A DNA stretch of 64,000 nucleotides from an uncultured Prevotellaceae bacterium (GTDB lineage Bacteria > Bacteroidota > Bacteroidia > Bacteroidales > Bacteroidaceae). The notes beneath the pieces are model-generated. The model was not told the DNA's origin and searched no databases. It worked only from the letters and a program-made list of their open reading frames with translations. The stretch is taken from assembly GCA_900315075.1 (NCBI GenBank), contig OMXV01000016.1:1-64000 (forward strand), written 5' to 3'. Shown here piece after piece: positions 1 through 64,000 of the stretch (positions are counted from its first letter, which is position 1; each line of letters begins with the position of its first letter). The translations under genes were made by a program, and so were the position numbers.

Positions 1-89
1 CAGGATAGGAGATGATTTCAACCGGAAGAAAATACTTTACAACGTTAAAGTTGTGTTAAAAAGATGATTTTCCTTGGTTGGTAACATAA

Positions 90-2369
<2,280 letters not shown>

Positions 2370-2428
2370 ATATAACCATGAGGAACATAACAAAATGCAC
2401 CTCAGCAATAATATAAAAACAAAATGAC

Positions 2429-2977
2429 ATGAAACAAGTATTACTTATTTTTACCGTGTTATTGATTTATACTTCAGCATTTGCACAGAATAAAGTATCG
2501 GCAGATTCAACAAATCGGGAATCACAAAAAATTACAGAAATATGCGGTGTGAAATTCGGTGCGTCATACAAGTCGGCACTCGACACACTTATCAACACAT
2601 TAGGCAAACCTGATATCACTTCGGACAACAATTCTATTTTTTATAGAGACAAGTCATACGAAGGGATAGATTTTGACTCTATCTATTTCATTTTTGTAAG
2701 TGATGGTCAAAATGCAAATTTGTCAACCTGTTTCTTCTATTATAATACAGATAAAGAAAAGGATGCCAAAGACACTTTTCGTTTAATCTGTGAAACTCTT
2801 TCCCAAAAATATGAATTGACTCAAATAGAGTCTTCTGATGAGTCTATCGATTTTTATGTAGGTGGTTTATCTCCTATTGATGATAGTCGGGGATTCAGTA
2901 TTGGCCTAAATAAGGTTTTAGGTACTCACTATTCTGTGTCATTGTGTTACGGTCCATACGAATTTGTAAAAGAGTGA
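2429..2977 (+). CDS. small exported protein of unknown function
   Basis: I do not recognise a family. It has 182 residues with a clear signal peptide ending TSAFAQ, so the mature protein is periplasmic or on the outer membrane. The mature part is acidic with alternating beta-like segments and no obvious catalytic motif. It follows the truncated beta-galactosidase after about 60 bases and is ended by the strong hairpin at 2999-3024, so it closes the short plus-strand unit. Confidence 0.6.
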   Translation: MKQVLLIFTVLLIYTSAFAQNKVSADSTNRESQKITEICGVKFGASYKSALDTLINTLGKPDITSDNNSIFYRDKSYEGIDFDSIYFIFVSDGQNANLSTCFFYYNTDKEKDAKDTFRLICETLSQKYELTQIESSDESIDFYVGGLSPIDDSRGFSIGLNKVLGTHYSVSLCYGPYEFVKE

Positions 2978-2992
2978 TTCTGAATGGATGAC

Positions 2993-3030
2993 AAAAAAGG
3001 GAAGTTAGCTCTCGCAAACTTCCCCTTTTT
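2993..3030. terminator. bidirectional terminator hairpin
   Basis: The stem GGGAAGTT (2999-3006) pairs perfectly with AACTTCCC (3017-3024) across a 10-base loop. It is flanked by A6 on the left and T5 on the right, so it can end transcription from both sides. It separates the converging small exported gene and the susD gene. Confidence 0.8.
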
Positions 3031-3102
3031 ATGTTTATGCAATCCTACATAATATTCATGAAGAGAGCATGGGCATTATTATTCTATATGAGAGAATAAG
3101 AA

Positions 3103-4854
3103 TTATTTGAACTTATATGGCAGATCGCCTTTAGCCCATTCTGTTCCAGCCTCCCATCCTGGGTTCTGCTCCAGCACACCTTCTGAAAGTGTCACCTGAT
3201 CCTCTGGAATCTTGAAGAAACCACCACCAGTAGCAGTATAACGCTGCATGAAATCGTTGGTGAAAGCATACTCTCCTGGGATACCTTGATTGAGAATTTG
3301 GTTACCCACTTGGTTCTTAACTTTCTCCTGTACGTCACCCCAACGGCGAAGGTCGTTCCAACGCAGAGCCTCGAAGCAAAGTTCGTAACGACGTTCCTTC
3401 TTCAGATTAGCGAGGCTATATGGAATGTCGGGCAGTTTGGCGCGCTCGCGCACAGCATTGAGACCGTTTTTACCATTGTAGATGACCTTACCATCAGAAA
3501 GCTCTGCGTGCATGAGAAGCACATCGGCGAATCGCAGCCATACGAGCGACTGAGTAAGACCCGTCTGGCGGTTGTTCTCACTACCGTAGAAATAACCATA
3601 GCTGAGCATACGCTGCCCTGTCTCTGGATCGATTGCCTCACAGCCGATATACTTCTTTGCGAGCAGTTCGGTATTCTCCACTTCCTTAGCTGGGTCTCCT
3701 TTGTAATTGGGGATTTCAACCTTTCTGTCGCAGATGGAACCTTCACGGCGGTAATCACCTGCATAATCGGGGTCAGCAGCCCAGTCTGTCCACAATTTCT
3801 CGCATACCGGTCCATTAGAATAGCCCTGCACGGAGAATGGGAAGGCATCAGCTGTGGTCTTTCGCAGACCATAGAATTCCACGATACGATTATGGCGTAA
3901 CTGTGCATCAGCACTCCATCCTGGCTTATTGGACATCTTGATAGCGAACATATTTTCCTTGTTCTCATCAGTCTCCCAGTTCAAGCCATTGTCGATATCA
4001 TACTGATAGTCTTTACCCGTATAGGGGTTAGTGTATGGCCAGAGGTTACGTTGGTCGGAAACCAAACCGAATCCACTATTCTGGATGCAGTCCTCAAGCC
4101 AAGCGACAACCTGCTGTTTTGAGATAGAACCACCTTCTTCTGCAGGCAGAGGAAGTTCTGACTTATTATAGAAGCCTGTATAGAACAACCAAACACGTGC
4201 CATCATACCCTCGGCAGCCCATTTTGAAGCTCGTCCATCACCAAACTCAGGATACTTAGTCGAAGGTCCATATTCAATGGAATGTTTCAAGTCAGAGGCG
4301 ATTTGTGCATAAACCTCGTCGGGTGTTGCCTTTGGCAAATTCTGTGGATCAGTGGACAACACCAATGGCACGCCATTAAATACCTGTGCAAGATTGAAGT
4401 AGTAGAAAGCACGTAGGAAATAGATTTCGCAAAGCAGTTGATTTTTCTTGCTCTCCGAGCTCCACCCCGTCACATTGTCGATGGTCTCGAGTGCACTATT
4501 GGCACGATTGATACCGGCATAGCGCTGTTGCCACAAAGGTTTCATCCAATCGACGTAGGCGTTCATCAAACGGTCAACGCCTTGTGCGCCAATATTACTC
4601 TGGCTACCACCACCCAGACGATCGTCGGAGGCAATGTCGAAGATAAAGAATGGGTCTTCCTCGGGGTCGGCCAGGTTGCGGTTCATGACAGAATAGATAC
4701 CATTAACCATCTGTATGGCATCTGTCTCATTGACGGGGAAGTTGGAAGTATCCTTCATGGTGAGACTCTTGGTATCAAGGAAATCGTCACATCCTGCAAG
4801 TATCAAACAAAGAGCTGATACTAAATATATTAAATTCTTTTTCATAATCTTCAA
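3103..4854 (-). CDS. susD: SusD/RagB-family glycan-binding lipoprotein
   Basis: Surface lipoprotein that binds oligosaccharide and caps its SusC partner. It has 583 residues. A signal peptide with lipobox LAGC places the lipidated Cys at residue 22 (19 if the second Met is used). The start of the mature protein (DDFLDTKS) is typical of SusD, and the helical core and C-terminal loops match the RagB/SusD fold. The C-terminus carries the usual FKIPEDQV and NPGW patterns. It lies 3 bases after susC and must be cotranscribed with it. Substrate cannot be read from the sequence; nearby GH43 enzymes suggest arabinose- or xylose-containing glycans, which is inference. Confidence 0.95.
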   Translation of the reverse strand: MKIMKKNLIYLVSALCLILAGCDDFLDTKSLTMKDTSNFPVNETDAIQMVNGIYSVMNRNLADPEEDPFFIFDIASDDRLGGGSQSNIGAQGVDRLMNAYVDWMKPLWQQRYAGINRANSALETIDNVTGWSSESKKNQLLCEIYFLRAFYYFNLAQVFNGVPLVLSTDPQNLPKATPDEVYAQIASDLKHSIEYGPSTKYPEFGDGRASKWAAEGMMARVWLFYTGFYNKSELPLPAEEGGSISKQQVVAWLEDCIQNSGFGLVSDQRNLWPYTNPYTGKDYQYDIDNGLNWETDENKENMFAIKMSNKPGWSADAQLRHNRIVEFYGLRKTTADAFPFSVQGYSNGPVCEKLWTDWAADPDYAGDYRREGSICDRKVEIPNYKGDPAKEVENTELLAKKYIGCEAIDPETGQRMLSYGYFYGSENNRQTGLTQSLVWLRFADVLLMHAELSDGKVIYNGKNGLNAVRERAKLPDIPYSLANLKKERRYELCFEALRWNDLRRWGDVQEKVKNQVGNQILNQGIPGEYAFTNDFMQRYTATGGGFFKIPEDQVTLSEGVLEQNPGWEAGTEWAKGDLPYKFK

Positions 4855-4857
4855 GGA

Positions 4858-7800
4858 TTAAAAGTTGATATTCAATCCCACCTGCCACGAGCGTGATGAT
4901 GGGTAATAACCACAGTCGATACCAGAGGCCCAACTTGTACCATTGCCAAATCCTACCTCAGGATCCATACCCGAGTAGCCTGTAAACGTAAACATGTTGC
5001 TTGCCGATACATAGACGCGGCACTTGTTTACAGGAAGGAACTTGGCCACCCTCTTGATATCATAGCCAACAGAGATTCTGGAGATTTTGAAGAAGTCGGC
5101 ATCTTCAATCCACACTCTGGAGATTTCCGACATGTTGGCAGTCTTACCATCAGAGAATCTCGGATAGCGATTGGTGCTACCTTCTCCTGTCCAATACTTG
5201 GTATAGACATCAGTACAATAGTTGTCGTCGGGATGGTCGGAGAACTGACGATAGCTCTTAGCCACTTGCTGTCCAAAGGAGCCGTAGCCATTGAGCGAGA
5301 AGTCGAATCCCTTGTAAGCGATATTGATATTGATACCCATAGTGTAGTCGGGGTTGGGATCACCAATCATAGTCTTATCGGCATCACCTTTATCAACCTT
5401 ACCATTACCATTAAAATCTACAAACTTCACATCGCCAGGTTGGAGAGACTCGCCCTGAAGTGAATTAGCCTTGTCGCCACCACAGTTACGAGCGAGGTAG
5501 TCTTGTAAGTCCTGCTCATTCTGAATGATGCCTTCCATCTCATATCCCCAGAAGTAGCCGATGGGATATCCCACTTCCAAGCGATAAAGTTCTGCTGTAT
5601 TTTGAGCAATGGCATTGGAACCACCATGGATAATACCTTCTGAATTGGCCAGACGTGTGACCTCATTCTTATTGTGCGAGAGATTGGCTGTGATACCATA
5701 CGAGAAATCCTTACCAATACGGTCATTCCATGAGAGGTGAATCTCATAACCTTTGTTCTCAATGTCACCACCATTAATATACGGTGCACCTGTACCATAG
5801 GAGAGCAGCACCGGAGCGCGTACAAGCCAGTCCTTGGTCTTCTTGTTGTACCAGTCGAAGGAGATTCCTAACCTGTTACGGAGGAAACGAGCATCGAAAC
5901 CAAGGTCGAGCTGCTCAGAAGTCTCCCACTTCACATCTTTATTGGGAAGAATATTTGGATATGCTCCAATACCGGGATTATCCTTGCTGTCGAAATAATA
6001 TGGGTCGTCGAAAGCGACAGTGGCCACATACTGGAAATTGGCGATGTTACAGTTACCATTCTGTCCCCAGCTTGCACGAAGTTTGAGGAAGCTCAACCAG
6101 TCGCTTGTCGATTCCATAAATGACTCATTTGAGATAACCCAACCAGCTGATACAGATGGGAAATATCCCCAGCGATTACCGCGAGCGAAGTTGGATGAAC
6201 CATCGGCACGGAGTACCAAGGAGAGCAGATAAGTTTCATTATAATTGTAGTTGACACGTCCGAAGAATGACGATAGGGCGCCCTGGTCGTTTGGGCTACC
6301 GCTGATGCTGGTGTAAGCAGGGTCAACCACATTGGCATTATTGATATAAGCATGTTCGAAAGAACCAGGGAAGAGCGAGTTGGAGTTGGTGGCACCTACA
6401 TTGCTACCATATCCCCACTTCTCAACCGACTGTCCTAAGAGTATGTCGAAATTATGTAGGTCAAACGACTTCACATAATTAACAGTGTTCTCCAAAGACC
6501 ATCTCATATTGTACCCTTGACTCTGGCGTACATCATCGTTAGGATTCGACTTCTTAGTACTGAGTTCATATACAGGCACATAGCTTCGGTTTTCATTATG
6601 TCGGTAGAGCCATCCTGCGCTCGATTTGATAGTCAGTCCTACGATAGGAATAAACTCAAGGAAGAAGTTACTTTGCAAACGATACCTCTTAGTATAGCTA
6701 TTGCCTTCATCATACTTCATGGCTGCCAATGGGTTGGCCATATCAGCACTGAAGTCCCATGCGTCGGCCTGTATGTCGGCATATTCATAAAAGTCACCTT
6801 TTTCATTGTATGCAGGAAGCAGTGGCGACATAGCCAGCAAGTTACGGATGCTATTTCCATAAATACCACCGATTGACACACCTTTTTTATTAATAGCCGA
6901 GAATGTAATGTTCTCGCCGAATTTCAGTACGTCGCGTCCCATCTTTCTGATGAGCGAATAATCGGAATTGATACGCACGGTGTAACGATCAAACTTCGGT
7001 GTTGCCGGCCAACCGATAGTACCCGTCTGGTGGAACTTGGTGAAACCGAGTGCAAATCGCGATACATCGCTACCACCAGTGATATTGAGTGAGGCATTAT
7101 TCATGGGGGCATTATCAACGGTGGTCTCCTCCAACCAGTTAGTGCCATTCCATGTGCCATTCATAATCTGAGAATACTGTTTGGGAATCAATGTTGGCCA
7201 GTCGTATGTCGATACGCCTTGTATCTCATATGCCTTGTCATTGATTTCCATATATTGCTTGGCATTCAGCGGTGTCACATCATTGGTGTTGGGGTTCTGC
7301 CATGCGAGATAACCATCGAAAGTCACTTTTACTTGACCAGCTTTACCCTTCTTAGTTGTTACAAGGATGACACCATTGGAAGCTCGTGCACCATAGATGG
7401 CACTCGAGGCAGCGTCCTTGAGAACGTCAATTGACTCAATGTCGTTAGGAGAGAGGTCGCTGATATTGCCACCTGGCACGCCATCGACCACATACAACGG
7501 CTCATTTGAACCAGCTGTACCCATACCACGGATAACCACCTTGTAGCTTTCACCAGGCTGTCCTGAATTCATCACAATGTTCATACCTGCAGCTTGACTC
7601 TGCAAAGCGCCAAAAGCATCCACAGCGTTGGTTGCAGCAATTTCATCGGCATCAACGTGTACAGTAGAACCTGTAACAAGTTTCTTACGCTGTACACCAT
7701 AACCTACGACCACCACATCCTCCAAGACTTCCGAATCCTCTTGCAAGAGAACGTCTATGGTTCGTCCTTCCTGGGCCTTGACGGTGACGGTCTTATAGCC

Positions 7801-8076
7801 CACATACGAGATAGAAAGACTTGCTCCTCTTTGAACGGAAAGACTGAACGATCCATCAGCGGCCGTCACCGTTCCGTTGTTTTGGGAACCTACTTCCATA
7901 ACAGTTGCCCCGATAATCGGCTGGTCGCTCGAGTCGTGGACAACACCTTTCACCTGTATGACAGCCCTCGTCTGGAGTACTGTCTCCACAGTTTGGACTG
8001 GTTGTGCTGTCGCAGTGACAGCAAATCCTGCCATACCGGTACAGATTACTGCTAAAATTTTACGAAAATTTTGCAT
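4858..8076 (-). CDS. susC: SusC/RagA TonB-dependent glycan transporter
   Basis: TonB-dependent outer-membrane importer of 1072 residues. After the signal peptide come a carboxypeptidase-regulatory-like beta sandwich (about 40-125; starts VKGVVHDSSDQPIIGAT), the family hallmark EDVVVVGYG, a plug domain (about 135-245, with YVVDGVPGG and GARASNGVILVTTKKG) and a 22-strand barrel ending in the aromatic residue of GLNINF. Together with the SusD lipoprotein directly downstream it forms an import pair. No hybrid two-component or ECF/anti-sigma regulator is adjacent. Confidence 0.96.
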   Translation of the reverse strand: MQNFRKILAVICTGMAGFAVTATAQPVQTVETVLQTRAVIQVKGVVHDSSDQPIIGATVMEVGSQNNGTVTAADGSFSLSVQRGASLSISYVGYKTVTVKAQEGRTIDVLLQEDSEVLEDVVVVGYGVQRKKLVTGSTVHVDADEIAATNAVDAFGALQSQAAGMNIVMNSGQPGESYKVVIRGMGTAGSNEPLYVVDGVPGGNISDLSPNDIESIDVLKDAASSAIYGARASNGVILVTTKKGKAGQVKVTFDGYLAWQNPNTNDVTPLNAKQYMEINDKAYEIQGVSTYDWPTLIPKQYSQIMNGTWNGTNWLEETTVDNAPMNNASLNITGGSDVSRFALGFTKFHQTGTIGWPATPKFDRYTVRINSDYSLIRKMGRDVLKFGENITFSAINKKGVSIGGIYGNSIRNLLAMSPLLPAYNEKGDFYEYADIQADAWDFSADMANPLAAMKYDEGNSYTKRYRLQSNFFLEFIPIVGLTIKSSAGWLYRHNENRSYVPVYELSTKKSNPNDDVRQSQGYNMRWSLENTVNYVKSFDLHNFDILLGQSVEKWGYGSNVGATNSNSLFPGSFEHAYINNANVVDPAYTSISGSPNDQGALSSFFGRVNYNYNETYLLSLVLRADGSSNFARGNRWGYFPSVSAGWVISNESFMESTSDWLSFLKLRASWGQNGNCNIANFQYVATVAFDDPYYFDSKDNPGIGAYPNILPNKDVKWETSEQLDLGFDARFLRNRLGISFDWYNKKTKDWLVRAPVLLSYGTGAPYINGGDIENKGYEIHLSWNDRIGKDFSYGITANLSHNKNEVTRLANSEGIIHGGSNAIAQNTAELYRLEVGYPIGYFWGYEMEGIIQNEQDLQDYLARNCGGDKANSLQGESLQPGDVKFVDFNGNGKVDKGDADKTMIGDPNPDYTMGININIAYKGFDFSLNGYGSFGQQVAKSYRQFSDHPDDNYCTDVYTKYWTGEGSTNRYPRFSDGKTANMSEISRVWIEDADFFKISRISVGYDIKRVAKFLPVNKCRVYVSASNMFTFTGYSGMDPEVGFGNGTSWASGIDCGYYPSSRSWQVGLNINF

Positions 8077-8252
8077 GGTAATAAAAGTTAGTAATAAGAT
8101 AGTAAAAAAGATTTAAGAATACAGTCATTCGACTGTTCTGCATGAAACATTCATGGGCAGAAGCCCTAAAAACATTCAAAAGAGATAATGTTGCGAAACA
8201 TTCAAGTAAATAGCTTCTATACCTAAGCTATAGTCTTTAGTTTGATATTGCG

Positions 8253-8286
8253 CAAAGTTACAACATTTTTAATATCTCGCAACAAA
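8253..8286 (-). promoter_or_regulatory. candidate sigma-ABfr promoter for susCD
   Basis: On the minus strand there is TAACTTTG (8253-8260), matching the Bacteroidetes -7 consensus TAnnTTTG. TTTG/GTTG tetramers lie 19-22 bases upstream as the -33 element. This would leave a leader of about 170 nt before the susC start. The rest of 8077-8464 shows no gene. Confidence 0.5.
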
Positions 8287-8464
8287 TTTTGTATATAATT
8301 TTCCGAATTATTCCAAAAAACAAAAAAAATGTTACACGGAGTGATAATATTTGCCAAGTTTGAAAGTAAGCAAATAAACGAATTAATTGATAGTTGGCAG
8401 ACTTTCAACTAAAATGTTTACTTGCTTACTCTATTATAAGTGTATAAGATGTATAAACAAAAGG

Positions 8465-9370
8465 TCAGTTGGTTGGCAATTTAATCCACTCTCCAAGCAT
8501 CAAGTCATCGTTGGAATCGTCAAAGGGATTAAGGCCGCCACCATCAAAGAATGTTAGCTCACCAAAATACAGCTGTCCTTTAATACTATACCAATCCACA
8601 CGGCAATGAACCATATCCTTCGTGAGTAATTCACTTAGCTGAATCATCTCATCGAAGTTCTCAGGGCGTGGTACAACAATATCTGAAGTAGCGCCATAGC
8701 CGCCTTGTGAGATGGTGGTCTTGTTCCATTCGGCATCATAGAAATCTTGGGTATGATGGTCGGTATAACGGTTGAGGTGAAGTTCGATAAGTTTTGCCTT
8801 TCCATTGAAACATAAAACTTTGTAATCTCTGAGCGACTCACCACCACCCTGTTCCATATATTGTTCGGCAATGATACGAGGTTTTACACTCTTATAAGGA
8901 TATTCTCGATTTGTCCAAAACGGATTTTTACTAAGTCCACGGTTCAGTTTTCTCTTGGCCTTATCGGCATTGAGCATTTTCTTGTCCTTGCATATCACAA
9001 TTCCACCAGAATTGTGTGTGCATTTCAGCACAAATTGTAAGGGTAATTTAGCGAAGTCTATCTCCTCCACTGAATTAAACAAAGCCAATGTGGGGATGAT
9101 GTGCTGTTCACCGATGATTTGCGCTACATACTTCTTTACCTCGTATTTATCAACAAATTGCGAATACTCTGGGTGTTGGTCATGCAATTTCAGCCATTGC
9201 AGTTTCTCGTTGAAGGTCTTAGGAGGGTCAAGATGAAGTGACTGGTGCATTTTCAGACGATACTTCCAACGAATAAAGCGCTCGTCACTAATTTGACGAG
9301 CAAACAGTTTCATTAATAGATAGAGTGAATAATTCGGTTCTTTGTATATTTTCTTAATGATGGAACTCAT
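8465..9370 (-). CDS. TupA-like ATP-grasp protein
   Basis: It has 301 residues matching the TupA-like ATP-grasp family, often annotated as a glycosyltransferase and found in polysaccharide and teichuronopeptide pathways. Visible signatures are the N-terminal PKTFNEKLQWLKLHD block, FVLKCTHNSGG (nucleotide-binding loop), IAEQYME, DYKVLCFNGKAK and CRVDWYSIKGQLYFGELTFF with acidic metal-binding residues. There is no signal peptide, so it is cytoplasmic. A ligase or transferase step in surface-glycan assembly is an inference from the family. It sits between a phosphatase gene and the susCD promoter. Confidence 0.85.
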   Translation of the reverse strand: MSSIIKKIYKEPNYSLYLLMKLFARQISDERFIRWKYRLKMHQSLHLDPPKTFNEKLQWLKLHDQHPEYSQFVDKYEVKKYVAQIIGEQHIIPTLALFNSVEEIDFAKLPLQFVLKCTHNSGGIVICKDKKMLNADKAKRKLNRGLSKNPFWTNREYPYKSVKPRIIAEQYMEQGGGESLRDYKVLCFNGKAKLIELHLNRYTDHHTQDFYDAEWNKTTISQGGYGATSDIVVPRPENFDEMIQLSELLTKDMVHCRVDWYSIKGQLYFGELTFFDGGGLNPFDDSNDDLMLGEWIKLPTN

Positions 9371-9439
9371 GGGTATTGTAAATCTAAATAATTATACATT
9401 AGTTGCAACAAAGTCACAACCTGTTGAGAAGAAGTGTTG

Positions 9440-10714
9440 CTACTGTCGTGGTTTCTTTAAATATTGTCTTACATCACTCCAGAGATAATACGGGGCAATC
9501 TTTGATTTTAGAGCAGGCAAAGTAGTCTCATTCTCGTTGAGAAGAAACTTGACCAAGATATCGCTGTTACCTTGTTTCCGATAAAACACCATTTGAATAT
9601 TAGCAGCCATAGGAATAATCTTGTCGATGGATGTTCGTTTGTAGAGATTTCGCAAATCGGCAGTGGCACCCGAAGTCTCTTTTAGTCCAAGAATATATGC
9701 TAAGGGCAACACCGAACTATCGTGGCTGAAACGCAGTACCATTGTGGGTGTGTCCTCATGTATAATCTTGTCGGTGATGGCAACCATGCTATCTACAACC
9801 TCATCTAAAACATGGTAATAAGGAGCACTGCCAGGCACTATTCCCGTGTCAATCAACCACGAGGCATTGTATCCCTGCCACATATCAAAAAGCTCATCTT
9901 TTGTAAAGATGTCGATAAGAGAGATGCCTAATTCAGGCACATTCTGTAAATCCTCTGCCACATTATAGAGAGTCTCCATAAGTTCCCTTCCGCCAAATGT
10001 GGGTGCAACTTTTGCAGGGTCTGTCAGAAGTACACTCATCAATCGTCTGCTGTCATGAGCCTGTTCAAACATTTCGGATGCATGTTTCCAAAGAGCATCA
10101 TTCTCTGGAGTGGATTCTGGTTTGAGGCCAAGATTCTCAACCACAAAATTCATGTCGTGTTTGCTGGCATCCATCGCTATATCAAGAGAGGGGTTGAGCG
10201 ACTGCATCTCCATGCAGAAATTAAACATGCTAAGCATACATCTCCGTGAGGTGGACGATTTAGCATCGACATGCAGCGGTTGTGAGAGCAGGTTAGGAAA
10301 ACGGTCGAACATACGATGTGCGATTTCACGATGTTGCCTTGCGCCGAGAGCGGTAAGGTCACCGTCCCTATGCCACGCATCTGCATACCCTATGCGCAAT
10401 TTCTCGAGCACTTCCTCACCCTTTTCGGAGAGCAGACCCACACACTTTGCACTATCAAGCATATTGATAGCGTTCTCATAATATTTGTTGTTGGACATAT
10501 ATCGAGAACCATGACGGGCATAATGAAAGATATAAAAAGGTTCATATCCCCCCGGGGGTGGTGTCAACTTCTGCTGCCGTGGTCCAGGATAGGCAAAATA
10601 ATTGGATCCTGTGCGGTAGATTTCACTAAAAATCTCCTTCTTTGTGGTTTGGGCTGAGACAGTTGTGACCACCAACAAAAAAACAACAAAGATGATGATT
10701 TTATTCTTTTTCAT
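9440..10714 (-). CDS. histidine-type phosphatase (branch 2, MINPP/phytase-like), copy 1
   Basis: Exported phosphatase of 424 residues with signal peptide ending TVSAQ. The catalytic motif HYARHGSRY supplies the phospho-accepting His, and RFSHDSSVLPL supplies the second His and proton donor of branch-2 histidine phosphatases. Relatives in gut Bacteroidetes dephosphorylate inositol phosphates, so phytate or a sugar phosphate is a plausible but unproven substrate. Its start overlaps the end of the upstream paralogue by 14 bases, which implies translational coupling. Confidence 0.85.
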   Translation of the reverse strand: MKKNKIIIFVVFLLVVTTVSAQTTKKEIFSEIYRTGSNYFAYPGPRQQKLTPPPGGYEPFYIFHYARHGSRYMSNNKYYENAINMLDSAKCVGLLSEKGEEVLEKLRIGYADAWHRDGDLTALGARQHREIAHRMFDRFPNLLSQPLHVDAKSSTSRRCMLSMFNFCMEMQSLNPSLDIAMDASKHDMNFVVENLGLKPESTPENDALWKHASEMFEQAHDSRRLMSVLLTDPAKVAPTFGGRELMETLYNVAEDLQNVPELGISLIDIFTKDELFDMWQGYNASWLIDTGIVPGSAPYYHVLDEVVDSMVAITDKIIHEDTPTMVLRFSHDSSVLPLAYILGLKETSGATADLRNLYKRTSIDKIIPMAANIQMVFYRKQGNSDILVKFLLNENETTLPALKSKIAPYYLWSDVRQYLKKPRQ

Positions 10715-12011
10715 TGAATTTCGACTTATAGGTAATATTTGCGTTTTTCAGCATGGCTCGATAATGGTTTTCGACATCTTTCCAGTGGTAGAATGGATAG
10801 CAGTCAGTGGATATAGGGATGGAAGTCTCGTTTTCATTCATAAGGAACTTCACAAGGACATCATCACTTCCTTGTTTGCGAAAGAAGACCCATTGCACAT
10901 TACCTGCCATGGGAATAAGGCGAAAAAGTGCAAAAGTATTGTGTAGGTTCTCCATATCATCAGTGGCATGGATAGCTTCATCCACGCCAAGGATGAATGC
11001 AAATGGTAATAGCACACTATCGTGCCCGAAACGCAACCTTAACCCAGATTTGCCTGAATTAACCATGGCATCAGCCTCATCGAGGAAGTTCTGCAACAAG
11101 GGATAGATGGCATAATAATTGGGTTGAGCGCCAGGCATAAGTCCCTCCCAAAGGCACCAACTGGCATTGTATGCCCGGAAGCCATCAATAATTTCATCTT
11201 CTGAAAATAGATCGCTAAACGACAATCGCAATTCGGGCAGGCAAAGCATGTCTGAATTAACATCCCATAAATGGTCAGCGAGGAGGTGAGCATCCACGAG
11301 TTTCTTAGCCTTGACAGTATCATTGAAGAGCAGTGCCATCTGATGCCTGCCATTGAGCATACGGTGTTTAAAAATGGAAAGGCTATCGTAGAGTTCACCG
11401 TCTTTCTCCGACTTAGGAATCTCGATACTATCATTGGGAGTGATATAGTACATGTCGTGCTCACTGGCGTTCATCTCGACATTGAGGTTTGGGTTCATCG
11501 TCTTGAGTTCCAAACAAAAATTGGCCATGCTGAGCATACATCTTCTCACGGTCGAGGAATTGGCCTTCACTGTAAGCGGTTGTTGTATGAGCGATGGATA
11601 GTTGATGCACATACGATGTGCGATAGCCCTGTGCTGTCGAGCACCTAACGTTGTAAGGTCACCATCGCGTTTGTAGGCGTCGGCATATGCTATTTCCAGT
11701 CTTCGTAGTGCATCTTCTCCTATTGGTGTGAGCAATCCCATGCTATGGGCCGTATCCAACTTGTTGACTAAATACTTATATGGGTCGTCGTCAGTAATAT
11801 ACCTTGCGCCATGCCGTCCATAGTGTGTAATATAAAACGGCTCATATCCCTTAGGCGGTGATGTAATATGCCCAGTAGGATTAGGGTAATTGCAATAGTT
11901 ACTGCTCGCCAGTTCGATATGTGAAAGCAGTTCGGCCCGTGAGGTCTGCGCCTGTGTTATGATCGCCAATCCACTCGCCAAGAAGAAAAGTATGAGTCTA
12001 ATATATTTCAT
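10701..12011 (-). CDS. histidine-type phosphatase (branch 2, MINPP/phytase-like), copy 2
   Basis: Paralogue of the next gene downstream: 436 residues, signal peptide ending TQAQ, catalytic HYGRHGARY near residue 65, and a HD motif in RFGHDSVLLPFAFILG. Shared blocks (KGYEPFYITHYGRHG, DGDLTTLGARQHR, STVRRCMLSMANFC) show a tandem duplication. Divergence is substantial, so the two probably differ in substrate range. It is secreted to the periplasm or outer membrane. It follows a putative porin gene by about 50 bases and may share its transcript. Confidence 0.85.
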   Translation of the reverse strand: MKYIRLILFFLASGLAIITQAQTSRAELLSHIELASSNYCNYPNPTGHITSPPKGYEPFYITHYGRHGARYITDDDPYKYLVNKLDTAHSMGLLTPIGEDALRRLEIAYADAYKRDGDLTTLGARQHRAIAHRMCINYPSLIQQPLTVKANSSTVRRCMLSMANFCLELKTMNPNLNVEMNASEHDMYYITPNDSIEIPKSEKDGELYDSLSIFKHRMLNGRHQMALLFNDTVKAKKLVDAHLLADHLWDVNSDMLCLPELRLSFSDLFSEDEIIDGFRAYNASWCLWEGLMPGAQPNYYAIYPLLQNFLDEADAMVNSGKSGLRLRFGHDSVLLPFAFILGVDEAIHATDDMENLHNTFALFRLIPMAGNVQWVFFRKQGSDDVLVKFLMNENETSIPISTDCYPFYHWKDVENHYRAMLKNANITYKSKFNEKE

Positions 12012-12064
12012 GTAAATAGCATTATGGTACGGATAAAATATGCCGAGCTCTTAAGTAGCCGAGA

Positions 12065-12787
12065 TTATGGTTGCAAGGTGAATCCGAAGACGACGTATGC
12101 TTTCTGTGTCCGGGGATTAGCGGTAAATTGTCCGAAAATGGGAATGGAGAAAGAGTTGGTGACATGGATGTCCTTCGTGGCCTGTAGTGAGATGTTGGTG
12201 ACAGCAAAGCCTGTGGTTTCGTAATAGTCAGTGGCGAAGGGCACCGCTCCCACAGTGGCTGTCCAATCGCATGTAGCAAGTCGGAAGGGCGCGGAGACTT
12301 CAACATAAGAGCTATATGCGCGTTTATCATCATTGTTGACACCGTCGTTTCCAGCAAAATTGGTGTACCATTGTATGTTTGCCACACCAAAGTCGTAACC
12401 TATATTTGCCTCAAAAACATGGTTGGTCTCATGCGCTTGATATTTGAAATATCTGGCATATGAATCTTGACCTTCATTTGTCCAATAGTCGGTGATACCC
12501 ACATTGAATCCTCCGATGGTATAGGCAAGCGTTAAGTCAATTTCCTTGGTGTCGTTGGCATTAGAAAGACCAACATTTCCCCATGCCGACAGCGACAATC
12601 CCTTGTATTCAACACCAAGCGTTGGCTGAAAAGACACATTTCCCAAATCTTGTCCTCGCCAGATGTACTGACTGACAAAATCGGCAGCAACGGTAGTCTC
12701 AAAATCATTTTCCTTCTCCTGTGCCTCTACAATTGTCGGAGTCATCAACAAAACAGCCACAAGGAATAAAATATTTTTTACACTCAT
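12065..12787 (-). CDS. outer-membrane beta-barrel, TorF-like putative porin
   Basis: It has 240 residues with signal peptide ending IVEAQ. The mature part has amphipathic strands and the family pattern ADFVSQYIWRGQDLG at its start, and it ends with a strand and an aromatic-rich C-terminus (YVVFGFTLQP). This fits the TorF / Gcw_chp class of small putative porins. Between a GH43 protein and two phosphatases, it could let small products enter the periplasm; that role is inference. Confidence 0.7.
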   Translation of the reverse strand: MSVKNILFLVAVLLMTPTIVEAQEKENDFETTVAADFVSQYIWRGQDLGNVSFQPTLGVEYKGLSLSAWGNVGLSNANDTKEIDLTLAYTIGGFNVGITDYWTNEGQDSYARYFKYQAHETNHVFEANIGYDFGVANIQWYTNFAGNDGVNNDDKRAYSSYVEVSAPFRLATCDWTATVGAVPFATDYYETTGFAVTNISLQATKDIHVTNSFSIPIFGQFTANPRTQKAYVVFGFTLQP

Positions 12788-12819
12788 TTTTATAGCTCTC
12801 GAATGCTCTATCGTTGTAG

Positions 12820-14493
12820 TTATTTTGCGATATGCTTTTTGCCATCCTGGATATATACACCGCCATGAGGTTTGTCCTGAAGGCGAGTGCCAGAAATATT
12901 GTAAATGGCAGATGGCTGGCCATTAGATGTGGAAATATTGCTGATACCTTCAGCTGTATCATGGCTGAACTGCCACGAGTCGAACTGTACGTCAGTGGCC
13001 TCTGTGAAAATCAAGAACATCTTCTTTTCTCCAGTAAACGAACCTGGATCCACATCTACAGTGTGCTCCTCAAGCTCTGTCGAAGAAAATTCCACAGACG
13101 CTTTAGTTGCACCACTTGGGCGCCCCATCTTAACCTCCAATTTCCCAGTGCCACTGGCCTTGATGGTGAATGATTTGGCACCTTCTGTGCCGAAGTCAAC
13201 ATTGTTGAGCATAATCCATGACCCTTTGGACATCTTCACCTGCATATTTTGCGAAGCATCGTTACCCAAGTTGCTAAATCTCGTCGTCTTGGCGATATTG
13301 GTGAAATGTTCATATTCTACTCCTCCTGCATTCGCCATGGTCTCAGCCTGTTGCAAGATATATGGGTCGAGTTGTTTAATTGCCTGTGGACCATTAGTCG
13401 TCATCGTCACCTTGTCGATATGCTGCGTACTTTCATTTACTTCCACCTTATCCACACCAATGGAACGGAATCCAGATGCCCCAGAGTTTATTCTCTGCTC
13501 AAGTCCCATGGAGTGATAGAAAAGGTAGTAATTGTCACCAAATTTCTGCAAATGCGTGTGGTTGTTACCCCATCCCATATTGAAGTTTCCAGGATTGGGG
13601 ACATATTCACCTCTGTACTCCCATGCATCTGGGTCCAAAGGATTGTCGGTTACCATGTAACACATACTGCAAGTGGATGGCGCTGGTTGGTTACCCCTTT
13701 TGTCATAGCTCGACCATGCATCTCGGTCAGACCATGAAGTGTTATAAGTATATACATACCTGCCATTCATCATGTTGAGTTCACTCGCTTCAAAGAGGTA
13801 GGGAGCAGGCAGTTTTACGGCACTTCCATCAAATGCGGTCATAGAATTCTTCAACTTGGCGATACGAGAGTTGCCTGGGAAGAGTGCAGAGCCCGTGGAC
13901 TGTGGATCCCCACCTCCAAAGGCTATCCATCCCTCGCCATTGTCATCGATAACTACTCCTGGGTCAAATATCCAGTTGCAGGGACTGACTCCAGGCGTAT
14001 TGCTGTCAATCATCGGCTGCGACAGGGGTGAGCGCCAAGGTCCTATCGGAGATTCGGCTGTCAGCACACCTATGCTACCACCACTATTGGCGAAATAGAG
14101 GAAAAACTCGTCTTTGCCATTTGTTCCCTCACGCCAAGTCACTGAGGGAGCCCATGATGCGGCGAAACGCCATCCCCATGAGCCACAAAGCTTTCCTACA
14201 TCGATGGTGCCGTGGAAAGTCCAGTTAACCATATCGTCGGTAGAAAAAACCACCAACGACTTGATAGCACCATAGTCGTTGCTGCCTTGTTTCCCATTAG
14301 CCATGTATTGCTGATGGTCATTAGAACCATAAACATACAATCTGCCATCATAGACCAGCGCCGTAGGATCTGCACAAAACACACAAGCACTGATGGGGTT
14401 GCATTCAGAAATGTTCTTGTAACTTTTGCCTAATTCTTGTGCACCTACTTGCAGCGAAATGCTGAGGAGCACGATTCCCAATAGATGTCTCAT
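12820..14493 (-). CDS. GH43-family glycosidase with CBM6-like domain and C-terminal sorting signal
   Basis: Probable arabinofuranosidase or xylosidase. I chose the Met at 14493 because it starts a good signal peptide (ending QVGAQ) and lies about 25 bases after a strong promoter; the frame is open 19 codons further upstream. The five-bladed propeller has candidate catalytic acids in ADPTALVYDG, FDPGVVIDDNG and LFEASELNMMNG. A CBM6-like module starts at about ILQQAETMANAGGVEYE. The tail (YNISGTRLQ...GGVYIQDGKK) resembles a type IX secretion C-terminal domain, which implies surface display. Confidence 0.9.
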   Translation of the reverse strand: MRHLLGIVLLSISLQVGAQELGKSYKNISECNPISACVFCADPTALVYDGRLYVYGSNDHQQYMANGKQGSNDYGAIKSLVVFSTDDMVNWTFHGTIDVGKLCGSWGWRFAASWAPSVTWREGTNGKDEFFLYFANSGGSIGVLTAESPIGPWRSPLSQPMIDSNTPGVSPCNWIFDPGVVIDDNGEGWIAFGGGDPQSTGSALFPGNSRIAKLKNSMTAFDGSAVKLPAPYLFEASELNMMNGRYVYTYNTSWSDRDAWSSYDKRGNQPAPSTCSMCYMVTDNPLDPDAWEYRGEYVPNPGNFNMGWGNNHTHLQKFGDNYYLFYHSMGLEQRINSGASGFRSIGVDKVEVNESTQHIDKVTMTTNGPQAIKQLDPYILQQAETMANAGGVEYEHFTNIAKTTRFSNLGNDASQNMQVKMSKGSWIMLNNVDFGTEGAKSFTIKASGTGKLEVKMGRPSGATKASVEFSSTELEEHTVDVDPGSFTGEKKMFLIFTEATDVQFDSWQFSHDTAEGISNISTSNGQPSAIYNISGTRLQDKPHGGVYIQDGKKHIAK

Positions 14494-14525
14494 TATCATA
14501 AGTGATTTACTTAGTAATTTGTTTG

Positions 14526-14556
14526 CAAAGGTAATGAAAACCGAGAGCAATACAAA
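14526..14556 (-). promoter_or_regulatory. Bacteroidetes promoter for the GH43-CBM gene
   Basis: The minus strand reads TTTG (14553-14556), exactly 19 bases, then TACCTTTG (14526-14533). This is a textbook -33/-7 pair for the primary sigma factor of this phylum. Transcription would start near 14518 and supports translation from 14493. Confidence 0.75.
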
Positions 14557-14675
14557 ACAAAGTGAATTGTTTTTTTGCTTTCATGACCAAGGTGCGATAC
14601 CATGAAATGAAAGCAAGTTAGATACTTTCGTTACACAAAAGATGTTTAAAAGAACACTTTCTCATTAAAAATCAC

Positions 14676-14683
14676 TATTTTTG
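14676..14683 (+). promoter_or_regulatory. candidate -7 element for the CAT-like gene
   Basis: TATTTTTG followed by CA matches TAnnTTTG. It lies 48 bases before the start at 14732. No good -33 tetramer is visible at the usual spacing, so the call rests on the -7 element and the divergent gene layout. Confidence 0.45.
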
Positions 14684-14731
14684 CATCGATATTTACACGA
14701 CAAGTCATTATAAACATAATATCAAACAAAA

Positions 14732-15355
14732 ATGTACAAAGAGATAGACATTAGCAATTGGGACCGAAGGGAACTGTACCAGCATTTTGCCCGTCTAAAA
14801 CTTCCCCATTACAACGTTGCTGCCAATATCGATGTGAGTAGACTATTGGAATACAAGCGGGAGCATCACCTTTCGTTCTACCTTTCTTTAATCTATCTTG
14901 TTACCAAAAGTCTCAACCAAATTGAGAATTTCCATTACAGAATGAAAGATGGGCACGTGGTCAGATATGACATTATCCACACAAATTTTACCCACAAACA
15001 ACCAGAGGAAGATTTATTCCGCTACCATACAGCTCCATTTCTAGGAACATTACAAGAATATGTAGTCGCCGCCAGTGCTGCTATTGCCCAGCAGGAAACG
15101 CTGTTTGGCGGTCTTGGCGACATCCCTAACGTGGCATACTGCTCATGTGTACCCTCTATTGACGCCACAGCCATGAGCAACCCAGGAATGGAAAACCCTG
15201 AGGATGCCATACCACGCATCAACTGGGGAAAATATGTAGAGCGTAATGGACGGTGGATGCTGAATATCACCTTAACCCCTAACCATCGTTTCATTGACGG
15301 TTATCACGTGGGACTCTTCTTCCAGATTTTACAAGAGGAAATAAACCAACTATAA
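14732..15355 (+). CDS. chloramphenicol-acetyltransferase-like acyltransferase
   Basis: It has 207 residues along the whole length of the CAT fold. It shows the N-terminal ANIDVSRLLEYKREHHLSFY block, the core ASAAIAQQETLFG, and near the C-terminus the catalytic motif HRFIDGYHVGLF, equivalent to HHxxxDG of CAT with the general-base His retained. It is cytoplasmic and acetyl-CoA dependent. Many chromosomal CAT-like proteins in Bacteroidetes have unknown natural acceptors, so antibiotic resistance cannot be claimed. It stands alone, divergent from the GH43 gene. Confidence 0.85.
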   Translation: MYKEIDISNWDRRELYQHFARLKLPHYNVAANIDVSRLLEYKREHHLSFYLSLIYLVTKSLNQIENFHYRMKDGHVVRYDIIHTNFTHKQPEEDLFRYHTAPFLGTLQEYVVAASAAIAQQETLFGGLGDIPNVAYCSCVPSIDATAMSNPGMENPEDAIPRINWGKYVERNGRWMLNITLTPNHRFIDGYHVGLFFQILQEEINQL

Positions 15356-15360
15356 TGTTT

Positions 15361-15500
15361 TAGAGGTGAGAGGGGATTTTAGAGGTGAGAGGTAAGAGGT
15401 GAGAGGTAAGAGATTACCTTCCCAATTTATCTCGCTTATCCCAATCCATCCCAATTTATCCCAAACCATCCCAAACCATCCCAAACCATCCCAATAGTAA
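15361..15500. repeat. short tandem repeats between genes
   Basis: Two simple repeat tracts lie back to back. A purine tract is built of GAGGTGA/GAGGTAA units (15363-15412). A tract of CCCAAACCAT / CCCAATTTAT units, about 11 bases each, follows (15430-15493). Neither is palindromic in the manner of CRISPR repeats, and there are no spacers. The rest of 15356-15595 holds no gene that I can see. Confidence 0.8.
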
Positions 15501-15595
15501 GTCCATCTTCCTCACTTTTAATCTTCCGCTAAGGCTGTTGTAGAAGTGGAGATGTCAGAACACCTGTAACTCCTGAACTCCCCTAATGGTAATGT

Positions 15596-15628
15596 CTAAA
15601 CTCCTAAACTCTCAAACACCCTAAAAAT
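15596..15628 (+). repeat. G-free octamer leader before the peptidase gene
   Basis: CTAAACTC-CTAAACTC-TCAAACAC-CCTAAAAAT runs directly into the ATG at 15629. It is one of a set of nine G-free 7-8-base periodic leaders in this window. Confidence 0.6.
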
Positions 15629-17731
15629 ATGAGAAAACAACTATTATTTGCAACTCTGTTTGTAACGACTATGGCATCAGCACAATCCATCAACTATCCC
15701 AAAACCATGAAAGATGGTACAGTAGATGACTATTTCGGCACAAAAGTAGCCGACCCGTACCGTTGGCTGGAGAATGACACCAGTCAACAGACTGCAGCAT
15801 GGGTAGAGGCTGAAAACGAAGTAACCAACGCCTATCTACAGAAGATTCCCTTCAGAAAAAAACTACTTAACCGTCTGAAAGAAGTAGCTAACTATGAGAA
15901 AATAGGCATGCCCTTCAAGAAACACGGCAAATGGTATTTCTCGAAGAATGACGGACTGCAGAACCAGAGTGTCATTTATGTGATGGACCAATTGGGCGGC
16001 ACGCCACGAGTATTTCTCGACCCCAACAAACTGAGTACCGATGGCACGGTAGCGCTAAAAGGTCTCTCATTTTCCAATGACGGCAAATATGCAGCCTATA
16101 GCATTTCTCGCAGCGGCAGCGACTGGCAAGAATTCTATGTCATCGACTTACAGACGGGACAGTTGACCAAAGACCACATTGAATGGGCAAAATTCAGCGG
16201 TGCCTCCTGGTATCAAGACGGTTTCTTCTATAGTGCCTACGATGCACCCACTGAGGGCAAGGAATACTCCAATGTGAACGAAGGCCATAAAATCTACTAT
16301 CATCGCATCGGCACGCCACAAAGCAAAGATGTGCTCTACTATCAAAATCCTGCCTATCCCAAACGTTTCTACGACGTGGAGGTAAACGAAGAAGAAACGG
16401 TGATGTTTCTCTATGAAAGTGGTGCCGGTGCAGGCAACAACCTATTCGTGCGCGACCTGCGTGTACCCAACTCACAGTTTATCCAGATGACCTCCGACAT
16501 GGACTATCAATATGCGCCTATGGAAGTCTATGGCGACACCATCTATCTCTATACCAACTACGATGCACCTAAAAACCGTCTGATGACCGCAGACATCCAT
16601 CATCCAGGACTCAGCAATTGGAAGGAGCTTGTACCTGAGCAAACTGAAGTGCTTGAAAGTGCAGAAGTCGTTGACCACCGCCTCATCCTCACTTACAGCA
16701 AGGATGCCTCCAATCATGCCTATGTGCATCGCCTCGATGGTAGCCGTATGCATGAAATACAACTACCTTCAGTTGGCAGTGTGGGCTTCAGCGGAAAGAA
16801 GAATGAGAAAGAATGTTTCTACTCATTCACCTCTTTCACCGTCCCTGGCACCATTTATCGCTACGACATCGACAGCAACACCAGCACACTTTTTGTAGCG
16901 CCAAAAGTGAAATTCCGTCTCGATGATTACAAAAGCGAGCAAGTGTTTTTCAAGAGCAAGGATGGCACAAGCATACCAATGTTCCTCACTTATAAAAAGG
17001 GTCTCAAACGCAATGGCAAGAATCCGGTTTATCTCTATGGATACGGAGGTTTCAATATCTCGCTGTCGCCAAGTTTCTCGGCTATACGCATACCATTCCT
17101 TGAGAACGGTGGTATCTATGCCCAAGTGAATCTCCGTGGCGGTAGTGAATATGGTGAGGAATGGCATCTCGCCGGCACAAAGATGCGCAAGCAGAATGTC
17201 TTCGACGATTTCATCGGTGCCGCAGAATGGCTGATTGCAGAAAACTACACCACACCCGAAAAGATTGCCATCGTGGGAGGTTCCAATGGCGGTCTGTTGG
17301 TAGGAGCCTGCATGACACAGCGTCCCGACCTCTTCGCCGTGGCCATTCCCCAAGTTGGTGTAATGGACATGCTTCGTTACCATAAATTTACCATCGGCTG
17401 GAACTGGGCATCTGACTATGGTACGAGTGAGGACAGCCGTGAAATGTTTGAATACCTTCATGGTTATTCACCGCTTCACAACTTGAAACCAGGCGTTAGT
17501 TATCCCGCCACGCTTGTCACCACAGCAGACCATGACGACCGTGTGGTGCCCGCACATTCGTTTAAGTTTGCAGCCACCCTGCAAGAGTGCCATGTGGGCA
17601 ACAATCCAGTTCTCATCCGCATCGACACAAAGGCTGGCCATGGCGGTGGCAAACCTATGGCAAAAATTCTTGAAGAGCAGGCAGACATTTACGGTTTCAT
17701 CATGCACAACCTCAAAATGAAGGTAAAATAA
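15629..17731 (+). CDS. prolyl oligopeptidase (S9A)
   Basis: Serine peptidase cleaving after proline in short peptides. It has 700 residues: a signal peptide (ending MASAQ), the N-terminal S9 seven-bladed propeller (starts YPKTMKDGTVDDYFG, with DPYRWLEND), then the alpha/beta hydrolase domain. The triad is visible: Ser552 in GGSNGGLL, an Asp in ADHDDRVVP and His671 in KAGHGGG. Export to the periplasm is usual in Bacteroidetes. It is monocistronic, with an apparent terminator inside the end of the converging neighbour. Confidence 0.95.
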   Translation: MRKQLLFATLFVTTMASAQSINYPKTMKDGTVDDYFGTKVADPYRWLENDTSQQTAAWVEAENEVTNAYLQKIPFRKKLLNRLKEVANYEKIGMPFKKHGKWYFSKNDGLQNQSVIYVMDQLGGTPRVFLDPNKLSTDGTVALKGLSFSNDGKYAAYSISRSGSDWQEFYVIDLQTGQLTKDHIEWAKFSGASWYQDGFFYSAYDAPTEGKEYSNVNEGHKIYYHRIGTPQSKDVLYYQNPAYPKRFYDVEVNEEETVMFLYESGAGAGNNLFVRDLRVPNSQFIQMTSDMDYQYAPMEVYGDTIYLYTNYDAPKNRLMTADIHHPGLSNWKELVPEQTEVLESAEVVDHRLILTYSKDASNHAYVHRLDGSRMHEIQLPSVGSVGFSGKKNEKECFYSFTSFTVPGTIYRYDIDSNTSTLFVAPKVKFRLDDYKSEQVFFKSKDGTSIPMFLTYKKGLKRNGKNPVYLYGYGGFNISLSPSFSAIRIPFLENGGIYAQVNLRGGSEYGEEWHLAGTKMRKQNVFDDFIGAAEWLIAENYTTPEKIAIVGGSNGGLLVGACMTQRPDLFAVAIPQVGVMDMLRYHKFTIGWNWASDYGTSEDSREMFEYLHGYSPLHNLKPGVSYPATLVTTADHDDRVVPAHSFKFAATLQECHVGNNPVLIRIDTKAGHGGGKPMAKILEEQADIYGFIMHNLKMKVK

Positions 17732-17846
17732 GCCCCCTTTCGTTGTTTGGGCAAGAAATCGTGACAATAATAAGAGTGTTGTCCTTTTAACTACCCTTCT
17801 ATTCTCTTTAACAACCGAGAGTTGAGCGAATAGAAACTTAAATTAC

Positions 17847-19352
17847 TTACTTATTGGGGTGAAGCTGTGGAACATATTTTACAGCTTCACCTTTTGTTTT
17901 GAGTATGTCATCAAGTTGTTGGGGCTTAATCGCAACATGACCTTTAGTAAACTCAGGATTAATGTACGAAAAAGTCAACTGACGGTGGTAGTCTGCGTCG
18001 GCTGAGGGCAATTCAAATGGTCGGCTACATTTCCCATCTCTATCTACATGCGCTATAAATGGTCTGAAACGACCATTATCACGGCTGCTACTAAAGACTA
18101 TCCAGCGCCCATTGCTCGACCATGCATGACAACTCTCAGCATCGTCAGAATTCAGTGCTAACTTGGCATGAGCCTCACCTGTTTGCAAATCCATCATCCA
18201 AAGGTCGGCATCACTATTCAAGGTATGATAAGCTCCACTTTTAGCCATTGTGAACAGCATATAGCAACCATCAGGCGAAATTCGAGGGAGAGTTGCACTA
18301 CTATTCATTTCAGCTCCATCGAAAACAATCTCCTGAGGACCGAACTGCCATGTATCAGGGTTGAAACTCTTCTTATAGATATTGTATTTGACACCTTTCG
18401 TCCTTGACTTTTTCCCATCTTCCTTATTTCCGCTATCTGGCTGCTCTATATGGGCACTACAATAATAGAGAGTTTTTCCGTCAGGAGCCCAAAGCGGGAA
18501 TGCTCCAAACTTTTCATCATCTTTTCCTATATTGGTTACTTCGTTTTTCTCCACATCAAAAGCAATCAAATCACCCACTGCATCAAATTCCTCAATCTTA
18601 TCGGAATCTATAGCGTCGAAATCCAACAAGGTGGGATTGGTGGAATAGACGATGAGAGGAAGCCAGGGATGCCACGTGGAATAGATACCCGCAGGAAAAA
18701 CAATGTCGTTATTCAAGTTGATTTTCCTCATTTTGCCATCATAGACAATCACCAAACCACCATTGTTCTGACACGCATAAAACTGCATCCGCTCGGGATT
18801 ATACTGCTGATAGTATTGGCAATTGATACACTGTCCACTTTTCTTTGTTGTTGAATTAAGCACATTATTAAAGATGACACTTTCATCATAGTTCTCAAGA
18901 CAACGCTGTTTGATGCTTTGTTCCTCGTATGACTCGTCGGAAAGAGAAATATATCTATAGCTGAGATAGGAATCAATTGAATCTGGAGAAACATAGATAT
19001 TAAATGGCTGATGTTTTGTCCACTTCCCATTATTCTCGACATATACTTCCACCTTGATAGCCATTCCATTTGCATGTTGGACTAAAGATTTCCAGTCGTC
19101 TATACCAAGTTGTGCCTTCATTCCACCACACAAGAATTCTTCATTGCTATAGGAATAGCGAACCAACATGTCTTCTGCATCCTGAACTATTTCAAAGGAA
19201 AGCGGTGCAATATTAACTGGCACAGTCACATTGATATAGTCAGGATAAATTTGAGGATAGTCTGCCGATTCTGTGTATTCCTGTGGGACATTCACCCGAC
19301 ATGCCATCAACAACGACACGAAAACTATTACTATAGCATTATTTATCTTCAT
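17847..19352 (-). CDS. TolB-like beta-propeller lipoprotein with CxxC motif
   Basis: It has 501 residues with a lipoprotein signal (LLMAC). The C-terminal half holds PD40/TolB-type propeller repeats such as APDGKTLYYCS, SPDGCYMLFTMA and SSNGRWIVFSSSRDNGRF. A GQCINCQYYQQ motif before the propeller gives two Cys spaced CxxC; similar Bacteroides proteins are often labelled cytochrome c biogenesis, but there is no CxxCH heme motif here. A scaffold or sensor on the periplasmic side is a guess from the fold. Confidence 0.7.
   Translation of the reverse strand: MKINNAIVIVFVSLLMACRVNVPQEYTESADYPQIYPDYINVTVPVNIAPLSFEIVQDAEDMLVRYSYSNEEFLCGGMKAQLGIDDWKSLVQHANGMAIKVEVYVENNGKWTKHQPFNIYVSPDSIDSYLSYRYISLSDESYEEQSIKQRCLENYDESVIFNNVLNSTTKKSGQCINCQYYQQYNPERMQFYACQNNGGLVIVYDGKMRKINLNNDIVFPAGIYSTWHPWLPLIVYSTNPTLLDFDAIDSDKIEEFDAVGDLIAFDVEKNEVTNIGKDDEKFGAFPLWAPDGKTLYYCSAHIEQPDSGNKEDGKKSRTKGVKYNIYKKSFNPDTWQFGPQEIVFDGAEMNSSATLPRISPDGCYMLFTMAKSGAYHTLNSDADLWMMDLQTGEAHAKLALNSDDAESCHAWSSNGRWIVFSSSRDNGRFRPFIAHVDRDGKCSRPFELPSADADYHRQLTFSYINPEFTKGHVAIKPQQLDDILKTKGEAVKYVPQLHPNK
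17858..17896 (+). terminator. terminator for the peptidase gene, inside the opposite CDS
   Basis: The 11-bp perfect stem GGTGAAGCTGT (17858-17868) / ACAGCTTCACC (17881-17891) has a 12-base loop and is followed by TTTTGTTTTG on the plus strand. It lies in the last codons of the converging lipoprotein gene, so the same DNA encodes that protein's C-terminus and ends transcription from the other side. Confidence 0.65.
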
Positions 19353-19453
19353 AATCTTATTAGGTGGGTAATAAAATTATCGGTTACTATGATTCTTGAA
19401 GGTGCTATACAGTCCTTTTGGTCACCTATTTATATATTATGTTTGGAGATAAT

Positions 19454-22168
19454 TCATTTAAACTTCCAATAGTCGAGGCGAATATCTCCATTTGCATTAG
19501 AGAAGCAGATATAGAGGTCGTGGATGCCAGAAGCATTGCGCACCTTTGTAGAAAACTCCTTGTATTTCTCTACCGAACCTGTATTTACGAGATTGAGTGT
19601 GCCAATCACCTGACCATCTACACCGTCCAGGCGCAGGGTCACAGTACAATTACCCTTAGCAGCTGCATACAACAGGTATTTTGAAGCACCTTTCTGTCCG
19701 AAATCCACACCCCGCAGACGAATATATTCTCCATCGTTGACGTCTGTCACATACATGTTCACTCTACCTGTAGAGTATGGCATGTCCTTGATAACGCCAG
19801 TATTCTCAATACCCATTTTAGCTGATTTCAGTCCCTTGCCCCAAGCCATGGTCTCAGCCTCTACACGTTTATAGGGATTCAACCATTCTAATTGCTTCAC
19901 AGGATCTTGGTCGAGCCAGTAGGGAACTTCTTTGATAGTACCATCGGGATTGTAGGAAATCTCGGTAAGGTTGACCGACCTACGCTCATGATGTACGAAT
20001 GTGTCGAGATGCATCAAGTCATAACTCTGTCCGAATATATAACTATGTCCCTTATAATCGATGATACCAGGGTGGTTACCGCGGTCGCGCTGTGTAGGCT
20101 TCATGATATACCCTTTGCTCTCCCATGGACCAGTAGGACTATCGCTCATAGCATATCCCAAAGCTTCAGGGCAGCATGTAGTGGCATACGATAGATAGTA
20201 ATGTCCATTACGCTTATAGAACCAAGGTCCTTCCTGGTAATGCTCAATATGATAAGGCAGACAAACGACACTGTCTTTCAGTGAAATCATATCCTTGTTA
20301 AGCCGAGCGTAGTAAGTCTTTGGGTTTCCCCAGTACATATACGCCTGTCCGTCATCATCAGTGAAAACCGATGGATCGATATCATCCCAATGTTCTTTTT
20401 GCCATACCAATGGTTCGCCTATAGGGTCTTTGAAAGGTCCATAAGGTGAGTCGCTGGAGAGTACGCCGATGCCATGTCCATGAAGCGGGGCATAGAGATA
20501 GAAATTGCCGTCTCTTTCAACTGTCTGGATAGCCCAAGCGCCATTATCGCGGCTTCTCCATTCAAAATCCTTCAATGATGCCACAGCACCATGCTCTGTC
20601 CAGTTCACCATGTCGGTGGTTGACCATAGTAACCAGTCGTACATAAAAAATCCGGCAGAGTTTTTCTCGTTCAGGTCAGGGATATCCTCAGGCGAGGCAT
20701 CATGTGAAGTGAAGAGGAAGAGCGTGTCTCCCACCACGATTGGTGAAGGGTCAGCTGTGTATTTAGTCTGGAATAACGGCATATTACACTGCTCCAGTCC
20801 GCGAATCTCCCACCAGTCGAAATTGAACAACTCGGGACCTTTCCGTCCTGTAAACGAGAGATAGACATCGTGGACGCCTGTAGTCCATGATGTTAAGTCG
20901 GCTGTAAGTGTCTGCCACTGCTCCCAACCTCCTGTTGCAGGCACATCCAGACGAACAAGCAGTTGTCCGTGAAGGCTGTCGGTATGAACTTCGATAGCAC
21001 CACCACGCAGGCCACTGGCCACACGTGCTGTAAAGGTACGTGGAACTTTGATACCAAAATCTACTGCCTGCAATTTGATATAATCACCATTGTGAATGCT
21101 CGACACATACACGCCAGTCTCTGCATTCTGGCGTGTTTTCACACCTTGCGAGAATGCCATAGTCTCTGCCTCCACACGACGGTATGGACAAAATGTATCA
21201 ACTGGTTTTACACCCTCGTCGGTTGGCATAATCGTTGGGAACGATCCGTCTGCATTATACTTGAACTGCTCAACAGCCACACTACGTCCGAAACCGCCAC
21301 CTCCTGGAAGTTTTCCCGTATGATAGAAGAAATAACTGTTTCCCTTGAAATCAGCTACGCCACAATGGTTGGTAAACGAGCCTGTGTCACAAACAGGCAT
21401 AATAGCACCCACATATGTCCATGGACCAGTTGGCGATGGCGCTGTGCTATAGGAAATATGTTCTGGAATGCCACCAGATGCATAGAGCAACTGGTATTTA
21501 CCATTGCGCTTGGTGAGCCAGGGACCTTCCACATAACAGTCTTTGTATTCCTTTCCCTGCACACGTTCATTCATCGCTGGTGCTCCGAAAGCTTCCTCTG
21601 TCATGGAGAGCATACCCAACTCGCCCTCGTAAGAAATCATATCGGGGTTTAACTTCAAATAATATACACGTGGATTTCCCCACATCAACCAAGCCTGCCC
21701 ATCGTCGTCGATAAGCACTGTCGGGTCTATATGATCCCATGAGCCATTCTCGTAAAGTGGCTTGCCAATGGCATCACGGAAGGGTCCCGTAGGTGTATCG
21801 CTTACTGCTACACCAATGGCCATTCCTTTCGACAATTTGGAGTGGGCACATATATACCAATAAAACTTTCCATTTCGCTCAACGCACTGACTGGCCCAGG
21901 CACGGTCGTCTGCCCATGAAAAAGACTCCAAAGCCAATGGTGAACCATGGTCGGTCCAATTGACCATATCCTTCGAGGAATAGACACGCCATTCCTGCAT
22001 CCAGAAAAAATCGGCATTGTCTTCATCATGACCTGTATAGACATACATCGTACCATCATGAACCATAGGTGCAGGGTCGCTGGTGTACCATGTTTGTACA
22101 AAAGGATTCTGAGCTTTTATGCCCATTGACACTGTCAAAAGTGCTGCAAGAAAGAAACTTTTTTTCAT
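19454..22168 (-). CDS. double GH43-CBM6 arabinoxylan-type glycosidase
   Basis: It has 904 residues with signal peptide ending GIKAQ, then GH43 (about 22-325), CBM6-like (330-465), a second GH43 (468-765) and a second CBM6-like module (770-904). Both catalytic domains keep the three acids: TSDPAPMVHDG / HIDPTVLIDDDG / CYVEGPWL in the first and TADPSPIVVGD / DIDPSVFTDDDG / HYQEGPWF in the second. Each CBM begins with a YRRVEAETMA or YKRVEAETMA block, showing internal duplication of a whole GH43-CBM unit. Activity on arabinofuranosyl or xylosyl linkages is likely from the family. No lipobox or sorting tail is seen, so it is periplasmic or released. Confidence 0.92.
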   Translation of the reverse strand: MKKSFFLAALLTVSMGIKAQNPFVQTWYTSDPAPMVHDGTMYVYTGHDEDNADFFWMQEWRVYSSKDMVNWTDHGSPLALESFSWADDRAWASQCVERNGKFYWYICAHSKLSKGMAIGVAVSDTPTGPFRDAIGKPLYENGSWDHIDPTVLIDDDGQAWLMWGNPRVYYLKLNPDMISYEGELGMLSMTEEAFGAPAMNERVQGKEYKDCYVEGPWLTKRNGKYQLLYASGGIPEHISYSTAPSPTGPWTYVGAIMPVCDTGSFTNHCGVADFKGNSYFFYHTGKLPGGGGFGRSVAVEQFKYNADGSFPTIMPTDEGVKPVDTFCPYRRVEAETMAFSQGVKTRQNAETGVYVSSIHNGDYIKLQAVDFGIKVPRTFTARVASGLRGGAIEVHTDSLHGQLLVRLDVPATGGWEQWQTLTADLTSWTTGVHDVYLSFTGRKGPELFNFDWWEIRGLEQCNMPLFQTKYTADPSPIVVGDTLFLFTSHDASPEDIPDLNEKNSAGFFMYDWLLWSTTDMVNWTEHGAVASLKDFEWRSRDNGAWAIQTVERDGNFYLYAPLHGHGIGVLSSDSPYGPFKDPIGEPLVWQKEHWDDIDPSVFTDDDGQAYMYWGNPKTYYARLNKDMISLKDSVVCLPYHIEHYQEGPWFYKRNGHYYLSYATTCCPEALGYAMSDSPTGPWESKGYIMKPTQRDRGNHPGIIDYKGHSYIFGQSYDLMHLDTFVHHERRSVNLTEISYNPDGTIKEVPYWLDQDPVKQLEWLNPYKRVEAETMAWGKGLKSAKMGIENTGVIKDMPYSTGRVNMYVTDVNDGEYIRLRGVDFGQKGASKYLLYAAAKGNCTVTLRLDGVDGQVIGTLNLVNTGSVEKYKEFSTKVRNASGIHDLYICFSNANGDIRLDYWKFK

Positions 22169-22366
22169 CAGATTATTAATGATTTGTTACCTTGAAAAGG
22201 CATAATTTGATTAAATTAGTGAATTTTGGGCGAAATTAGTATTTTTTTATAATAATATAGGGCAGATGTGTTTCTATTTTTTTTTCAGTTGTAACAATCA
22301 CCCTATTCTGAAAAGAATAGTAAAATATTGTGAACGATTTTTTAAATATATTCGTTAGATTTATTT

Positions 22367-22374
22367 TACATTTG
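22367..22374 (+). promoter_or_regulatory. candidate -7 element for the GH43-like gene
   Basis: TACATTTG followed by CA fits TAnnTTTG. It lies inside the upstream open frame, about 140 bases before the chosen start, so the transcript would begin after the in-frame Met at 22330. This supports the start at 22513. The -33 element is weak. Confidence 0.5.
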
Positions 22375-22477
22375 CAAAAAGAACAAAAAAGTCCATTGGA
22401 AATTGAAGATTCATACTCTCCTCTATTTTCTTCGTATGCGATGGTTTTGCCGTCGCCACAACCATCCCATTCTGAAC

Positions 22478-22512
22478 AACTAAAAAACTCACAAACTCAT
22501 AAAATCACCAAC
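22478..22512 (+). repeat. G-free octamer leader before the GH43-like gene
   Basis: AACTAAAA-AACTCACA-AACTCATA-AAATCACC-AAC abuts the ATG at 22513. It belongs to the same class of 8-base periodic leaders seen before several genes of the secretion locus. Confidence 0.65.
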
Positions 22513-24561
22513 ATGAAAAGACTATTTTTACAATTTCTTCTCCTGTTTGCATTCATGACAGCGAATGCACAAAATCCCTATCTCCCACTTTGGGAGCATC
22601 TGCCAGACGGAGAGCCCCGAGTATTCGAAGATCCCGACAATCCCGGGAAGTACCGTGCCTACATCATCGGTTCTCACGATGTAAACTACAGTGCCTATTG
22701 CGGTCCCGACATTCGAATGTGGTCGGCTCCCGTGGAGGATCTTAGCAAATGGCGTGACGAGGGTCCTATCTTTACATGGTTTGTTAACGGGCAGTGGGAC
22801 ACGATGTTCGCCCCTGACCTCGTGGAGACCATCGACCGCCAGACAGGTAAAAAAACCTATTGGCTGTATCCCCATAGCCGTGGTTTCGGACGTATTGCCA
22901 TGGTGTGCAAGGGTGACCGTCCCGACGGACCGTTCACGCCTGTGAACCTGACTCCAGACGGCACACGCTGCGTGGAAGGTTCGCTTATCGATTTCGATCC
23001 CTCTGTGTTTATTGAGAAGATTACCGACAAGAAGGACAAAGACTACGACAAGGGGTTCCGTGCCTATGTATTCTATGGTTTCCAACACTCTACTGCCTGC
23101 GAACTCGACCAGAACACCATGTACTCGAAGCGTCCCGGCACCGAACTTATCGACCCCTTCATCCCCGCCAGCAGCGCCGACGGTCGTTTGCTCGACAAGG
23201 AAGGTAGTCAGTACAAGGCCCTCTACAAGGGACAAGATCCACTTGATTTCAATTTCTTCGAGGCTTCTTCCATCCGCCAAGTGGGCAACAAATACGTGAT
23301 GGTTTTCAGCGGTTATTCTGGTAAGGAATACGGTCTGGGGAACACAAACTCTGCCCTGCGCTATGCCTATGGAGATTCACCGCTTGGTCCATGGCGAAGC
23401 GGTGGCGTACTGGTCGATTCACGTGGTGTAGTACTCAACGAGGATGGTTCAAAACTAATCACCACCAATGCCGCCCACAACACCCATGGCTCACTACAGG
23501 AAATCAACGGTCAGTGGTACGTCTTCTATCATCGTCCTCCCCGCGGTTTCGGCAATGCCCGTCAATCAATGGTTGCTCCAGTTAAGATTACATGGGACAA
23601 GAAACCTGTTGCCAAAGGTGGCAAGGTGACCATCACTGGCTACGATCCTTTCGTTAAAAACAATGAATGGATAGCATCTGCATCAGATGGCAACACATAC
23701 ACTGGTGCCGAAGTGACATCTGAGGGATTCCAGATTTTCGGTCTTCCACCTTATCAGTATTATTCTGCTGGTTACGCCTGTTTTATGTATGGCCCTAACA
23801 GCAACAACTGGATGCAGGATAACCACGACGTATGGAACAACTCGATGGACCTCGCTGGCATTCAGAACGGAGGTATCATAGGCTTCAAATACTTCGGATT
23901 TGGTGGATTGGACAAGGACACAAAAGGTGTAAAGGCATTCGAGGGTATTAAAAAAGGCGACAACGCTCATCTCTATTTGAACCTGACATCCAGCGGCAAG
24001 GGTGCCTTCAAGATTCACGTCAAATTGGACGACCCATGGAAGGGTAAGGAAATAGCATTCATCGACATTGCCGACAACTTCCCCGCTAATCAAGCCTTGA
24101 CGATTTCACATTTAGTTCCTGAACTTGAGGGGCTCACTGGTAAACACGCCATCTATCTGGTGGTTGAAGGTCCTGAGGTGAAACAACCCGAACAACCACA
24201 GCGTGGACAGTGGGGCCGTCGTCCAATAGAACCACAGCGTCCGCAAGGACTCTTCGACCTCCACGGTATCGGCTTCTCAAAGACTGGTACCTGCCCAGTT
24301 CCCATGGTGCCAAAGGTGACCATCACTGCCGATGGTCAGGAGCTGATTATTCCTGAGACACCCATCCGATTCAACAACCTTAATGGCTACGGCGACCAGA
24401 TTCGCTATCAGGTTTATGCCCCGCTGAAAGCCAACACCAAATTAGAGGCCACATCCGATGCCCCCGATGGTGTAAAATTCGAAATCAGTCCCATCGTAGA
24501 AGGTCGCGCCACCGTGAAAGCCACCTATCAAGGCCTGACCAAGATATATCTGATTAATTAG
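22513..24561 (+). CDS. GH43-like five-bladed propeller glycosidase with C-terminal accessory domains
   Basis: It has 682 residues from the Met that begins a signal peptide (ending MTANAQ). The frame is open 61 codons upstream, but the extra peptide is not signal-like and contains the promoter. The N-terminal 370 residues are GH43-like: GEPRVFEDPDNPGKYRAY carries the first Asp, IDFDPSVFIE the second and FFEASSIRQ the likely acid. The beta-sandwich region after about 400 resembles CBM6, followed by an Ig-like tail. A Q/P/R-rich linker lies near 620. Specificity is unknown, and the family assignment is firmer than the reaction. Confidence 0.8.
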   Translation: MKRLFLQFLLLFAFMTANAQNPYLPLWEHLPDGEPRVFEDPDNPGKYRAYIIGSHDVNYSAYCGPDIRMWSAPVEDLSKWRDEGPIFTWFVNGQWDTMFAPDLVETIDRQTGKKTYWLYPHSRGFGRIAMVCKGDRPDGPFTPVNLTPDGTRCVEGSLIDFDPSVFIEKITDKKDKDYDKGFRAYVFYGFQHSTACELDQNTMYSKRPGTELIDPFIPASSADGRLLDKEGSQYKALYKGQDPLDFNFFEASSIRQVGNKYVMVFSGYSGKEYGLGNTNSALRYAYGDSPLGPWRSGGVLVDSRGVVLNEDGSKLITTNAAHNTHGSLQEINGQWYVFYHRPPRGFGNARQSMVAPVKITWDKKPVAKGGKVTITGYDPFVKNNEWIASASDGNTYTGAEVTSEGFQIFGLPPYQYYSAGYACFMYGPNSNNWMQDNHDVWNNSMDLAGIQNGGIIGFKYFGFGGLDKDTKGVKAFEGIKKGDNAHLYLNLTSSGKGAFKIHVKLDDPWKGKEIAFIDIADNFPANQALTISHLVPELEGLTGKHAIYLVVEGPEVKQPEQPQRGQWGRRPIEPQRPQGLFDLHGIGFSKTGTCPVPMVPKVTITADGQELIIPETPIRFNNLNGYGDQIRYQVYAPLKANTKLEATSDAPDGVKFEISPIVEGRATVKATYQGLTKIYLIN

Positions 24562-24562
24562 G

Positions 24563-24612
24563 TTATAAGGTTATTAGGTCGCTTCGCTTGCAGGTTGTAA
24601 GGTCGCTTCATC
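24563..24612. repeat. intergenic repeat with TCGCTTCGCTTGC core, copy A
   Basis: A GGTTnTnAGG tract leads into GGTCGCTTCGCTTGCAGG and a second GGTCGCTTCA. A related copy (GGTCACTTCGCTTGCTGG) lies at 24978-24995. They flank the stretch that holds the inverted repeat and the small ORF. Confidence 0.5.
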
Positions 24613-24617
24613 AATAC

Positions 24618-24668
24618 AAAGACACAGAATCGCAGAGTTTTTTTATTTCTCTGCGATTCTGTGTCTTT
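24618..24668. repeat. perfect 20-bp inverted repeat with T-rich loop
   Basis: Arms 24618-24637 and 24649-24668 are exact reverse complements, separated by an 11-base T-rich loop. Sited just after the plus-strand GH43-like gene, it could end its transcript, but the arms are longer than most terminators and T-runs lie in the loop rather than after the stem. A small dispersed palindromic element is the alternative. Confidence 0.85.
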
Positions 24669-24730
24669 AGTTATATTGCTTGATAAGGCTGACTTAAAAA
24701 TGAATTCTGTTATGATTACCCTTTTAAGAA

Positions 24731-24883
24731 TTAATAGTCGTTGATATAATTCTTTGTTGACATATCGTAATACAATGCTTCCAACTCCTGGAGTGTAAGT
24801 TTTTCCAGTGAATGTTCGATGATTCTGATGAGTTCCTCACGACGGAATTCATCTGTCTGTGTATAGGATAAAAAATTGGACAT
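24731..24883 (-). CDS. small 50-residue ORF
   Basis: It begins MSNFLSYTQTDEFRREE and continues as a charged, amphipathic helical peptide with LEKLTLQELEALYYD, ending NYINDY. The composition and lack of rare codons look like a real cytoplasmic small protein, not random sequence, and it is the only credible gene in 24562-25105. I recognise no family. Toxin, antitoxin or regulator cannot be decided from sequence. Confidence 0.5.
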   Translation of the reverse strand: MSNFLSYTQTDEFRREELIRIIEHSLEKLTLQELEALYYDMSTKNYINDY

Positions 24884-25035
24884 CTTGAAATATTATTAAT
24901 GACTTACTCAACTATATTCGCATAACTCATCAGCAAGCAGTCGCAAACTCCTGTTTCGTTAGGTTTTGAGGTTTTTGGTCACTTCGCTTGCTGGTTTTTA
25001 TGTGATATATATAGTTAATGACATATTTGAGCAAT

Positions 25036-25110
25036 TTTCACCTCAAAACCTAATAACCTCATAACCTCAAAACCTCAAAACCTCAAAACCTAATAACCTC
25101 ATAACCTAAT
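25036..25110. repeat. degenerate ACCTCAAA / ACCTAATA tandem repeat
   Basis: About nine units of CCTCAAAA, CCTAATAA or CCTCATAA with 8-base spacing lie against the stop codon of the SGNH gene. No spacers and no dyad symmetry are present. Similar AACCT-rich tracts appear at 24563 and 50882-50915. Confidence 0.7.
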
Positions 25111-25789
25111 CAATGACTTTATCTTCTTTCAATCTCTTCAAAATCTGCTGCGAGATAGATTTCATACCTTTAACCGAAGGATGACCATTGATTTTGTCTA
25201 TATCTTGCAGTTGGATGCAAGGAATCTGATAATGGCGACAAATTTCAATACACGAACTTGTGATATCCTCACGCAACTCATTATTGAGCAGGAAATAGAT
25301 ATGTACATTGGGATAACGCCGTTTGATGTGGTAAAGCATATAAGCCATAGCAGGGCGGAAAGTGTAGAAATCAGCCTTCGTCCACCCCTCATATTTATAT
25401 TCACCTACCGGTTCACCAGCCCAACTGTCGTTGGTAGCACCAAAGATGAAAAGGATATCAGGGCATCCTAAGTCATCCATTCGTGTGAGGAACGAACGGG
25501 CACTGTAGTCGTTACCATCATAGCCCTTATACCCTATCGTACTGCCTGAATAAGAATTGTTCTGACACAGTTTAAATCCACCCTCATTGATGACCTGCCA
25601 CCACCATGTGTCAGTCACATCATTGACATCTGTTTTGTTGCCATTCTCCTCATAATACCACATCTCATTGGTAGATGGCTGCACATACCCTTCAAATGTG
25701 GAATAAGAGTCACCAAGAATCGATACAGACTGTGCATTGACACACGAAATCGCTGTTAACAGCGAAAGGAAGAATAATAATTTTTTCAT
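25106..25789 (-). CDS. exported SGNH/GDSL hydrolase
   Basis: Probable carbohydrate esterase or lipase-like enzyme of 227 residues with signal peptide ending CVNAQ. The four SGNH blocks are visible: ILGDSYS (nucleophile Ser) right after the leader, SYSGSTIGY (Gly), FGATNDSW (Asn), and the C-terminal INGHPSVKG with the catalytic His. An acetyl esterase acting on plant glycans would fit the GH43 neighbourhood but is inference. It is the last gene of the minus-strand run and is preceded by a G-free octamer leader. Confidence 0.9.
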   Translation of the reverse strand: MKKLLFFLSLLTAISCVNAQSVSILGDSYSTFEGYVQPSTNEMWYYEENGNKTDVNDVTDTWWWQVINEGGFKLCQNNSYSGSTIGYKGYDGNDYSARSFLTRMDDLGCPDILFIFGATNDSWAGEPVGEYKYEGWTKADFYTFRPAMAYMLYHIKRRYPNVHIYFLLNNELREDITSSCIEICRHYQIPCIQLQDIDKINGHPSVKGMKSISQQILKRLKEDKVID

Positions 25790-25807
25790 AATTGGTTGGG
25801 AGTTTGG
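25790..25807 (-). repeat. G-free octamer leader before the SGNH gene
   Basis: On the coding strand CCAAACTC-CCAACCAA-TT leads into the ATG at 25789. Of the remaining gap up to 25899, nothing else could be assigned. Confidence 0.5.
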
Positions 25808-25899
25808 ATATAGCCACCGCCACTACTATAGGGGCTTATTTTATGTATGCCCGAACTGGAGTACCATACACATAATATTGGAACAATAAAAAAGTAACA

Positions 25900-26793
25900 T
25901 CACATCTTTTCTACTAATGGCCTTTTTATTTTAAAAAAATCAACTATTTTCTGCCAAATGGAAAGGTGAATTTGTGATAGGTTTTCATCACAAGCAACTG
26001 CAATAATTGCAATGCATATATTATCGCCCCCACCCGCGTTGAGAGCCATTTCGAGCAGCTTTGCGCTCATTTCCATGGTATTACCATACTTCATTCTCAT
26101 CCCCTTCTCTATATCCTTATCAGAGCAGTAGCCACAGAGTCCGTCACTACATAATAAAATAACATCGCCATCATTTATTTCTATCTCAACATATTCTGGC
26201 TGTTTATCTACATCACAATCACCAATACTTCGCGTGATTATATTGTTGTCGGGATGAATAAAAGCTTCTTCTTGAGTTATTTCTCCCCTGTCCACCATTT
26301 GTTGCACCAATGAGTGGTCCTTTGTTAGCCTTTTCAATCCTTGTCTAGGACTAAAGATATATCCTCTGCTATCCCCCGCCCAAGTAATGTGTACCCTATG
26401 GTCGTTAAGCCATGCCATCAGAATGGTACATCCCATTCCCATAGTGTCAAAGTCCATTTCTACATGTTGGCAGATTGCTTGATCGGCAACTTCCACCGCC
26501 TTTTTCATCAGTTCCTGATAGGCTTGCTTTTTGATGGCGTCCTCTACGGAACTACGTGTAAAAGTCTCTCTTACTTTCCTAATGGCTATGTCGGCAGCCA
26601 CGTCACCAGAGCCAGCTCCTCCTATACCATCAACAACCACGATAAGCGTTCCCGTTTCATTACAAGGCACAAAACCATCCGTTGCTTTCACGTCCCAATT
26701 CTGCTCATTCAGATTTAGACAGGCGATAAAAGCATCCTCATTACAAGTACGCTCTTTTCCTTTATCTGACAAACATGATAGAGAAATATTCAT
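25900..26793 (-). CDS. PP2C-family Ser/Thr protein phosphatase
   Basis: Cytoplasmic metal-dependent phosphatase of 297 residues. Metal-binding and fold motifs are in order: CNED (18-20), VVVDGIGGAGSG, the TMGMGCT block, WAGDSRGY, LTKDHSL, IITRSIGD, LLCSDGL and GGGDNI. This is the bacterial PppA/Stp type. With two Ser/Thr kinases and an FHA-like protein encoded in the same run, it is the natural opponent of those kinases. In Pseudomonas the PpkA/PppA/Fha1 set switches T6SS firing. A hydrophilic C-terminal extension of about 35 residues lacks a membrane segment. Confidence 0.95.
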   Translation of the reverse strand: MNISLSCLSDKGKERTCNEDAFIACLNLNEQNWDVKATDGFVPCNETGTLIVVVDGIGGAGSGDVAADIAIRKVRETFTRSSVEDAIKKQAYQELMKKAVEVADQAICQHVEMDFDTMGMGCTILMAWLNDHRVHITWAGDSRGYIFSPRQGLKRLTKDHSLVQQMVDRGEITQEEAFIHPDNNIITRSIGDCDVDKQPEYVEIEINDGDVILLCSDGLCGYCSDKDIEKGMRMKYGNTMEMSAKLLEMALNAGGGDNICIAIIAVACDENLSQIHLSIWQKIVDFFKIKRPLVEKM

Positions 26794-26812
26794 TTTGCGG
26801 GGTTTGATGGGA

Positions 26813-28606
26813 TTAATACTTTATTTTGGGTTTCGGAGCAGCAGGCTTAGGTGCAGGTTTGATAGGTTTAGGTTTCGGTGCCACATATATTTTTTTGATC
26901 ACCACCTGCTGTTTAGGTGGAGTGTTCTCTTTAAGTGTAGGTTTTTGATAGGTCACCTCAAAAGGAATAATTGTAGGTGGACATCCTATTTCTTGTATTT
27001 TAACATTGATATTGTTAGTACCTTCAGCGAGTTCCGTAATTTTACATTTATAGTATTTTTCCGTTAACTTCTCCAGTTCATAATTCAATGAATCAGTCTC
27101 CAATGTGAGTTCAAACCTATAGTCTCCCTCATCGGCGATTCGATCGGCTATCACTTCAATATAGAATGTATAATTACCTTGGTCGAAAATTGATTTTTCC
27201 TGATCAACTGTAGCATTGAGGTATTTCAAATGCCAAACATTTGCTGTAACAGGAATTACAGGTGAACAGAAATTGTCATAGAACACCTGGATTGGATATT
27301 CTATAGTGGTGATAGTATCAGCAGAGATTCCATCAGGGATATCGAGTTTACAAATATACACCAAATAGTTTCCTCCATCGGTATCTGTGGGAATCCCCGT
27401 TTTTTTGTCAATATCTATGCCACAATTCTCCGCCTCTTTCAACATTGTTCGTTTTGCAGAGATGTCTTGTGGCAGATCAACACGTATGGTAGTTTTGAAA
27501 TCTCTATGCCGGAATCCTATCTCCTTTCCTTCGTTGAGTTGGATTATCAGGTCGAAGTCAGGGTTAACCCCCATAACTCCCCATTTATCATTCTTTCTCA
27601 CCATGGCTTTATCTCCCTCAAGTATGATGATGTCAGAGAATTGTGGTGGTAGGAATTCCTCTCCAATGTAGTTGAGTCCCTTATATTCTCCATTATCCTT
27701 TCCGATGATATTCAAATTCGACATGATTATCTTCTGCTCCATTACACTCCTTCTAAAGTAGGTTGTGTCGTTACCATTGATAATATAGGTTGGAATCATC
27801 AAATGGTCGAAAAAGATATAAATATCATCGACTTTAGTTTTAGCTGTTAAACAGTATGTTGTGTCATTTACCAACGAGATGAACGGTTCCTTGACTTCTG
27901 CTTGTCGTTGTTTTCCTTTTTCTACAGTTTTTCCATATAATGGTTTGAGTTCCCGATTCTTGGCATCAAAGATATACACATCTCCTTTTGCCACAAGAAA
28001 GCCTTGTAATTCGTCATTTATCGACGAAACAAACGTGATGTCTTGTTTATCAATTATCTTTCCTTTTATTATTAGTGGCACCTCATTACCCTCGTTGTCT
28101 AAATAAGTATAATATGGGTCTTTCATTTTGGCACTGTTATTAAATGCCATACATGCTGCATACCCATGACTGTATGGATATGCCATGCTATAGTGATTTA
28201 AACTCACCATACCTCCTCGGTTGACAAAGTAGAAAAAGTCATCAGCCTTAGTGAGCAAAAACCCATCATAGAAAAAAGGCATATCGTATGTCACACTTAA
28301 GTTGGCTATAGGATAAGATTTCCCATCCTCCTTATAGATAGCTACAATTTGGTCTGTGTTTGGCTTTGTTGCCACAGCAATTCCCTCTCTATATGCATGA
28401 ATCAAGTTGTTGCTATCTTTTGCCTTTATCTCACCATTGGTATCAAAAATATAAGTTGTACTATCGACTTTACCGATGATTCTTTGCTCCTCCTCACACA
28501 CTTCCAATTGTTCGTATACCATAGGTATAACCCACTTTGCAGTCTGAGCATAAGTTTGAACATATCCTATAAAGAACGTAATTATAATTGTCACTAGTTT
28601 CATCAT
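26813..28606 (-). CDS. exported WG-repeat protein with proline/lysine tail
   Basis: It has 597 residues with signal peptide ending QTYAQ. Propeller-like repeats occur in the first 380 residues, including WG-type units (KNDKWGVMGVN, FYFVNRGGMVS). A beta-sandwich region follows, and the C-terminus is rich in Pro and Lys (KPKPIKPAPKPAAPKPK). I do not recognise a defined family beyond the WG repeats. The basic tail could bind peptidoglycan or nucleic acid non-specifically. It lies between a kinase and the PP2C phosphatase gene, so it may be an extracytoplasmic partner of that signalling set. Confidence 0.6.
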   Translation of the reverse strand: MMKLVTIIITFFIGYVQTYAQTAKWVIPMVYEQLEVCEEEQRIIGKVDSTTYIFDTNGEIKAKDSNNLIHAYREGIAVATKPNTDQIVAIYKEDGKSYPIANLSVTYDMPFFYDGFLLTKADDFFYFVNRGGMVSLNHYSMAYPYSHGYAACMAFNNSAKMKDPYYTYLDNEGNEVPLIIKGKIIDKQDITFVSSINDELQGFLVAKGDVYIFDAKNRELKPLYGKTVEKGKQRQAEVKEPFISLVNDTTYCLTAKTKVDDIYIFFDHLMIPTYIINGNDTTYFRRSVMEQKIIMSNLNIIGKDNGEYKGLNYIGEEFLPPQFSDIIILEGDKAMVRKNDKWGVMGVNPDFDLIIQLNEGKEIGFRHRDFKTTIRVDLPQDISAKRTMLKEAENCGIDIDKKTGIPTDTDGGNYLVYICKLDIPDGISADTITTIEYPIQVFYDNFCSPVIPVTANVWHLKYLNATVDQEKSIFDQGNYTFYIEVIADRIADEGDYRFELTLETDSLNYELEKLTEKYYKCKITELAEGTNNINVKIQEIGCPPTIIPFEVTYQKPTLKENTPPKQQVVIKKIYVAPKPKPIKPAPKPAAPKPKIKY

Positions 28607-28651
28607 ACCATAAAAAATGAAAAAGAACCAATATTAATCATGATGTAGGTG

Positions 28652-30181
28652 TTAAAAAGACTCATCTGAAGTTAATAAGAGAGCAGTATTAGCATTTTCA
28701 ACCATTTCTTTGTCATCCAATTTTTCAGCTATTTCCTTGGCCATATTGAAATAATGCTGTGCCAATTTTCTGTTTATATTATAACAATAATAATAAATGC
28801 CGAGTCGATAAGCTGCATCCATCTGCAAATCAACGTATGACGTATCATTGGTTTCCACAACCTTTGTAAAATAGTCTATTGCTTTTTGATTATATTTATC
28901 GTTTTTTGTCATATTACGTGTAATATATTCCACTTCTTTATCCTCTACACTTTTGTTTCCAATTTCCACACCTAACATTTTTTTTCTTTTTATAGAAAGT
29001 GTGTCGGAGTAACATCCATAAGTAAAGGCCACCTCATAGTATGCCGGTATATAGTTATTTACCCTTGCCAATGAGTCCATGCGCTGCAAGCCAACTCTTA
29101 CGCTATCAGGATACTGGCTATTGAGCAATCGCCGTGCATCGTCGTATGCCTTCTCTACGGGTATCCCCTTGACCACATTCTCTGTGGTCTTTGGATTGTT
29201 CATCAAAAACATCACCACCACCGCGATAGCAGCAACGACGAGTGCCAAAGCGACAATTGGCATGAATTTTGTCTTTTTCTTGTTTTTCAGAGGAAAAGTC
29301 TTCTCGCTGGCAGCCTCTTCTATCTCTGCAGCCGTAGGGCGTTTCTGCGGGTCGTACGAGAGGCACTCTATGATGAGCCGTTTGATGCCTGCATCCACAT
29401 TCTCCCCCCCGAAGTCGGGCATGGTTGTCTCGTTTGTCTGTGCCTGCCCCCCAATCTCACCGTATGGCAGTTTTCCCATGACGATTTCATAGAGTGTAGC
29501 CCCTAATGCCCAGATATCGCTGCTCCTGTCGGGTTGATTGTTGGGTTCAAATCTCTCGGGGGCCATGTATGCAATGGTTCCGCTCACGTCATTGCAATAT
29601 TCACTGTCCTTGGCCTGCCCCGACTTGCTACTAATGCCGAAATCCGTGAGGGCATAGTTGCCGTCGTCGCCGATGAGCACATTTGCCGGTTTCACATCTT
29701 GGTGTATTATGGGTGGTGTGAGGGCATGGAGATAAGCCAGTCCTGCGGCTACGTCGTGTATGTATCTCCAAAGTTCATCGTTGTCTTTCATCCTGCCTAC
29801 GAACTGCTCAGACGACCCCTTGCGATAGTATGGCATCACTAGATATGGAGTTTCCTGGTAAATAGAGAAGTTGTATGGCTGTAGCAGGTTGGTGTGATGG
29901 CAGTTATAAACGATGGTGTATTCTTCACGGAATCTTCGCTCTCCCTCGATGTCGAGAGCGTTTTGTGGTCGATACACCTTGATGGCCACCTTCATGCCCA
30001 TTCTTTCGGGGAATGTGGGGTCGAATGTGTCTTCCTCGTCATCCTCACCAGTAGGCACGGTGTTCATATCAATAGCTAACCATACGTCAGCTGTGCCGCC
30101 ATCTGTGCTCAGAGACCGCAGCATCTTGTATCGTCCGTCGAAGAGTTCGTTGTTATTTACGTCGATTTCTATTTTTGACAT
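28652..30181 (-). CDS. transmembrane Ser/Thr protein kinase 1 (Hanks type)
   Basis: It has 509 residues: a cytoplasmic kinase domain (about 15-290), one transmembrane helix (about 308-328) and a periplasmic helical/TPR-like tail. Motifs are a modified P-loop STDGGTADVW, VAIK (Lys68), IHQDVKPANVL (Asp162), TDFG (Asp180) and MAPER. HQD replaces the usual HRD, so it is a non-RD kinase. It overlaps the preceding Sel1 gene by 29 bases. Highly similar to the second kinase (shared NCHHTNLLQP, IHDVAAGLAYLHAL). Likely substrates are T6SS or FHA-linked proteins of this locus; that is inference from PpkA. Confidence 0.94.
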   Translation of the reverse strand: MSKIEIDVNNNELFDGRYKMLRSLSTDGGTADVWLAIDMNTVPTGEDDEEDTFDPTFPERMGMKVAIKVYRPQNALDIEGERRFREEYTIVYNCHHTNLLQPYNFSIYQETPYLVMPYYRKGSSEQFVGRMKDNDELWRYIHDVAAGLAYLHALTPPIIHQDVKPANVLIGDDGNYALTDFGISSKSGQAKDSEYCNDVSGTIAYMAPERFEPNNQPDRSSDIWALGATLYEIVMGKLPYGEIGGQAQTNETTMPDFGGENVDAGIKRLIIECLSYDPQKRPTAAEIEEAASEKTFPLKNKKKTKFMPIVALALVVAAIAVVVMFLMNNPKTTENVVKGIPVEKAYDDARRLLNSQYPDSVRVGLQRMDSLARVNNYIPAYYEVAFTYGCYSDTLSIKRKKMLGVEIGNKSVEDKEVEYITRNMTKNDKYNQKAIDYFTKVVETNDTSYVDLQMDAAYRLGIYYYCYNINRKLAQHYFNMAKEIAEKLDDKEMVENANTALLLTSDESF

Positions 30182-31085
30182 TTTTTATATTATTATTCTT
30201 GTGCTTTTTTATCAGTTCAACCTGTAGGTTTTCGGTCTGGTTTTCTTGTGTGTTCTTTTGTGTTTTCTCAGGCACATTTCTATCATCGCCGTTATCATCT
30301 TCATTGTCCCCAATCTTCTCGTTCTGGCTATCGTTCCAATATCTTTCCACCTCCTCTTCGGTAAAGCCATAATTATCGATATAATTTTTGGCTATCTCGT
30401 CGTCATTGTCGGCAGCCGTCAAGAACCATTCTTTGGCCAAAGTCAGGTCCTGTTCCACACCATATCCATATAGCAAGCACAGTCCCACACCCGTTTGTGC
30501 TTCAGGCAATCCCTTTTTTGCTGCGCTTAGATAGAGCAACGCTGCCCTCTCAGGGTCTGACTCAACTCCGCACCATCCATCCTTATAGACACGTGCGAGC
30601 AAGAACTCTCCCATGGCACTTTCCAATTTTTCTGCCTGAAGCAGATATTCCAAGGCCTCTTCCGAATCTAAATCTATTGTGAGATAGCAATATCCAAGTA
30701 GCGCCTTTGCATCCGGGTATTGGTCGCAGGGTAGTTTCTCCAGATAGCCCATCCCCTCTTTCATATCTTCGTCATCTCCAGAGTATATTTTTCTGCTGCC
30801 TAATATATACGCTGCATCATAGTTTCTCTTTGCAGCCTTTTCCAGCTCTTCATCGCTCATATTTTCCAACGCCTTCGTCTGTTCGGTCTTTCTCACATAG
30901 AAATTGGTTCGTTGTAGAGTTTTTTTACTTTTTTTATTCCTATAGATTACTTCCTTTTTGTAAGTATCCTTTGCTACCGGCTTGACGGGAGGGCGGAACC
31001 AGGATGGAGCATCTTGCGCATATGCCAATGCACACACCGACATCATGATCCATACAAGGATGTTTTTTCTCAGAAATGTTAACAT
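30153..31085 (-). CDS. exported Sel1-like repeat protein
   Basis: It has 310 residues with signal peptide ending LAYAQ. From about residue 75 it has Sel1/TPR-type repeats (AKALLGYCYLTIDLDSEEAL, GEFLLARVYKDGWCG, AQTGVGLCLLYGYGV), which build helical scaffolds for protein contacts. The C-terminal 50 residues are acidic then basic and low in complexity. The gene end overlaps the start of kinase 1, which suggests they work together, for example as a periplasmic adaptor for the kinase tail. Confidence 0.8.
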   Translation of the reverse strand: MLTFLRKNILVWIMMSVCALAYAQDAPSWFRPPVKPVAKDTYKKEVIYRNKKSKKTLQRTNFYVRKTEQTKALENMSDEELEKAAKRNYDAAYILGSRKIYSGDDEDMKEGMGYLEKLPCDQYPDAKALLGYCYLTIDLDSEEALEYLLQAEKLESAMGEFLLARVYKDGWCGVESDPERAALLYLSAAKKGLPEAQTGVGLCLLYGYGVEQDLTLAKEWFLTAADNDDEIAKNYIDNYGFTEEEVERYWNDSQNEKIGDNEDDNGDDRNVPEKTQKNTQENQTENLQVELIKKHKNNNIKNVKNRNRRK

Positions 31086-31116
31086 AATTATTTGATTTTA
31101 AATGCTGCAGATTCGT

Positions 31117-31422
31117 TCATACTGATAATATTGGTGTATTCATACCAATACCTGTGACTTTATATTTTACATTCTTATAAGTAATACTTGACGGGATAAC
31201 GATATCTCCTTTATAGTCTTTTTCATTAAGAACAATCCTCTCCGTTATAATATATGGATCTGGTGGCGGTGGAAATTCACGAAACTATGACAAAGTCATA
31301 GTTACCGTTTTCATGGCTTTGTCGAGTTCGTAGCGAAGACCATTGACGGTCACTTCATTCTGCGCCATCATCGTCATGGGGAGAATGGCAAGCAACACGA
31401 ATAAGATATAAAGTTTCTTCAT
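31117..31422 (-). pseudogene. remnant of a BspA-type surface-protein gene with internal TAG
   Basis: ATG at 31422 starts a good signal peptide (MKKLYILFVLLAILPMTMMA) and the BspA entry QNEVTVNGLRYELDKA. Codon 46 is TAG (31285-31287). The same frame then continues to 31117 with GDIVIPSSITYKNVKYKVTG, which is the start of LRR_5 repeats. The frame ends after 101 codons with no repeats. It is thus a 3'-truncated gene also hit by a nonsense codon, lying next to an intact relative. It explains the otherwise empty gap 31086-31466. Confidence 0.75.
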
Positions 31423-31466
31423 AATAGTTTTGAACTTTTGTTACATATAGGTTATTTGACGACATC

Positions 31467-34400
31467 CTACTTCACCACTACTTTCCTGCCATTTACGATG
31501 TAGATGCCGGCGGGGAGTCCTGTGACGGCTTCAGAAGACGAGACAACATTGACTTCACGGACAACCTGCCCTGAGAGGTTGACCACTCGGTAGGTGCCAG
31601 GCTGGTAGTTGGAGACATCGGGCAGTGTGGGCAACAGCGGCAGGCCCGTAGGCATGTCGTCAAAGATGATGAAGTCGGCATTGGTGCCGTTGGAGTTGAT
31701 AATGTATGCCTCGAAAGGATGCACATTGCGGAGTTCGTGGACAAAGGCACTGCCTTGTTCGTAATCGGTATTATCCTTATTGAAAACCTCCACATACTGG
31801 TTATACACATTGAGTGCATTGATACCGTTCTTGGCCTTCCATTGGAACGTTGGGATAAAGGTGCGGTTGTTGTAAGCTGCCTGAATGAGGTCGGCTGAGC
31901 TCTTCACCGTGGCATCCTTGGCCGAGAAAGTCACCTCGCCACCGAGGTTATACTCGTTGTCATAAGCGTCGTTGTTGGGCATGGAGATAATGTAGGGCGT
32001 ATTGGCCTTGATTTCGCCTACTTTATTCCATCCGTTGGTGTTCTTCGAGGAATATTCAAATAGCCAGAAAGGTTTCTTATTCAGATTTTTGCTGTAATTG
32101 GCAAAAGGTGTGAGGTCGCCCTTGGTGCTGTGTTTGATGCTCTTCACGTCGAACGGCAATGCAATGGTTTCCCATCCCATGCTGTTTTTGTCGATTCCAC
32201 TTTCCATCTGATAGCGGTGAGTATAACTGATTTCCTTGGCAGTGAAACTCTTAGGGCAATAGAAGTTGTTGCCACCCTCAGCATCGGTGAGTATGATTTT
32301 TTCGGCCCTATTATTATCAACGACGTTCTGAATGGAGGTCTTATTATAACTCTTTGCTGGCACATACAACAGGAAGTTGGGGTTGTCCATCCCCTCGAGG
32401 ATGTTGTCGTTGATATTCACATTACCCTGCACTTCCAAGGCACAGATGTTTTCGCTCCCGGAGAAAAGTCCTTTGCCTATGGTTTGCACACTCGACGGCA
32501 ACGACACAGCCAACAGGTCGGGACATAGGCTAAAAGCATGGTCACCCACCTCAACCACCTCATGATAGCCATCCTCATAGAAACTTTCGGGTATTGACAC
32601 CGTACCCTCACAGTCGCCAAAGAGCATCCTAACATTTTGACGGTTGTTCTCATCGATAATGCCGTATGTAATTCCATCGTGGGTTATCGCTTCCTGCCAT
32701 TTAACAAATAAAACGCTCAGATCTGTGTCATGAGTGAGTGTAAAAGGAAAGCACTGCTGTAAGTCGGGAAGAGAATGATTGTTATTTGCGGTACCGCCGA
32801 ATTGGTTGGCCCAGTCATCGAACATTATATCATTCGTGATGTCCTTTCTATCCAGGATGACTTTCACCGGACTACACCAATACCTTGGACTTGTTTCCCA
32901 ATTCTCATAACCGTCCATACTAACCCAAATGACTTCTCCCTCTTCAAATTCTCCATATCCCTTGCTGTTGGGACCAACCTCAAAAGCCCCACTATCCGCA
33001 CGTTTCACTCTTCGTGGAGAAAATGCAGGAGCTTCACCATACGGATCCTCTGTTCCTATATATAACGTACCTTCTCCCACCGACTCGGCTGTCACCATAA
33101 ATTTGGATTTATTTGAGAAAGTGACCTCCACCATGGTGGTGTCCTTAATAAGATACTCAAGTGGATATGGATTACTATAATTATCGATTTTGTTCCCGTT
33201 GATGATTACTTCCTCTGTCGTGTGATTAACATCTGGCTTGAAATACAGCAATCCGTACATACCACTCCATATAGTAAAGGTCTTGGAACCTAAACGCACG
33301 TCATCATTATACCAGCCTACCGTTCCACCTCCACTGGCCTTGATAGTGAGTTTTCTGGTCCTGTCGCTTTCTGCAACAGACTTAAAGTCCTTCCATCCGG
33401 CGGCGGCTGTGTAGGCGTTCTTGCATTTCGTGGGCACCAAGAGTGTGGTGTTCTTCTGATGGGTGAAAGCATCTGTTCCTAATATTGCTGGCGTCTTTGT
33501 ACGCATTCTGAGATAGTTGATATTCGGACAACCGCTGAAGGCTCCGTCGCCAATCTCTTGGAGTGATTCGCCAGGAAACTCCACATATTCTAAATTCGGG
33601 CAGTTCACGAATGCCTCGGTGCGGATTCTCTTGAGGGTTTTTGGGAGGATAATATACTCTACCTCACCATAGGACGTATAACTATACTGTCCTGTAGGTT
33701 TATTATAATAACCACCATTCTCATCTTCCACTGTTATCGTCTCTATACCATCATAGTTGAAATGCCATCCTAAAAAAGCCTGCTCCATGATTTCGGTCAC
33801 GGTGTAGTTTTTCCCATTGTAGATAATGTTATCCGGAATTTGAATGGCTCCACTATAATGGTTTCCCCATCCTTCATACATTCCCTGAGGAATAGCCCCA
33901 AGTGGTCCTGTATGTTCCATCGTTCCTCTATTCGAGTACCAATAGTTTCCGTACAACTCCCTACTATAAGTAACGTATGCCTCGTTGCCACAAAGCAGGT
34001 AATTGATGCCGTTGACAGTGGTTTTGTCATCGGGGAAGACCACTTCCACGGTGGTATTCTTTGTGATATTCCCAAGATTCACATGATGCCATTCATTGCG
34101 TATTTCCGCTGCATCCATGAGAATTTCCTCTTTATCTCCCACCTCAATCGTATCACCTAAACCATGTGCGTTGAGACGGTATTTGCTGGTCATATCGACT
34201 CCATTCACCAGTAATTTGATTACATTGTCGCCATAGATATAGAGTGTAGGAGAGTCACCTTCTGACACAGTGAATTGCTCAGTACCACTGATGTCTGAAT
34301 ACTCATCATTGAAACTCACCACATTTCCACCCATCCAACTATCATCAAAAGTGGCACCTCTGTTTCCAGTCACTTTGATTGTAAGCGTGAATTGCTTAGC

Positions 34401-34484
34401 CAGTGTATGGGCAGATGTCATGAATGTACCTACGATAAGCATGGTGAGGATGAAAAGTATCCTATAGGAGATAATATTATTCAT
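31467..34484 (-). CDS. BspA-like LRR_5 surface protein with type IX sorting tail
   Basis: It has 1005 residues with an N-terminal signal segment. Bacterial-repeat beta units (KQFTLTIKVTGNRGATF, TRKLTIKASGGGTVGWYNDD) alternate with LRR_5 units (YTVTEIMEQAFLGW, LPKTLKRIRTEAFVNCPNLEYV, LPSSVQTIGKGLF). The C-terminal domain ends GLPAGIYIVNGRKVVVK, typical of type IX secretion cargo in Prevotella. BspA proteins bind host or bacterial surfaces. The second half is closely similar to the end of the other large protein in this run (37341-42119), indicating duplication. Confidence 0.88.
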   Translation of the reverse strand: MNNIISYRILFILTMLIVGTFMTSAHTLAKQFTLTIKVTGNRGATFDDSWMGGNVVSFNDEYSDISGTEQFTVSEGDSPTLYIYGDNVIKLLVNGVDMTSKYRLNAHGLGDTIEVGDKEEILMDAAEIRNEWHHVNLGNITKNTTVEVVFPDDKTTVNGINYLLCGNEAYVTYSRELYGNYWYSNRGTMEHTGPLGAIPQGMYEGWGNHYSGAIQIPDNIIYNGKNYTVTEIMEQAFLGWHFNYDGIETITVEDENGGYYNKPTGQYSYTSYGEVEYIILPKTLKRIRTEAFVNCPNLEYVEFPGESLQEIGDGAFSGCPNINYLRMRTKTPAILGTDAFTHQKNTTLLVPTKCKNAYTAAAGWKDFKSVAESDRTRKLTIKASGGGTVGWYNDDVRLGSKTFTIWSGMYGLLYFKPDVNHTTEEVIINGNKIDNYSNPYPLEYLIKDTTMVEVTFSNKSKFMVTAESVGEGTLYIGTEDPYGEAPAFSPRRVKRADSGAFEVGPNSKGYGEFEEGEVIWVSMDGYENWETSPRYWCSPVKVILDRKDITNDIMFDDWANQFGGTANNNHSLPDLQQCFPFTLTHDTDLSVLFVKWQEAITHDGITYGIIDENNRQNVRMLFGDCEGTVSIPESFYEDGYHEVVEVGDHAFSLCPDLLAVSLPSSVQTIGKGLFSGSENICALEVQGNVNINDNILEGMDNPNFLLYVPAKSYNKTSIQNVVDNNRAEKIILTDAEGGNNFYCPKSFTAKEISYTHRYQMESGIDKNSMGWETIALPFDVKSIKHSTKGDLTPFANYSKNLNKKPFWLFEYSSKNTNGWNKVGEIKANTPYIISMPNNDAYDNEYNLGGEVTFSAKDATVKSSADLIQAAYNNRTFIPTFQWKAKNGINALNVYNQYVEVFNKDNTDYEQGSAFVHELRNVHPFEAYIINSNGTNADFIIFDDMPTGLPLLPTLPDVSNYQPGTYRVVNLSGQVVREVNVVSSSEAVTGLPAGIYIVNGRKVVVK

Positions 34485-34614
34485 AAGGCTGAAAATTGAA
34501 GATGATTAAATGAAATGTAGTTAAAAGGAAGTTTATGAGTCGTTAAAGAGACATTTCCTATGGTAAGAGGTTAGGGGTTAGAGGTAAGAGGTAAGAGACA
34601 ACTAAAGAGCAACA

Positions 34615-35736
34615 TCATTCTGGAATATAGAGTTTTGGGTTGGTGGGATGGCTGTTTTCATCGAAAAGATTGGTGATGTTGTCGGTAGGGATGAAGCAAT
34701 AAAGTTTTGCCTCGATTTCTCCCCTTCCCTGTCCTACAGTCGTCAGTGGGATTTTGATATTAAGCATGTGATTGTATCCCATGGTGGTGTTTTTGGCAAT
34801 TAGACATCCTCGGAGTACGTCATCAGAGATTTCCTCGACACCAAAGAAGAGTTCGCAGTCCTTGCTTTTGCACCATGAAATCCATTTGTTTAGTGAAATA
34901 GTGAATTTCTTTTGTTTTAGTCCATAAATATTTTGCGACACATTGAGTGTGTATCCTTCGCCTGGTGTGGGTTGTAGCATGATGTTGGCACAACTCTCCA
35001 TAAGATAGTTCTCGTCATTGACCAAGGTATAGGTACCCGTTCCCTCTTTCTTGAAATATAGGTTGTCGTTGATTTGCGGTGTGAGGTAAAAATTGCCCTT
35101 CATGACATAATACCCCTTCTGTGCTGTGGCTTTCAGCATAGCTCCGTCGGGATTGGCTGGCAAGGCATCTGCGTACCCCCCCTGACTGATATCCACTTGC
35201 AGCCATTTCTCGGCATCGGCTTTGTTCTCACCACTGATGAGTTGGTAGTTAGCGGGAAAATTCACTTCGACCACAATTTTGTCATTGCGTGTCCATTTAA
35301 CCACGTAATGGTTGTCACTGAAACTGAGAGCGAAGTTGTCGCTCTCGCTGATGGTGGAGATGGTGGCTATCCCTCCCCTAACAAACTTCACATGATCTTC
35401 ATCGAGCATGTGGGTAGCAGGTCTACCGGCAGCGGGGAATTGAAGAGAAAGAAAATATCGCTCAAGGAAGTCGAGGATGGTTGGCTTCGACACCATCCAC
35501 ATCTCACTGGCAAAGAGTTTTCTTCCAACATGGGTCACAACTCCTTGGTATAGCCGCACATGCATATCGATGTTTTTTGCACTGACTATCTGGTCGCCCT
35601 CGGCGAGGGTCTTGGTATCGATACCCAAAGCCGAGGTGAGCCGTTTGAGTTCTGCCGTGCGGTATTCCACGGCTGCGGCCTCATATGAGATCAGCAACAT
35701 CAGGGCTATTAAACATGTTCTCATATTGACTTTCAT
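34615..35736 (-). CDS. exported protein of unknown function
   Basis: About 373 residues from the Met at 35736, which begins the signal peptide (MRTCLIALMLLISYEAAA follows). The frame is open 46 codons further upstream, but that part covers the periodic leader and is unlikely to be translated. The mature protein is mixed alpha/beta with three Cys-containing segments near the middle (ESCANIML, SWCKSKDCEL). No family recognised. It lies between kinase 2 and the BspA-like gene, so it may be part of the envelope side of this signalling cluster. Confidence 0.6.
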   Translation of the reverse strand: MKVNMRTCLIALMLLISYEAAAVEYRTAELKRLTSALGIDTKTLAEGDQIVSAKNIDMHVRLYQGVVTHVGRKLFASEMWMVSKPTILDFLERYFLSLQFPAAGRPATHMLDEDHVKFVRGGIATISTISESDNFALSFSDNHYVVKWTRNDKIVVEVNFPANYQLISGENKADAEKWLQVDISQGGYADALPANPDGAMLKATAQKGYYVMKGNFYLTPQINDNLYFKKEGTGTYTLVNDENYLMESCANIMLQPTPGEGYTLNVSQNIYGLKQKKFTISLNKWISWCKSKDCELFFGVEEISDDVLRGCLIAKNTTMGYNHMLNIKIPLTTVGQGRGEIEAKLYCFIPTDNITNLFDENSHPTNPKLYIPE

Positions 35737-35772
35737 AATATGTTGAGTTGATGAGTTATTGAGTTGATGAAT
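35737..35772 (-). repeat. G-free octamer leader
   Basis: On the coding strand ATCAACTC-AATAACTC-ATCAACTC-AACATATT precedes the ATG at 35736, with period 8. Confidence 0.65.
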
Positions 35773-35810
35773 TATTGTGTTTTTAGGGGTGAGGTGTAGG
35801 TGATTAGGGG

Positions 35811-37205
35811 TTACAGGGAAGTAGTTTTCCCTTTTTCTACTTTTCCTTCCTTCTTGCCATCCACATTGTACCAATAACCATCGTACGGTGAACCATTATT
35901 GTAGAATGTTCCCTCAAAATAATAGCCATCTGGTTGAGTGTAACGTCCCTTGTAAATGGTATCCTTGACAAACTCACCTTCGAAAATGCCACCATTTGTA
36001 TGAGTGAAGCGTGCGTGTTTATCAACTCGCCGTCCATGATCGAAATTACCAACATACACCCTGCCCGCATCATCACGAGCCTCGCCTAAACCATGTGGTT
36101 CGCCATCAAGTCGTGGTCCGGAATACGTCCAGTTTTGAGTGCGCCAGTTTTTCACTGTGTCAATGACACCCTCGGGTTCTTCGGATTGTGTTGAGACGTT
36201 GGTGTTGTCGGTAACTGTGTTATCACTCTCTTTGCTCCATGGTTTCAGTAAGAAGAAGAGTGCAGCAATGGCAGCCACGGCAACGGCGGCAAATATGGTT
36301 GTGAGCAAAGGGCTTTTCGAGGGAGTGGTCGCTTTTTCCGCTGCTTCGAGCAACTGTTCGGCGGTAGGTCGCTTAGCAGGGTCTTTGTCTAAACATGAGA
36401 GCACCAGTTTTCGGATGTCGCCAGGCACTTTTACTCCTCCGAAATCGAGTTTGACTTTGTCATTGATTTGTCCCTGTCCTCCACTCTCGCCGAATGGTGG
36501 CTTGCCGCTGATAATTTCATAAAGTGTGGCTCCAAAACCCCAGATGTCGCTCTCTTTCATCATGGTGCCAGGATTGAGGAAACGCTCGGGTGCCATATAT
36601 GCGATGGTGCCACTGTATGCTCCTGCGTCGGTACTGCCATGGTGACTGCTGAAACGCGAACTGATACCGAAGTCTGTGATAGTAAAGTTGCCGCTGTCAT
36701 CGATAAGCACATTGGCGGGCTTCACATCCTGATGGATGATAGGTGGCTTAAGGGCATGGAGGTATGCCAATCCAGCTGCAACGTCGTGGATATAGCGCCA
36801 GAGATCTTTTCGCTCAGTCATCTGTCCTATTAACAGCTCCGATGAACCATTCTGGCAATATGGAAGCACCAGGTAGGGGGTTTCTTTATAGATAGAGAAA
36901 TAGGTGGGCTGTAGCAGGTTGGTGTGGTGACAGTTATAGACGATTTTATACTCATCTCGGAAGCGCTGTTCACCCTCCACGTCGAGCACATTCTGTGGTC
37001 TGTAGATTTTGATGGCAACCTTGATACCCGACTCGTCGAGGTTCTGAAGGTCATCGCCATCAACTAAGTCGGGGTTGTCGATGGTGGTGGCGTCGATGGC
37101 GAGCCACACGTCTGCGGTGCCTCCCTCAGTACTGAGGGGATGTAACATTTTATAACGACCGTCGAACAATTCGCCATTCTCGATTTCTTCTTCGATGTTT
37201 AACAT
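35811..37205 (-). CDS. transmembrane Ser/Thr kinase 2 with C-terminal MORN repeats
   Basis: It has 464 residues: a kinase domain (about 15-290), a transmembrane helix (about 303-325), then a region with MORN-type repeats (from about 365: GVIDTVKNW then GEPHGLGEARDDAGRVYVGNF, GGIFEGEF, GYYFEGTF) facing the periplasm. Motifs: STEGGTADVW, VAIK (Lys66), IHQDVKPANVL (Asp160), TDFG (Asp178), MAPER. As in kinase 1, HQD replaces HRD. The two kinases share their cytoplasmic half and differ outside the membrane, so they probably sense different envelope cues and feed the same targets. Confidence 0.94.
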   Translation of the reverse strand: MLNIEEEIENGELFDGRYKMLHPLSTEGGTADVWLAIDATTIDNPDLVDGDDLQNLDESGIKVAIKIYRPQNVLDVEGEQRFRDEYKIVYNCHHTNLLQPTYFSIYKETPYLVLPYCQNGSSELLIGQMTERKDLWRYIHDVAAGLAYLHALKPPIIHQDVKPANVLIDDSGNFTITDFGISSRFSSHHGSTDAGAYSGTIAYMAPERFLNPGTMMKESDIWGFGATLYEIISGKPPFGESGGQGQINDKVKLDFGGVKVPGDIRKLVLSCLDKDPAKRPTAEQLLEAAEKATTPSKSPLLTTIFAAVAVAAIAALFFLLKPWSKESDNTVTDNTNVSTQSEEPEGVIDTVKNWRTQNWTYSGPRLDGEPHGLGEARDDAGRVYVGNFDHGRRVDKHARFTHTNGGIFEGEFVKDTIYKGRYTQPDGYYFEGTFYNNGSPYDGYWYNVDGKKEGKVEKGKTTSL

Positions 37206-37239
37206 ACGTGAGTTTGTGAGTTTATTAGTTTGTAAGTTT
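37206..37239 (-). repeat. G-free octamer leader before kinase 2
   Basis: AAACTTAC-AAACTAAT-AAACTCAC-AAACTCAC then a short ACGT-type junction to the ATG at 37205. The four units keep an AAACT core. Confidence 0.7.
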
Positions 37240-37340
37240 TTCTTCTATAGAAAATTGAAGATTGAATTTTTCTTTATTTCGAAATTTCGTTATTTCGCAT
37301 TTAGACTAACAATTAACAACTTGAGCCTAAAGTCATATGC

Positions 37341-40300
37341 CTAATTAACGACCACCTTCTTGCCATTGACAATGTAGATGCCGGCAGGGAGGGCGGTAAC
37401 GGCATCGGAAGGCGAAGCGGCGAAGACTTCGCGTACTATCTGCCCTGAGAGGTTGATCACACGGTAGTTGCTGGGCTGCGAGGTGGAGACGTCGGGCAGT
37501 TGAGGCACGTCGGCAGGCATGTCGTCGAAGATGAGGAAGTCGGCATTAGAACCGTTGGAGTTGATAATATATGCCTCGAAGGGATGCACTTCGCGGAGCT
37601 CGTGGACAAAGGCACTGCCCACAGCGTAGGTGTTGCCGCCTGTGTCGGTGACATACTGGTTATACACGTTGAGGGCATTGATGCCATCCTTTGCTTTCTG
37701 CTGGAACGTCGGGATAAAGGTACGGTTGTTATAGACCGCCGAAACGAGGTCTCCGGAACTGCGTACCGTGGCATTGGTGGCCGAGAAAGTGACCTCGCCG
37801 CCGAGGTTGTATTCGTTGTCGTAGGCGATGTTGTTGGGCATGGAGATGATGTAGGGCGTGTTGGCCTTGATTTCACCGGCCTTTTTCCATCCACTTGATG
37901 ACAGTTCATACAGCCAGAAGGGCTTGAGATTTGTCGTGGAGTTGTATTTGGCGAAAGGTGTGAGGTCGCCCTTGGTGCTGTGTTTGATACTCTTCACGTC
38001 GAATGGCAGTGCGATGGTCTCCCACCCCTGGCTTTTCTTGTCTATCCCGCTCTCCATCTGATAGAAGTGGGTATAACTGATTTTCGAAGCGGTAAATATT
38101 TTCGGGCAGTAGAAGTTGTTGCCAGTCTCGGTGTCGGTAAGCACAATCTCATCGGCCTTCAGATTGGCCACCACATTCTGGATGGAGGTTGTCTTGTTGT
38201 AACTCTTTATTGGCACATATAGCAAGAAATTTGGGTTGCTGACATCTCCAAGAGTGTAGTCGTAGATATTCACATTGGCATTCACTTCCAGGGCGGCGAT
38301 GTTGTCACTGGCGGTGAAGAGGTCCTTGCCGATGGTTGTCACACTCGACGGCAGTGTCACCGCATAGAGTTCGGGGCATGAGCTGAAAGCATGGTCGGCC
38401 ACCTCCACCACGTTATACCAGAAGTTACCACTATATGGCTCGGGAATTTTCAAGTGTCCTTTGCAATCGGCATAAAGCACTTTCACATCATTGTTGTTTA
38501 CGTAGCTATACGTGACACCTTCGTGGGTGAAGTTCCCATTTCCCGAAGCATACATGAAAATCAGCTCTGTGTCACCATTGACGGTGTAGTCATGTCCGTT
38601 TTCGTCATAATAATCCTCATCGTCTTCATCTGGATTAACAATAAACTGATTTGTGACATTAATGCCATTTTCATAGACTTTGGCGAAATCCTTGTCATAG
38701 ATAAGGAAAAGTGATGTTCCGTCTTCTAACTCTACTATATCCTTAGAATTGGCACCAACCTCCGACACATTCTCTCTCTCAGCATACGGATCGACAAAAC
38801 CTTCAGGTGTCACAGCCAATTTTTCCACTTTTACAGACCCGTTGCCTATGACCTGCACCGTGAGCGACGCAAATGGCTTGTGTGAGAAAATCACCTCCAC
38901 CGTGGTGTTTTGGATGATATATTCAAGTTGGTTGGAGGAAGGACTGACATCCACACCGTTAATCACCAAGCGTTCCACCTTGCAATGGCTGTCGGGGTTT
39001 AATTGCAACGTCCCGTAGGATCCACCATAGACTGTCACTGTCTTGCTCTCACCTTTGACAACATCGTTATACCATTTCACCTGGCCATTGCCCTCCGCCG
39101 TGATGGTGAGTTGGTATGTGCGGTCGGTTTCCGCGATTTTGGAGAAGTCTTTCCAGCCGTCGGCAGCTGAATAGGCACTTTTGCACTTGGTGGGCACAAA
39201 GAGGGTGGTATTCTGCTGATGGGTGAAGGCGTCGGTGCCGAATGTCGGCGGTGTCTTTGTGCGGATTCTGACGTATTTGATGTTCTTGCAATTGCTGAAA
39301 GCCCCTTCGTCTAACTTTGCAAGTGCCGTGGATTGTATCTCCACGTATTGTAGGTTGTCGCAGCCCCTGAAGGCTTCCTTCCTGATTTTTTTCAGCGTGG
39401 GTGGCAGGATTAGGTTGCGCAAGTAACTGTTGCCTACATTCTCAGTGCTGCTCCATCCCACGAAAGCCTGTTCCATGATTTCCGTCACCGTGTAGTTCTT
39501 TCCATTATGACTTATGGTGGAAGGGATACTCACGTCGCAGTCCTTGTAATTGCTGAACCAACCGTATGGGACTGCCGCACCAGGATGAATGGCATCGTAT
39601 CGACTATAAACGACATAGGCCTCATCCTGATAGAGTAGATAGTCGATGCCATTCTGGACAATTTCACCTTCGGCGAAAATGATTTCGATGGTCGTATTCT
39701 CCGTGATGTCGCTGACGGTCATCTCCAGTGTGGCTATCATAAGGCCATCGACATCATACGGCTCGATGTAATTAGGGTGGTATTCATCGGTCATATCAAC
39801 GCCGTTTCTGAGTATTTTGACCACGCTTCCAGACTCAAAACTGAGGGTGAAGTCTGAGCCTTCCAGCACGGAGAACTCTTTCTGGCCGTCGATTTCTACA
39901 GAACTGTCCCAATCGTCAGGATTCTCCAAATAATACACACTGCCGTTCGTGGTCTTCACTGTGAGGGTGTAGTATTTGGGAAGTTTGAAATAGCCGTCTT
40001 TCCACTGGAAATAACTACCACTTGTGTCAACACCGAAATTAAAGCCATCGGGGACATGGATGACGCAGGGTTTTTCTTTAGTGCCGACATCGACACAACT
40101 CGCATTTCCTATATTCTCAAAAGCGGAGGAAAGGCGAAGAAGTTCCAATTTTTTACATTGATAAAATAGGCTATATGAATTATTTGCAAATGAACCTTTA
40201 AAACTACTTAAATCCAAACTTTTTAAATTTTCACATCTACGAAACATGCTATGAACATCAGTAACTTTAGACGTATCAAAATGACTTAAGTCAATTTTCT

Positions 40301-42119
40301 GAAGAGATAAACAATCTTGGAACATGCTTCTAAAACTCGTTACATTATACATTTTGTTATTTCCAAAGTTAATAGAGACTAACGAAGAGCAATCATGACA
40401 CAAGTATTCCAGACTTGTCACTTTTGACATGTTAAAATTGCTTAAATCGAGTGATGTAAGCGCGGAACAACCATCAAACATGTAAAACATTTCAGTTACA
40501 TTGGACGTGTTAAATGAACTGAGGTTAAGGGTTGTTAGTGAGGTACAATTAGAGAACATATTACTCATATTCTCCACATTACCTGTGTCAAAATTAGTTA
40601 TATCAACATTTGTAAGTGAAGAACAATTCTCAAACATACTATGCATACTAATCACATAAGATGTATTAAGATATTCAAGTCCTAGGATCGATGTAAGATG
40701 TGCCAAATCCTTAAACCAACTATCAGTACTTGTAGGGCGTTCATTGGCAAAGGATGGGTCAAATACAACTTTTGTCACTTCGTTTTCTGATGCCCAGAAA
40801 CCATTCCACCATGGAATCCAATTATCACCAAAATCATGGTATTTTTTTCCACTTCTCGATTCTTCTAAAAAGTCGAAATAGAAAGTCAGTGTATTGTCTT
40901 CATAAATAACATACGGCTCACCATCCTCCCTTGGTTCACCTTGTTTTAAAGTGAAATATCCACCTTTCCAATTAAAAATGTCTTCACTGGTATCCACACC
41001 AAAATTGAAACCATCAGGAACATGAATCAGACAAGGAAAAGTTTTCTTTCCTACACCATAACAACTTGATCCGCCAATATTCTCAAAATCTATTGAAAGA
41101 TATAATTCCTTTAATCTCTTACATCCATCAAATATCCTGCTACTGTTCTCAAAAGAACCTCTAAAATTACTAAGATTTAAACTTTTCAACTTCTCACAAT
41201 ATTGAAACATACTTCCAATATCTGTTACATTTGAGGTATTGAAACGACTTAAATTTAGATTTGTGAGTGAAGAACAATATTCAAACATACAACTCATTGA
41301 TTTTACGTTCAACGTATTGAAACGACTTACATCAAGAGTAGTTAGCGCAGAACAACGATAAAACATATAACTCATATCTGTCACGTTCGACGTGCTGAAA
41401 CTGCTTACGTCAAGAGTAGTAAGCGCAGAACAATTACTGAACATAGAATTCATATCTGTTACATTCGATGTGTCAAAACTACGTAAGTCAAGAGATTCAA
41501 GAGCAGTACAACCTGAAAACATGCCAGGCATTTCAGTTACTTTAGACGTTCCGAAATGACTTAAATCAAGACTTTTCAAAGATGAACACCTTAGGAACAT
41601 AACACCCATCAGTTCAACATTTGGATTACTAAAACTGCTCAGATTAAGATATGTAAGTGACGAACATTCTTCAAACATACGAATCATAGATGTAACTTTC
41701 GATGTGTCAAAGGTGCTTAAGTCGAGAGAGGTTAGTGCAGAACAATTGGAGAACATCGATCTCATACTTTTAACCTCCGATGTATTCAGATATTGAAGTC
41801 CGACAAAAGAAGTCAGTTGTTTCATATCCTCAAACCAACTTTGTGTGCTTGTGGGTCGTGCATTGGCAAATGAAGGATCGAAGACAACTGTCCTTACTTC
41901 ATTTTCTGAAGCCCAGAAACCATTCCACCATGCCACATTATCAACAGAATATTTTGCACCATCTCTCGATTCCTGCAAGTTGTCGTAATAGAAAGTGAGG
42001 GTATGGTTGCCGTCTGTATAAACTGCATATGCTTCCTGTGCATTTACCGAAGTTGTAAATGCACTGATAACAAAGACGATAATGATGGTCAAAGTCCGAG
42101 TAAACAGTATTTTGTTCAT
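37341..42119 (-). CDS. giant BspA-like surface protein (DUF285 + LRR_5 + sorting tail)
   Basis: It has 1592 residues with signal peptide ending SVNAQ. Two blocks of DUF285-type repeats (about 90-370 and 480-690) show the pattern NTSNVTDMSYMF..CSALTTLDVS repeated every 23 residues. Then come bacterial-repeat sandwiches, LRR_5 units and a type IX-like tail ending ALPAGIYIVNGKKVVVN. The last 700 residues parallel the 1005-residue protein downstream. DUF285 repeats are common in Mycoplasma and gut surface proteins and mediate adhesion. It sits in the kinase/T6SS run, so a contact-dependent role is possible but unproven. Confidence 0.9.
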   Translation of the reverse strand: MNKILFTRTLTIIIVFVISAFTTSVNAQEAYAVYTDGNHTLTFYYDNLQESRDGAKYSVDNVAWWNGFWASENEVRTVVFDPSFANARPTSTQSWFEDMKQLTSFVGLQYLNTSEVKSMRSMFSNCSALTSLDLSTFDTSKVTSMIRMFEECSSLTYLNLSSFSNPNVELMGVMFLRCSSLKSLDLSHFGTSKVTEMPGMFSGCTALESLDLRSFDTSNVTDMNSMFSNCSALTTLDVSSFSTSNVTDMSYMFYRCSALTTLDVSRFNTLNVKSMSCMFEYCSSLTNLNLSRFNTSNVTDIGSMFQYCEKLKSLNLSNFRGSFENSSRIFDGCKRLKELYLSIDFENIGGSSCYGVGKKTFPCLIHVPDGFNFGVDTSEDIFNWKGGYFTLKQGEPREDGEPYVIYEDNTLTFYFDFLEESRSGKKYHDFGDNWIPWWNGFWASENEVTKVVFDPSFANERPTSTDSWFKDLAHLTSILGLEYLNTSYVISMHSMFENCSSLTNVDITNFDTGNVENMSNMFSNCTSLTTLNLSSFNTSNVTEMFYMFDGCSALTSLDLSNFNMSKVTSLEYLCHDCSSLVSINFGNNKMYNVTSFRSMFQDCLSLQKIDLSHFDTSKVTDVHSMFRRCENLKSLDLSSFKGSFANNSYSLFYQCKKLELLRLSSAFENIGNASCVDVGTKEKPCVIHVPDGFNFGVDTSGSYFQWKDGYFKLPKYYTLTVKTTNGSVYYLENPDDWDSSVEIDGQKEFSVLEGSDFTLSFESGSVVKILRNGVDMTDEYHPNYIEPYDVDGLMIATLEMTVSDITENTTIEIIFAEGEIVQNGIDYLLYQDEAYVVYSRYDAIHPGAAVPYGWFSNYKDCDVSIPSTISHNGKNYTVTEIMEQAFVGWSSTENVGNSYLRNLILPPTLKKIRKEAFRGCDNLQYVEIQSTALAKLDEGAFSNCKNIKYVRIRTKTPPTFGTDAFTHQQNTTLFVPTKCKSAYSAADGWKDFSKIAETDRTYQLTITAEGNGQVKWYNDVVKGESKTVTVYGGSYGTLQLNPDSHCKVERLVINGVDVSPSSNQLEYIIQNTTVEVIFSHKPFASLTVQVIGNGSVKVEKLAVTPEGFVDPYAERENVSEVGANSKDIVELEDGTSLFLIYDKDFAKVYENGINVTNQFIVNPDEDDEDYYDENGHDYTVNGDTELIFMYASGNGNFTHEGVTYSYVNNNDVKVLYADCKGHLKIPEPYSGNFWYNVVEVADHAFSSCPELYAVTLPSSVTTIGKDLFTASDNIAALEVNANVNIYDYTLGDVSNPNFLLYVPIKSYNKTTSIQNVVANLKADEIVLTDTETGNNFYCPKIFTASKISYTHFYQMESGIDKKSQGWETIALPFDVKSIKHSTKGDLTPFAKYNSTTNLKPFWLYELSSSGWKKAGEIKANTPYIISMPNNIAYDNEYNLGGEVTFSATNATVRSSGDLVSAVYNNRTFIPTFQQKAKDGINALNVYNQYVTDTGGNTYAVGSAFVHELREVHPFEAYIINSNGSNADFLIFDDMPADVPQLPDVSTSQPSNYRVINLSGQIVREVFAASPSDAVTALPAGIYIVNGKKVVVN

Positions 42120-42145
42120 AATTGGTGAGTTGGAGAGTTGGTGAG
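42120..42145 (-). repeat. G-free octamer leader before the giant BspA gene
   Basis: CTCACCAA-CTCTCCAA-CTCACCAA-TT runs to the ATG at 42119. The remaining gap (42146-42294) contains a nested palindrome around 42219-42250 (GGGTT..CCCT..AGGG..AACCC) with T6 after it on the plus strand; no gene is seen. Confidence 0.65.
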
Positions 42146-42294
42146 GATTATTATATGGATATTTATGAGTTATTTAGTGGTAAGAAGTAAAGGGTGAGAG
42201 AATAACGAATGACCGTGATTGGGTTACGCCCTGAAAGGGAACCCGCTTTTTTATATTGAGCGTTATCCCATTCAGAGTCGTTTAGCGATGGTGA

Positions 42295-43569
42295 TTATTT
42301 CTTCCTTACCGTTTGGGGTGGTTTGTTGTCATCCTCACCCGGTTTGAGTTTGGCGGCTTCCTGACTGACAAGGATAATGCGTTCGGTACCACTTGTCTTA
42401 CTAGTAACAGTAATTTTACCATCCCTTACTTTCTTTGTATCGTTGCGTTTTGCTTCCACCGTCACATCGCGACTTTTATCTCCTTCTTTAACCGACAGTG
42501 TACACCATTGGGGGGCATCGATAGTCCAACTCACATTGCTGGTTATTTTGAATTTCTCTATGCTTCCTTCTGGATCGAAAATGATTGAGTCAGTATCCAC
42601 GTCCAATTCCTCATCCTCAACCGTCACATTAATGGTCGAACTGTATCCTAAACCTACAGCATTTTTAGCGAATGCCCGCACATGGTAGGATTTGTCGGGA
42701 GGATTTGAAATGGTGAATTCGGCTGACCCACTTTTTGAACCTGGGTTTACTTCGCGTTCTATTTTATTATCCGAATAGTTTGGTTCATCCTTATCTGTAG
42801 AATAACATATACCAACGATCTCAACGGGGAAGATGGAATTATAACTGACAGAAAATTTACCACTCTTTTCATCTCGTTGGAATTTTGAAATGGTGGGACG
42901 TTCGCCTGCCTTTTGCGTGACAGTGACTGTGGCTCTATTGTTGTCGTTGTTCTTGTCGCTGAAGATTATGTTACAGTCACGTGAACCCTCTGTTGTATTG
43001 TCATCGACTTTGACCTCTATTTTCACGCCATTTTCATTTGCCCCCCCCGACTCAGCCGACAAGTGGCACCATTTTTCTAAAACCTCCGTCCTCACAGACC
43101 AATCGACGTTGGAGGTAAGGGTAATTGTTTGTATAGATTCTGTGGCATCGAAAGTCAAAGATTCATTGTTAACACTGATGTTGTCTATTGCTTTTTGCGT
43201 TACTGTACAAACGTCGGACTGCGTACCACATTTAACTGTGATTGTTGCCACGCGCTCTTTGCCAGTGGTGTTTTCTCCGGCAGTGAGGGAAATTGTATTT
43301 GTGTTTTTGTTGCCATTACTTGGATTGATGGAAAGCCAACTCGCATTAACAGAAGCAGTCCAGTCCCCATTGGCAGTGACAGTAATCGTTACCGGTTTTT
43401 CAGTTGTAGATCCTGTCTCTAGTATTTTTGCCTCTTTAGTAACGGTCACATAGTCGTTGCTGGGATTTGGACCAGGACCAGGTGTAGGTTTGTTCTCTTC
43501 ATCAGGACTGCAAGCAAAAAATGAGAGTGTGGCTATTATAAATAACAGGTATTTGGATATTGATTTCAT
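42295..43569 (-). CDS. BACON-domain lipoprotein
   Basis: 424 residues from the Met at 43569, which starts a lipoprotein signal (SFFAC). The upstream in-frame codons belong to the repeat leader. Three BACON-type Ig-like units are visible: EKPVTITVTANGDWTASVNASWL..., IQTITLTSNVDWSVRTEVLEKWC..., and IEKFKITSNVSWTIDAPQWC..., each ending in a VTVTQKA or LVSQEA strand. A fibronectin-like unit lies between the second and third. BACON domains bind glycans or mucin, or act as spacers on surface proteins. A GPGPNPS linker follows the lipid anchor. Confidence 0.88.
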   Translation of the reverse strand: MKSISKYLLFIIATLSFFACSPDEENKPTPGPGPNPSNDYVTVTKEAKILETGSTTEKPVTITVTANGDWTASVNASWLSINPSNGNKNTNTISLTAGENTTGKERVATITVKCGTQSDVCTVTQKAIDNISVNNESLTFDATESIQTITLTSNVDWSVRTEVLEKWCHLSAESGGANENGVKIEVKVDDNTTEGSRDCNIIFSDKNNDNNRATVTVTQKAGERPTISKFQRDEKSGKFSVSYNSIFPVEIVGICYSTDKDEPNYSDNKIEREVNPGSKSGSAEFTISNPPDKSYHVRAFAKNAVGLGYSSTINVTVEDEELDVDTDSIIFDPEGSIEKFKITSNVSWTIDAPQWCTLSVKEGDKSRDVTVEAKRNDTKKVRDGKITVTSKTSGTERIILVSQEAAKLKPGEDDNKPPQTVRKK

Positions 43570-43610
43570 GATGATTAAAGATTGAAAATTGATTATTGAA
43601 GATTGAAGAT
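43570..43610 (-). repeat. heptamer leader before the BACON gene
   Basis: On the coding strand ATCTTCA-ATCTTCA-ATAATCA-ATTTTCA-ATCTTTA-ATCATC ends at the ATG: five exact 7-base units plus six bases, entirely free of G. The rest of the gap to 43781 holds no gene. Confidence 0.75.
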
Positions 43611-43781
43611 TATCGGGCTTGCCTAATGAATGTCGGCTATACCTCAGCAATTGAAGCAAGTTTCATTACGTTCAGTTTGCACGACATTTGAAGATTGAAA
43701 TGTAGTTAAAGGGGATAATAATTAATTGAATATTACGCTGCCCTCAACTTCTAACTCCTAACTAACAAAAACTTCTAACTT

Positions 43782-44693
43782 CTAAAAGTACAGCATGATG
43801 CCGAGGTTGAGGTTGAAACCGTCGGTCCACGATTTGATGGTTTTGTCGAAGTCGCTAAGAGACTTGAGATCGTCGTCCTTAGAAATCCCGAAGTCATATT
43901 CTGGTGTGATTTGCAGACGCCAGTGGTCGTTGATGGCAAACTTAGCCCTTACAGCGAGTAGTCCAGAGACGGAACTAACACTCTTCATGTAACTGTTGTC
44001 TTTTGGGGAGACATCCAATTTGCTGCCATTGATCAGGTTGTATGCCAGTCCCACTTGTGGCTCAATAGTGAGGAAGTCTGCATTAGGTATAGCGACATCG
44101 TATCCACCACGCAGTTGCATACGTATTGCTTTGTAATTGTGGGCTGAGCGTAGGGTTCTATTATTGTCTTCGTAGAAAAAGAGGTCATCCGACTTGTTAA
44201 GCCCCAGGACGACGCCTGCCTCCACGTTGAAGTTTCCGAAATGGTAGCCAAACGAGAGCGACGGTCCCATGATGGACATGACATTGAATCCAGCATTGAA
44301 AAAGAAGGGATACGACACGCCACGAACCACAACGATGGCCATATCGTAGGTAACTTTCCCCTTGAGTTTTCCTTTGATTTCGTAAGTTAAAGCCATCGCG
44401 TTGTCGGCTGTGATATCCAAGTACTTACAGTCTTCTGTAACCCACAGCAGTATCTCATTGCCGTTTCTTTCTTCATCAACAAGCATATTTGGCTCCACCT
44501 TGAGACTTGGGTCGTTGGTCGTGATACGGATGACGGCACAATCGCGCCCATTGATGTCCTTTTTAGGTGTCGCTGCCGCATCAGCAATAAAAAGGTCTTG
44601 CTCAAATTTTTCTACTTTGATTTTGTCTTGCGCCATCGCTGCTACTGACGCCATGATGGTCATTATTAACAGCCAGAATCTTGTCATTTTCAT
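43782..44693 (-). CDS. outer-membrane beta-barrel protein with N-terminal PEGA-like domain
   Basis: It has 303 residues with signal peptide ending AAMAQ. The first 130 residues form a beta domain (ILLWVTEDCKYLDITADN, KGKVTYDMAIVVV) reminiscent of PEGA-type domains. The remainder shows alternating strands of an 8- to 10-stranded barrel (FGYHFGNFNVEAGVVLGLN, RMQLRGGYDVAI, WRLQITPEYDFGI) and ends with an aromatic residue (GIMLYF). It may be the outer-membrane element of an envelope-spanning assembly, which is inference from its place in the run. Confidence 0.65.
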   Translation of the reverse strand: MKMTRFWLLIMTIMASVAAMAQDKIKVEKFEQDLFIADAAATPKKDINGRDCAVIRITTNDPSLKVEPNMLVDEERNGNEILLWVTEDCKYLDITADNAMALTYEIKGKLKGKVTYDMAIVVVRGVSYPFFFNAGFNVMSIMGPSLSFGYHFGNFNVEAGVVLGLNKSDDLFFYEDNNRTLRSAHNYKAIRMQLRGGYDVAIPNADFLTIEPQVGLAYNLINGSKLDVSPKDNSYMKSVSSVSGLLAVRAKFAINDHWRLQITPEYDFGISKDDDLKSLSDFDKTIKSWTDGFNLNLGIMLYF

Positions 44694-44723
44694 TTTATTA
44701 TATGTTTTTGTTAATATTCTATG

Positions 44724-45809
44724 TTATTTTTTCGAACGAAATCTGAAATCACCAAGTCCGAAAATGTCTTCACGAGGTAAGCGCTTATGATGTTGCTTAT
44801 CGACAAATTCCGGTTGCCATGTACGTATGCGCACCTCTGGTGCATCTGGATTCCGGAAGTCCCACAACAGGAACACATATCCATCGTCGCTGTAGTTGTT
44901 GGTGCGCCACTTCTGTTTCACCTGCACTCCGTAATATTCCAAACTTGGATGTTTTGTGATGACGACACTGTCGAATTCCACATTAATATATGATTTGTGG
45001 TCGAAAGTATATTTCAGGTCTTTCAGGTACTGACTCTTGTTCATCACCTGGTATTCGATTCTCTTATCATTTTTGTTGAGGCTTAAATTTCGCATCGACC
45101 TGGAGTCGTCACTGTTTTTACGTGTCTCCACGACGACACCCTTGATGATGAGTGCACTGTCAGAATAGATTTTGTTGAGAAAATCAAGGTCTTTCAGGTT
45201 GTAAGCTGTTCTGAACTGCTCCACGAAGTTTAATACCATCTGCCGATTACTTTCCTCTTTCACTACATTCTTAGCGTTTTGAAGTAACCCTATACCTGCT
45301 TGCCCATAGATTTCTGGGTCTAAAGAGAAAAGAAAGCTATTGATTTGACCATTGCCGTCGTAGTTTATCACCACCTCCTCATACACCTCCTTGCCATCAA
45401 CTTTGTCGGGGGTGTTGAGCTTTTTTCCTATATCTTCAGGCTCATTACCGCTGATTTCTTGTGCTGGATAGACATCGACTTTTATTCCCCTCAGCTGATA
45501 CCCATTGTAGGTTTTAAGGCAACGCATGTTCATCTGCTTCCTGGTGCATTTAAAGTGGCCGTTTTGCCATAGTTGCTGTATAGCTTTACTTGTTTCTGCA
45601 TTGACCTGGACGTTGTTGAGTGGCACCTTGTCTAAATTGTTTTCACAGGCATTGTTGATGCTCTCAAGCAGCATCGTGGTGTTGGTTTCAATGGCTGTCT
45701 TTAATTTAGCATCATAGAGACCTTCGGTAATGGCCACCTTCTGCGCCGAAACTGACATGACTGTTGCCTGCACGACAGCAAAAATCATTAAGATTCTTTT
45801 TGGTTGCAT
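44724..45809 (-). CDS. exported protein with NTF2-like C-terminal region
   Basis: It has 361 residues with signal peptide ending MSVSAQ. The C-terminal half (from about residue 190: NFVEQFRTAYNLKDLDFLNKIYSDSALIIKG ... YGVQVKQKWRTN ... LLWDFRNPDAPEVRIRTWQPE) has the helix-then-curved-sheet pattern of NTF2-like folds. Similar exported proteins occur in Bacteroidales, with no known reaction. It sits directly upstream of the outer-membrane protein gene, 30 bases apart, and likely shares its transcript. Confidence 0.6.
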   Translation of the reverse strand: MQPKRILMIFAVVQATVMSVSAQKVAITEGLYDAKLKTAIETNTTMLLESINNACENNLDKVPLNNVQVNAETSKAIQQLWQNGHFKCTRKQMNMRCLKTYNGYQLRGIKVDVYPAQEISGNEPEDIGKKLNTPDKVDGKEVYEEVVINYDGNGQINSFLFSLDPEIYGQAGIGLLQNAKNVVKEESNRQMVLNFVEQFRTAYNLKDLDFLNKIYSDSALIIKGVVVETRKNSDDSRSMRNLSLNKNDKRIEYQVMNKSQYLKDLKYTFDHKSYINVEFDSVVITKHPSLEYYGVQVKQKWRTNNYSDDGYVFLLWDFRNPDAPEVRIRTWQPEFVDKQHHKRLPREDIFGLGDFRFRSKK

Positions 45810-45984
45810 GATTTCCTTTATTGTTTATATTATTCTACAAATAATCATCAAGATTTTAGTTATTCGTTTTTTAAAGAACACAAATTTGATGTTTTTTTAC
45901 GAAAATGAATTTCATAAATTGACCACGAATGATCATAAATTCTTATGATACGTTTGTATTGAAATTGATGAGTTGACAAGTTCT

Positions 45985-46980
45985 TTATTTCAGTCGAAGG
46001 CGTTCACCCTCCTGCAAAGGATGATAGCCTTTGATGTGGTTTAATTTTGCGAGCGAGATGGTGATAATACCATACTCCTGGGCGATGCTATGGAGCGTCT
46101 CACCATCCTTCACGTAGTGGAAATCCTGTGGACCAGTGAACTTTTTCTTTTTCTTGGCGAGGAACACCACATCACCTTCGTGGATGTCGTCTTCGCTTCT
46201 ACACTCATTAAACTCGAGGAGTTTACTCTTGGGAATGTCGTAACGCATAGCGATTTGTGTGAGTGTCTCGCCCGGGCAGAGGATGGTGCATCGCACATCG
46301 TTGAGTTGAACCTTGAAACGGTCGAGGATGTTTCGTACGCTGAGTTCCTCCTCGGTCACCACATCCTCTTCGATGATACACTCCGGGGCGATTTGTACTA
46401 TTTGTTGTTTGCCCGGTGTGGGAGGTGCCACAGGTTTCGCCACAATAGGCACACTGTGGTTGAGTTTCGGCCCGCCATTGACAGCATAGAGGCGATAACT
46501 CTCAATATATCCTATGAGGGCCTGGGCGTAGTTGGGTGCCGTGGCATATCCACACGCTTTGAGTCCGTATGCCCAACTGACATAGTCGTAGGGATGATAG
46601 GTGAAAAGGCGGGCATAGCGGCTGCGGTTTTCCACGGCAAGGAAACGTGAATGATCTTCGTATGACTCACGCACAGAACTATAGATGCGGAAACTGCTTT
46701 TCTGCGTCTCATCGTCCCACGCCTTATACACACCACCCTTCCAACTACCATGACATTTCACACCGAAATGGTTGTTGGCGTTGCGTGCAAGACCGCTCTT
46801 GCCGGCTCCTGACTCTAAGATTCCCTGCGCCAAAGTGATGGGTGCCGGTATGTGATACTTCATCTCCTGCTCCAAAGCAATACCCGTGTATGTGGCAATG
46901 TAATTACGAATGTCGGCCGCTGACTGTGCCGATGCCGTCAGGGCGGTGAAGAGGAGGGAAAATAAAGTGATTTTTCTCAT
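45985..46980 (-). CDS. glucosaminidase with two LysM domains (peptidoglycan hydrolase)
   Basis: It has 331 residues with signal peptide ending TASAQ. The glucosaminidase domain (about 20-155) has the family core PAPITLAQGILESGAGKSGLA with the catalytic Glu, then NNHFGVKCH and a YARLFTYHPYDYVSWA block. Two LysM repeats follow (about 235-280: CPGETLTQIAMRYDIPKS; 288-331: VKDGETLHSIAQEYGI), which bind the glycan strands. Right after the candidate effector and baseplate genes, it could open the cell wall for apparatus assembly or be a cargo enzyme; ordinary wall turnover is equally possible. Confidence 0.92.
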   Translation of the reverse strand: MRKITLFSLLFTALTASAQSAADIRNYIATYTGIALEQEMKYHIPAPITLAQGILESGAGKSGLARNANNHFGVKCHGSWKGGVYKAWDDETQKSSFRIYSSVRESYEDHSRFLAVENRSRYARLFTYHPYDYVSWAYGLKACGYATAPNYAQALIGYIESYRLYAVNGGPKLNHSVPIVAKPVAPPTPGKQQIVQIAPECIIEEDVVTEEELSVRNILDRFKVQLNDVRCTILCPGETLTQIAMRYDIPKSKLLEFNECRSEDDIHEGDVVFLAKKKKKFTGPQDFHYVKDGETLHSIAQEYGIITISLAKLNHIKGYHPLQEGERLRLK

Positions 46981-47006
46981 TGTTTTTTCTTTATTTTTTC
47001 ATTCAA

Positions 47007-48344
47007 TTATCTAACATAACCTACACCTCTTACGGGAATAGGTTCATGTTGAGATGATGGATTAGGTAAAGATTTTACGAAGTTGGAAACGCCATTAACA
47101 ACAAATTCGGTCAGAGAGAAATTATACTTGTTAAATAGCCACATGATAATAGCAACTATTACAGCTACGACTATTGCTACTACCACAGCAACCCATCCAA
47201 CAACTGCGGCTCCAATTATACCACCTACTATAGCTGTTACAATGGCATTAACGACAATCCCTATTATTACTCCATCTATGAATTCACACAAATGTTTCTT
47301 AAATGAATTATTCCACCATTTCTCAAGGTATGTTGACCAAAATTCTTTCGAAAACCCTTCTTTAAATCCATTAATGATAAAATTAATTAAATCGAGAAAC
47401 AAGTCTAAATATTTTAGATAACTGATTTTCTTACCTGCATTTTTAAAGGCTTGAGCAGAATTGACATTATTGAGTTTATTAATATTTGTGGACTTGCTGA
47501 TACGTTTGACAAATTGGTCTATCTTGTTAAAGATATTTGTTTCCTTATATACTTGTACTAATTTCTTACTCTCTCTAACTACAGTTCTTCCATCTCCAAA
47601 TTTAAGGTTATTTTGTGCTCGCGACACATCACCCATTATTTGTCTTTCTGCCACAGTTGCAGAAGATCCTTTACGCGATATACTTTTTACGTCATTTTTA
47701 TTGACAACTTCCCTATCGATGATTGCCTTTTCACAACTTGTTTGTAATTTTTGAAAAAATCTTTCGTTCTTATTTAAATGTGCTCGAAGATTTTTAGATA
47801 TTTCAACCTCATTTAACCTGCCTGTTTTTTGCAAATAGTCAAGCAATTCGTCACCTAACTCCAAAAAATCCCCCATTCTATCCCAAAATTCGTCAATAAT
47901 ACCACATATAAAATTAAGCCATGAAGGGGATTGGATATTTACTGTTGATTTTTTGTCACTACTAATACGAGTCTGTGTCTTTGGTGCAGGTCCTGGTCCT
48001 AATTGTTTTGAACTTAATCCACGTACAGTTTGATGTGTTTTTTTGAGATAATTCCATGTGGTATCACCCACTTCATCTGGGTAATTGGAACGGATTTGCA
48101 TACATTTCTTGAATGCAACCAAAGCCTGCTCAGTTTTTGCTCCATATAAACCATCTGTAGCCAATACAGGCCAATTCCCACTTGTTACTCCATATAGCGA
48201 AGAACCAGACACATTTGGTCCTGGCATAGGAATTCCTGGAATCCTTGTTCCTTGCAGAAAATAAGGTCTAACTTCATTCAGCATTCTTTGCATATCCTTG
48301 ACAATGTTGTCAGGACTCATAACCTTCGGACGTCTGAAATACAT
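47007..48344 (-). CDS. candidate T6SS effector: PG-binding-like N-terminus, hydrophobic C-terminus
   Basis: It has 445 residues and no signal peptide. The N-terminus (about 15-110) has a peptidoglycan-binding_1-like unit (IVKDMQRMLNEVRPYF, DGLYGAKTEQALVAFKKC). A charged helical middle follows, and from about residue 355 a strongly hydrophobic Gly/Ala/Val/Ile stretch (VGGIIGAAVVGWVAVVVAIV), followed by a short polar tail. Cytoplasmic synthesis, a wall-targeting front and a glycine-zipper-like membrane segment fit a pore-forming toxin exported by T6SS. It starts 70 bases after tssF. No immunity gene is obvious next to it, so the role is inference. Confidence 0.5.
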   Translation of the reverse strand: MYFRRPKVMSPDNIVKDMQRMLNEVRPYFLQGTRIPGIPMPGPNVSGSSLYGVTSGNWPVLATDGLYGAKTEQALVAFKKCMQIRSNYPDEVGDTTWNYLKKTHQTVRGLSSKQLGPGPAPKTQTRISSDKKSTVNIQSPSWLNFICGIIDEFWDRMGDFLELGDELLDYLQKTGRLNEVEISKNLRAHLNKNERFFQKLQTSCEKAIIDREVVNKNDVKSISRKGSSATVAERQIMGDVSRAQNNLKFGDGRTVVRESKKLVQVYKETNIFNKIDQFVKRISKSTNINKLNNVNSAQAFKNAGKKISYLKYLDLFLDLINFIINGFKEGFSKEFWSTYLEKWWNNSFKKHLCEFIDGVIIGIVVNAIVTAIVGGIIGAAVVGWVAVVVAIVVAVIVAIIMWLFNKYNFSLTEFVVNGVSNFVKSLPNPSSQHEPIPVRGVGYVR

Positions 48345-48414
48345 ATATGGTGAGTTTGGATGGTTGTTGGTGTTCGGGCATACATGAAGTAAGCCCCTAC
48401 AGTGTCTGCAATGC

Positions 48415-50244
48415 TTATTTCTCCAGATTGACGAGTTGGATGAAGATGGGCATGGCGATGCATGCCTTGTTTTGTATGCGCTGGTGTATCATGACATCGA
48501 AAGCCACTTTCCGGGCGTGTTCGTAGTTTTTGATATCTTTGAACTCGATATCGATGTAGAGTCCCCGGCGTAGCAGGCGTGGTCCGGCAGAGCCTTCGAT
48601 GCGCATACGGATGTAGATACGGCGGAACTCCTCGCTTCCAAACTCCGCCATGACCTCCTTTCGGATGAAAGCCTCGATGTCCATACGGGTGTAGAGGCGG
48701 TCGGCGGTGAGCGAGTAGTAACGCAACTGCTCATATCGTCCGTCGGCAGATGCTTTGTCCACCCCGCCCATGGCATCTACCATCACCTCGGCCTTAGGGA
48801 GCAGTCCGGGGAGTTTTTTACACTCCAGTGTATGTCCCATTTTGGGTGTGTTGCCCTTGTTTCCGAGTGTGGTGAGATAACTTACCTTCACAGTGGAAGA
48901 AAGTTGGTCGCTGCTCATGTTTTTCATCACAAAGGTGCCACTGTCGAACATAAACTTGTCGTTTTTCCCTGTGACCGACTTCCCGATGGTGTTGACGCAT
49001 TCGCGCAATCGGCGCAGTGCCTCGCCATCCTTGATGCCATTGTATTCCACAAAGGCATGGAAATCATCGATAAAGCGATTGTACAGGTTGCGCACATCGC
49101 GATACAGTTCGCCATTGTTGTAGCATGAGGCATCGAAGTCGCGTACAATGATGTCGTCGCTCATGCGCGAGAACCCCATGCCCCGCGCCTGCGTGCTGGT
49201 CTCGAGCACTTGCAGGAAGAAGGAGTTCTCCTGTTTGTTGAGTTTGGCAATAGGTGTTGCCTGGGTGAGCATCAGGCTGCACACATCTACATTGACCACC
49301 GGCACAACATTGGGCACCACCTCGCAGTCTTCGCTCACCTCATAACCCTCAGGGAAGTCAATTCTAAGCCATAGGTTGCCACAGTTGGAATCGACGAGAC
49401 TGTCGAGCATTTCGCTCTCTAACCACTGAGCGAGCACTGCAGGGTATGGCTGTGGCTTGAAGACATCACGGTCGGAGATCGGGTCGGTGATATAGATGAG
49501 TGTGGCATCAGGGATATGCAGCAGGCAGTCTTTCCATACCTCCATATACGAAAAGAGTTTACCCGAAGCCTGCTGTGCGTCGAAAGGTTCCACCATATCG
49601 ATGTCCTCCATCTCGCGCATGGTTGCGAACTCCAGTTCACGATTGCCATTGACCAAGGTCACACGTATGGGAGCCATGCCATTTGTTCCCCGGATGAGCA
49701 GTGGTAGCCCCTTGAGACATTCTATCTCGGCTTTTGTGCCAATGCATAGATAGACGCTGGAGGGCGAGTCGGTCTGAATGCCAATTTCGGCGACGTTGCC
49801 AGCGTGGCGCATCTTGCGGTGACTGACGAGAAACACGCGCTCTGACTTAGTCTCTGTCGAGACATAGACTGGAATGCCCACGGAATGGAACAGCGGTATA
49901 TAATTGATTTGCAACTTCTCGGCGGGAATTCGCAGTGTGAACATCCCTCCTTCGCCAACAGTGAAAAGTTCGCCTGTTCGTGGGTCCTTGTTCTTGGGCT
50001 GCACCAGGGTGATGGCTGGTATGGCATCGACACGCTCACGGGGGATGAAGTCGGCACAATAGCGTTCGGTGACACGCTGTGTGACACCCTCGGCATAGTC
50101 GCGCACTTTCTGTGTCTCATTGAGCAATGCCACGAGCATCATCTGTGCTATGGGATCGGAGAGCGCATCGTCAATCTGACCGTTGGGGATTGTCCTCAGA
50201 TGCTTCAAGGCTTCCTCATAGGTATTTTTCAAGTCTTTATCCAT
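48415..50244 (-). CDS. tssF: T6SS baseplate protein TssF
   Basis: It has 609 residues, the usual TssF length, with no signal peptide. The N-terminus carries the family hallmark arrangement: helical start, DPIAQMMLVALLNETQKV (equivalent to DP..RLLEAFAFL), ERYCADFIPRERVDAIPAITLVQPK (equivalent to FP..TRALL...PSMAVVQ), then VGEGGMFTLRIPA. TssF wraps with TssG around the TssE/wedge of the baseplate. It lies 5 bases after tssE, and tssG and tssK are in the same run, which makes the assignment firm as a set. The divergence from proteobacterial TssF fits the Bacteroidetes subtype iii. Confidence 0.82.
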   Translation of the reverse strand: MDKDLKNTYEEALKHLRTIPNGQIDDALSDPIAQMMLVALLNETQKVRDYAEGVTQRVTERYCADFIPRERVDAIPAITLVQPKNKDPRTGELFTVGEGGMFTLRIPAEKLQINYIPLFHSVGIPVYVSTETKSERVFLVSHRKMRHAGNVAEIGIQTDSPSSVYLCIGTKAEIECLKGLPLLIRGTNGMAPIRVTLVNGNRELEFATMREMEDIDMVEPFDAQQASGKLFSYMEVWKDCLLHIPDATLIYITDPISDRDVFKPQPYPAVLAQWLESEMLDSLVDSNCGNLWLRIDFPEGYEVSEDCEVVPNVVPVVNVDVCSLMLTQATPIAKLNKQENSFFLQVLETSTQARGMGFSRMSDDIIVRDFDASCYNNGELYRDVRNLYNRFIDDFHAFVEYNGIKDGEALRRLRECVNTIGKSVTGKNDKFMFDSGTFVMKNMSSDQLSSTVKVSYLTTLGNKGNTPKMGHTLECKKLPGLLPKAEVMVDAMGGVDKASADGRYEQLRYYSLTADRLYTRMDIEAFIRKEVMAEFGSEEFRRIYIRMRIEGSAGPRLLRRGLYIDIEFKDIKNYEHARKVAFDVMIHQRIQNKACIAMPIFIQLVNLEK

Positions 50245-50249
50245 GGTGG

Positions 50250-50756
50250 TTATTTGTATCTCTTGGCGGTGGGTTCCATGAGGAATTTCACTTCCTTATG
50301 ATATGGACGACGGTCATCGATGCCGTCGTTGTATTTACCATCGACAATGAGGGTGACCACATATTTTGATTTCACCTTGTGGGTGGTGGATTCCGTCTCG
50401 GAACTGCCGATTGGTGTTAGTGTGAGCGACACTTGTACCTCGCGGAGTGCAGGAGCGTAGTTGGCTAGACTCGTACGCACACTCTCCTCGCATTCCTGAC
50501 GTGTCACTTCATTACTCATGCCCTCGATGATGCCTATATGTCCGTTGTTGAACTCTCGCGACTGTACATTGGCATACTCATGATTCCAATACTCGAAGCC
50601 GAAATCGGGGTCGGCATGGAATGCACCCCGTGGCGTGAAGACGATTAGCTCGACCAGGTTGTCGAAACTCTTCACTCGGTCGTCAATGGTGCGTTGGAAG
50701 GTGATGTCGCCACGCTCTTCCTCCAGTGTCGTAAGGGGAATGGAAATAAAGTTCAT
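50250..50756 (-). CDS. tssE: T6SS baseplate protein TssE (gp25-like)
   Basis: It has 168 residues with no signal peptide, and the GPW/gp25 fold pattern: ITFQRTIDDRVKSFDNLVELIVFTPRGAFHADPDFGFEYWN, where FTPRG and PDFG are the phage gp25 signature, followed by ECEESVRTSLANYAPALREVQVSLTL. TssE initiates sheath assembly on the baseplate. Overlap with phage baseplate alone could suggest an eCIS, but TssK and TssF next to it point to T6SS. A G-free octamer leader precedes the ATG. Confidence 0.85.
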   Translation of the reverse strand: MNFISIPLTTLEEERGDITFQRTIDDRVKSFDNLVELIVFTPRGAFHADPDFGFEYWNHEYANVQSREFNNGHIGIIEGMSNEVTRQECEESVRTSLANYAPALREVQVSLTLTPIGSSETESTTHKVKSKYVVTLIVDGKYNDGIDDRRPYHKEVKFLMEPTAKRYK

Positions 50757-50786
50757 AAGTAATATGTTATGAATTCTTGAGTTTTT
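50757..50786 (-). repeat. G-free leader before tssE
   Basis: Coding strand AACTCAAG-AATTCATA-ACATATTA-CTT before the ATG at 50756; contains one G and keeps the 8-base phase. A further AAACTTATAAACTCATA-like tract lies at 50841-50870 in the same gap. Confidence 0.4.
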
Positions 50787-50920
50787 TATTTACGGTATCT
50801 TGGCTTTTCGCTATTTCGAATCAAAAAAGCAGCTAACTACTAATTATGAGTTTATAAGTTTTTGTATAGATAATCTGCAAGCGCTGCCACCTTAGAACCT
50901 TATCACCTTATAACCTAACA

Positions 50921-52201
50921 TCATATTTCATATAGCCAGAATCTGCTGTTGAGAGATTTGACCAGTTGTATGTTGTAGGTAGAGACCTCACTCTTATCGT
51001 GGCCAACGAAAGCGCAAAGTTTCAGGGTGACCACCTTATCGGGTTCGCTTCCCTTTCCAGCGAAACCGTTCGGGAAAGAAATTTTTCCATTTTTCCCCAT
51101 CTTCTTCGACTCCAGCGTGGGGTCACTGCCATCAATGGTGAAGGTGACAGTGGCTTTTGACGAAGGAACTTCCACGGGTATGGAAGTAGTGGAGGTCTGA
51201 CATTCTTGTTTGAGGTATTTGCTGGCGATGGTGGGTGCAGCCAATTTTCCCGGTGCTGGCGATGGTGGCGGTGGTGGTGGCGGTGGTGCCGCCTGTGCCA
51301 TCACGTCAAGTTTGGTGTTAATGGAGAAACAGATTTCAAGCCCCTGATTCACTCGTGTATAGACATCCTGGTAATTGTATGGTGCCTCGACAAACTGATT
51401 GAAAGTCTTACTGTCTTCCTCATTGAGCACAATCGTGCCACCGGTGAGTTGGCAACCACAGACAAATACGCTCACACACTGCTGCAAAATGGAAAGCATC
51501 TGCATCGGAGTGAGTGTGTCGCGTTCCTTGTCGGCGACGATTCTCAATTGTCTTACAGTGGGCCAGAAAGCCACAGCCACCTCCTTTGCCATGGCAGATG
51601 CTGCCACCTGCGCACTCTTGGTATCAGCATTGGCCAGGAAATCACACAATCGGTAGTACTGTTCTTGGAACTTTCGGTGTGAGGTAATCAGTAGGCATGG
51701 AGGCACAAAATCCACGTCATCCTGTTGCCAACCACTGTAAGGATTGGCTACGATGCGCGCAATGGGCACAGCATTATCTGGAACGGGGGTGGAGGGTGAT
51801 GTGAGTGCAAAGCCGTATGCCTGTTCTTCGAAACCATCATCAGTTTCACGCCATCCGTCATCGCGGATGAAGGCTATGAGTATAAGTGAGGCATTCTCAG
51901 ATGCATTGGCTGGCAAAACCACACGCACGTCCTGTGTCTGTGTATAACGCGTGTCGTAGTCGATGTCTATCAAGCGTCCGTCGCGTGTGACAGCCAGACA
52001 ACAAAGTGTCTCGACATCGATGGATTCATTAGTCACATTGAGCGACACGTCAAAGGGTTTCAATGCTGGCAACAGTCCCATTCTCTGGGATGCGGCAGTC
52101 ATGAGGACACGACTTGTGAGCGACAGGTGTGCATCATCCGACATACGCATGATCTCATCGGTGAGGCGCATTCCTTTTTTCCAGTTTATTTTCTTGGGCA
52201 T
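50921..52201 (-). CDS. tssK: T6SS baseplate protein TssK with extra C-terminal domain
   Basis: It has 426 residues. The N-terminus INWKKGMRLTDEIMRMSDDAHLS matches the TssK entry (W-x-x-G-M-x-L...), followed by the shell domain and a helical neck (about 195-265). Then comes PPPPPPPPSPAPG (about 305-320) and a C-terminal beta domain with VTFTIDGSDPTLESKKMG, the pattern of chitobiase-type C-terminal domains. In known T6SSs the TssK head domain contacts the membrane complex, so this replacement is notable. Adjacent tssG, tssE and tssF support the call. Confidence 0.78.
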   Translation of the reverse strand: MPKKINWKKGMRLTDEIMRMSDDAHLSLTSRVLMTAASQRMGLLPALKPFDVSLNVTNESIDVETLCCLAVTRDGRLIDIDYDTRYTQTQDVRVVLPANASENASLILIAFIRDDGWRETDDGFEEQAYGFALTSPSTPVPDNAVPIARIVANPYSGWQQDDVDFVPPCLLITSHRKFQEQYYRLCDFLANADTKSAQVAASAMAKEVAVAFWPTVRQLRIVADKERDTLTPMQMLSILQQCVSVFVCGCQLTGGTIVLNEEDSKTFNQFVEAPYNYQDVYTRVNQGLEICFSINTKLDVMAQAAPPPPPPPPSPAPGKLAAPTIASKYLKQECQTSTTSIPVEVPSSKATVTFTIDGSDPTLESKKMGKNGKISFPNGFAGKGSEPDKVVTLKLCAFVGHDKSEVSTYNIQLVKSLNSRFWLYEI

Positions 52202-52229
52202 GGTGATTTGATTTTAGGGATTATAAGGG

Positions 52230-52258
52230 GCGACGGCGAACCGTCGCATACGGAGAAA
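52230..52258. repeat. GCGACGG..CCGTCGC hairpin repeat, copy 1
   Basis: A perfect 7-bp stem (52230-52236 / 52241-52247) with a CGAA loop is followed by ATACGGAG. It lies 29 bases before the tssK start, in the leader of the minus-strand message. The same unit recurs at 55188-55213. Confidence 0.8.
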
Positions 52259-52299
52259 CAAATATGATGTCGGCGTTGATTAAATACTGATTTTGCATC

Positions 52300-53181
52300 C
52301 TAAATATTGGCGTTGTATCCTAAGTAGTTGAGGATAACATCGTCGGAGAGTCGTAGCGGCGGTCCATCAGTGACCACCTCAAACACTAGGGTGTGCTCGA
52401 TAGAGAGGAAATAATCTTGCACAAAAAGACGGAATTCGGCGAGGGCATCGAGATAGCCGAAAAAGTCATCCTGGCTCTCCTCTTCTGGCCAGTATGTAAT
52501 TTTATAGGTGACGATATCTTCCATGTAGGCATTGCCTAAATAGCTATCGCCCAGGTCGCCATTCAAGCCGTCGGAATAGCTTGGCTCAGCATCGGTATTC
52601 AGTATGGGTGCCTCACAGATTTCCACCACCAGTCCTTCTTTCATCAGTATTTTCCGCAGCATGAGAGTAAGCAAGAGCCGGTTGCCACGGATTATCTTGC
52701 AGTGAGGAATGAAAGGCAGCACCTGGCAGATGAGTTTATTGGACTGTTGCTGAGGTGTGAGGCGGTCGCAGAGAATGTCGATGAGCACCTTGTTGCCAGC
52801 AGTGTGTTTTTCGATGATTTCCTGTACATCGGCACGCAGGTTAAGCAGCAGTTCGTCGAAGGGTGCAAAAAACTTCCTTGCACGCTCCTTCTCCCGCTCC
52901 TGTTTCTCAATTTCTTCACGGAAACGCTCTTCCTTGTCTTTCTCTGGAATGTTGTCGAAACGGTCGATAGGATGAAACATATATTCCGGCAAGGCATTGT
53001 AGAGACTTGACCTTGCGACAGAGAGTGTCATCTTCTCTTCGTGAGCCTCAAACCCCGACATATCGAAATAGACACCACGGTTGTGGGTGCCTCTAAAAGC
53101 AAGTTGGTATTCGCCTGGAAACAACCGGAGCATGGTCTCGGCACTGATATCATCAGGTATCTGATGTGGAATGTATAACAT
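52300..53181 (-). CDS. tssG: T6SS baseplate protein TssG-like
   Basis: It has 293 residues with no signal peptide. Sequence similarity is harder to see by eye than for TssE/F/K, but the length, acidic N-terminus, the FSVARSSLYNALPEYMFHP-like block (residues LSVARSSLYNALPEYMFHPI) that parallels the TssG core, and the position between tssK and the other baseplate genes fit TssG. It completes the wedge (TssE-TssF2-TssG). It is followed downstream by tssK after 98 bases and preceded by the E1 gene after 25 bases. Confidence 0.68.
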   Translation of the reverse strand: MLYIPHQIPDDISAETMLRLFPGEYQLAFRGTHNRGVYFDMSGFEAHEEKMTLSVARSSLYNALPEYMFHPIDRFDNIPEKDKEERFREEIEKQEREKERARKFFAPFDELLLNLRADVQEIIEKHTAGNKVLIDILCDRLTPQQQSNKLICQVLPFIPHCKIIRGNRLLLTLMLRKILMKEGLVVEICEAPILNTDAEPSYSDGLNGDLGDSYLGNAYMEDIVTYKITYWPEEESQDDFFGYLDALAEFRLFVQDYFLSIEHTLVFEVVTDGPPLRLSDDVILNYLGYNANI

Positions 53182-53206
53182 GGCGAAGAGCGTTTATGAA
53201 AGAGGG

Positions 53207-54403
53207 TTATTTGTAGCGTTTGGCGTCATCGGTCAGTTCCACATGAAACATCCCGCGGTCGGTGGTCACCTGTATCACATCGTAGGGTGGTATGCCCACC
53301 TGCTCCAATGTGAGGTCTTGATAGGGGAAGTATTCGTCGAGATTCTCGTAGAACGACTTGCGGAATCGTGTGCGGTAACTCAATTTACGCAGTTCCTCAT
53401 GATCGTTGATATGTTCCTCAAGGTGCGATTCTGGCATCATCACATCAAACTCTTTCTCGGGGTTCTCGGAGATGATGCGGTCGATGAACTTATTATTGAG
53501 CATATTGATTTCCACAGCATTGACAGCGAGTCGTTCCTTGAGCAACTGTAGGGCATCGCTCACCGTAAGACTCGATGACAAGCCCTCGCATGGCTGTACG
53601 TCGGTCCATATGTCGTGGGCGGGACAATTGTTTTTCCACGAGGCAAAGCGGTAGATTCTCATGCCATTGGTCATTCCTTCGTAGTTGAGCATACGTCCCT
53701 GAAGGGTCTTATATGTGCCAGGCTGTAGCGTGTCATGGTGTATGAGTTTCATCACTTCCTGCACCTGTAAGGCTGCCACGATAGATGCACTGATGGGGGT
53801 GGTGGCAATACGTCCAGCCGAGGCCTGCATACGTACCACGTCTGCACATCCCGTGCGCAGCATGATGTTGTTGAATTCCTCGTGCGAGAGACCACACTCA
53901 TAGCAACAGACCCCAGGTGTGAACGTACGAACATTGCCCGAGAGATTCTCGATGCTGCCATCCACCCATGACTTGCCGGCGCGGATGGAAAGACGGTTGA
54001 GCAGATAGCGTGCAATGCGGCTGTCGAGGCAGCCCACCACGGCATCGGCCGAACGATATAGCCCTAAGCCCACCTCGGAGAATAGGTTGCCTACGATGGG
54101 TATGACCTTGATTTGCGGGTTGATTTCCATGGCCCTGCGTGCCACCACCTCGGCTTTGTAGGCATGGCTGAAGGCATCGGCCTCGCGGAAGAGCACAGAG
54201 CGCGTGAGATTCGACACCTCTATGCGGTCGAAATCCACCACATAGATATGCCCCACACCAAAGAGGGCGAGGTTTTTCACCACCTCATTGCCCAAGGCCC
54301 CTGCGCCAGCCACGACGACGCGTGCATTGCGCACTTTGTCTTTCTGAAACCAGGAGAGCAAGGTATATACGCCTTCTCCCCATTCATACTTATTGTCAGC
54401 CAT
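53207..54403 (-). CDS. E1-like ubiquitin-activating enzyme (ThiF/UBA fold)
   Basis: It has 398 residues with no signal peptide. The Rossmann start VVVAGAGALGNEV (Gly33, 35, 38) and DFDRIEVSNLTRS (Asn65, Arg68) build the ATP site; LDSRIAR follows. A CxxC pair sits at Cys167/170, and Cys260 with His263 may complete zinc binding. Cys186 in RTGCADVVR sits where the catalytic Cys of MOCS3-type E1s lies, before the helix ASIVAALQVQEVMKLI. The last 110 residues (QDLTLEQVG...DVIQVT) resemble a ubiquitin-fold/UFD docking domain. It would adenylate the 108-residue modifier and pass it to the E2. Starts inside the TAATG overlap with the barrel gene. Confidence 0.9.
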   Translation of the reverse strand: MADNKYEWGEGVYTLLSWFQKDKVRNARVVVAGAGALGNEVVKNLALFGVGHIYVVDFDRIEVSNLTRSVLFREADAFSHAYKAEVVARRAMEINPQIKVIPIVGNLFSEVGLGLYRSADAVVGCLDSRIARYLLNRLSIRAGKSWVDGSIENLSGNVRTFTPGVCCYECGLSHEEFNNIMLRTGCADVVRMQASAGRIATTPISASIVAALQVQEVMKLIHHDTLQPGTYKTLQGRMLNYEGMTNGMRIYRFASWKNNCPAHDIWTDVQPCEGLSSSLTVSDALQLLKERLAVNAVEINMLNNKFIDRIISENPEKEFDVMMPESHLEEHINDHEELRKLSYRTRFRKSFYENLDEYFPYQDLTLEQVGIPPYDVIQVTTDRGMFHVELTDDAKRYK

Positions 54404-55155
54404 TAGAAGACAAGTCCTATGTTGGCTCCCACAGAGAATCTTCCAATGCGCTCTTTAAACACATCGAAGTCTCCACCAGAGCAGTTGATGTCGTATTGAA
54501 AGAAAGAACCAAGCCTGACAAGTTGGTTGCCAATAGGCAGATAACCACCGAAACCCAACTGCGGGGCAACTATAAATCCAGACTTCCCTGCATCGGGATC
54601 GATGTCATCTTTCACCTTGGGGACAGCGAAAGTGGCATCATATCCCTTGCCGCCACCATAGAATGTGGGCATGACTCCCACGGTGCCATAGAGTGAGGCG
54701 TGGGCACGGTCGATTTTTCCAAATTCGAGCGAAATGGGAACACCTGCCATGAAGAGAGTCTCGCTCAGTTGTTCATTGCCCCGTTCGTATTTCCCGAAAG
54801 AAAGTGCTAGCGATACTCCTGTGTTGAGATAGACCCCGCTACTTAGTTGGAATTTGTAGGCGGCAGCAATCTCGGGCACATTTGAACAGCCCACACCCAC
54901 ATAGCGTGGCACACGGAAGCGTGCCTCTACCTGCAGTGCGTGACTTACTGGCGACGACATTTTGCCGTTCACTACGGTGTCGCGCTTCAAGTGATAATAC
55001 TCATACAGGTCAACACCCTTGATGAGACGGTATTTGAAATCGCCCGGCTCTTTGTACTCTACTTCGTATGGACCCACTTCGAAATTATCGACATCTTGTG
55101 CCGACACCATAGATACCGACATCGCTATTAAAGATAAAATAAGGATTTTTTTCAT
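54403..55155 (-). CDS. outer-membrane beta-barrel protein of the locus
   Basis: About 250 residues from the Met at 55155 (signal peptide ending MVSAQ); the frame is open 17 codons upstream over the hairpin repeat, which I exclude. The mature part has a short periplasmic segment and about ten amphipathic strands (VSHALQVEARFRVPRYVGVG, GVYLNTGVSLALSFG, GFIVAPQLGFGGYLPIG), ending GANIGLVF with a terminal Phe. Its stop codon overlaps the E1 start by one base, so it is cotranslated with the activation enzyme. It may be an outer-membrane component of the secretion envelope complex (inference). Confidence 0.75.
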   Translation of the reverse strand: MKKILILSLIAMSVSMVSAQDVDNFEVGPYEVEYKEPGDFKYRLIKGVDLYEYYHLKRDTVVNGKMSSPVSHALQVEARFRVPRYVGVGCSNVPEIAAAYKFQLSSGVYLNTGVSLALSFGKYERGNEQLSETLFMAGVPISLEFGKIDRAHASLYGTVGVMPTFYGGGKGYDATFAVPKVKDDIDPDAGKSGFIVAPQLGFGGYLPIGNQLVRLGSFFQYDINCSGGDFDVFKERIGRFSVGANIGLVF

Positions 55156-55187
55156 ATAATATTCAATATAAGTTTTTCCTTCTATTT

Positions 55188-55213
55188 GCGACGGCAGTCG
55201 TCGCATACGGAGG
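55188..55213. repeat. GCGACG..CGTCGC hairpin repeat, copy 2
   Basis: Stem 55188-55193 / 55199-55204 followed by ATACGGAGG. It lies 33 bases before the start of the barrel gene, in the same relative place as copy 1 before tssK. Confidence 0.8.
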
Positions 55214-55215
55214 AA

Positions 55216-57618
55216 CTATTCTTCTATATATTTAAACATGGTATCACCAATTTTAAAAGTGTCGCCATTGGAGAGGACTGTGGGCTTACCCACGGGCAAG
55301 TCGACCCGGTTGTTGTAGATGACGGCTGGTCCGAGAGGCTTAATCATCGGCAGCATGCGTTCACGGTCGATAAAAAGCTGTGCGTGCTCTTTCTGTACAT
55401 TGTTGCTCTTCTCCCAGTTCATCTGAATCTCGCAGTTGACAGTCATACCAATGGTCACTTTTTGCCCACCACCCGTGGCGTTCATCCACTTGTGGATGGG
55501 GATACGAGTCTTGGCACGCACACCATTCATAATCACCAAGAAATATTTCTCTGCCAACATACGTACTGTGACGAGCGAAGCCCCTAAGCCACCACCATAG
55601 ATGATGAAGTCGAGCAACATGTTCATCCAGCTCATCTTGTCGCTGGTGAATTTCGAGAAATAAAGCACAAGAAATCCGATGACTGCCGAACAGAGTCCGC
55701 CTAACAGGGCACTTTTCACTGGTATAGTGGATTTCACTGTGAGGCTCAAAGATACGAAAATGGAGAAGAGGATATAGGCTGGAAGTGAACAATACCAAGG
55801 AATATAGGTGGTCTTGACCAATGACAACAGTACCCCAAGAATATAGGCACCTAAAGCAAACGCCAGCATACCCACAATACCTGAGAAGATGGAAAGCCCT
55901 ATAATCTTGGCAATCACCTTCCAGTTTTTCTGTCGGTACTCATCATTGAACCTGAAAATAAGCGATAGGAAGAAGCCGAGCAGCAGACCGATGGTGAGGA
56001 AGGCATTGGTCTTGTTCTCCACGTTCATCAAGTGAAGTTGCTGAGCTTCATCAGAGAGAGATGCTGCTGCCAGTGTCTTTGCCAGTGCGCCAAAGAAGCC
56101 ATGCCCGAACAATTCGTAAATAATCCAACTGATGAATCCCGCAAATACCCCCATGATTGTGAGGTAGCAGTCGCGCAGCGTGGCCTTTGAGAATATCTGC
56201 TTCCACTCTATATGATCCTGTATACCCTCAGTGCAGTTTTGCCCATACTCAGCACAACGATAGTGGTTGTGCTTCCAACAATGCACGTGCATAACGTGCT
56301 TGCACCGTTGAACTACCATCTCGCCGGGTTCGAAGGGTCGCTTGCAATAATAACATAGTTCGCGTGTAACGTTCTCTTTCGGCATGAACTTGCGATAATA
56401 CTTGGCAGCAAATGTGCGCGACTTAATCCATGGTATCAGGATTTTCATTACGGCAATTGCCAAGCAGATGGTCAGCAGCGTGACAAGCAGCGCCCAGAGG
56501 ATTTTCACCAAAATGTCGGTGGTCGTCTGCTCACGCAACGGCCATGGTGTCTCGGCTGTTCCGATGGAAAAGTCGGCCTCGCCGGCCGTAACGCCCTTCC
56601 ACTCTGCCAAGTAGTTGACACGTCCGCTGTATGACTTGCCATCCTCAATCTGATAGGTGTAGGCAAAGTCGTACATGGCATCGTCAATCACGCGCTGGAA
56701 ACTTGACAGCACTTTGTTGATGTCGCTCGACTTCTGATAGTCGCCACGACGGCTGGCGATGATGGCATCTGTGGAGTCTTTGGGTGTGGTTATATTTTTC
56801 AACATCGTTTCCACATTCTCGTCCATTGCCCCAGGTGTGTAATAAAAGGCAAACACCCTAGGGACAATGCGTCTCAGGTCAGTCTCGATATCTTCGACAT
56901 CAAACCTATTTATCATTTCCATTGAAGGATATCGGTCGCCCTCTGTGAAGATAAAGAGGATATTATTGTCGGGATTTGCCTTTGCACGCTGTGCGATAGT
57001 GGCATTGGGTGCATAGTCTGCCAATGCCTGTTTCAGATAGTCATTATCTATTGGGGCTGGGTCGAATTCACATAGTTTTGCACAGAGCGACCTGTAGAGG
57101 AACTTGTTGTCGGCGTGCTGAAGAAAGCGGTCTTTCATGGTCTTGAATGAAGCCTTGGTGACCATTTCGCTGCTACTCACCTCATCGCCGAAGAACGAAA
57201 GATAGACGCAACTGTCGGGTGCGCTGGCAACCAAATGCTCTACCGCATCATATATCTGGCTCTTGCCCTCATCAGGGATACTAAGGTCAATGAGCACCGA
57301 GAATGTGTATCCCGGTGGTATGCGCTGCCCACTGTTGAGGGCTTTTACGACACGTCGGTCATTGGGTATGGCATTCCCACCTTCCTTGACGACTAAATAG
57401 TCTTCCAATTCTTGTGCGGTGATGTCCTTGTTGTGGTTCCCATCACGGTCGAGCACTTTGATAAAGATTGTGATACTGTCGCTACCCACCTTATACTCAT
57501 ACTTCTTGTCGCAGAATTGTATCTTGGATACACTCTGGGCTACGACTCCCACAGTGACAGTCAGCAATAAGGCTACTGTCATGCTGATTCTACGGATCAT
57601 CTCCTTCTTCTTGTCCAT
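55216..57618 (-). CDS. membrane protein with VWA-like, RING-H2-like and FHA-like domains (candidate E3)
   Basis: It has 800 residues: a signal/anchor helix, a periplasmic VWA-like region (about 85-290, degenerate MIDAS DLSIP), a TM helix (about 385-410), then a cytoplasmic zinc motif C422-x2-C425-x13-C439-x-H441-x2-H444-x2-C447-x7-C455-x6-C462. The first six ligands have RING-H2 order and spacing; the last pair is wider than CxxC. Five to six more TM helices (about 485-690) and an FHA-like domain (about 705-800; SNGDTFKIGDTMFKY) follow. It would be a membrane-bound E3 that also reads phosphothreonine. Parallel roles such as TssN/TssR-like membrane component are possible. Confidence 0.75.
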   Translation of the reverse strand: MDKKKEMIRRISMTVALLLTVTVGVVAQSVSKIQFCDKKYEYKVGSDSITIFIKVLDRDGNHNKDITAQELEDYLVVKEGGNAIPNDRRVVKALNSGQRIPPGYTFSVLIDLSIPDEGKSQIYDAVEHLVASAPDSCVYLSFFGDEVSSSEMVTKASFKTMKDRFLQHADNKFLYRSLCAKLCEFDPAPIDNDYLKQALADYAPNATIAQRAKANPDNNILFIFTEGDRYPSMEMINRFDVEDIETDLRRIVPRVFAFYYTPGAMDENVETMLKNITTPKDSTDAIIASRRGDYQKSSDINKVLSSFQRVIDDAMYDFAYTYQIEDGKSYSGRVNYLAEWKGVTAGEADFSIGTAETPWPLREQTTTDILVKILWALLVTLLTICLAIAVMKILIPWIKSRTFAAKYYRKFMPKENVTRELCYYCKRPFEPGEMVVQRCKHVMHVHCWKHNHYRCAEYGQNCTEGIQDHIEWKQIFSKATLRDCYLTIMGVFAGFISWIIYELFGHGFFGALAKTLAAASLSDEAQQLHLMNVENKTNAFLTIGLLLGFFLSLIFRFNDEYRQKNWKVIAKIIGLSIFSGIVGMLAFALGAYILGVLLSLVKTTYIPWYCSLPAYILFSIFVSLSLTVKSTIPVKSALLGGLCSAVIGFLVLYFSKFTSDKMSWMNMLLDFIIYGGGLGASLVTVRMLAEKYFLVIMNGVRAKTRIPIHKWMNATGGGQKVTIGMTVNCEIQMNWEKSNNVQKEHAQLFIDRERMLPMIKPLGPAVIYNNRVDLPVGKPTVLSNGDTFKIGDTMFKYIEE

Positions 57619-59792
57619 ATTTTCAAATCATCAAATTGTTGTTCTCCATAATATTGATAGTCTGTGGTGAGGCCTCTCTCATCGGCGGGGATGGCAGTGA
57701 GTTTACCCTCAGCGGTGGAATAAACCAGCACAAATCCAATTTTCTGCTCATATCCCATGATAGCCTTGCGCACGGATGGCATACTGAAATGTGATGTCAC
57801 CACCAAGCACCCCACGAGGTCGTTGTCGGGCACGGCGGTTTCCTTGGCCACTTTGTTAATCAAGAATTCCAACGACGATGATGCTCCCTGCTCACGTCCG
57901 AACCCATGCACAAATCCCACCAGTCCTGAACGCTGCTCGCTGAGCAACATGTCGATATCGATAATCGCACTGTTGGTCATGTGTATGCCATTGCATTTCT
58001 CTGTGTGACGAACGGCTTTTGCTAACAGGTTGTATGTATTCTCGGTGTCGATGGTATTGCGGTCGCTCTCCACAGCCCAACGGTACCATTCCTCAAGAGA
58101 GTACATCCGATGGATGTCGTCCTTGGAGTTGATGGTACCGTCTTTCCGGAAGATAAACACGCCCGTGGTCTGCTCTGGTGTGAGGATGTCGATGACCAAT
58201 GCGGTAAGGAAATGTGGGTGTGTGGGGTGCTTGAGTTGCATCTGCACGGTACTGTCGGAATTGCTGAAAAACACGCCCAGCCCCGGATGTGAATGTACCC
58301 AGCATGTGAGGTCGTATTGCAGTCCGGTGGTGGTGCGCAACTTGCGTAGCAACTGATTGACTCGTAACTTGATTTTACCTCCGAAATTCAACTCATACTC
58401 ACCAAATATCGCATCGTCGCCTGGCTTGACAATCTGTTCGAGCGTGACGTAATATTCACGAGCCTTCTCATCGTAGAACCATCGTCCGAGCACCATACAC
58501 CCGTCTTCCTTTGGATTGCTCTCATCGCGCAGGTCTTCGGCATACATATTATAGATATCCTTGACACAAGTATTCTTAAGATACATCAACCTCACGGCAG
58601 AGTCAGAACAGAAGTCGGCAGTGTCGATGCGCATATAAGCGGGATTGTTTACCACATCGTCGATGCTCTGCTTACGCAGGATGGTGGTGGTCTTACGGCG
58701 TACGACGATTGACTGTCGGGCTTCCTCGGGTGTGGGTGTCGGGCGCCGGTCGGGGCTGCTGACACGTGCAGGCATCTCCTGCTCCTTGCGATGTCGCAGA
58801 TACCAGGCAACTAGTGCGCCCAGTAGCAACAGAGCAGCGACGATAATAAGGATTGGTTTCCAGTAGATATCAGAATCTTCCACCTCCTTGCTGTTGATTT
58901 CTTCTTCTATAAGCGCTGCATTGCGATCATGTGCCTTGAGGCGGTCTTCAATAATCTTTGTCAACGAATCGAGGCATTCGTCGCGGTCGGCAATACCCTG
59001 TCGTTTGTAATTGTCTGTCAAGAAATCTCGAACCACAAATCCTGCCTGCCCTTTGTGAAAATTCACAGAATCACGCAGTTGCTGTATAAGTGTCATCAAC
59101 TGGTTGTTGGTGATGTACTCATCGCGGTCCTTCCAATTGCGCAGGTTCTGTAAATGCTGATTCACCTTGTCGGTTTCCTGATTGATATTCTGTTCGGAAT
59201 AGAAGGGTATTCTATCAAGAAAAGCCTTAAAATCACTGATGACAGTGGCTGCTGAAGCCCCCTTGCTGTTCTGGCGAACGACATCGCGATCTACATCAAT
59301 ATCGATTTCCATAGCAGCAACTGGTTTGGCAGGCTCATCAACTTGCCGTCGGGTTGTGGCTTCATTATCAGCAGGCTTTGGCGTAGTCTTTGCTTCCGTC
59401 GGCTTACTTTTTTCGGAAGGTTTTTCATCGGTTGGAGCAGGCTTTTCTGCTTCAGGTTTGGAAGTAGATGCCTCAGCAGCATTGACGAGTTCTTTAACTC
59501 TACTTTGAGGCAGGAGTGTTCCAAAGTCTTTACCATCCATACTGACCTGAATATATCTGCATATAGCATTGACAGGGGCGCGACTCTTGGCAGGCACCAT
59601 GATTGGCCCACTTCCGGGCAACTTGATATATACATCGTTGCCTCTGTTGTTGTAAACACCGCTGACGTAGATACCGTTTTTTTCTGCTGGTATGCTATAA
59701 GAAATATCAATACCATCGGCATTGATAGAGTGTTGCGCATCGATTGTCATCGATACGAGAAAAAGGATAAAAATAAATGTCAAGCGTCTCAT
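57597..59792 (-). CDS. membrane-anchored JAMM/MPN peptidase (deconjugase candidate)
   Basis: It has 731 residues: signal peptide ending IDAQ, a periplasmic beta domain (to about 100), a Pro/Glu/Lys-rich linker, a helical stretch, a TM helix (about 315-335), then a cytoplasmic JAMM domain. The metal site is complete: Glu429 in KEDGCMVLG and His500-x-His502-x7-Ser510-x2-Asp513 (HSHPGLGVFFSNSD), close to the proteasomal Rpn11 version. A second MPN-like segment (about 620-700, no His pair) may be an inactive partner. It would remove the ubiquitin-like protein from targets at the membrane. Its end overlaps the RING protein gene by 22 bases. Confidence 0.9.
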   Translation of the reverse strand: MRRLTFIFILFLVSMTIDAQHSINADGIDISYSIPAEKNGIYVSGVYNNRGNDVYIKLPGSGPIMVPAKSRAPVNAICRYIQVSMDGKDFGTLLPQSRVKELVNAAEASTSKPEAEKPAPTDEKPSEKSKPTEAKTTPKPADNEATTRRQVDEPAKPVAAMEIDIDVDRDVVRQNSKGASAATVISDFKAFLDRIPFYSEQNINQETDKVNQHLQNLRNWKDRDEYITNNQLMTLIQQLRDSVNFHKGQAGFVVRDFLTDNYKRQGIADRDECLDSLTKIIEDRLKAHDRNAALIEEEINSKEVEDSDIYWKPILIIVAALLLLGALVAWYLRHRKEQEMPARVSSPDRRPTPTPEEARQSIVVRRKTTTILRKQSIDDVVNNPAYMRIDTADFCSDSAVRLMYLKNTCVKDIYNMYAEDLRDESNPKEDGCMVLGRWFYDEKAREYYVTLEQIVKPGDDAIFGEYELNFGGKIKLRVNQLLRKLRTTTGLQYDLTCWVHSHPGLGVFFSNSDSTVQMQLKHPTHPHFLTALVIDILTPEQTTGVFIFRKDGTINSKDDIHRMYSLEEWYRWAVESDRNTIDTENTYNLLAKAVRHTEKCNGIHMTNSAIIDIDMLLSEQRSGLVGFVHGFGREQGASSSLEFLINKVAKETAVPDNDLVGCLVVTSHFSMPSVRKAIMGYEQKIGFVLVYSTAEGKLTAIPADERGLTTDYQYYGEQQFDDLKIWTRRRR

Positions 59793-59803
59793 GTGCTGTG
59801 TTT

Positions 59804-61342
59804 TTAGATAGATATTTGGTCGTTTTTTCCTGGTTTTTTCCTACTAAAACGTGAAAAGAAACCTCCCGTCTTTGGGGCAGTGGTACCAGTGCTTGCGGTT
59901 TTAGCCCTGGCAGCAGCAGAAGCAGCACCGGATGGCTTTCTGACAGATGCCGCAGTGGTGGTTCCGGAAGTCTTCCTGACAGAAGCAGTGGTGGTAGTTC
60001 CTACTGGCTTTCTGACAGAAGTAGTGGAGGATGCGGATGCTGACTTCCTGACTGACGCAGTGGTTTTTCCCGTGGCTTTTTCTGCGCCATCTCCGATGGT
60101 GATTGGTTTGGACTTGCCCGTGGCATGATTGACTGCTCCTCTGACGGCATCTCTCCCTTTGTTGCGGATAGCACCTTCGGTCTGACCTACCTTTTGGCGT
60201 ATGGCTCTCGACGCGCGGCGTCTTGCCTCGTTGGTGACACGGCGTTCGAGGTTTTCTTGCATCTGCTCTACGCTACGCAAATTGCGTAGGTTGCGGAAAT
60301 GCTGGGTGAGTTGGCTTCCCACAAACCCGAGGATGCCGAGGATGACACCGCCAATAATCATCCACAGTGTGCGTTTCTCACTTTTTGACTTTTCGGCTTG
60401 CTGGGCTTTCTGAATACTGTCGTTCTCTGCCTTTATTTTATCTTCTTGGGCTTTTTGCTCCTTCTGTTGGGCAGCAACCTTCTTAGCACTGCATGTTGAA
60501 ATAGCATTGTTGATCTGATTACGCAGAGATGTATCCGAAGTATTATTAAGATACCCTTGTAACTGAATTTGACAATCCTGAAGTTCAGAAGAAGAGATGT
60601 CAGGTCGATTAATCATTGCAATTATTCTTTCTATCTCATCAGCAGTTGGCACCCCCACTGCACCACCACTCTCAGGATTGTAGGGCATGTCATAGTATGG
60701 CATCGGTTGATTATATTCCCCATACTCCATAGGAGGGTACTCAGTTTGTCCTTCAGTTGAGGGTATGGTTATCGTCTCTGCTGGTTTGGTATGAGAAACC
60801 TTCGTCGTAGGTATAGCCAGTTTGACCGACAGGTTGCCACAGTCTGCAAAGATCTCACAAGTACTTTTTTGTTTTGGAATAACACTCTTTTTATAATTAG
60901 CTAAATAAATAGGAATTTCAATTGTGTGCTCTTTTCCGTCGTTTGCTTCCATTTCAATAGCCACGCCATTGTTGAGTTCTATGTATCCTCCGGGACTTAG
61001 CTTGTAGTTTAGGCCTTTAGGAGACAAGATACGTGTGATTTCATGTCCCGTGAATTTATAATCATTTTGGGCATAACTATCAAAAATAAAAATTTTATGG
61101 TTTTTTTTATTTTTGTATTTACTTGAGTTAATACCAGAAGGAAATGCTCTTACACTATTGAAACGGATCTTAAATTTTCCATCCCCAACATGTACCGCCT
61201 CGTATGTAATATAGACTTTGTCACCCAATGAAGAGATCAAGGTATCGGTCTTCACATATCCAAATGAGGAAAGAGAACCTGCCAAAAGTATCAATAAGGC
61301 TATTAGATGCCTTGCTTGTCGGTTGACTACGTATTTTGTCAT
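59804..61342 (-). CDS. membrane protein with beta domain, coiled coil and basic SVRK repeat tail
   Basis: About 512 residues from the Met at 61342, which begins the signal peptide and gives a 31-base gap after the upstream gene; an earlier in-frame Met would overlap it. The periplasmic beta domain is about residues 25-180, an Asn/Pro/Tyr-rich spacer follows, then a Gln/Lys-rich coiled coil (about 290-330), a TM helix (about 335-357), and a cytoplasmic tail with repeated ASVRKPSG-type units, Thr/Ser/Ala-rich and basic. Many Ser/Thr next to Arg/Lys make this tail a good kinase substrate. The beta domain resembles that of the next upstream gene. Confidence 0.7.
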   Translation of the reverse strand: MTKYVVNRQARHLIALLILLAGSLSSFGYVKTDTLISSLGDKVYITYEAVHVGDGKFKIRFNSVRAFPSGINSSKYKNKKNHKIFIFDSYAQNDYKFTGHEITRILSPKGLNYKLSPGGYIELNNGVAIEMEANDGKEHTIEIPIYLANYKKSVIPKQKSTCEIFADCGNLSVKLAIPTTKVSHTKPAETITIPSTEGQTEYPPMEYGEYNQPMPYYDMPYNPESGGAVGVPTADEIERIIAMINRPDISSSELQDCQIQLQGYLNNTSDTSLRNQINNAISTCSAKKVAAQQKEQKAQEDKIKAENDSIQKAQQAEKSKSEKRTLWMIIGGVILGILGFVGSQLTQHFRNLRNLRSVEQMQENLERRVTNEARRRASRAIRQKVGQTEGAIRNKGRDAVRGAVNHATGKSKPITIGDGAEKATGKTTASVRKSASASSTTSVRKPVGTTTTASVRKTSGTTTAASVRKPSGAASAAARAKTASTGTTAPKTGGFFSRFSRKKPGKNDQISI

Positions 61343-61373
61343 GATGTCGGAATAGTTAAAATAGCTCAGGGGG

Positions 61374-62405
61374 TTACCTACTTTGGATTTGACGATAGAG
61401 TCTATTAATATCATTGGTCAATTTGTTTCTGGCTTTTGCACAATTATAAAGTGCGTCTGCCGTTGACTTGCTTGCACCATTCATTGCTGCCCAAATCTGA
61501 TGTGAACTATATGAGCAATAGCGGCAGGAATGGGGAGGTGGTGAAGGAGGTGTAGAAGTTGTTGAAGGGAGTGGTTTCTTACCACCTCCAGTTTGTTTAC
61601 AATTCTCGGTGAAGATGATGCCATCAAGCTTCTCCTTGAGTTCAGCATATCGTTTGGCAGGACGGTCTGTTTGATACCAGCCGTGGCGGTTGACAATGTC
61701 ATCAATGTCTTTTTTCATTTTCGTGATACGTGCGTGGTCATCATCCCATTTCTTCTTTCCTCTTTTATTTTCACGACAATAGGTGTTCTTTTCTATCTCG
61801 CTCTTGATTTTATCCACTTTTTTCTCCATGTCTATATACCCTTGGTCTGGTTTAGTGGAATATGTAATATTGAGCTGGATGCATTTGGGCTGGTCGAAGA
61901 TGGTGTATTTCTTCTTGGACTTACCTTTGCTCTGCACCACATAGATTGGCAATTGCAACACATGTTCACGCGTATCATCGATGATGAAATTACGGATGAC
62001 TGTTACCTTTGAATTGCGGTCTTGATCGATGGCCACAAAGTCGTTCCTGTCTAAATCTTTTGCCGCCATCACTCTTCGACTTCCTTTGGTTCCGCCTATA
62101 CCTTTGTCAAATTTCACTTTCTTACTTTTAAGGCTTTTCTCATCAAGAGAAGTTCGAAAAAGCAGTAGTGCCACCTCACCATCATAAATATTGACAATAT
62201 TCTCAATGGTAACAGTCACTTTTGCCTTGTTTTCTTCTGCTGTGTCTTCTTTTTTGATAAAGATATTGGCATATGGCATTGAGATGGTGTCGGCTTCATT
62301 GTCAGCATCAAAGTTGATAGTCGTTTTTTCCCAATCACCATCATCTTGTGCATGAAGCGTGAGACAGGTAAGAAAAAGGAGCGAGGCGATAAAAAATGCT
62401 TTCAT
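61374..62405 (-). CDS. exported protein with beta domain and Cys-rich C-terminus
   Basis: It has 343 residues with signal peptide ending LTLHAQ. The beta-rich first 200 residues include REHVLQLPIYVVQSKGKSKKK and KCIQLNIT, which parallel EHTIEIPIYLANYKKS and LSVKLAI of the neighbouring 59804-61342 protein, so the two share a domain. A charged helical middle, a GGGKK..PP linker and a C-terminal CRYCSYSS..C segment follow. No catalytic motif recognised. Located between E2 and JAMM genes, it is a likely periplasmic partner of the membrane proteins here. Confidence 0.7.
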   Translation of the reverse strand: MKAFFIASLLFLTCLTLHAQDDGDWEKTTINFDADNEADTISMPYANIFIKKEDTAEENKAKVTVTIENIVNIYDGEVALLLFRTSLDEKSLKSKKVKFDKGIGGTKGSRRVMAAKDLDRNDFVAIDQDRNSKVTVIRNFIIDDTREHVLQLPIYVVQSKGKSKKKYTIFDQPKCIQLNITYSTKPDQGYIDMEKKVDKIKSEIEKNTYCRENKRGKKKWDDDHARITKMKKDIDDIVNRHGWYQTDRPAKRYAELKEKLDGIIFTENCKQTGGGKKPLPSTTSTPPSPPPHSCRYCSYSSHQIWAAMNGASKSTADALYNCAKARNKLTNDINRLYRQIQSR

Positions 62406-63079
62406 ATTGTGAGTGTTCTTTTAATTGGTTTCTGGAGTTCTGCCTCAGGGGCTTCTTCTATTTCAGTTTTCTTGGGAGAGGGCTTCTCGGTGGATGGTTC
62501 AGGTTTGTCCTGACCGAAACGAATCCATCCATTAGGTTCTCCTTCTTCTCGCACCCATTCAGCCACGTTCTGGTCTTCGGGATAGGGATAAGTGTTTTCT
62601 GCATGATAGAGCTGATATTTTAGGTATCTCTCCACGCGCAGCACGAGGTCTTTGAGCGAAGCGAGCACGCCCATCTCCTTTATGGTGAGGCATACATGGC
62701 CCTTAAAACTGCCAGAGTGACGGATGTTGGGATGCCAAATGTCGGTGCGAAAAGTGAAGATAGGATTGCCGTCGGCAGAAGGATAATTGTTGGGCAATAC
62801 TATGCTCATCTTGTGGAGATAGCCAAAGATGGGTTCACGTGGTACCGGTCCGTCTTTCACACCCACGATAGACTTCACACGATACCATATCTCGTATTCT
62901 GTGGGTAATCCAAGCACATTTTTCCTACGGATGATATACGAGATAGAGGGTTGGCGGGGATTAGGGCTTGATGCCTTTCGTTTGTCACAAAGAGTGTCGA
63001 GGTCTTTCCATTCCTGCCACAGGCGGTGGTCGCGTGTCTGCAGTTCTTTTTGGTTGAAGTTGTTGATAGCGCTGTTCAT
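62402..63079 (-). CDS. E2-like ubiquitin-conjugating protein (UBC fold)
   Basis: It has 225 residues with no signal peptide. The UBC core spans about 45-165. SIVLPNNYPSADGNPIFTF is followed by HPN (116-118) in IWHPNIRHSG and by Cys130 in GHVCLTI, twelve residues after the Asn rather than eight as in human UBE2D, because of a four-residue insertion. SLKDLVLRVERYLKYQ forms the next helix. The last 50 residues are Pro/Glu/Lys-rich and probably disordered. It would carry the activated modifier as a thioester. It lies 22 bases after the modifier gene and its end overlaps the following gene by 4 bases. Confidence 0.9.
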   Translation of the reverse strand: MNSAINNFNQKELQTRDHRLWQEWKDLDTLCDKRKASSPNPRQPSISYIIRRKNVLGLPTEYEIWYRVKSIVGVKDGPVPREPIFGYLHKMSIVLPNNYPSADGNPIFTFRTDIWHPNIRHSGSFKGHVCLTIKEMGVLASLKDLVLRVERYLKYQLYHAENTYPYPEDQNVAEWVREEGEPNGWIRFGQDKPEPSTEKPSPKKTEIEEAPEAELQKPIKRTLTI

Positions 63080-63101
63080 GATATCATTCCTTTAAAATCT
63101 A

Positions 63102-63428
63102 TTAGCCAGCAATGGGTACTTGCATTAGTAGCAGATGGTCTTCGGGCTGCACATTGTAATCTACAAGTGCCATTTCACGACCATCCTCATCTGTGAATTC
63201 AAGAATAATTGGCTCATCTTCGTCGTCCACCATTTGTCCAAGAAGGTACTGGATAGGATTGCCACCATTGTCCATCTTGGGCAATTCAAATACCTGCACA
63301 ATGCTGTTGATTTGATCGCGAATAGTTTTGGTAGGATCGGTCACTTTCACTTCAGCTTCCTCAATTGGGGTGCCCTCAATTGTCAAATAGATGATAAACT
63401 CATCATCGTAGAATTGTTCGTTTTCCAT
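63102..63428 (-). CDS. ubiquitin-like modifier ending in Gly
   Basis: It has 108 residues with no signal peptide, acidic. Beta-grasp order is readable: strands FIIYLTIEGTPI / EAEVKVTDP, a helix TIRDQINSIVQVFELP, and strands EPIILEFTDED / ALVDYNVQPEDHLLLMQVPIAG. The PEDHLLLMQVP end matches the last ubiquitin strand, and the protein stops exactly at a C-terminal Gly, as needed for adenylation and thioester transfer without prior trimming. Directly followed by the E2 gene. A G-free octamer leader precedes it. It could instead be a YukD-like beta-grasp protein, but those lack this tail. Confidence 0.85.
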   Translation of the reverse strand: MENEQFYDDEFIIYLTIEGTPIEEAEVKVTDPTKTIRDQINSIVQVFELPKMDNGGNPIQYLLGQMVDDEDEPIILEFTDEDGREMALVDYNVQPEDHLLLMQVPIAG

Positions 63429-63480
63429 ATTTGTATTTTTTTAGTTTATGAGTTTTTTAGTTTGTGAGTTTATAAGTTTT
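63429..63480 (-). repeat. G-free octamer leader before the modifier gene
   Basis: Coding strand AAACTTAT-AAACTCAC-AAACTAAA-AAACTCAT-AAACTAAA-AAAATACAAAT ending at the ATG at 63428: five octamers with an AAACT core. Confidence 0.75.
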
Positions 63481-63491
63481 GGGGGTATCTA

Positions 63492-64000
63492 TCACCATAC
63501 CCATGCCCCATGTGGTTGGTTGTAGTTTTCAGATCGGAAATATTCAAATTTACTTTTGAAAATGATGAGCTGATAGGCACTCTCGTTTATGACAACGGGC
63601 TTTTGCAGACCATAGCGGTAGAGAGCAAGCTCATATTTTTTTTTCTTTGGATCTATATGGATGATGAAATCGGTGCGGGTGTCGCGATGGACACCATAGA
63701 AACGATCGAAGGCAGTGGTGATATCTTGCTCGTCGAACCAGAAATAGGCTGTGTAGTCGGACTTCTTGAGATGCCATTTCACTACCAATTTCTTAGGCTT
63801 TCCAGCATTGTGGTGACGTAGCAAACCACCATCACGCAGTTTGTCGTAGGTACCATCATAGAGAGCCTCATCAACAAAATCAAGTTCGGGCTGGTTAGCA
63901 GATTTTTCTCCCCCACCCTCTTCTTTCTCTGGCTTCTGCCACAATTCCTGCTCCTCGTCCCAATTTTCGAATAACACCAAATAACGATAGCAAAACTGCT
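63492..64000 (-). CDS. unknown protein, C-terminal part (runs off the window)
   Basis: The frame stays open to the window edge (QFCYRYLVLFENWDEEQ and on), so the true start lies beyond 64000. About 169 residues are visible: a W/E-rich start, an acidic linker, then an alpha/beta domain (VVKWHLKKSDYTAYFWFDE, DFIIHIDPKKKKYELALYRYG). No signal peptide or family can be recognised in this part. Being directly upstream of the modifier it may be part of the conjugation module, a substrate or an adaptor. Confidence 0.7.
   Translation of the reverse strand, partial: QFCYRYLVLFENWDEEQELWQKPEKEEGGGEKSANQPELDFVDEALYDGTYDKLRDGGLLRHHNAGKPKKLVVKWHLKKSDYTAYFWFDEQDITTAFDRFYGVHRDTRTDFIIHIDPKKKKYELALYRYGLQKPVVINESAYQLIIFKSKFEYFRSENYNQPHGAWVW

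Follow-up and report, generated by a model that had tools for sequence, protein, structure and literature searches.

A predicted ubiquitin-like conjugation set within a type VI secretion cluster of gut Bacteroidales

Described systems and the present locus

Prokaryotic ubiquitin (Ub) sets that include a RING are already known, Ub-like sets with a RING E3 having reportedly been described by Burroughs in 2011. To our knowledge, the bacterial Ub-like systems tested all serve phage defence, and we know of no native non-defence target established for a bacterial E1-E2-RING set. The available part of PMC7159879 describes FtsH ternary systems in which a Ubl, an E1, an E2, a JAB and a RING-type E3 are encoded together. 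The operons of Iyer 2006 (PMC1779556, accessible portion) comprise E1, E2 and JAB, plus a Ub-like protein in type 6d; the table text gives the E2s of types 6c and 6d as lacking the classical His, and the term 'type VI' has no matches in the portion available. On the secretion side, the accessible text of PMC10781749 reports that tssN and tssP are nearly ubiquitous in T6SSiii, that each of the 443 T6SSiii surveyed in complete genomes has the membrane complex, whole or partial, and that a Ub-like domain in TssN has been proposed as a docking hub, after EccD.

We analysed a window of 64,000 nt (the whole stretch of DNA considered here) from an uncultured Prevotellaceae bacterium (GCA_900315075.1, OMXV01000016.1, positions 1..64,000), for which an initial annotation had proposed a complete Ub-like conjugation set inside a type VI secretion system (T6SS) locus. 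The order on the minus strand is modifier, E2, u343, u536, JAMM, a vWA/RING/FHA protein, omp267 and E1, followed by TssG, TssK, TssE and TssF. All the ORF positions given earlier, and the minus strand, were recovered. Intergenic gaps run from -41 to +25 bases between the modifier gene and tssG and are at most 175 bases from tssG to position 43782, which bears out the proposed unbroken passage of the set into tssG, tssK, tssE and tssF. The location of a complete set within a T6SS locus is likewise upheld by the gene content and by the contig beyond the window, where the remainder of the T6SS is present.

Like the T6SSiii of the Bacteroides fragilis type (TssNQOPR; PMC10781749), the locus carries ClpV, TssB, TssC, Hcp, VgrG, a PAAR-like protein and TssK/E/F/G; unlike T6SSiii, TssN is not found in the set-bearing genomes (see below) and a Ub-like set lies between the effector genes and tssG. 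The prokaryotic Ub-like RING sets share Ubl, E1, E2, JAB and RING-type E3 with the present one, which differs in its separate Ubl and E2, its membrane JAMM and RING and its T6SS neighbours; the scanned locus proteins gave no MoxR, FtsH or EAD match. As far as the accessible text of PMC1779556 goes, its operons also unite E1, E2, JAB and (in 6d) a Ub-like protein, and the window E2, unlike those of 6c and 6d, has HPN. The Bil, Bub and CBASS Ub-like systems follow a similar E1, E2, JAMM logic (cf. the abstract of PMC10097602); by comparison, the E1 is the only one of the window proteins that matches PADLOC, and it does so with generic models. Among the literature matches inspected, no paper couples a prokaryotic Ub-like set to a T6SS.

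Genes of the conjugation set

The putative Ub-like modifier (63102..63428, minus strand) has 108 aa and the C-terminus ...DYNVQPEDHLLLMQVPIAG. The terminal Gly noticed earlier holds throughout: Gly108 is kept in 67/67 loci and is the last residue in 65 of them; 2-4 residues follow it in L042, L099 and L108, all three of which have a JAMM. The window modifier had no family match in the Pfam search of window proteins. A beta-grasp fold is suggested by weak profile matches, ubiquitin ranking first when the family profile is run against the PDB, where it is weak for single-domain chains, and a divergent modifier matching YukD (PF08817, E 4.6e-4, below cut-off).

The E2 (62402..63079, minus strand; 225 aa) matches PF00179 at E 4e-6, its 26.9 bits falling just short of the cut-off (27), and its family profile is nearest eukaryotic UBE2K (E 8.8e-9). 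HPN at 116-118 and Cys130 are where the initial annotation placed them, and WHPN (115-118) and Cys130 are kept in 69/69, consistent with a UBC fold bearing a catalytic Cys. A mobile-element origin was rejected, searches of plasmids, phages and viral contigs giving no match to the E2.

The E1-like activating enzyme (53207..54403, minus strand; 398 aa) matches PF00899 (E 5.9e-50), and its family profile is nearest eukaryotic UBA7 in the PDB (E 1.3e-32). It has a GxGxxG at 33-38, predicted to form the nucleotide-binding loop, and the candidate catalytic Cys186 proposed previously is present and conserved, with the other key residues, in 63/63; C167, C170, C260 and H263 possibly form a Zn site.

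The JAMM/JAB peptidase (57597..59792, minus strand) is predicted to be membrane anchored, with a TM at ~314-332 ahead of the JAMM domain; its N-terminal part looks exported by eye, the signal-like stretch falling below the hydropathy threshold. The motif reported before (E429, HxHx7Sx2D) is conserved, all five catalytic residues (E429, H500, H502, S510, D513) being kept in 60/60. The window protein matches PF14464 weakly (E 0.046), its homologues match Prok-JAB in 18/29 and JAB in 10/29 (best 1.7e-8), and the family profile is nearest eukaryotic RPN11 (E 7.1e-9). We consider it a putative deconjugase or processing peptidase, save in five loci where no JAMM was found within the stretch. The next gene (55216..57618, minus strand) encodes a vWA-like N-terminus, a TM at 373-391, a RING-H2 at ~418-465, six TMs and an FHA at 721-791. 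The eight RING Zn ligands are as described earlier and are kept in 63/64; the window protein matches PF13639 weakly (E 0.063), and zf-RING_16, FHA and VWA are matched in 14/30, 6/30 and 3/30 homologues. Since the matches of the window's own proteins are weak, the JAMM and RING assignments are carried by the families. Ligand pattern and homologue matches make this protein a likely E3, and hydropathy supports the placing of both the JAMM and the RING parts in membrane proteins.

The eukaryotic ligases RNF8 and CHFR carry FHA and RING in one protein; unlike them, the present protein is a membrane protein and its FHA Arg is mostly replaced. At this position, which we take to be phosphothreonine-binding, Met, Lys or Ala is found in 58/64 homologues and Arg in 4/64. 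Because Arg is so rarely kept, phospho-reading by the FHA is doubtful, which weakens the idea of a phospho-dependent E3 whose FHA would read kinase marks.

Three further proteins of the run (all on the minus strand) were assessed by hydropathy. u343 (61374..62405), which belongs to no known family and is present in 59/64 loci, has a hydrophobic stretch at 1-19 and is probably exported. It is related to u536 (hhalign 95.5%), a protein present in 57/64 loci (59804..61414) whose hydrophobic stretches (36-54, 349-367) suggest that it, too, is probably exported, and anchored in the membrane. omp267 (54403..55206) has an N-terminal hydrophobic stretch, gives no family matches and occurs in only part of the loci.

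Secretion genes and recurrence of the set

One locus holds the core of a T6SSiii: a TssB/TssC sheath, Hcp, VgrG, ClpV and TssEFGK. TssC matches the Bacteroidota model PF17541 (E 1.9e-125) and Hcp matches PF17642; the matches are strong for Hcp and VgrG and weak for TssB, TssK and TssE. TssK (50921..52201) and TssE (50250..50756, syntenic) match TIGR03353 (E 2.1e-7) and PF04965 gp25 (E 0.0038) below cut-off. TssG (52300..53181) and TssF (48415..50244; all four on the minus strand) have no Pfam match, and profiles built from them match TssG-like and TssF-like genes in other T6SS loci, the latter adjoining tssE. The TssF profile scores just 21-28 bits in TssN-type and kinase-type loci, G013 excepted, and in two TssN-type loci the match is on a copy away from tssE. 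A 445-aa protein of the run (47007..48344, minus strand) gives no family above cut-off and has a weak relative at the same place in L015 (22% identity, E 3.6e-5). A glucosaminidase/FlgJ-like muramidase with LysM-like repeats (45985..46980, minus strand; NCBIfam to 4.4e-30, all below cut-off) is found at the same run end in three relatives (L011, L014, L015), where kinase-like ORFs adjoin it.

Downstream on the same strand lie two Ser/Thr protein kinases (35811..37205, PF00069 E 2.1e-42; 28652..30181, PF00069 E 2.8e-41) and a PP2C phosphatase (25900..26793, PF00481 E 2.3e-16). PpkA, PppA and Fha1 form a threonine phosphorylation pathway of T6SSs; kinases and a PP2C are present here as well, with the difference that a Ub-like set is added. 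Given this module downstream in the window, Ub-like tagging is probably not the sole control of this T6SS. Three T6SSs without the set (G013, G445, G527) also have kinases (by Pfam for G013 and G445, by our own profile for G527), those of G013 and G445 with FHA or PP2C genes as well. That the Ub module was swapped in for a kinase module was rejected, since kinase-/PP2C-like genes are also found downstream in the window and in three near relatives.

In a scan of public loci with the E2, T6SS genes adjoin the set in 62/64, a share biased upward because the search patterns came from T6SS-linked E2s (alignment A1, six of them). UBL, E2, JAMM, RING and E1 occur together in 51 of the 64; five miss JAMM alone and the remaining eight run into a contig end. 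Three further divergent genomes carry a T6SS-adjoining set, complete in two (L095/L096 and L097/L098) and cut by a contig end in the third (L094). The set thus recurs beyond Prevotella in the same T6SS context, and since the same arrangement recurs in other species, this context is more than chance. Its catalytic residues are nearly invariant even at 18-38% identity, and E1 distances track TssC distances (path-distance r 0.85, 18 genomes; 4/2000 permutations equally high). Among the carriers are the apparent isolates Xylanibacter muris, Palleniella intestinalis, Barnesiella sp. An22 and Parabacteroides distasonis An863. These genes predict, within the T6SS cluster of many gut Bacteroidales, a complete Ub-like kit: a tag with its activator, carrier and ligase and, in most cases, a remover. 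The initial annotation was to be abandoned if the UBC or beta-grasp fold were missing, or if the set were confined to one genome with its E1 beside an unrelated pathway; none of this was found, the folds being judged from sequence profiles.

A restriction to T6SS loci does not hold. L038, L099, L107 and L108 have the set with no T6SS genes adjoining, and TssC was found in none of the four genomes in a search, run with no positive control of its own, using a model that detects TssC in 18 genomes elsewhere. Evenly drawn genomes gave the E2 in 6/393 at order level, where G216 alone has it away from a T6SS, and in 3/395 at phylum level, where G681 and G775 do. A VgrG-like gene is present in 3/3 of these non-T6SS relatives against a base rate of 35/138 phylum genomes, a link to eCIS that is suggestive only; their sheath and tube genes were named by reading sequences, not by family search.

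Membrane platform and possible roles of tagging

We favour, with confidence somewhat above even, the reading of a Bacteroidota T6SS with its own Ub-like conjugation module, in which a membrane RING E3 and the usual JAMM would act on a docking T6SS part. The gene content, the catalytic residues, the TM stretches seen by hydropathy and the co-inheritance with T6SS genes form its basis.

Possible but rather doubtful, in our judgement, is that the set is chiefly the T6SS membrane platform, u343, u536 and the exported JAMM/RING parts replacing TssNQOPR and the Ub chemistry serving their assembly. TssN (PF17555) was found neither in the window's own genome nor in any of 34 set-bearing genomes (a diverged TssN being possible), against 8/393 genomes of the order above cut-off, and the RING protein unites in one chain elements that are divided between TssR and TssN, namely a vWA-like part, TMs and one more domain; the near ubiquity of tssN and tssP in T6SSiii (PMC10781749, accessible text) points the same way. 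However, the set's membrane proteins show no profile similarity to TssN, TssP, TssR or TssO/Q-like proteins, and RING, JAMM, u343 and u536 were on this ground rejected as TssNQOPR homologues. TssR was found in 0/24 set-bearing genomes with a model that detects only 2/5 TssN-bearing controls, missing the other three. By the TssN, TssR and profile searches, then, no TssNQOPR complex was recovered, a complex present at least in part in every complete-genome T6SSiii of PMC10781749 (text available). The same membrane proteins also occur outside T6SS loci. Finally, 6/18 TssC-bearing genomes of the order have neither TssN nor the set (G013, G445 and G527 were examined), and because such T6SSs exist, a missing TssN is no hallmark of the set-bearing ones.

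We considered, and did not retain, the idea that TssN and E2 exclude each other: the 18 TssC genomes of the order show no overlap (5 with E2, 7 with TssN, 6 with neither), but the probability of this by chance alone is ~0.05 (by hand). Two genomes with weak TssN matches (G450, G476) gave no T6SS-profile matches in the stretches examined. In the TssC tree, the 20 ubiquitin-type rows and G013 form one side of a 100/100 branch, and a single clade of the ubiquitin-type rows minus G013 is rejected (p-AU 4.9e-6); the T6SS of G013 is related but lacks the set.

It is unlikely that an ancestral T6SS took up the set as a general module of envelope signalling or contractile injection, one that still acts on non-T6SS targets. 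L099 adjoins SrfB and SrfC-like genes, L038 adjoins FHA-like genes (by reading), and G681, G775 and G216 have a VgrG-like gene and eCIS-like genes (by reading), on the set's contig in the first two; but G681 and G775 belong to a single genus, VgrG-like genes are common at the base rate given above and stand ~26 and 49 kb away from the set, and the linkage to T6SS is far tighter.

Two other readings are highly improbable, to a similar degree. By analogy with the Ub-like folds of EccD and TssN, the latter a proposed docking hub (PMC10781749, accessible text), the modifier would be a non-covalent structural subunit, with E1 and E2 as relics, yet the active sites of E1, E2 and JAMM and the modifier Gly are kept at the low identities given above. 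An anti-phage system (Bil, Bub or CBASS-type) hitch-hiking in the T6SS locus would agree with the defence role of the tested bacterial E1/E2/JAB operons known to us (cf. the abstract of PMC10097602), with the match of the E1 to generic PADLOC E1-E2 models (best 1e-13), the only matches from the window proteins, and with that of the L099 JAMM to generic JAB models (best 6.5e-7); against this, PADLOC gives no match for the modifier, E2, JAMM or RING protein of the window, gene order is preserved within T6SS operons, and the E2 matches no plasmid, phage or viral contig. A role in sulfur transfer or in the synthesis of a cofactor, as for ThiF/MoeB with ThiS/MoaD, is scarcely credible, the E1 matching ThiF/MoeB models far below their cut-offs, having its nearest PDB profile in UBA7 and standing beside E2, RING and JAMM partners.

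Returning to a T6SS with its own conjugation module, we infer sidedness, conjugation, RING E3 activity, target and effect on firing as follows. The E1 would adenylate the terminal Gly of the modifier, which would pass from Cys186 of E1 to Cys130 of E2. The membrane protein, its RING on the cytosolic side, would be the E3 of the inner envelope face, tagging a docking T6SS part, most likely the TssK/TssG baseplate and next sheath, spike or membrane-platform proteins; the initial annotation had suggested baseplate, effector or envelope proteins as targets. The JAMM, held at the same site in most loci, would mature tailed modifiers and strip the tag, and tagging would serve as a readout of, or a licence for, the docking of the T6SS, its assembly or its disassembly. 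Tentatively, at slightly under an even chance, we further propose a Bacteroidales T6SS branch in which the TssN anchor is missing and the platform carries, at its cytosolic face, a vWA-TM-RING-TM-FHA ligase and usually a TM-JAMM, with tagging and untagging as a docking, assembly or reset step.

The conservation of gene order over several families narrows the field of targets to one machine, and the locus suggests that protein tagging helps to build, anchor or fire the T6SS. It raises the question of how T6SSs without TssN are anchored, and offers, in bacteria of the gut and rumen, a testable case of a contractile weapon under Ub-like control; if true, a bacterial secretion machine would be run by Ub-like tagging.

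Gene run and secretion setting

The genes studied here encode a ubiquitin-like modifier, an E2, the probably exported proteins u343 and u536, a JAMM protein, a RING protein, omp267 and an E1. The initial annotation had this set passing without a break into tssG, tssK, tssE and tssF, and the ORF positions bear this out: a single minus-strand run from 63428 down to 43782 holds, in order, the modifier, E2, u343, u536, JAMM, RING, omp267, E1, TssG, TssK, TssE, TssF, a 445-aa protein, a glucosaminidase and two further genes, with intergenic gaps of -41 to +25 bases from the modifier to tssG and of at most 175 bases beyond it. The window covers bases 1-64000 of contig C35 (83,650 bases), whose genome is 4.5 Mb in size (completeness 99.99, contamination 6.96), and the continuation of this contig substantiates the T6SS setting that had been claimed. 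Upstream of the set, on the same strand, are genes for a DUF2931 protein, a Tle1-like lipase, a DUF4280 (PAAR-like) protein, a 109-aa protein, VgrG and two Hcp (PF17642), followed by TssC (PF17541, E 1.9e-125), TssB (PF05591, E 0.0078, below cut-off), ClpV and a NusG-like gene. With effector genes upstream and baseplate genes downstream, the set therefore sits between these two parts of the T6SS.

Downstream of the run, on the same minus strand, 25900-37205 encodes a PP2C, two Ser/Thr kinases, and Sel1 and WG-repeat-like proteins. Kinase-like genes directly follow the glucosaminidase in three other loci (L011, L014 and L015), and it is possible that the downstream kinase and PP2C genes form a second control layer. 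Between the run and the kinases, at 37341-42119, lies a surface protein of 1592 aa that has PARCEL repeats and a weak T9SS sorting signal.

Predicted folds and catalytic residues

The folds assigned to the proteins of the set are predictions from profiles. E1 and E2 stood up to the HMM search (PF00899, E 5.9e-50, and PF00179, E 4e-6), and the closest matches of their family profiles are UBA7 in the PDB (E 1.3e-32) and UBE2K (E 8.8e-9). The JAMM and RING assignments are weak for the window proteins alone (JAMM, E 0.046; RING protein, FHA E 0.0031 and zf-RING_2 E 0.063) and draw their support from homologues: the JAMM family profile is closest to RPN11 (E 7.1e-9) and Prok-JAB is matched by 18 of 29 homologues, while the 30 RING homologues match zf-RING_16 (14), FHA (6) and VWA (3). 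For the modifier, the window protein alone gave no Pfam match. Its family profile has ubiquitin as top match in the PDB, where the very small E-values belong to multi-ubiquitin chains, which sum weak repeats, and single-domain ubiquitins, which align at the C-terminal stretch, score from E 0.003 (designed variants) to 0.1 or higher; a divergent modifier matches YukD (E 4.6e-4, below cut-off).

Residues were counted with repeat loci removed, among homologues whose identity to the window proteins falls as low as 18-38%. Gly108 of the modifier is present in 67/67, as the last residue in 65. Trp-His-Pro-Asn 115-118 and Cys130 of E2 are kept in 69/69, Cys186 and C167/C170/C260/H263 of E1 in 63/63, and E429, H500, H502, S510 and D513 of JAMM in 60/60. 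All eight RING ligands occur in 63 of 64, the exception (L107) lacking several and having a U-box-like look. The modifiers of L042, L099 and L108 extend 2-4 residues beyond the Gly and would need trimming; JAMM is found in all three loci, which matches the prediction for a conjugation system. The usual Arg of the FHA domain is lost in most RING-protein members, so no phosphorylation-reading role is claimed for this domain.

Hydropathy agrees with the membrane location proposed for the JAMM and RING parts. The JAMM protein has one TM segment (314-332), with the JAMM domain C-terminal to it, and an N-terminus that looks signal-peptide-like by eye, below the hydropathy threshold. The RING protein has a signal-like N-terminus, a TM segment (373-391), the RING, six further TM segments and the FHA domain. 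From these positions, the JAMM and RING domains would both face the cytosol.

Distribution, inheritance and earlier descriptions

An alignment of six E2s, all from T6SS loci, was scanned over an 84,980-species genome collection, requiring a match to either of two short patterns, and returned 64 loci; because of this origin and requirement the loci lean to the T6SS kind. Five are contigs of genomes also met otherwise (G033, G113, G122, G006 and G034) and were counted once. E2 is present in 64, the modifier in 62, RING and u343 in 59 each, E1 in 58, u536 in 57, JAMM and TssG in 56 each and TssK in 55. Modifier, E2, JAMM, RING and E1 occur together in 51 of the 64, and eight others run to the contig end. 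In five loci (L086-L090, from Parabacteroides distasonis An863, two Muribaculaceae and two others) modifier, E2, RING and E1 are present and no JAMM motif was found within the stretch. In this sample leaning to the T6SS kind, T6SS genes adjoin the set in 62 of 64 loci; of the other two, L063 is a 6.7-kb contig and L038 a real exception.

As far as each stretch extends, the main group keeps the order ClpV-TssB-TssC-Hcp-Hcp-VgrG-PAAR-effectors-modifier-E2-u343-u536-JAMM-RING-(omp267)-E1-TssG-TssK-TssE, and a group of five loci has E1-TssG-TssK-TssE-TssF-modifier-E2-x-x-RING. The co-occurrence called for by the initial annotation is thus found in other genomes, both within Prevotellaceae (38 loci) and in further families (Bacteroidaceae 6, Muribaculaceae 4, five more with 1 each; 11 without family name). 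The set in the T6SS locus is real and conserved. Among evenly drawn genomes, E2 was found in 6/393 of the order and 3/395 of the phylum, the window genome being in both counts. Five of the order's six lie in T6SS loci (the window, G033, G440, G376 and G246) and one, G216, outside; the two new genomes of the phylum draw, G681 and G775 (one genus), are both outside. G376 and G246 have modifier, E2, JAMM, RING and E1, and the G440 contig stops before them.

Set-bearing loci outside T6SSs take several forms. L099 (G216) has E1, modifier, E2, a 241-aa protein, JAMM, RING, a 290-aa protein, SrfB (E 1e-213), a 325-aa protein and an SrfC-like gene (PF10139, E 1.8e-139); the stretch L099:1548-18543 carries a vWA-RING. 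This arrangement may connect ubiquitin-like tagging with the poorly understood SrfABC operon. On the same contig (L103:3682-7385), longer ORFs of 248 and 357 aa have N-termini that look ubiquitin-like by eye. L107 (G681) and L108 (G775) have E1, modifier, E2, JAMM and RING. No TssC was found in the G216, G681 and G775 genomes. Each has a VgrG-like gene, which in G681 and G775 shares a contig with the set at a distance of ~26 and ~49 kb, and sequence reading points to eCIS-like sheath and tube genes in all three. At L107, L108 and L148-L152 the set shares its contig with eCIS-like genes and very large ORFs (by reading), and the RING there is U-box-like, with Zn ligands lost. At L038 the set adjoins FHA-, LysM- and WG-like genes (by reading); the 20 kb here contain no T6SS gene, and TssC was not found in the 2.0-Mb genome. 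Because L099, L107, L108 and L038 carry the set outside T6SS loci, the cassette predates its use in T6SSs or extends beyond it.

The TssC tree has 32 rows of 37 wanted (2 repeats omitted; L041, L079 and L081 without a row). A 100/100 branch divides 11 TssN-type, kinase-type and unassigned rows from 20 ubiquitin-type rows plus G013, a genome with a T6SS and neither TssN nor the set found, and an AU test rejects the ubiquitin-type rows alone as a single clade (p 4.9e-6). One gain plus one loss fits this pattern, and old presence with losses fits too, the tree being unrooted with long branches. In the E1 tree (28 rows, long branches), T6SS E1s are separated from two outside E1s by one branch (97/90). 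TssC and E1 path distances correlate over 18 shared genomes (r 0.845; 4 of 2000 permutations equally high).

Prokaryotic ubiquitin-like operons have been described (Iyer 2006, PMC1779556), including ones with RING (Kaur 2020, PMC7159879). In the available text of Coyne 2016, where Prevotella stercorea is reported to have a putative T6SS, ubiquitin, ThiF and JAB do not occur. The matches listed for T6SS or secretion with ubiquitin held no description of such a coupling; an earlier one is possible in Burroughs 2011 and most of the subscription literature, which lay outside the scope of the search. With fair confidence, the predicted function follows from the set's parts; target and effect do not.

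The membrane platform of set-bearing T6SSs

In Bacteroidota T6SSiii the membrane complex is TssNQOPR, and tssN is described as nearly ubiquitous and located between tssK and tssG (Bongiovanni et al., PMC10781749); in the window locus tssG and tssK are directly adjacent, with no gene between. TssN (PF17555) was above cut-off in 8/393 genomes of the order and was found in 0 of 34 set-bearing genomes (30 reached via loci, their completeness not given); 32 of the 34 have T6SS genes by the set, the two without being G216 and the L038 genome. Among the order's 18 TssC-bearing genomes, E2 occurs in 5, TssN in 7, neither in 6 and both in none. The TssR model had no hit in 24 set-bearing genomes but recovers only 2 of 5 TssN-bearing controls.

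A published survey of 1253 complete genomes reports the complex, whole or partial, in every one of their 443 T6SSiii (PMC10781749), which speaks against other kinds of anchor being common among them. Counter-evidence to the set as the replacement platform comes from G013, G445 and G527, in which neither TssN nor the set was found, and no homology was found between the set's exported or TM proteins and TssNQOPR. The Bacteroidales T6SS loci of these three genomes (L130/L131, L132/L133 and L135/L136, respectively) contain kinase genes. We infer that set-bearing T6SSs use a platform other than TssNQOPR, for which the exported and TM proteins of the set are candidates.
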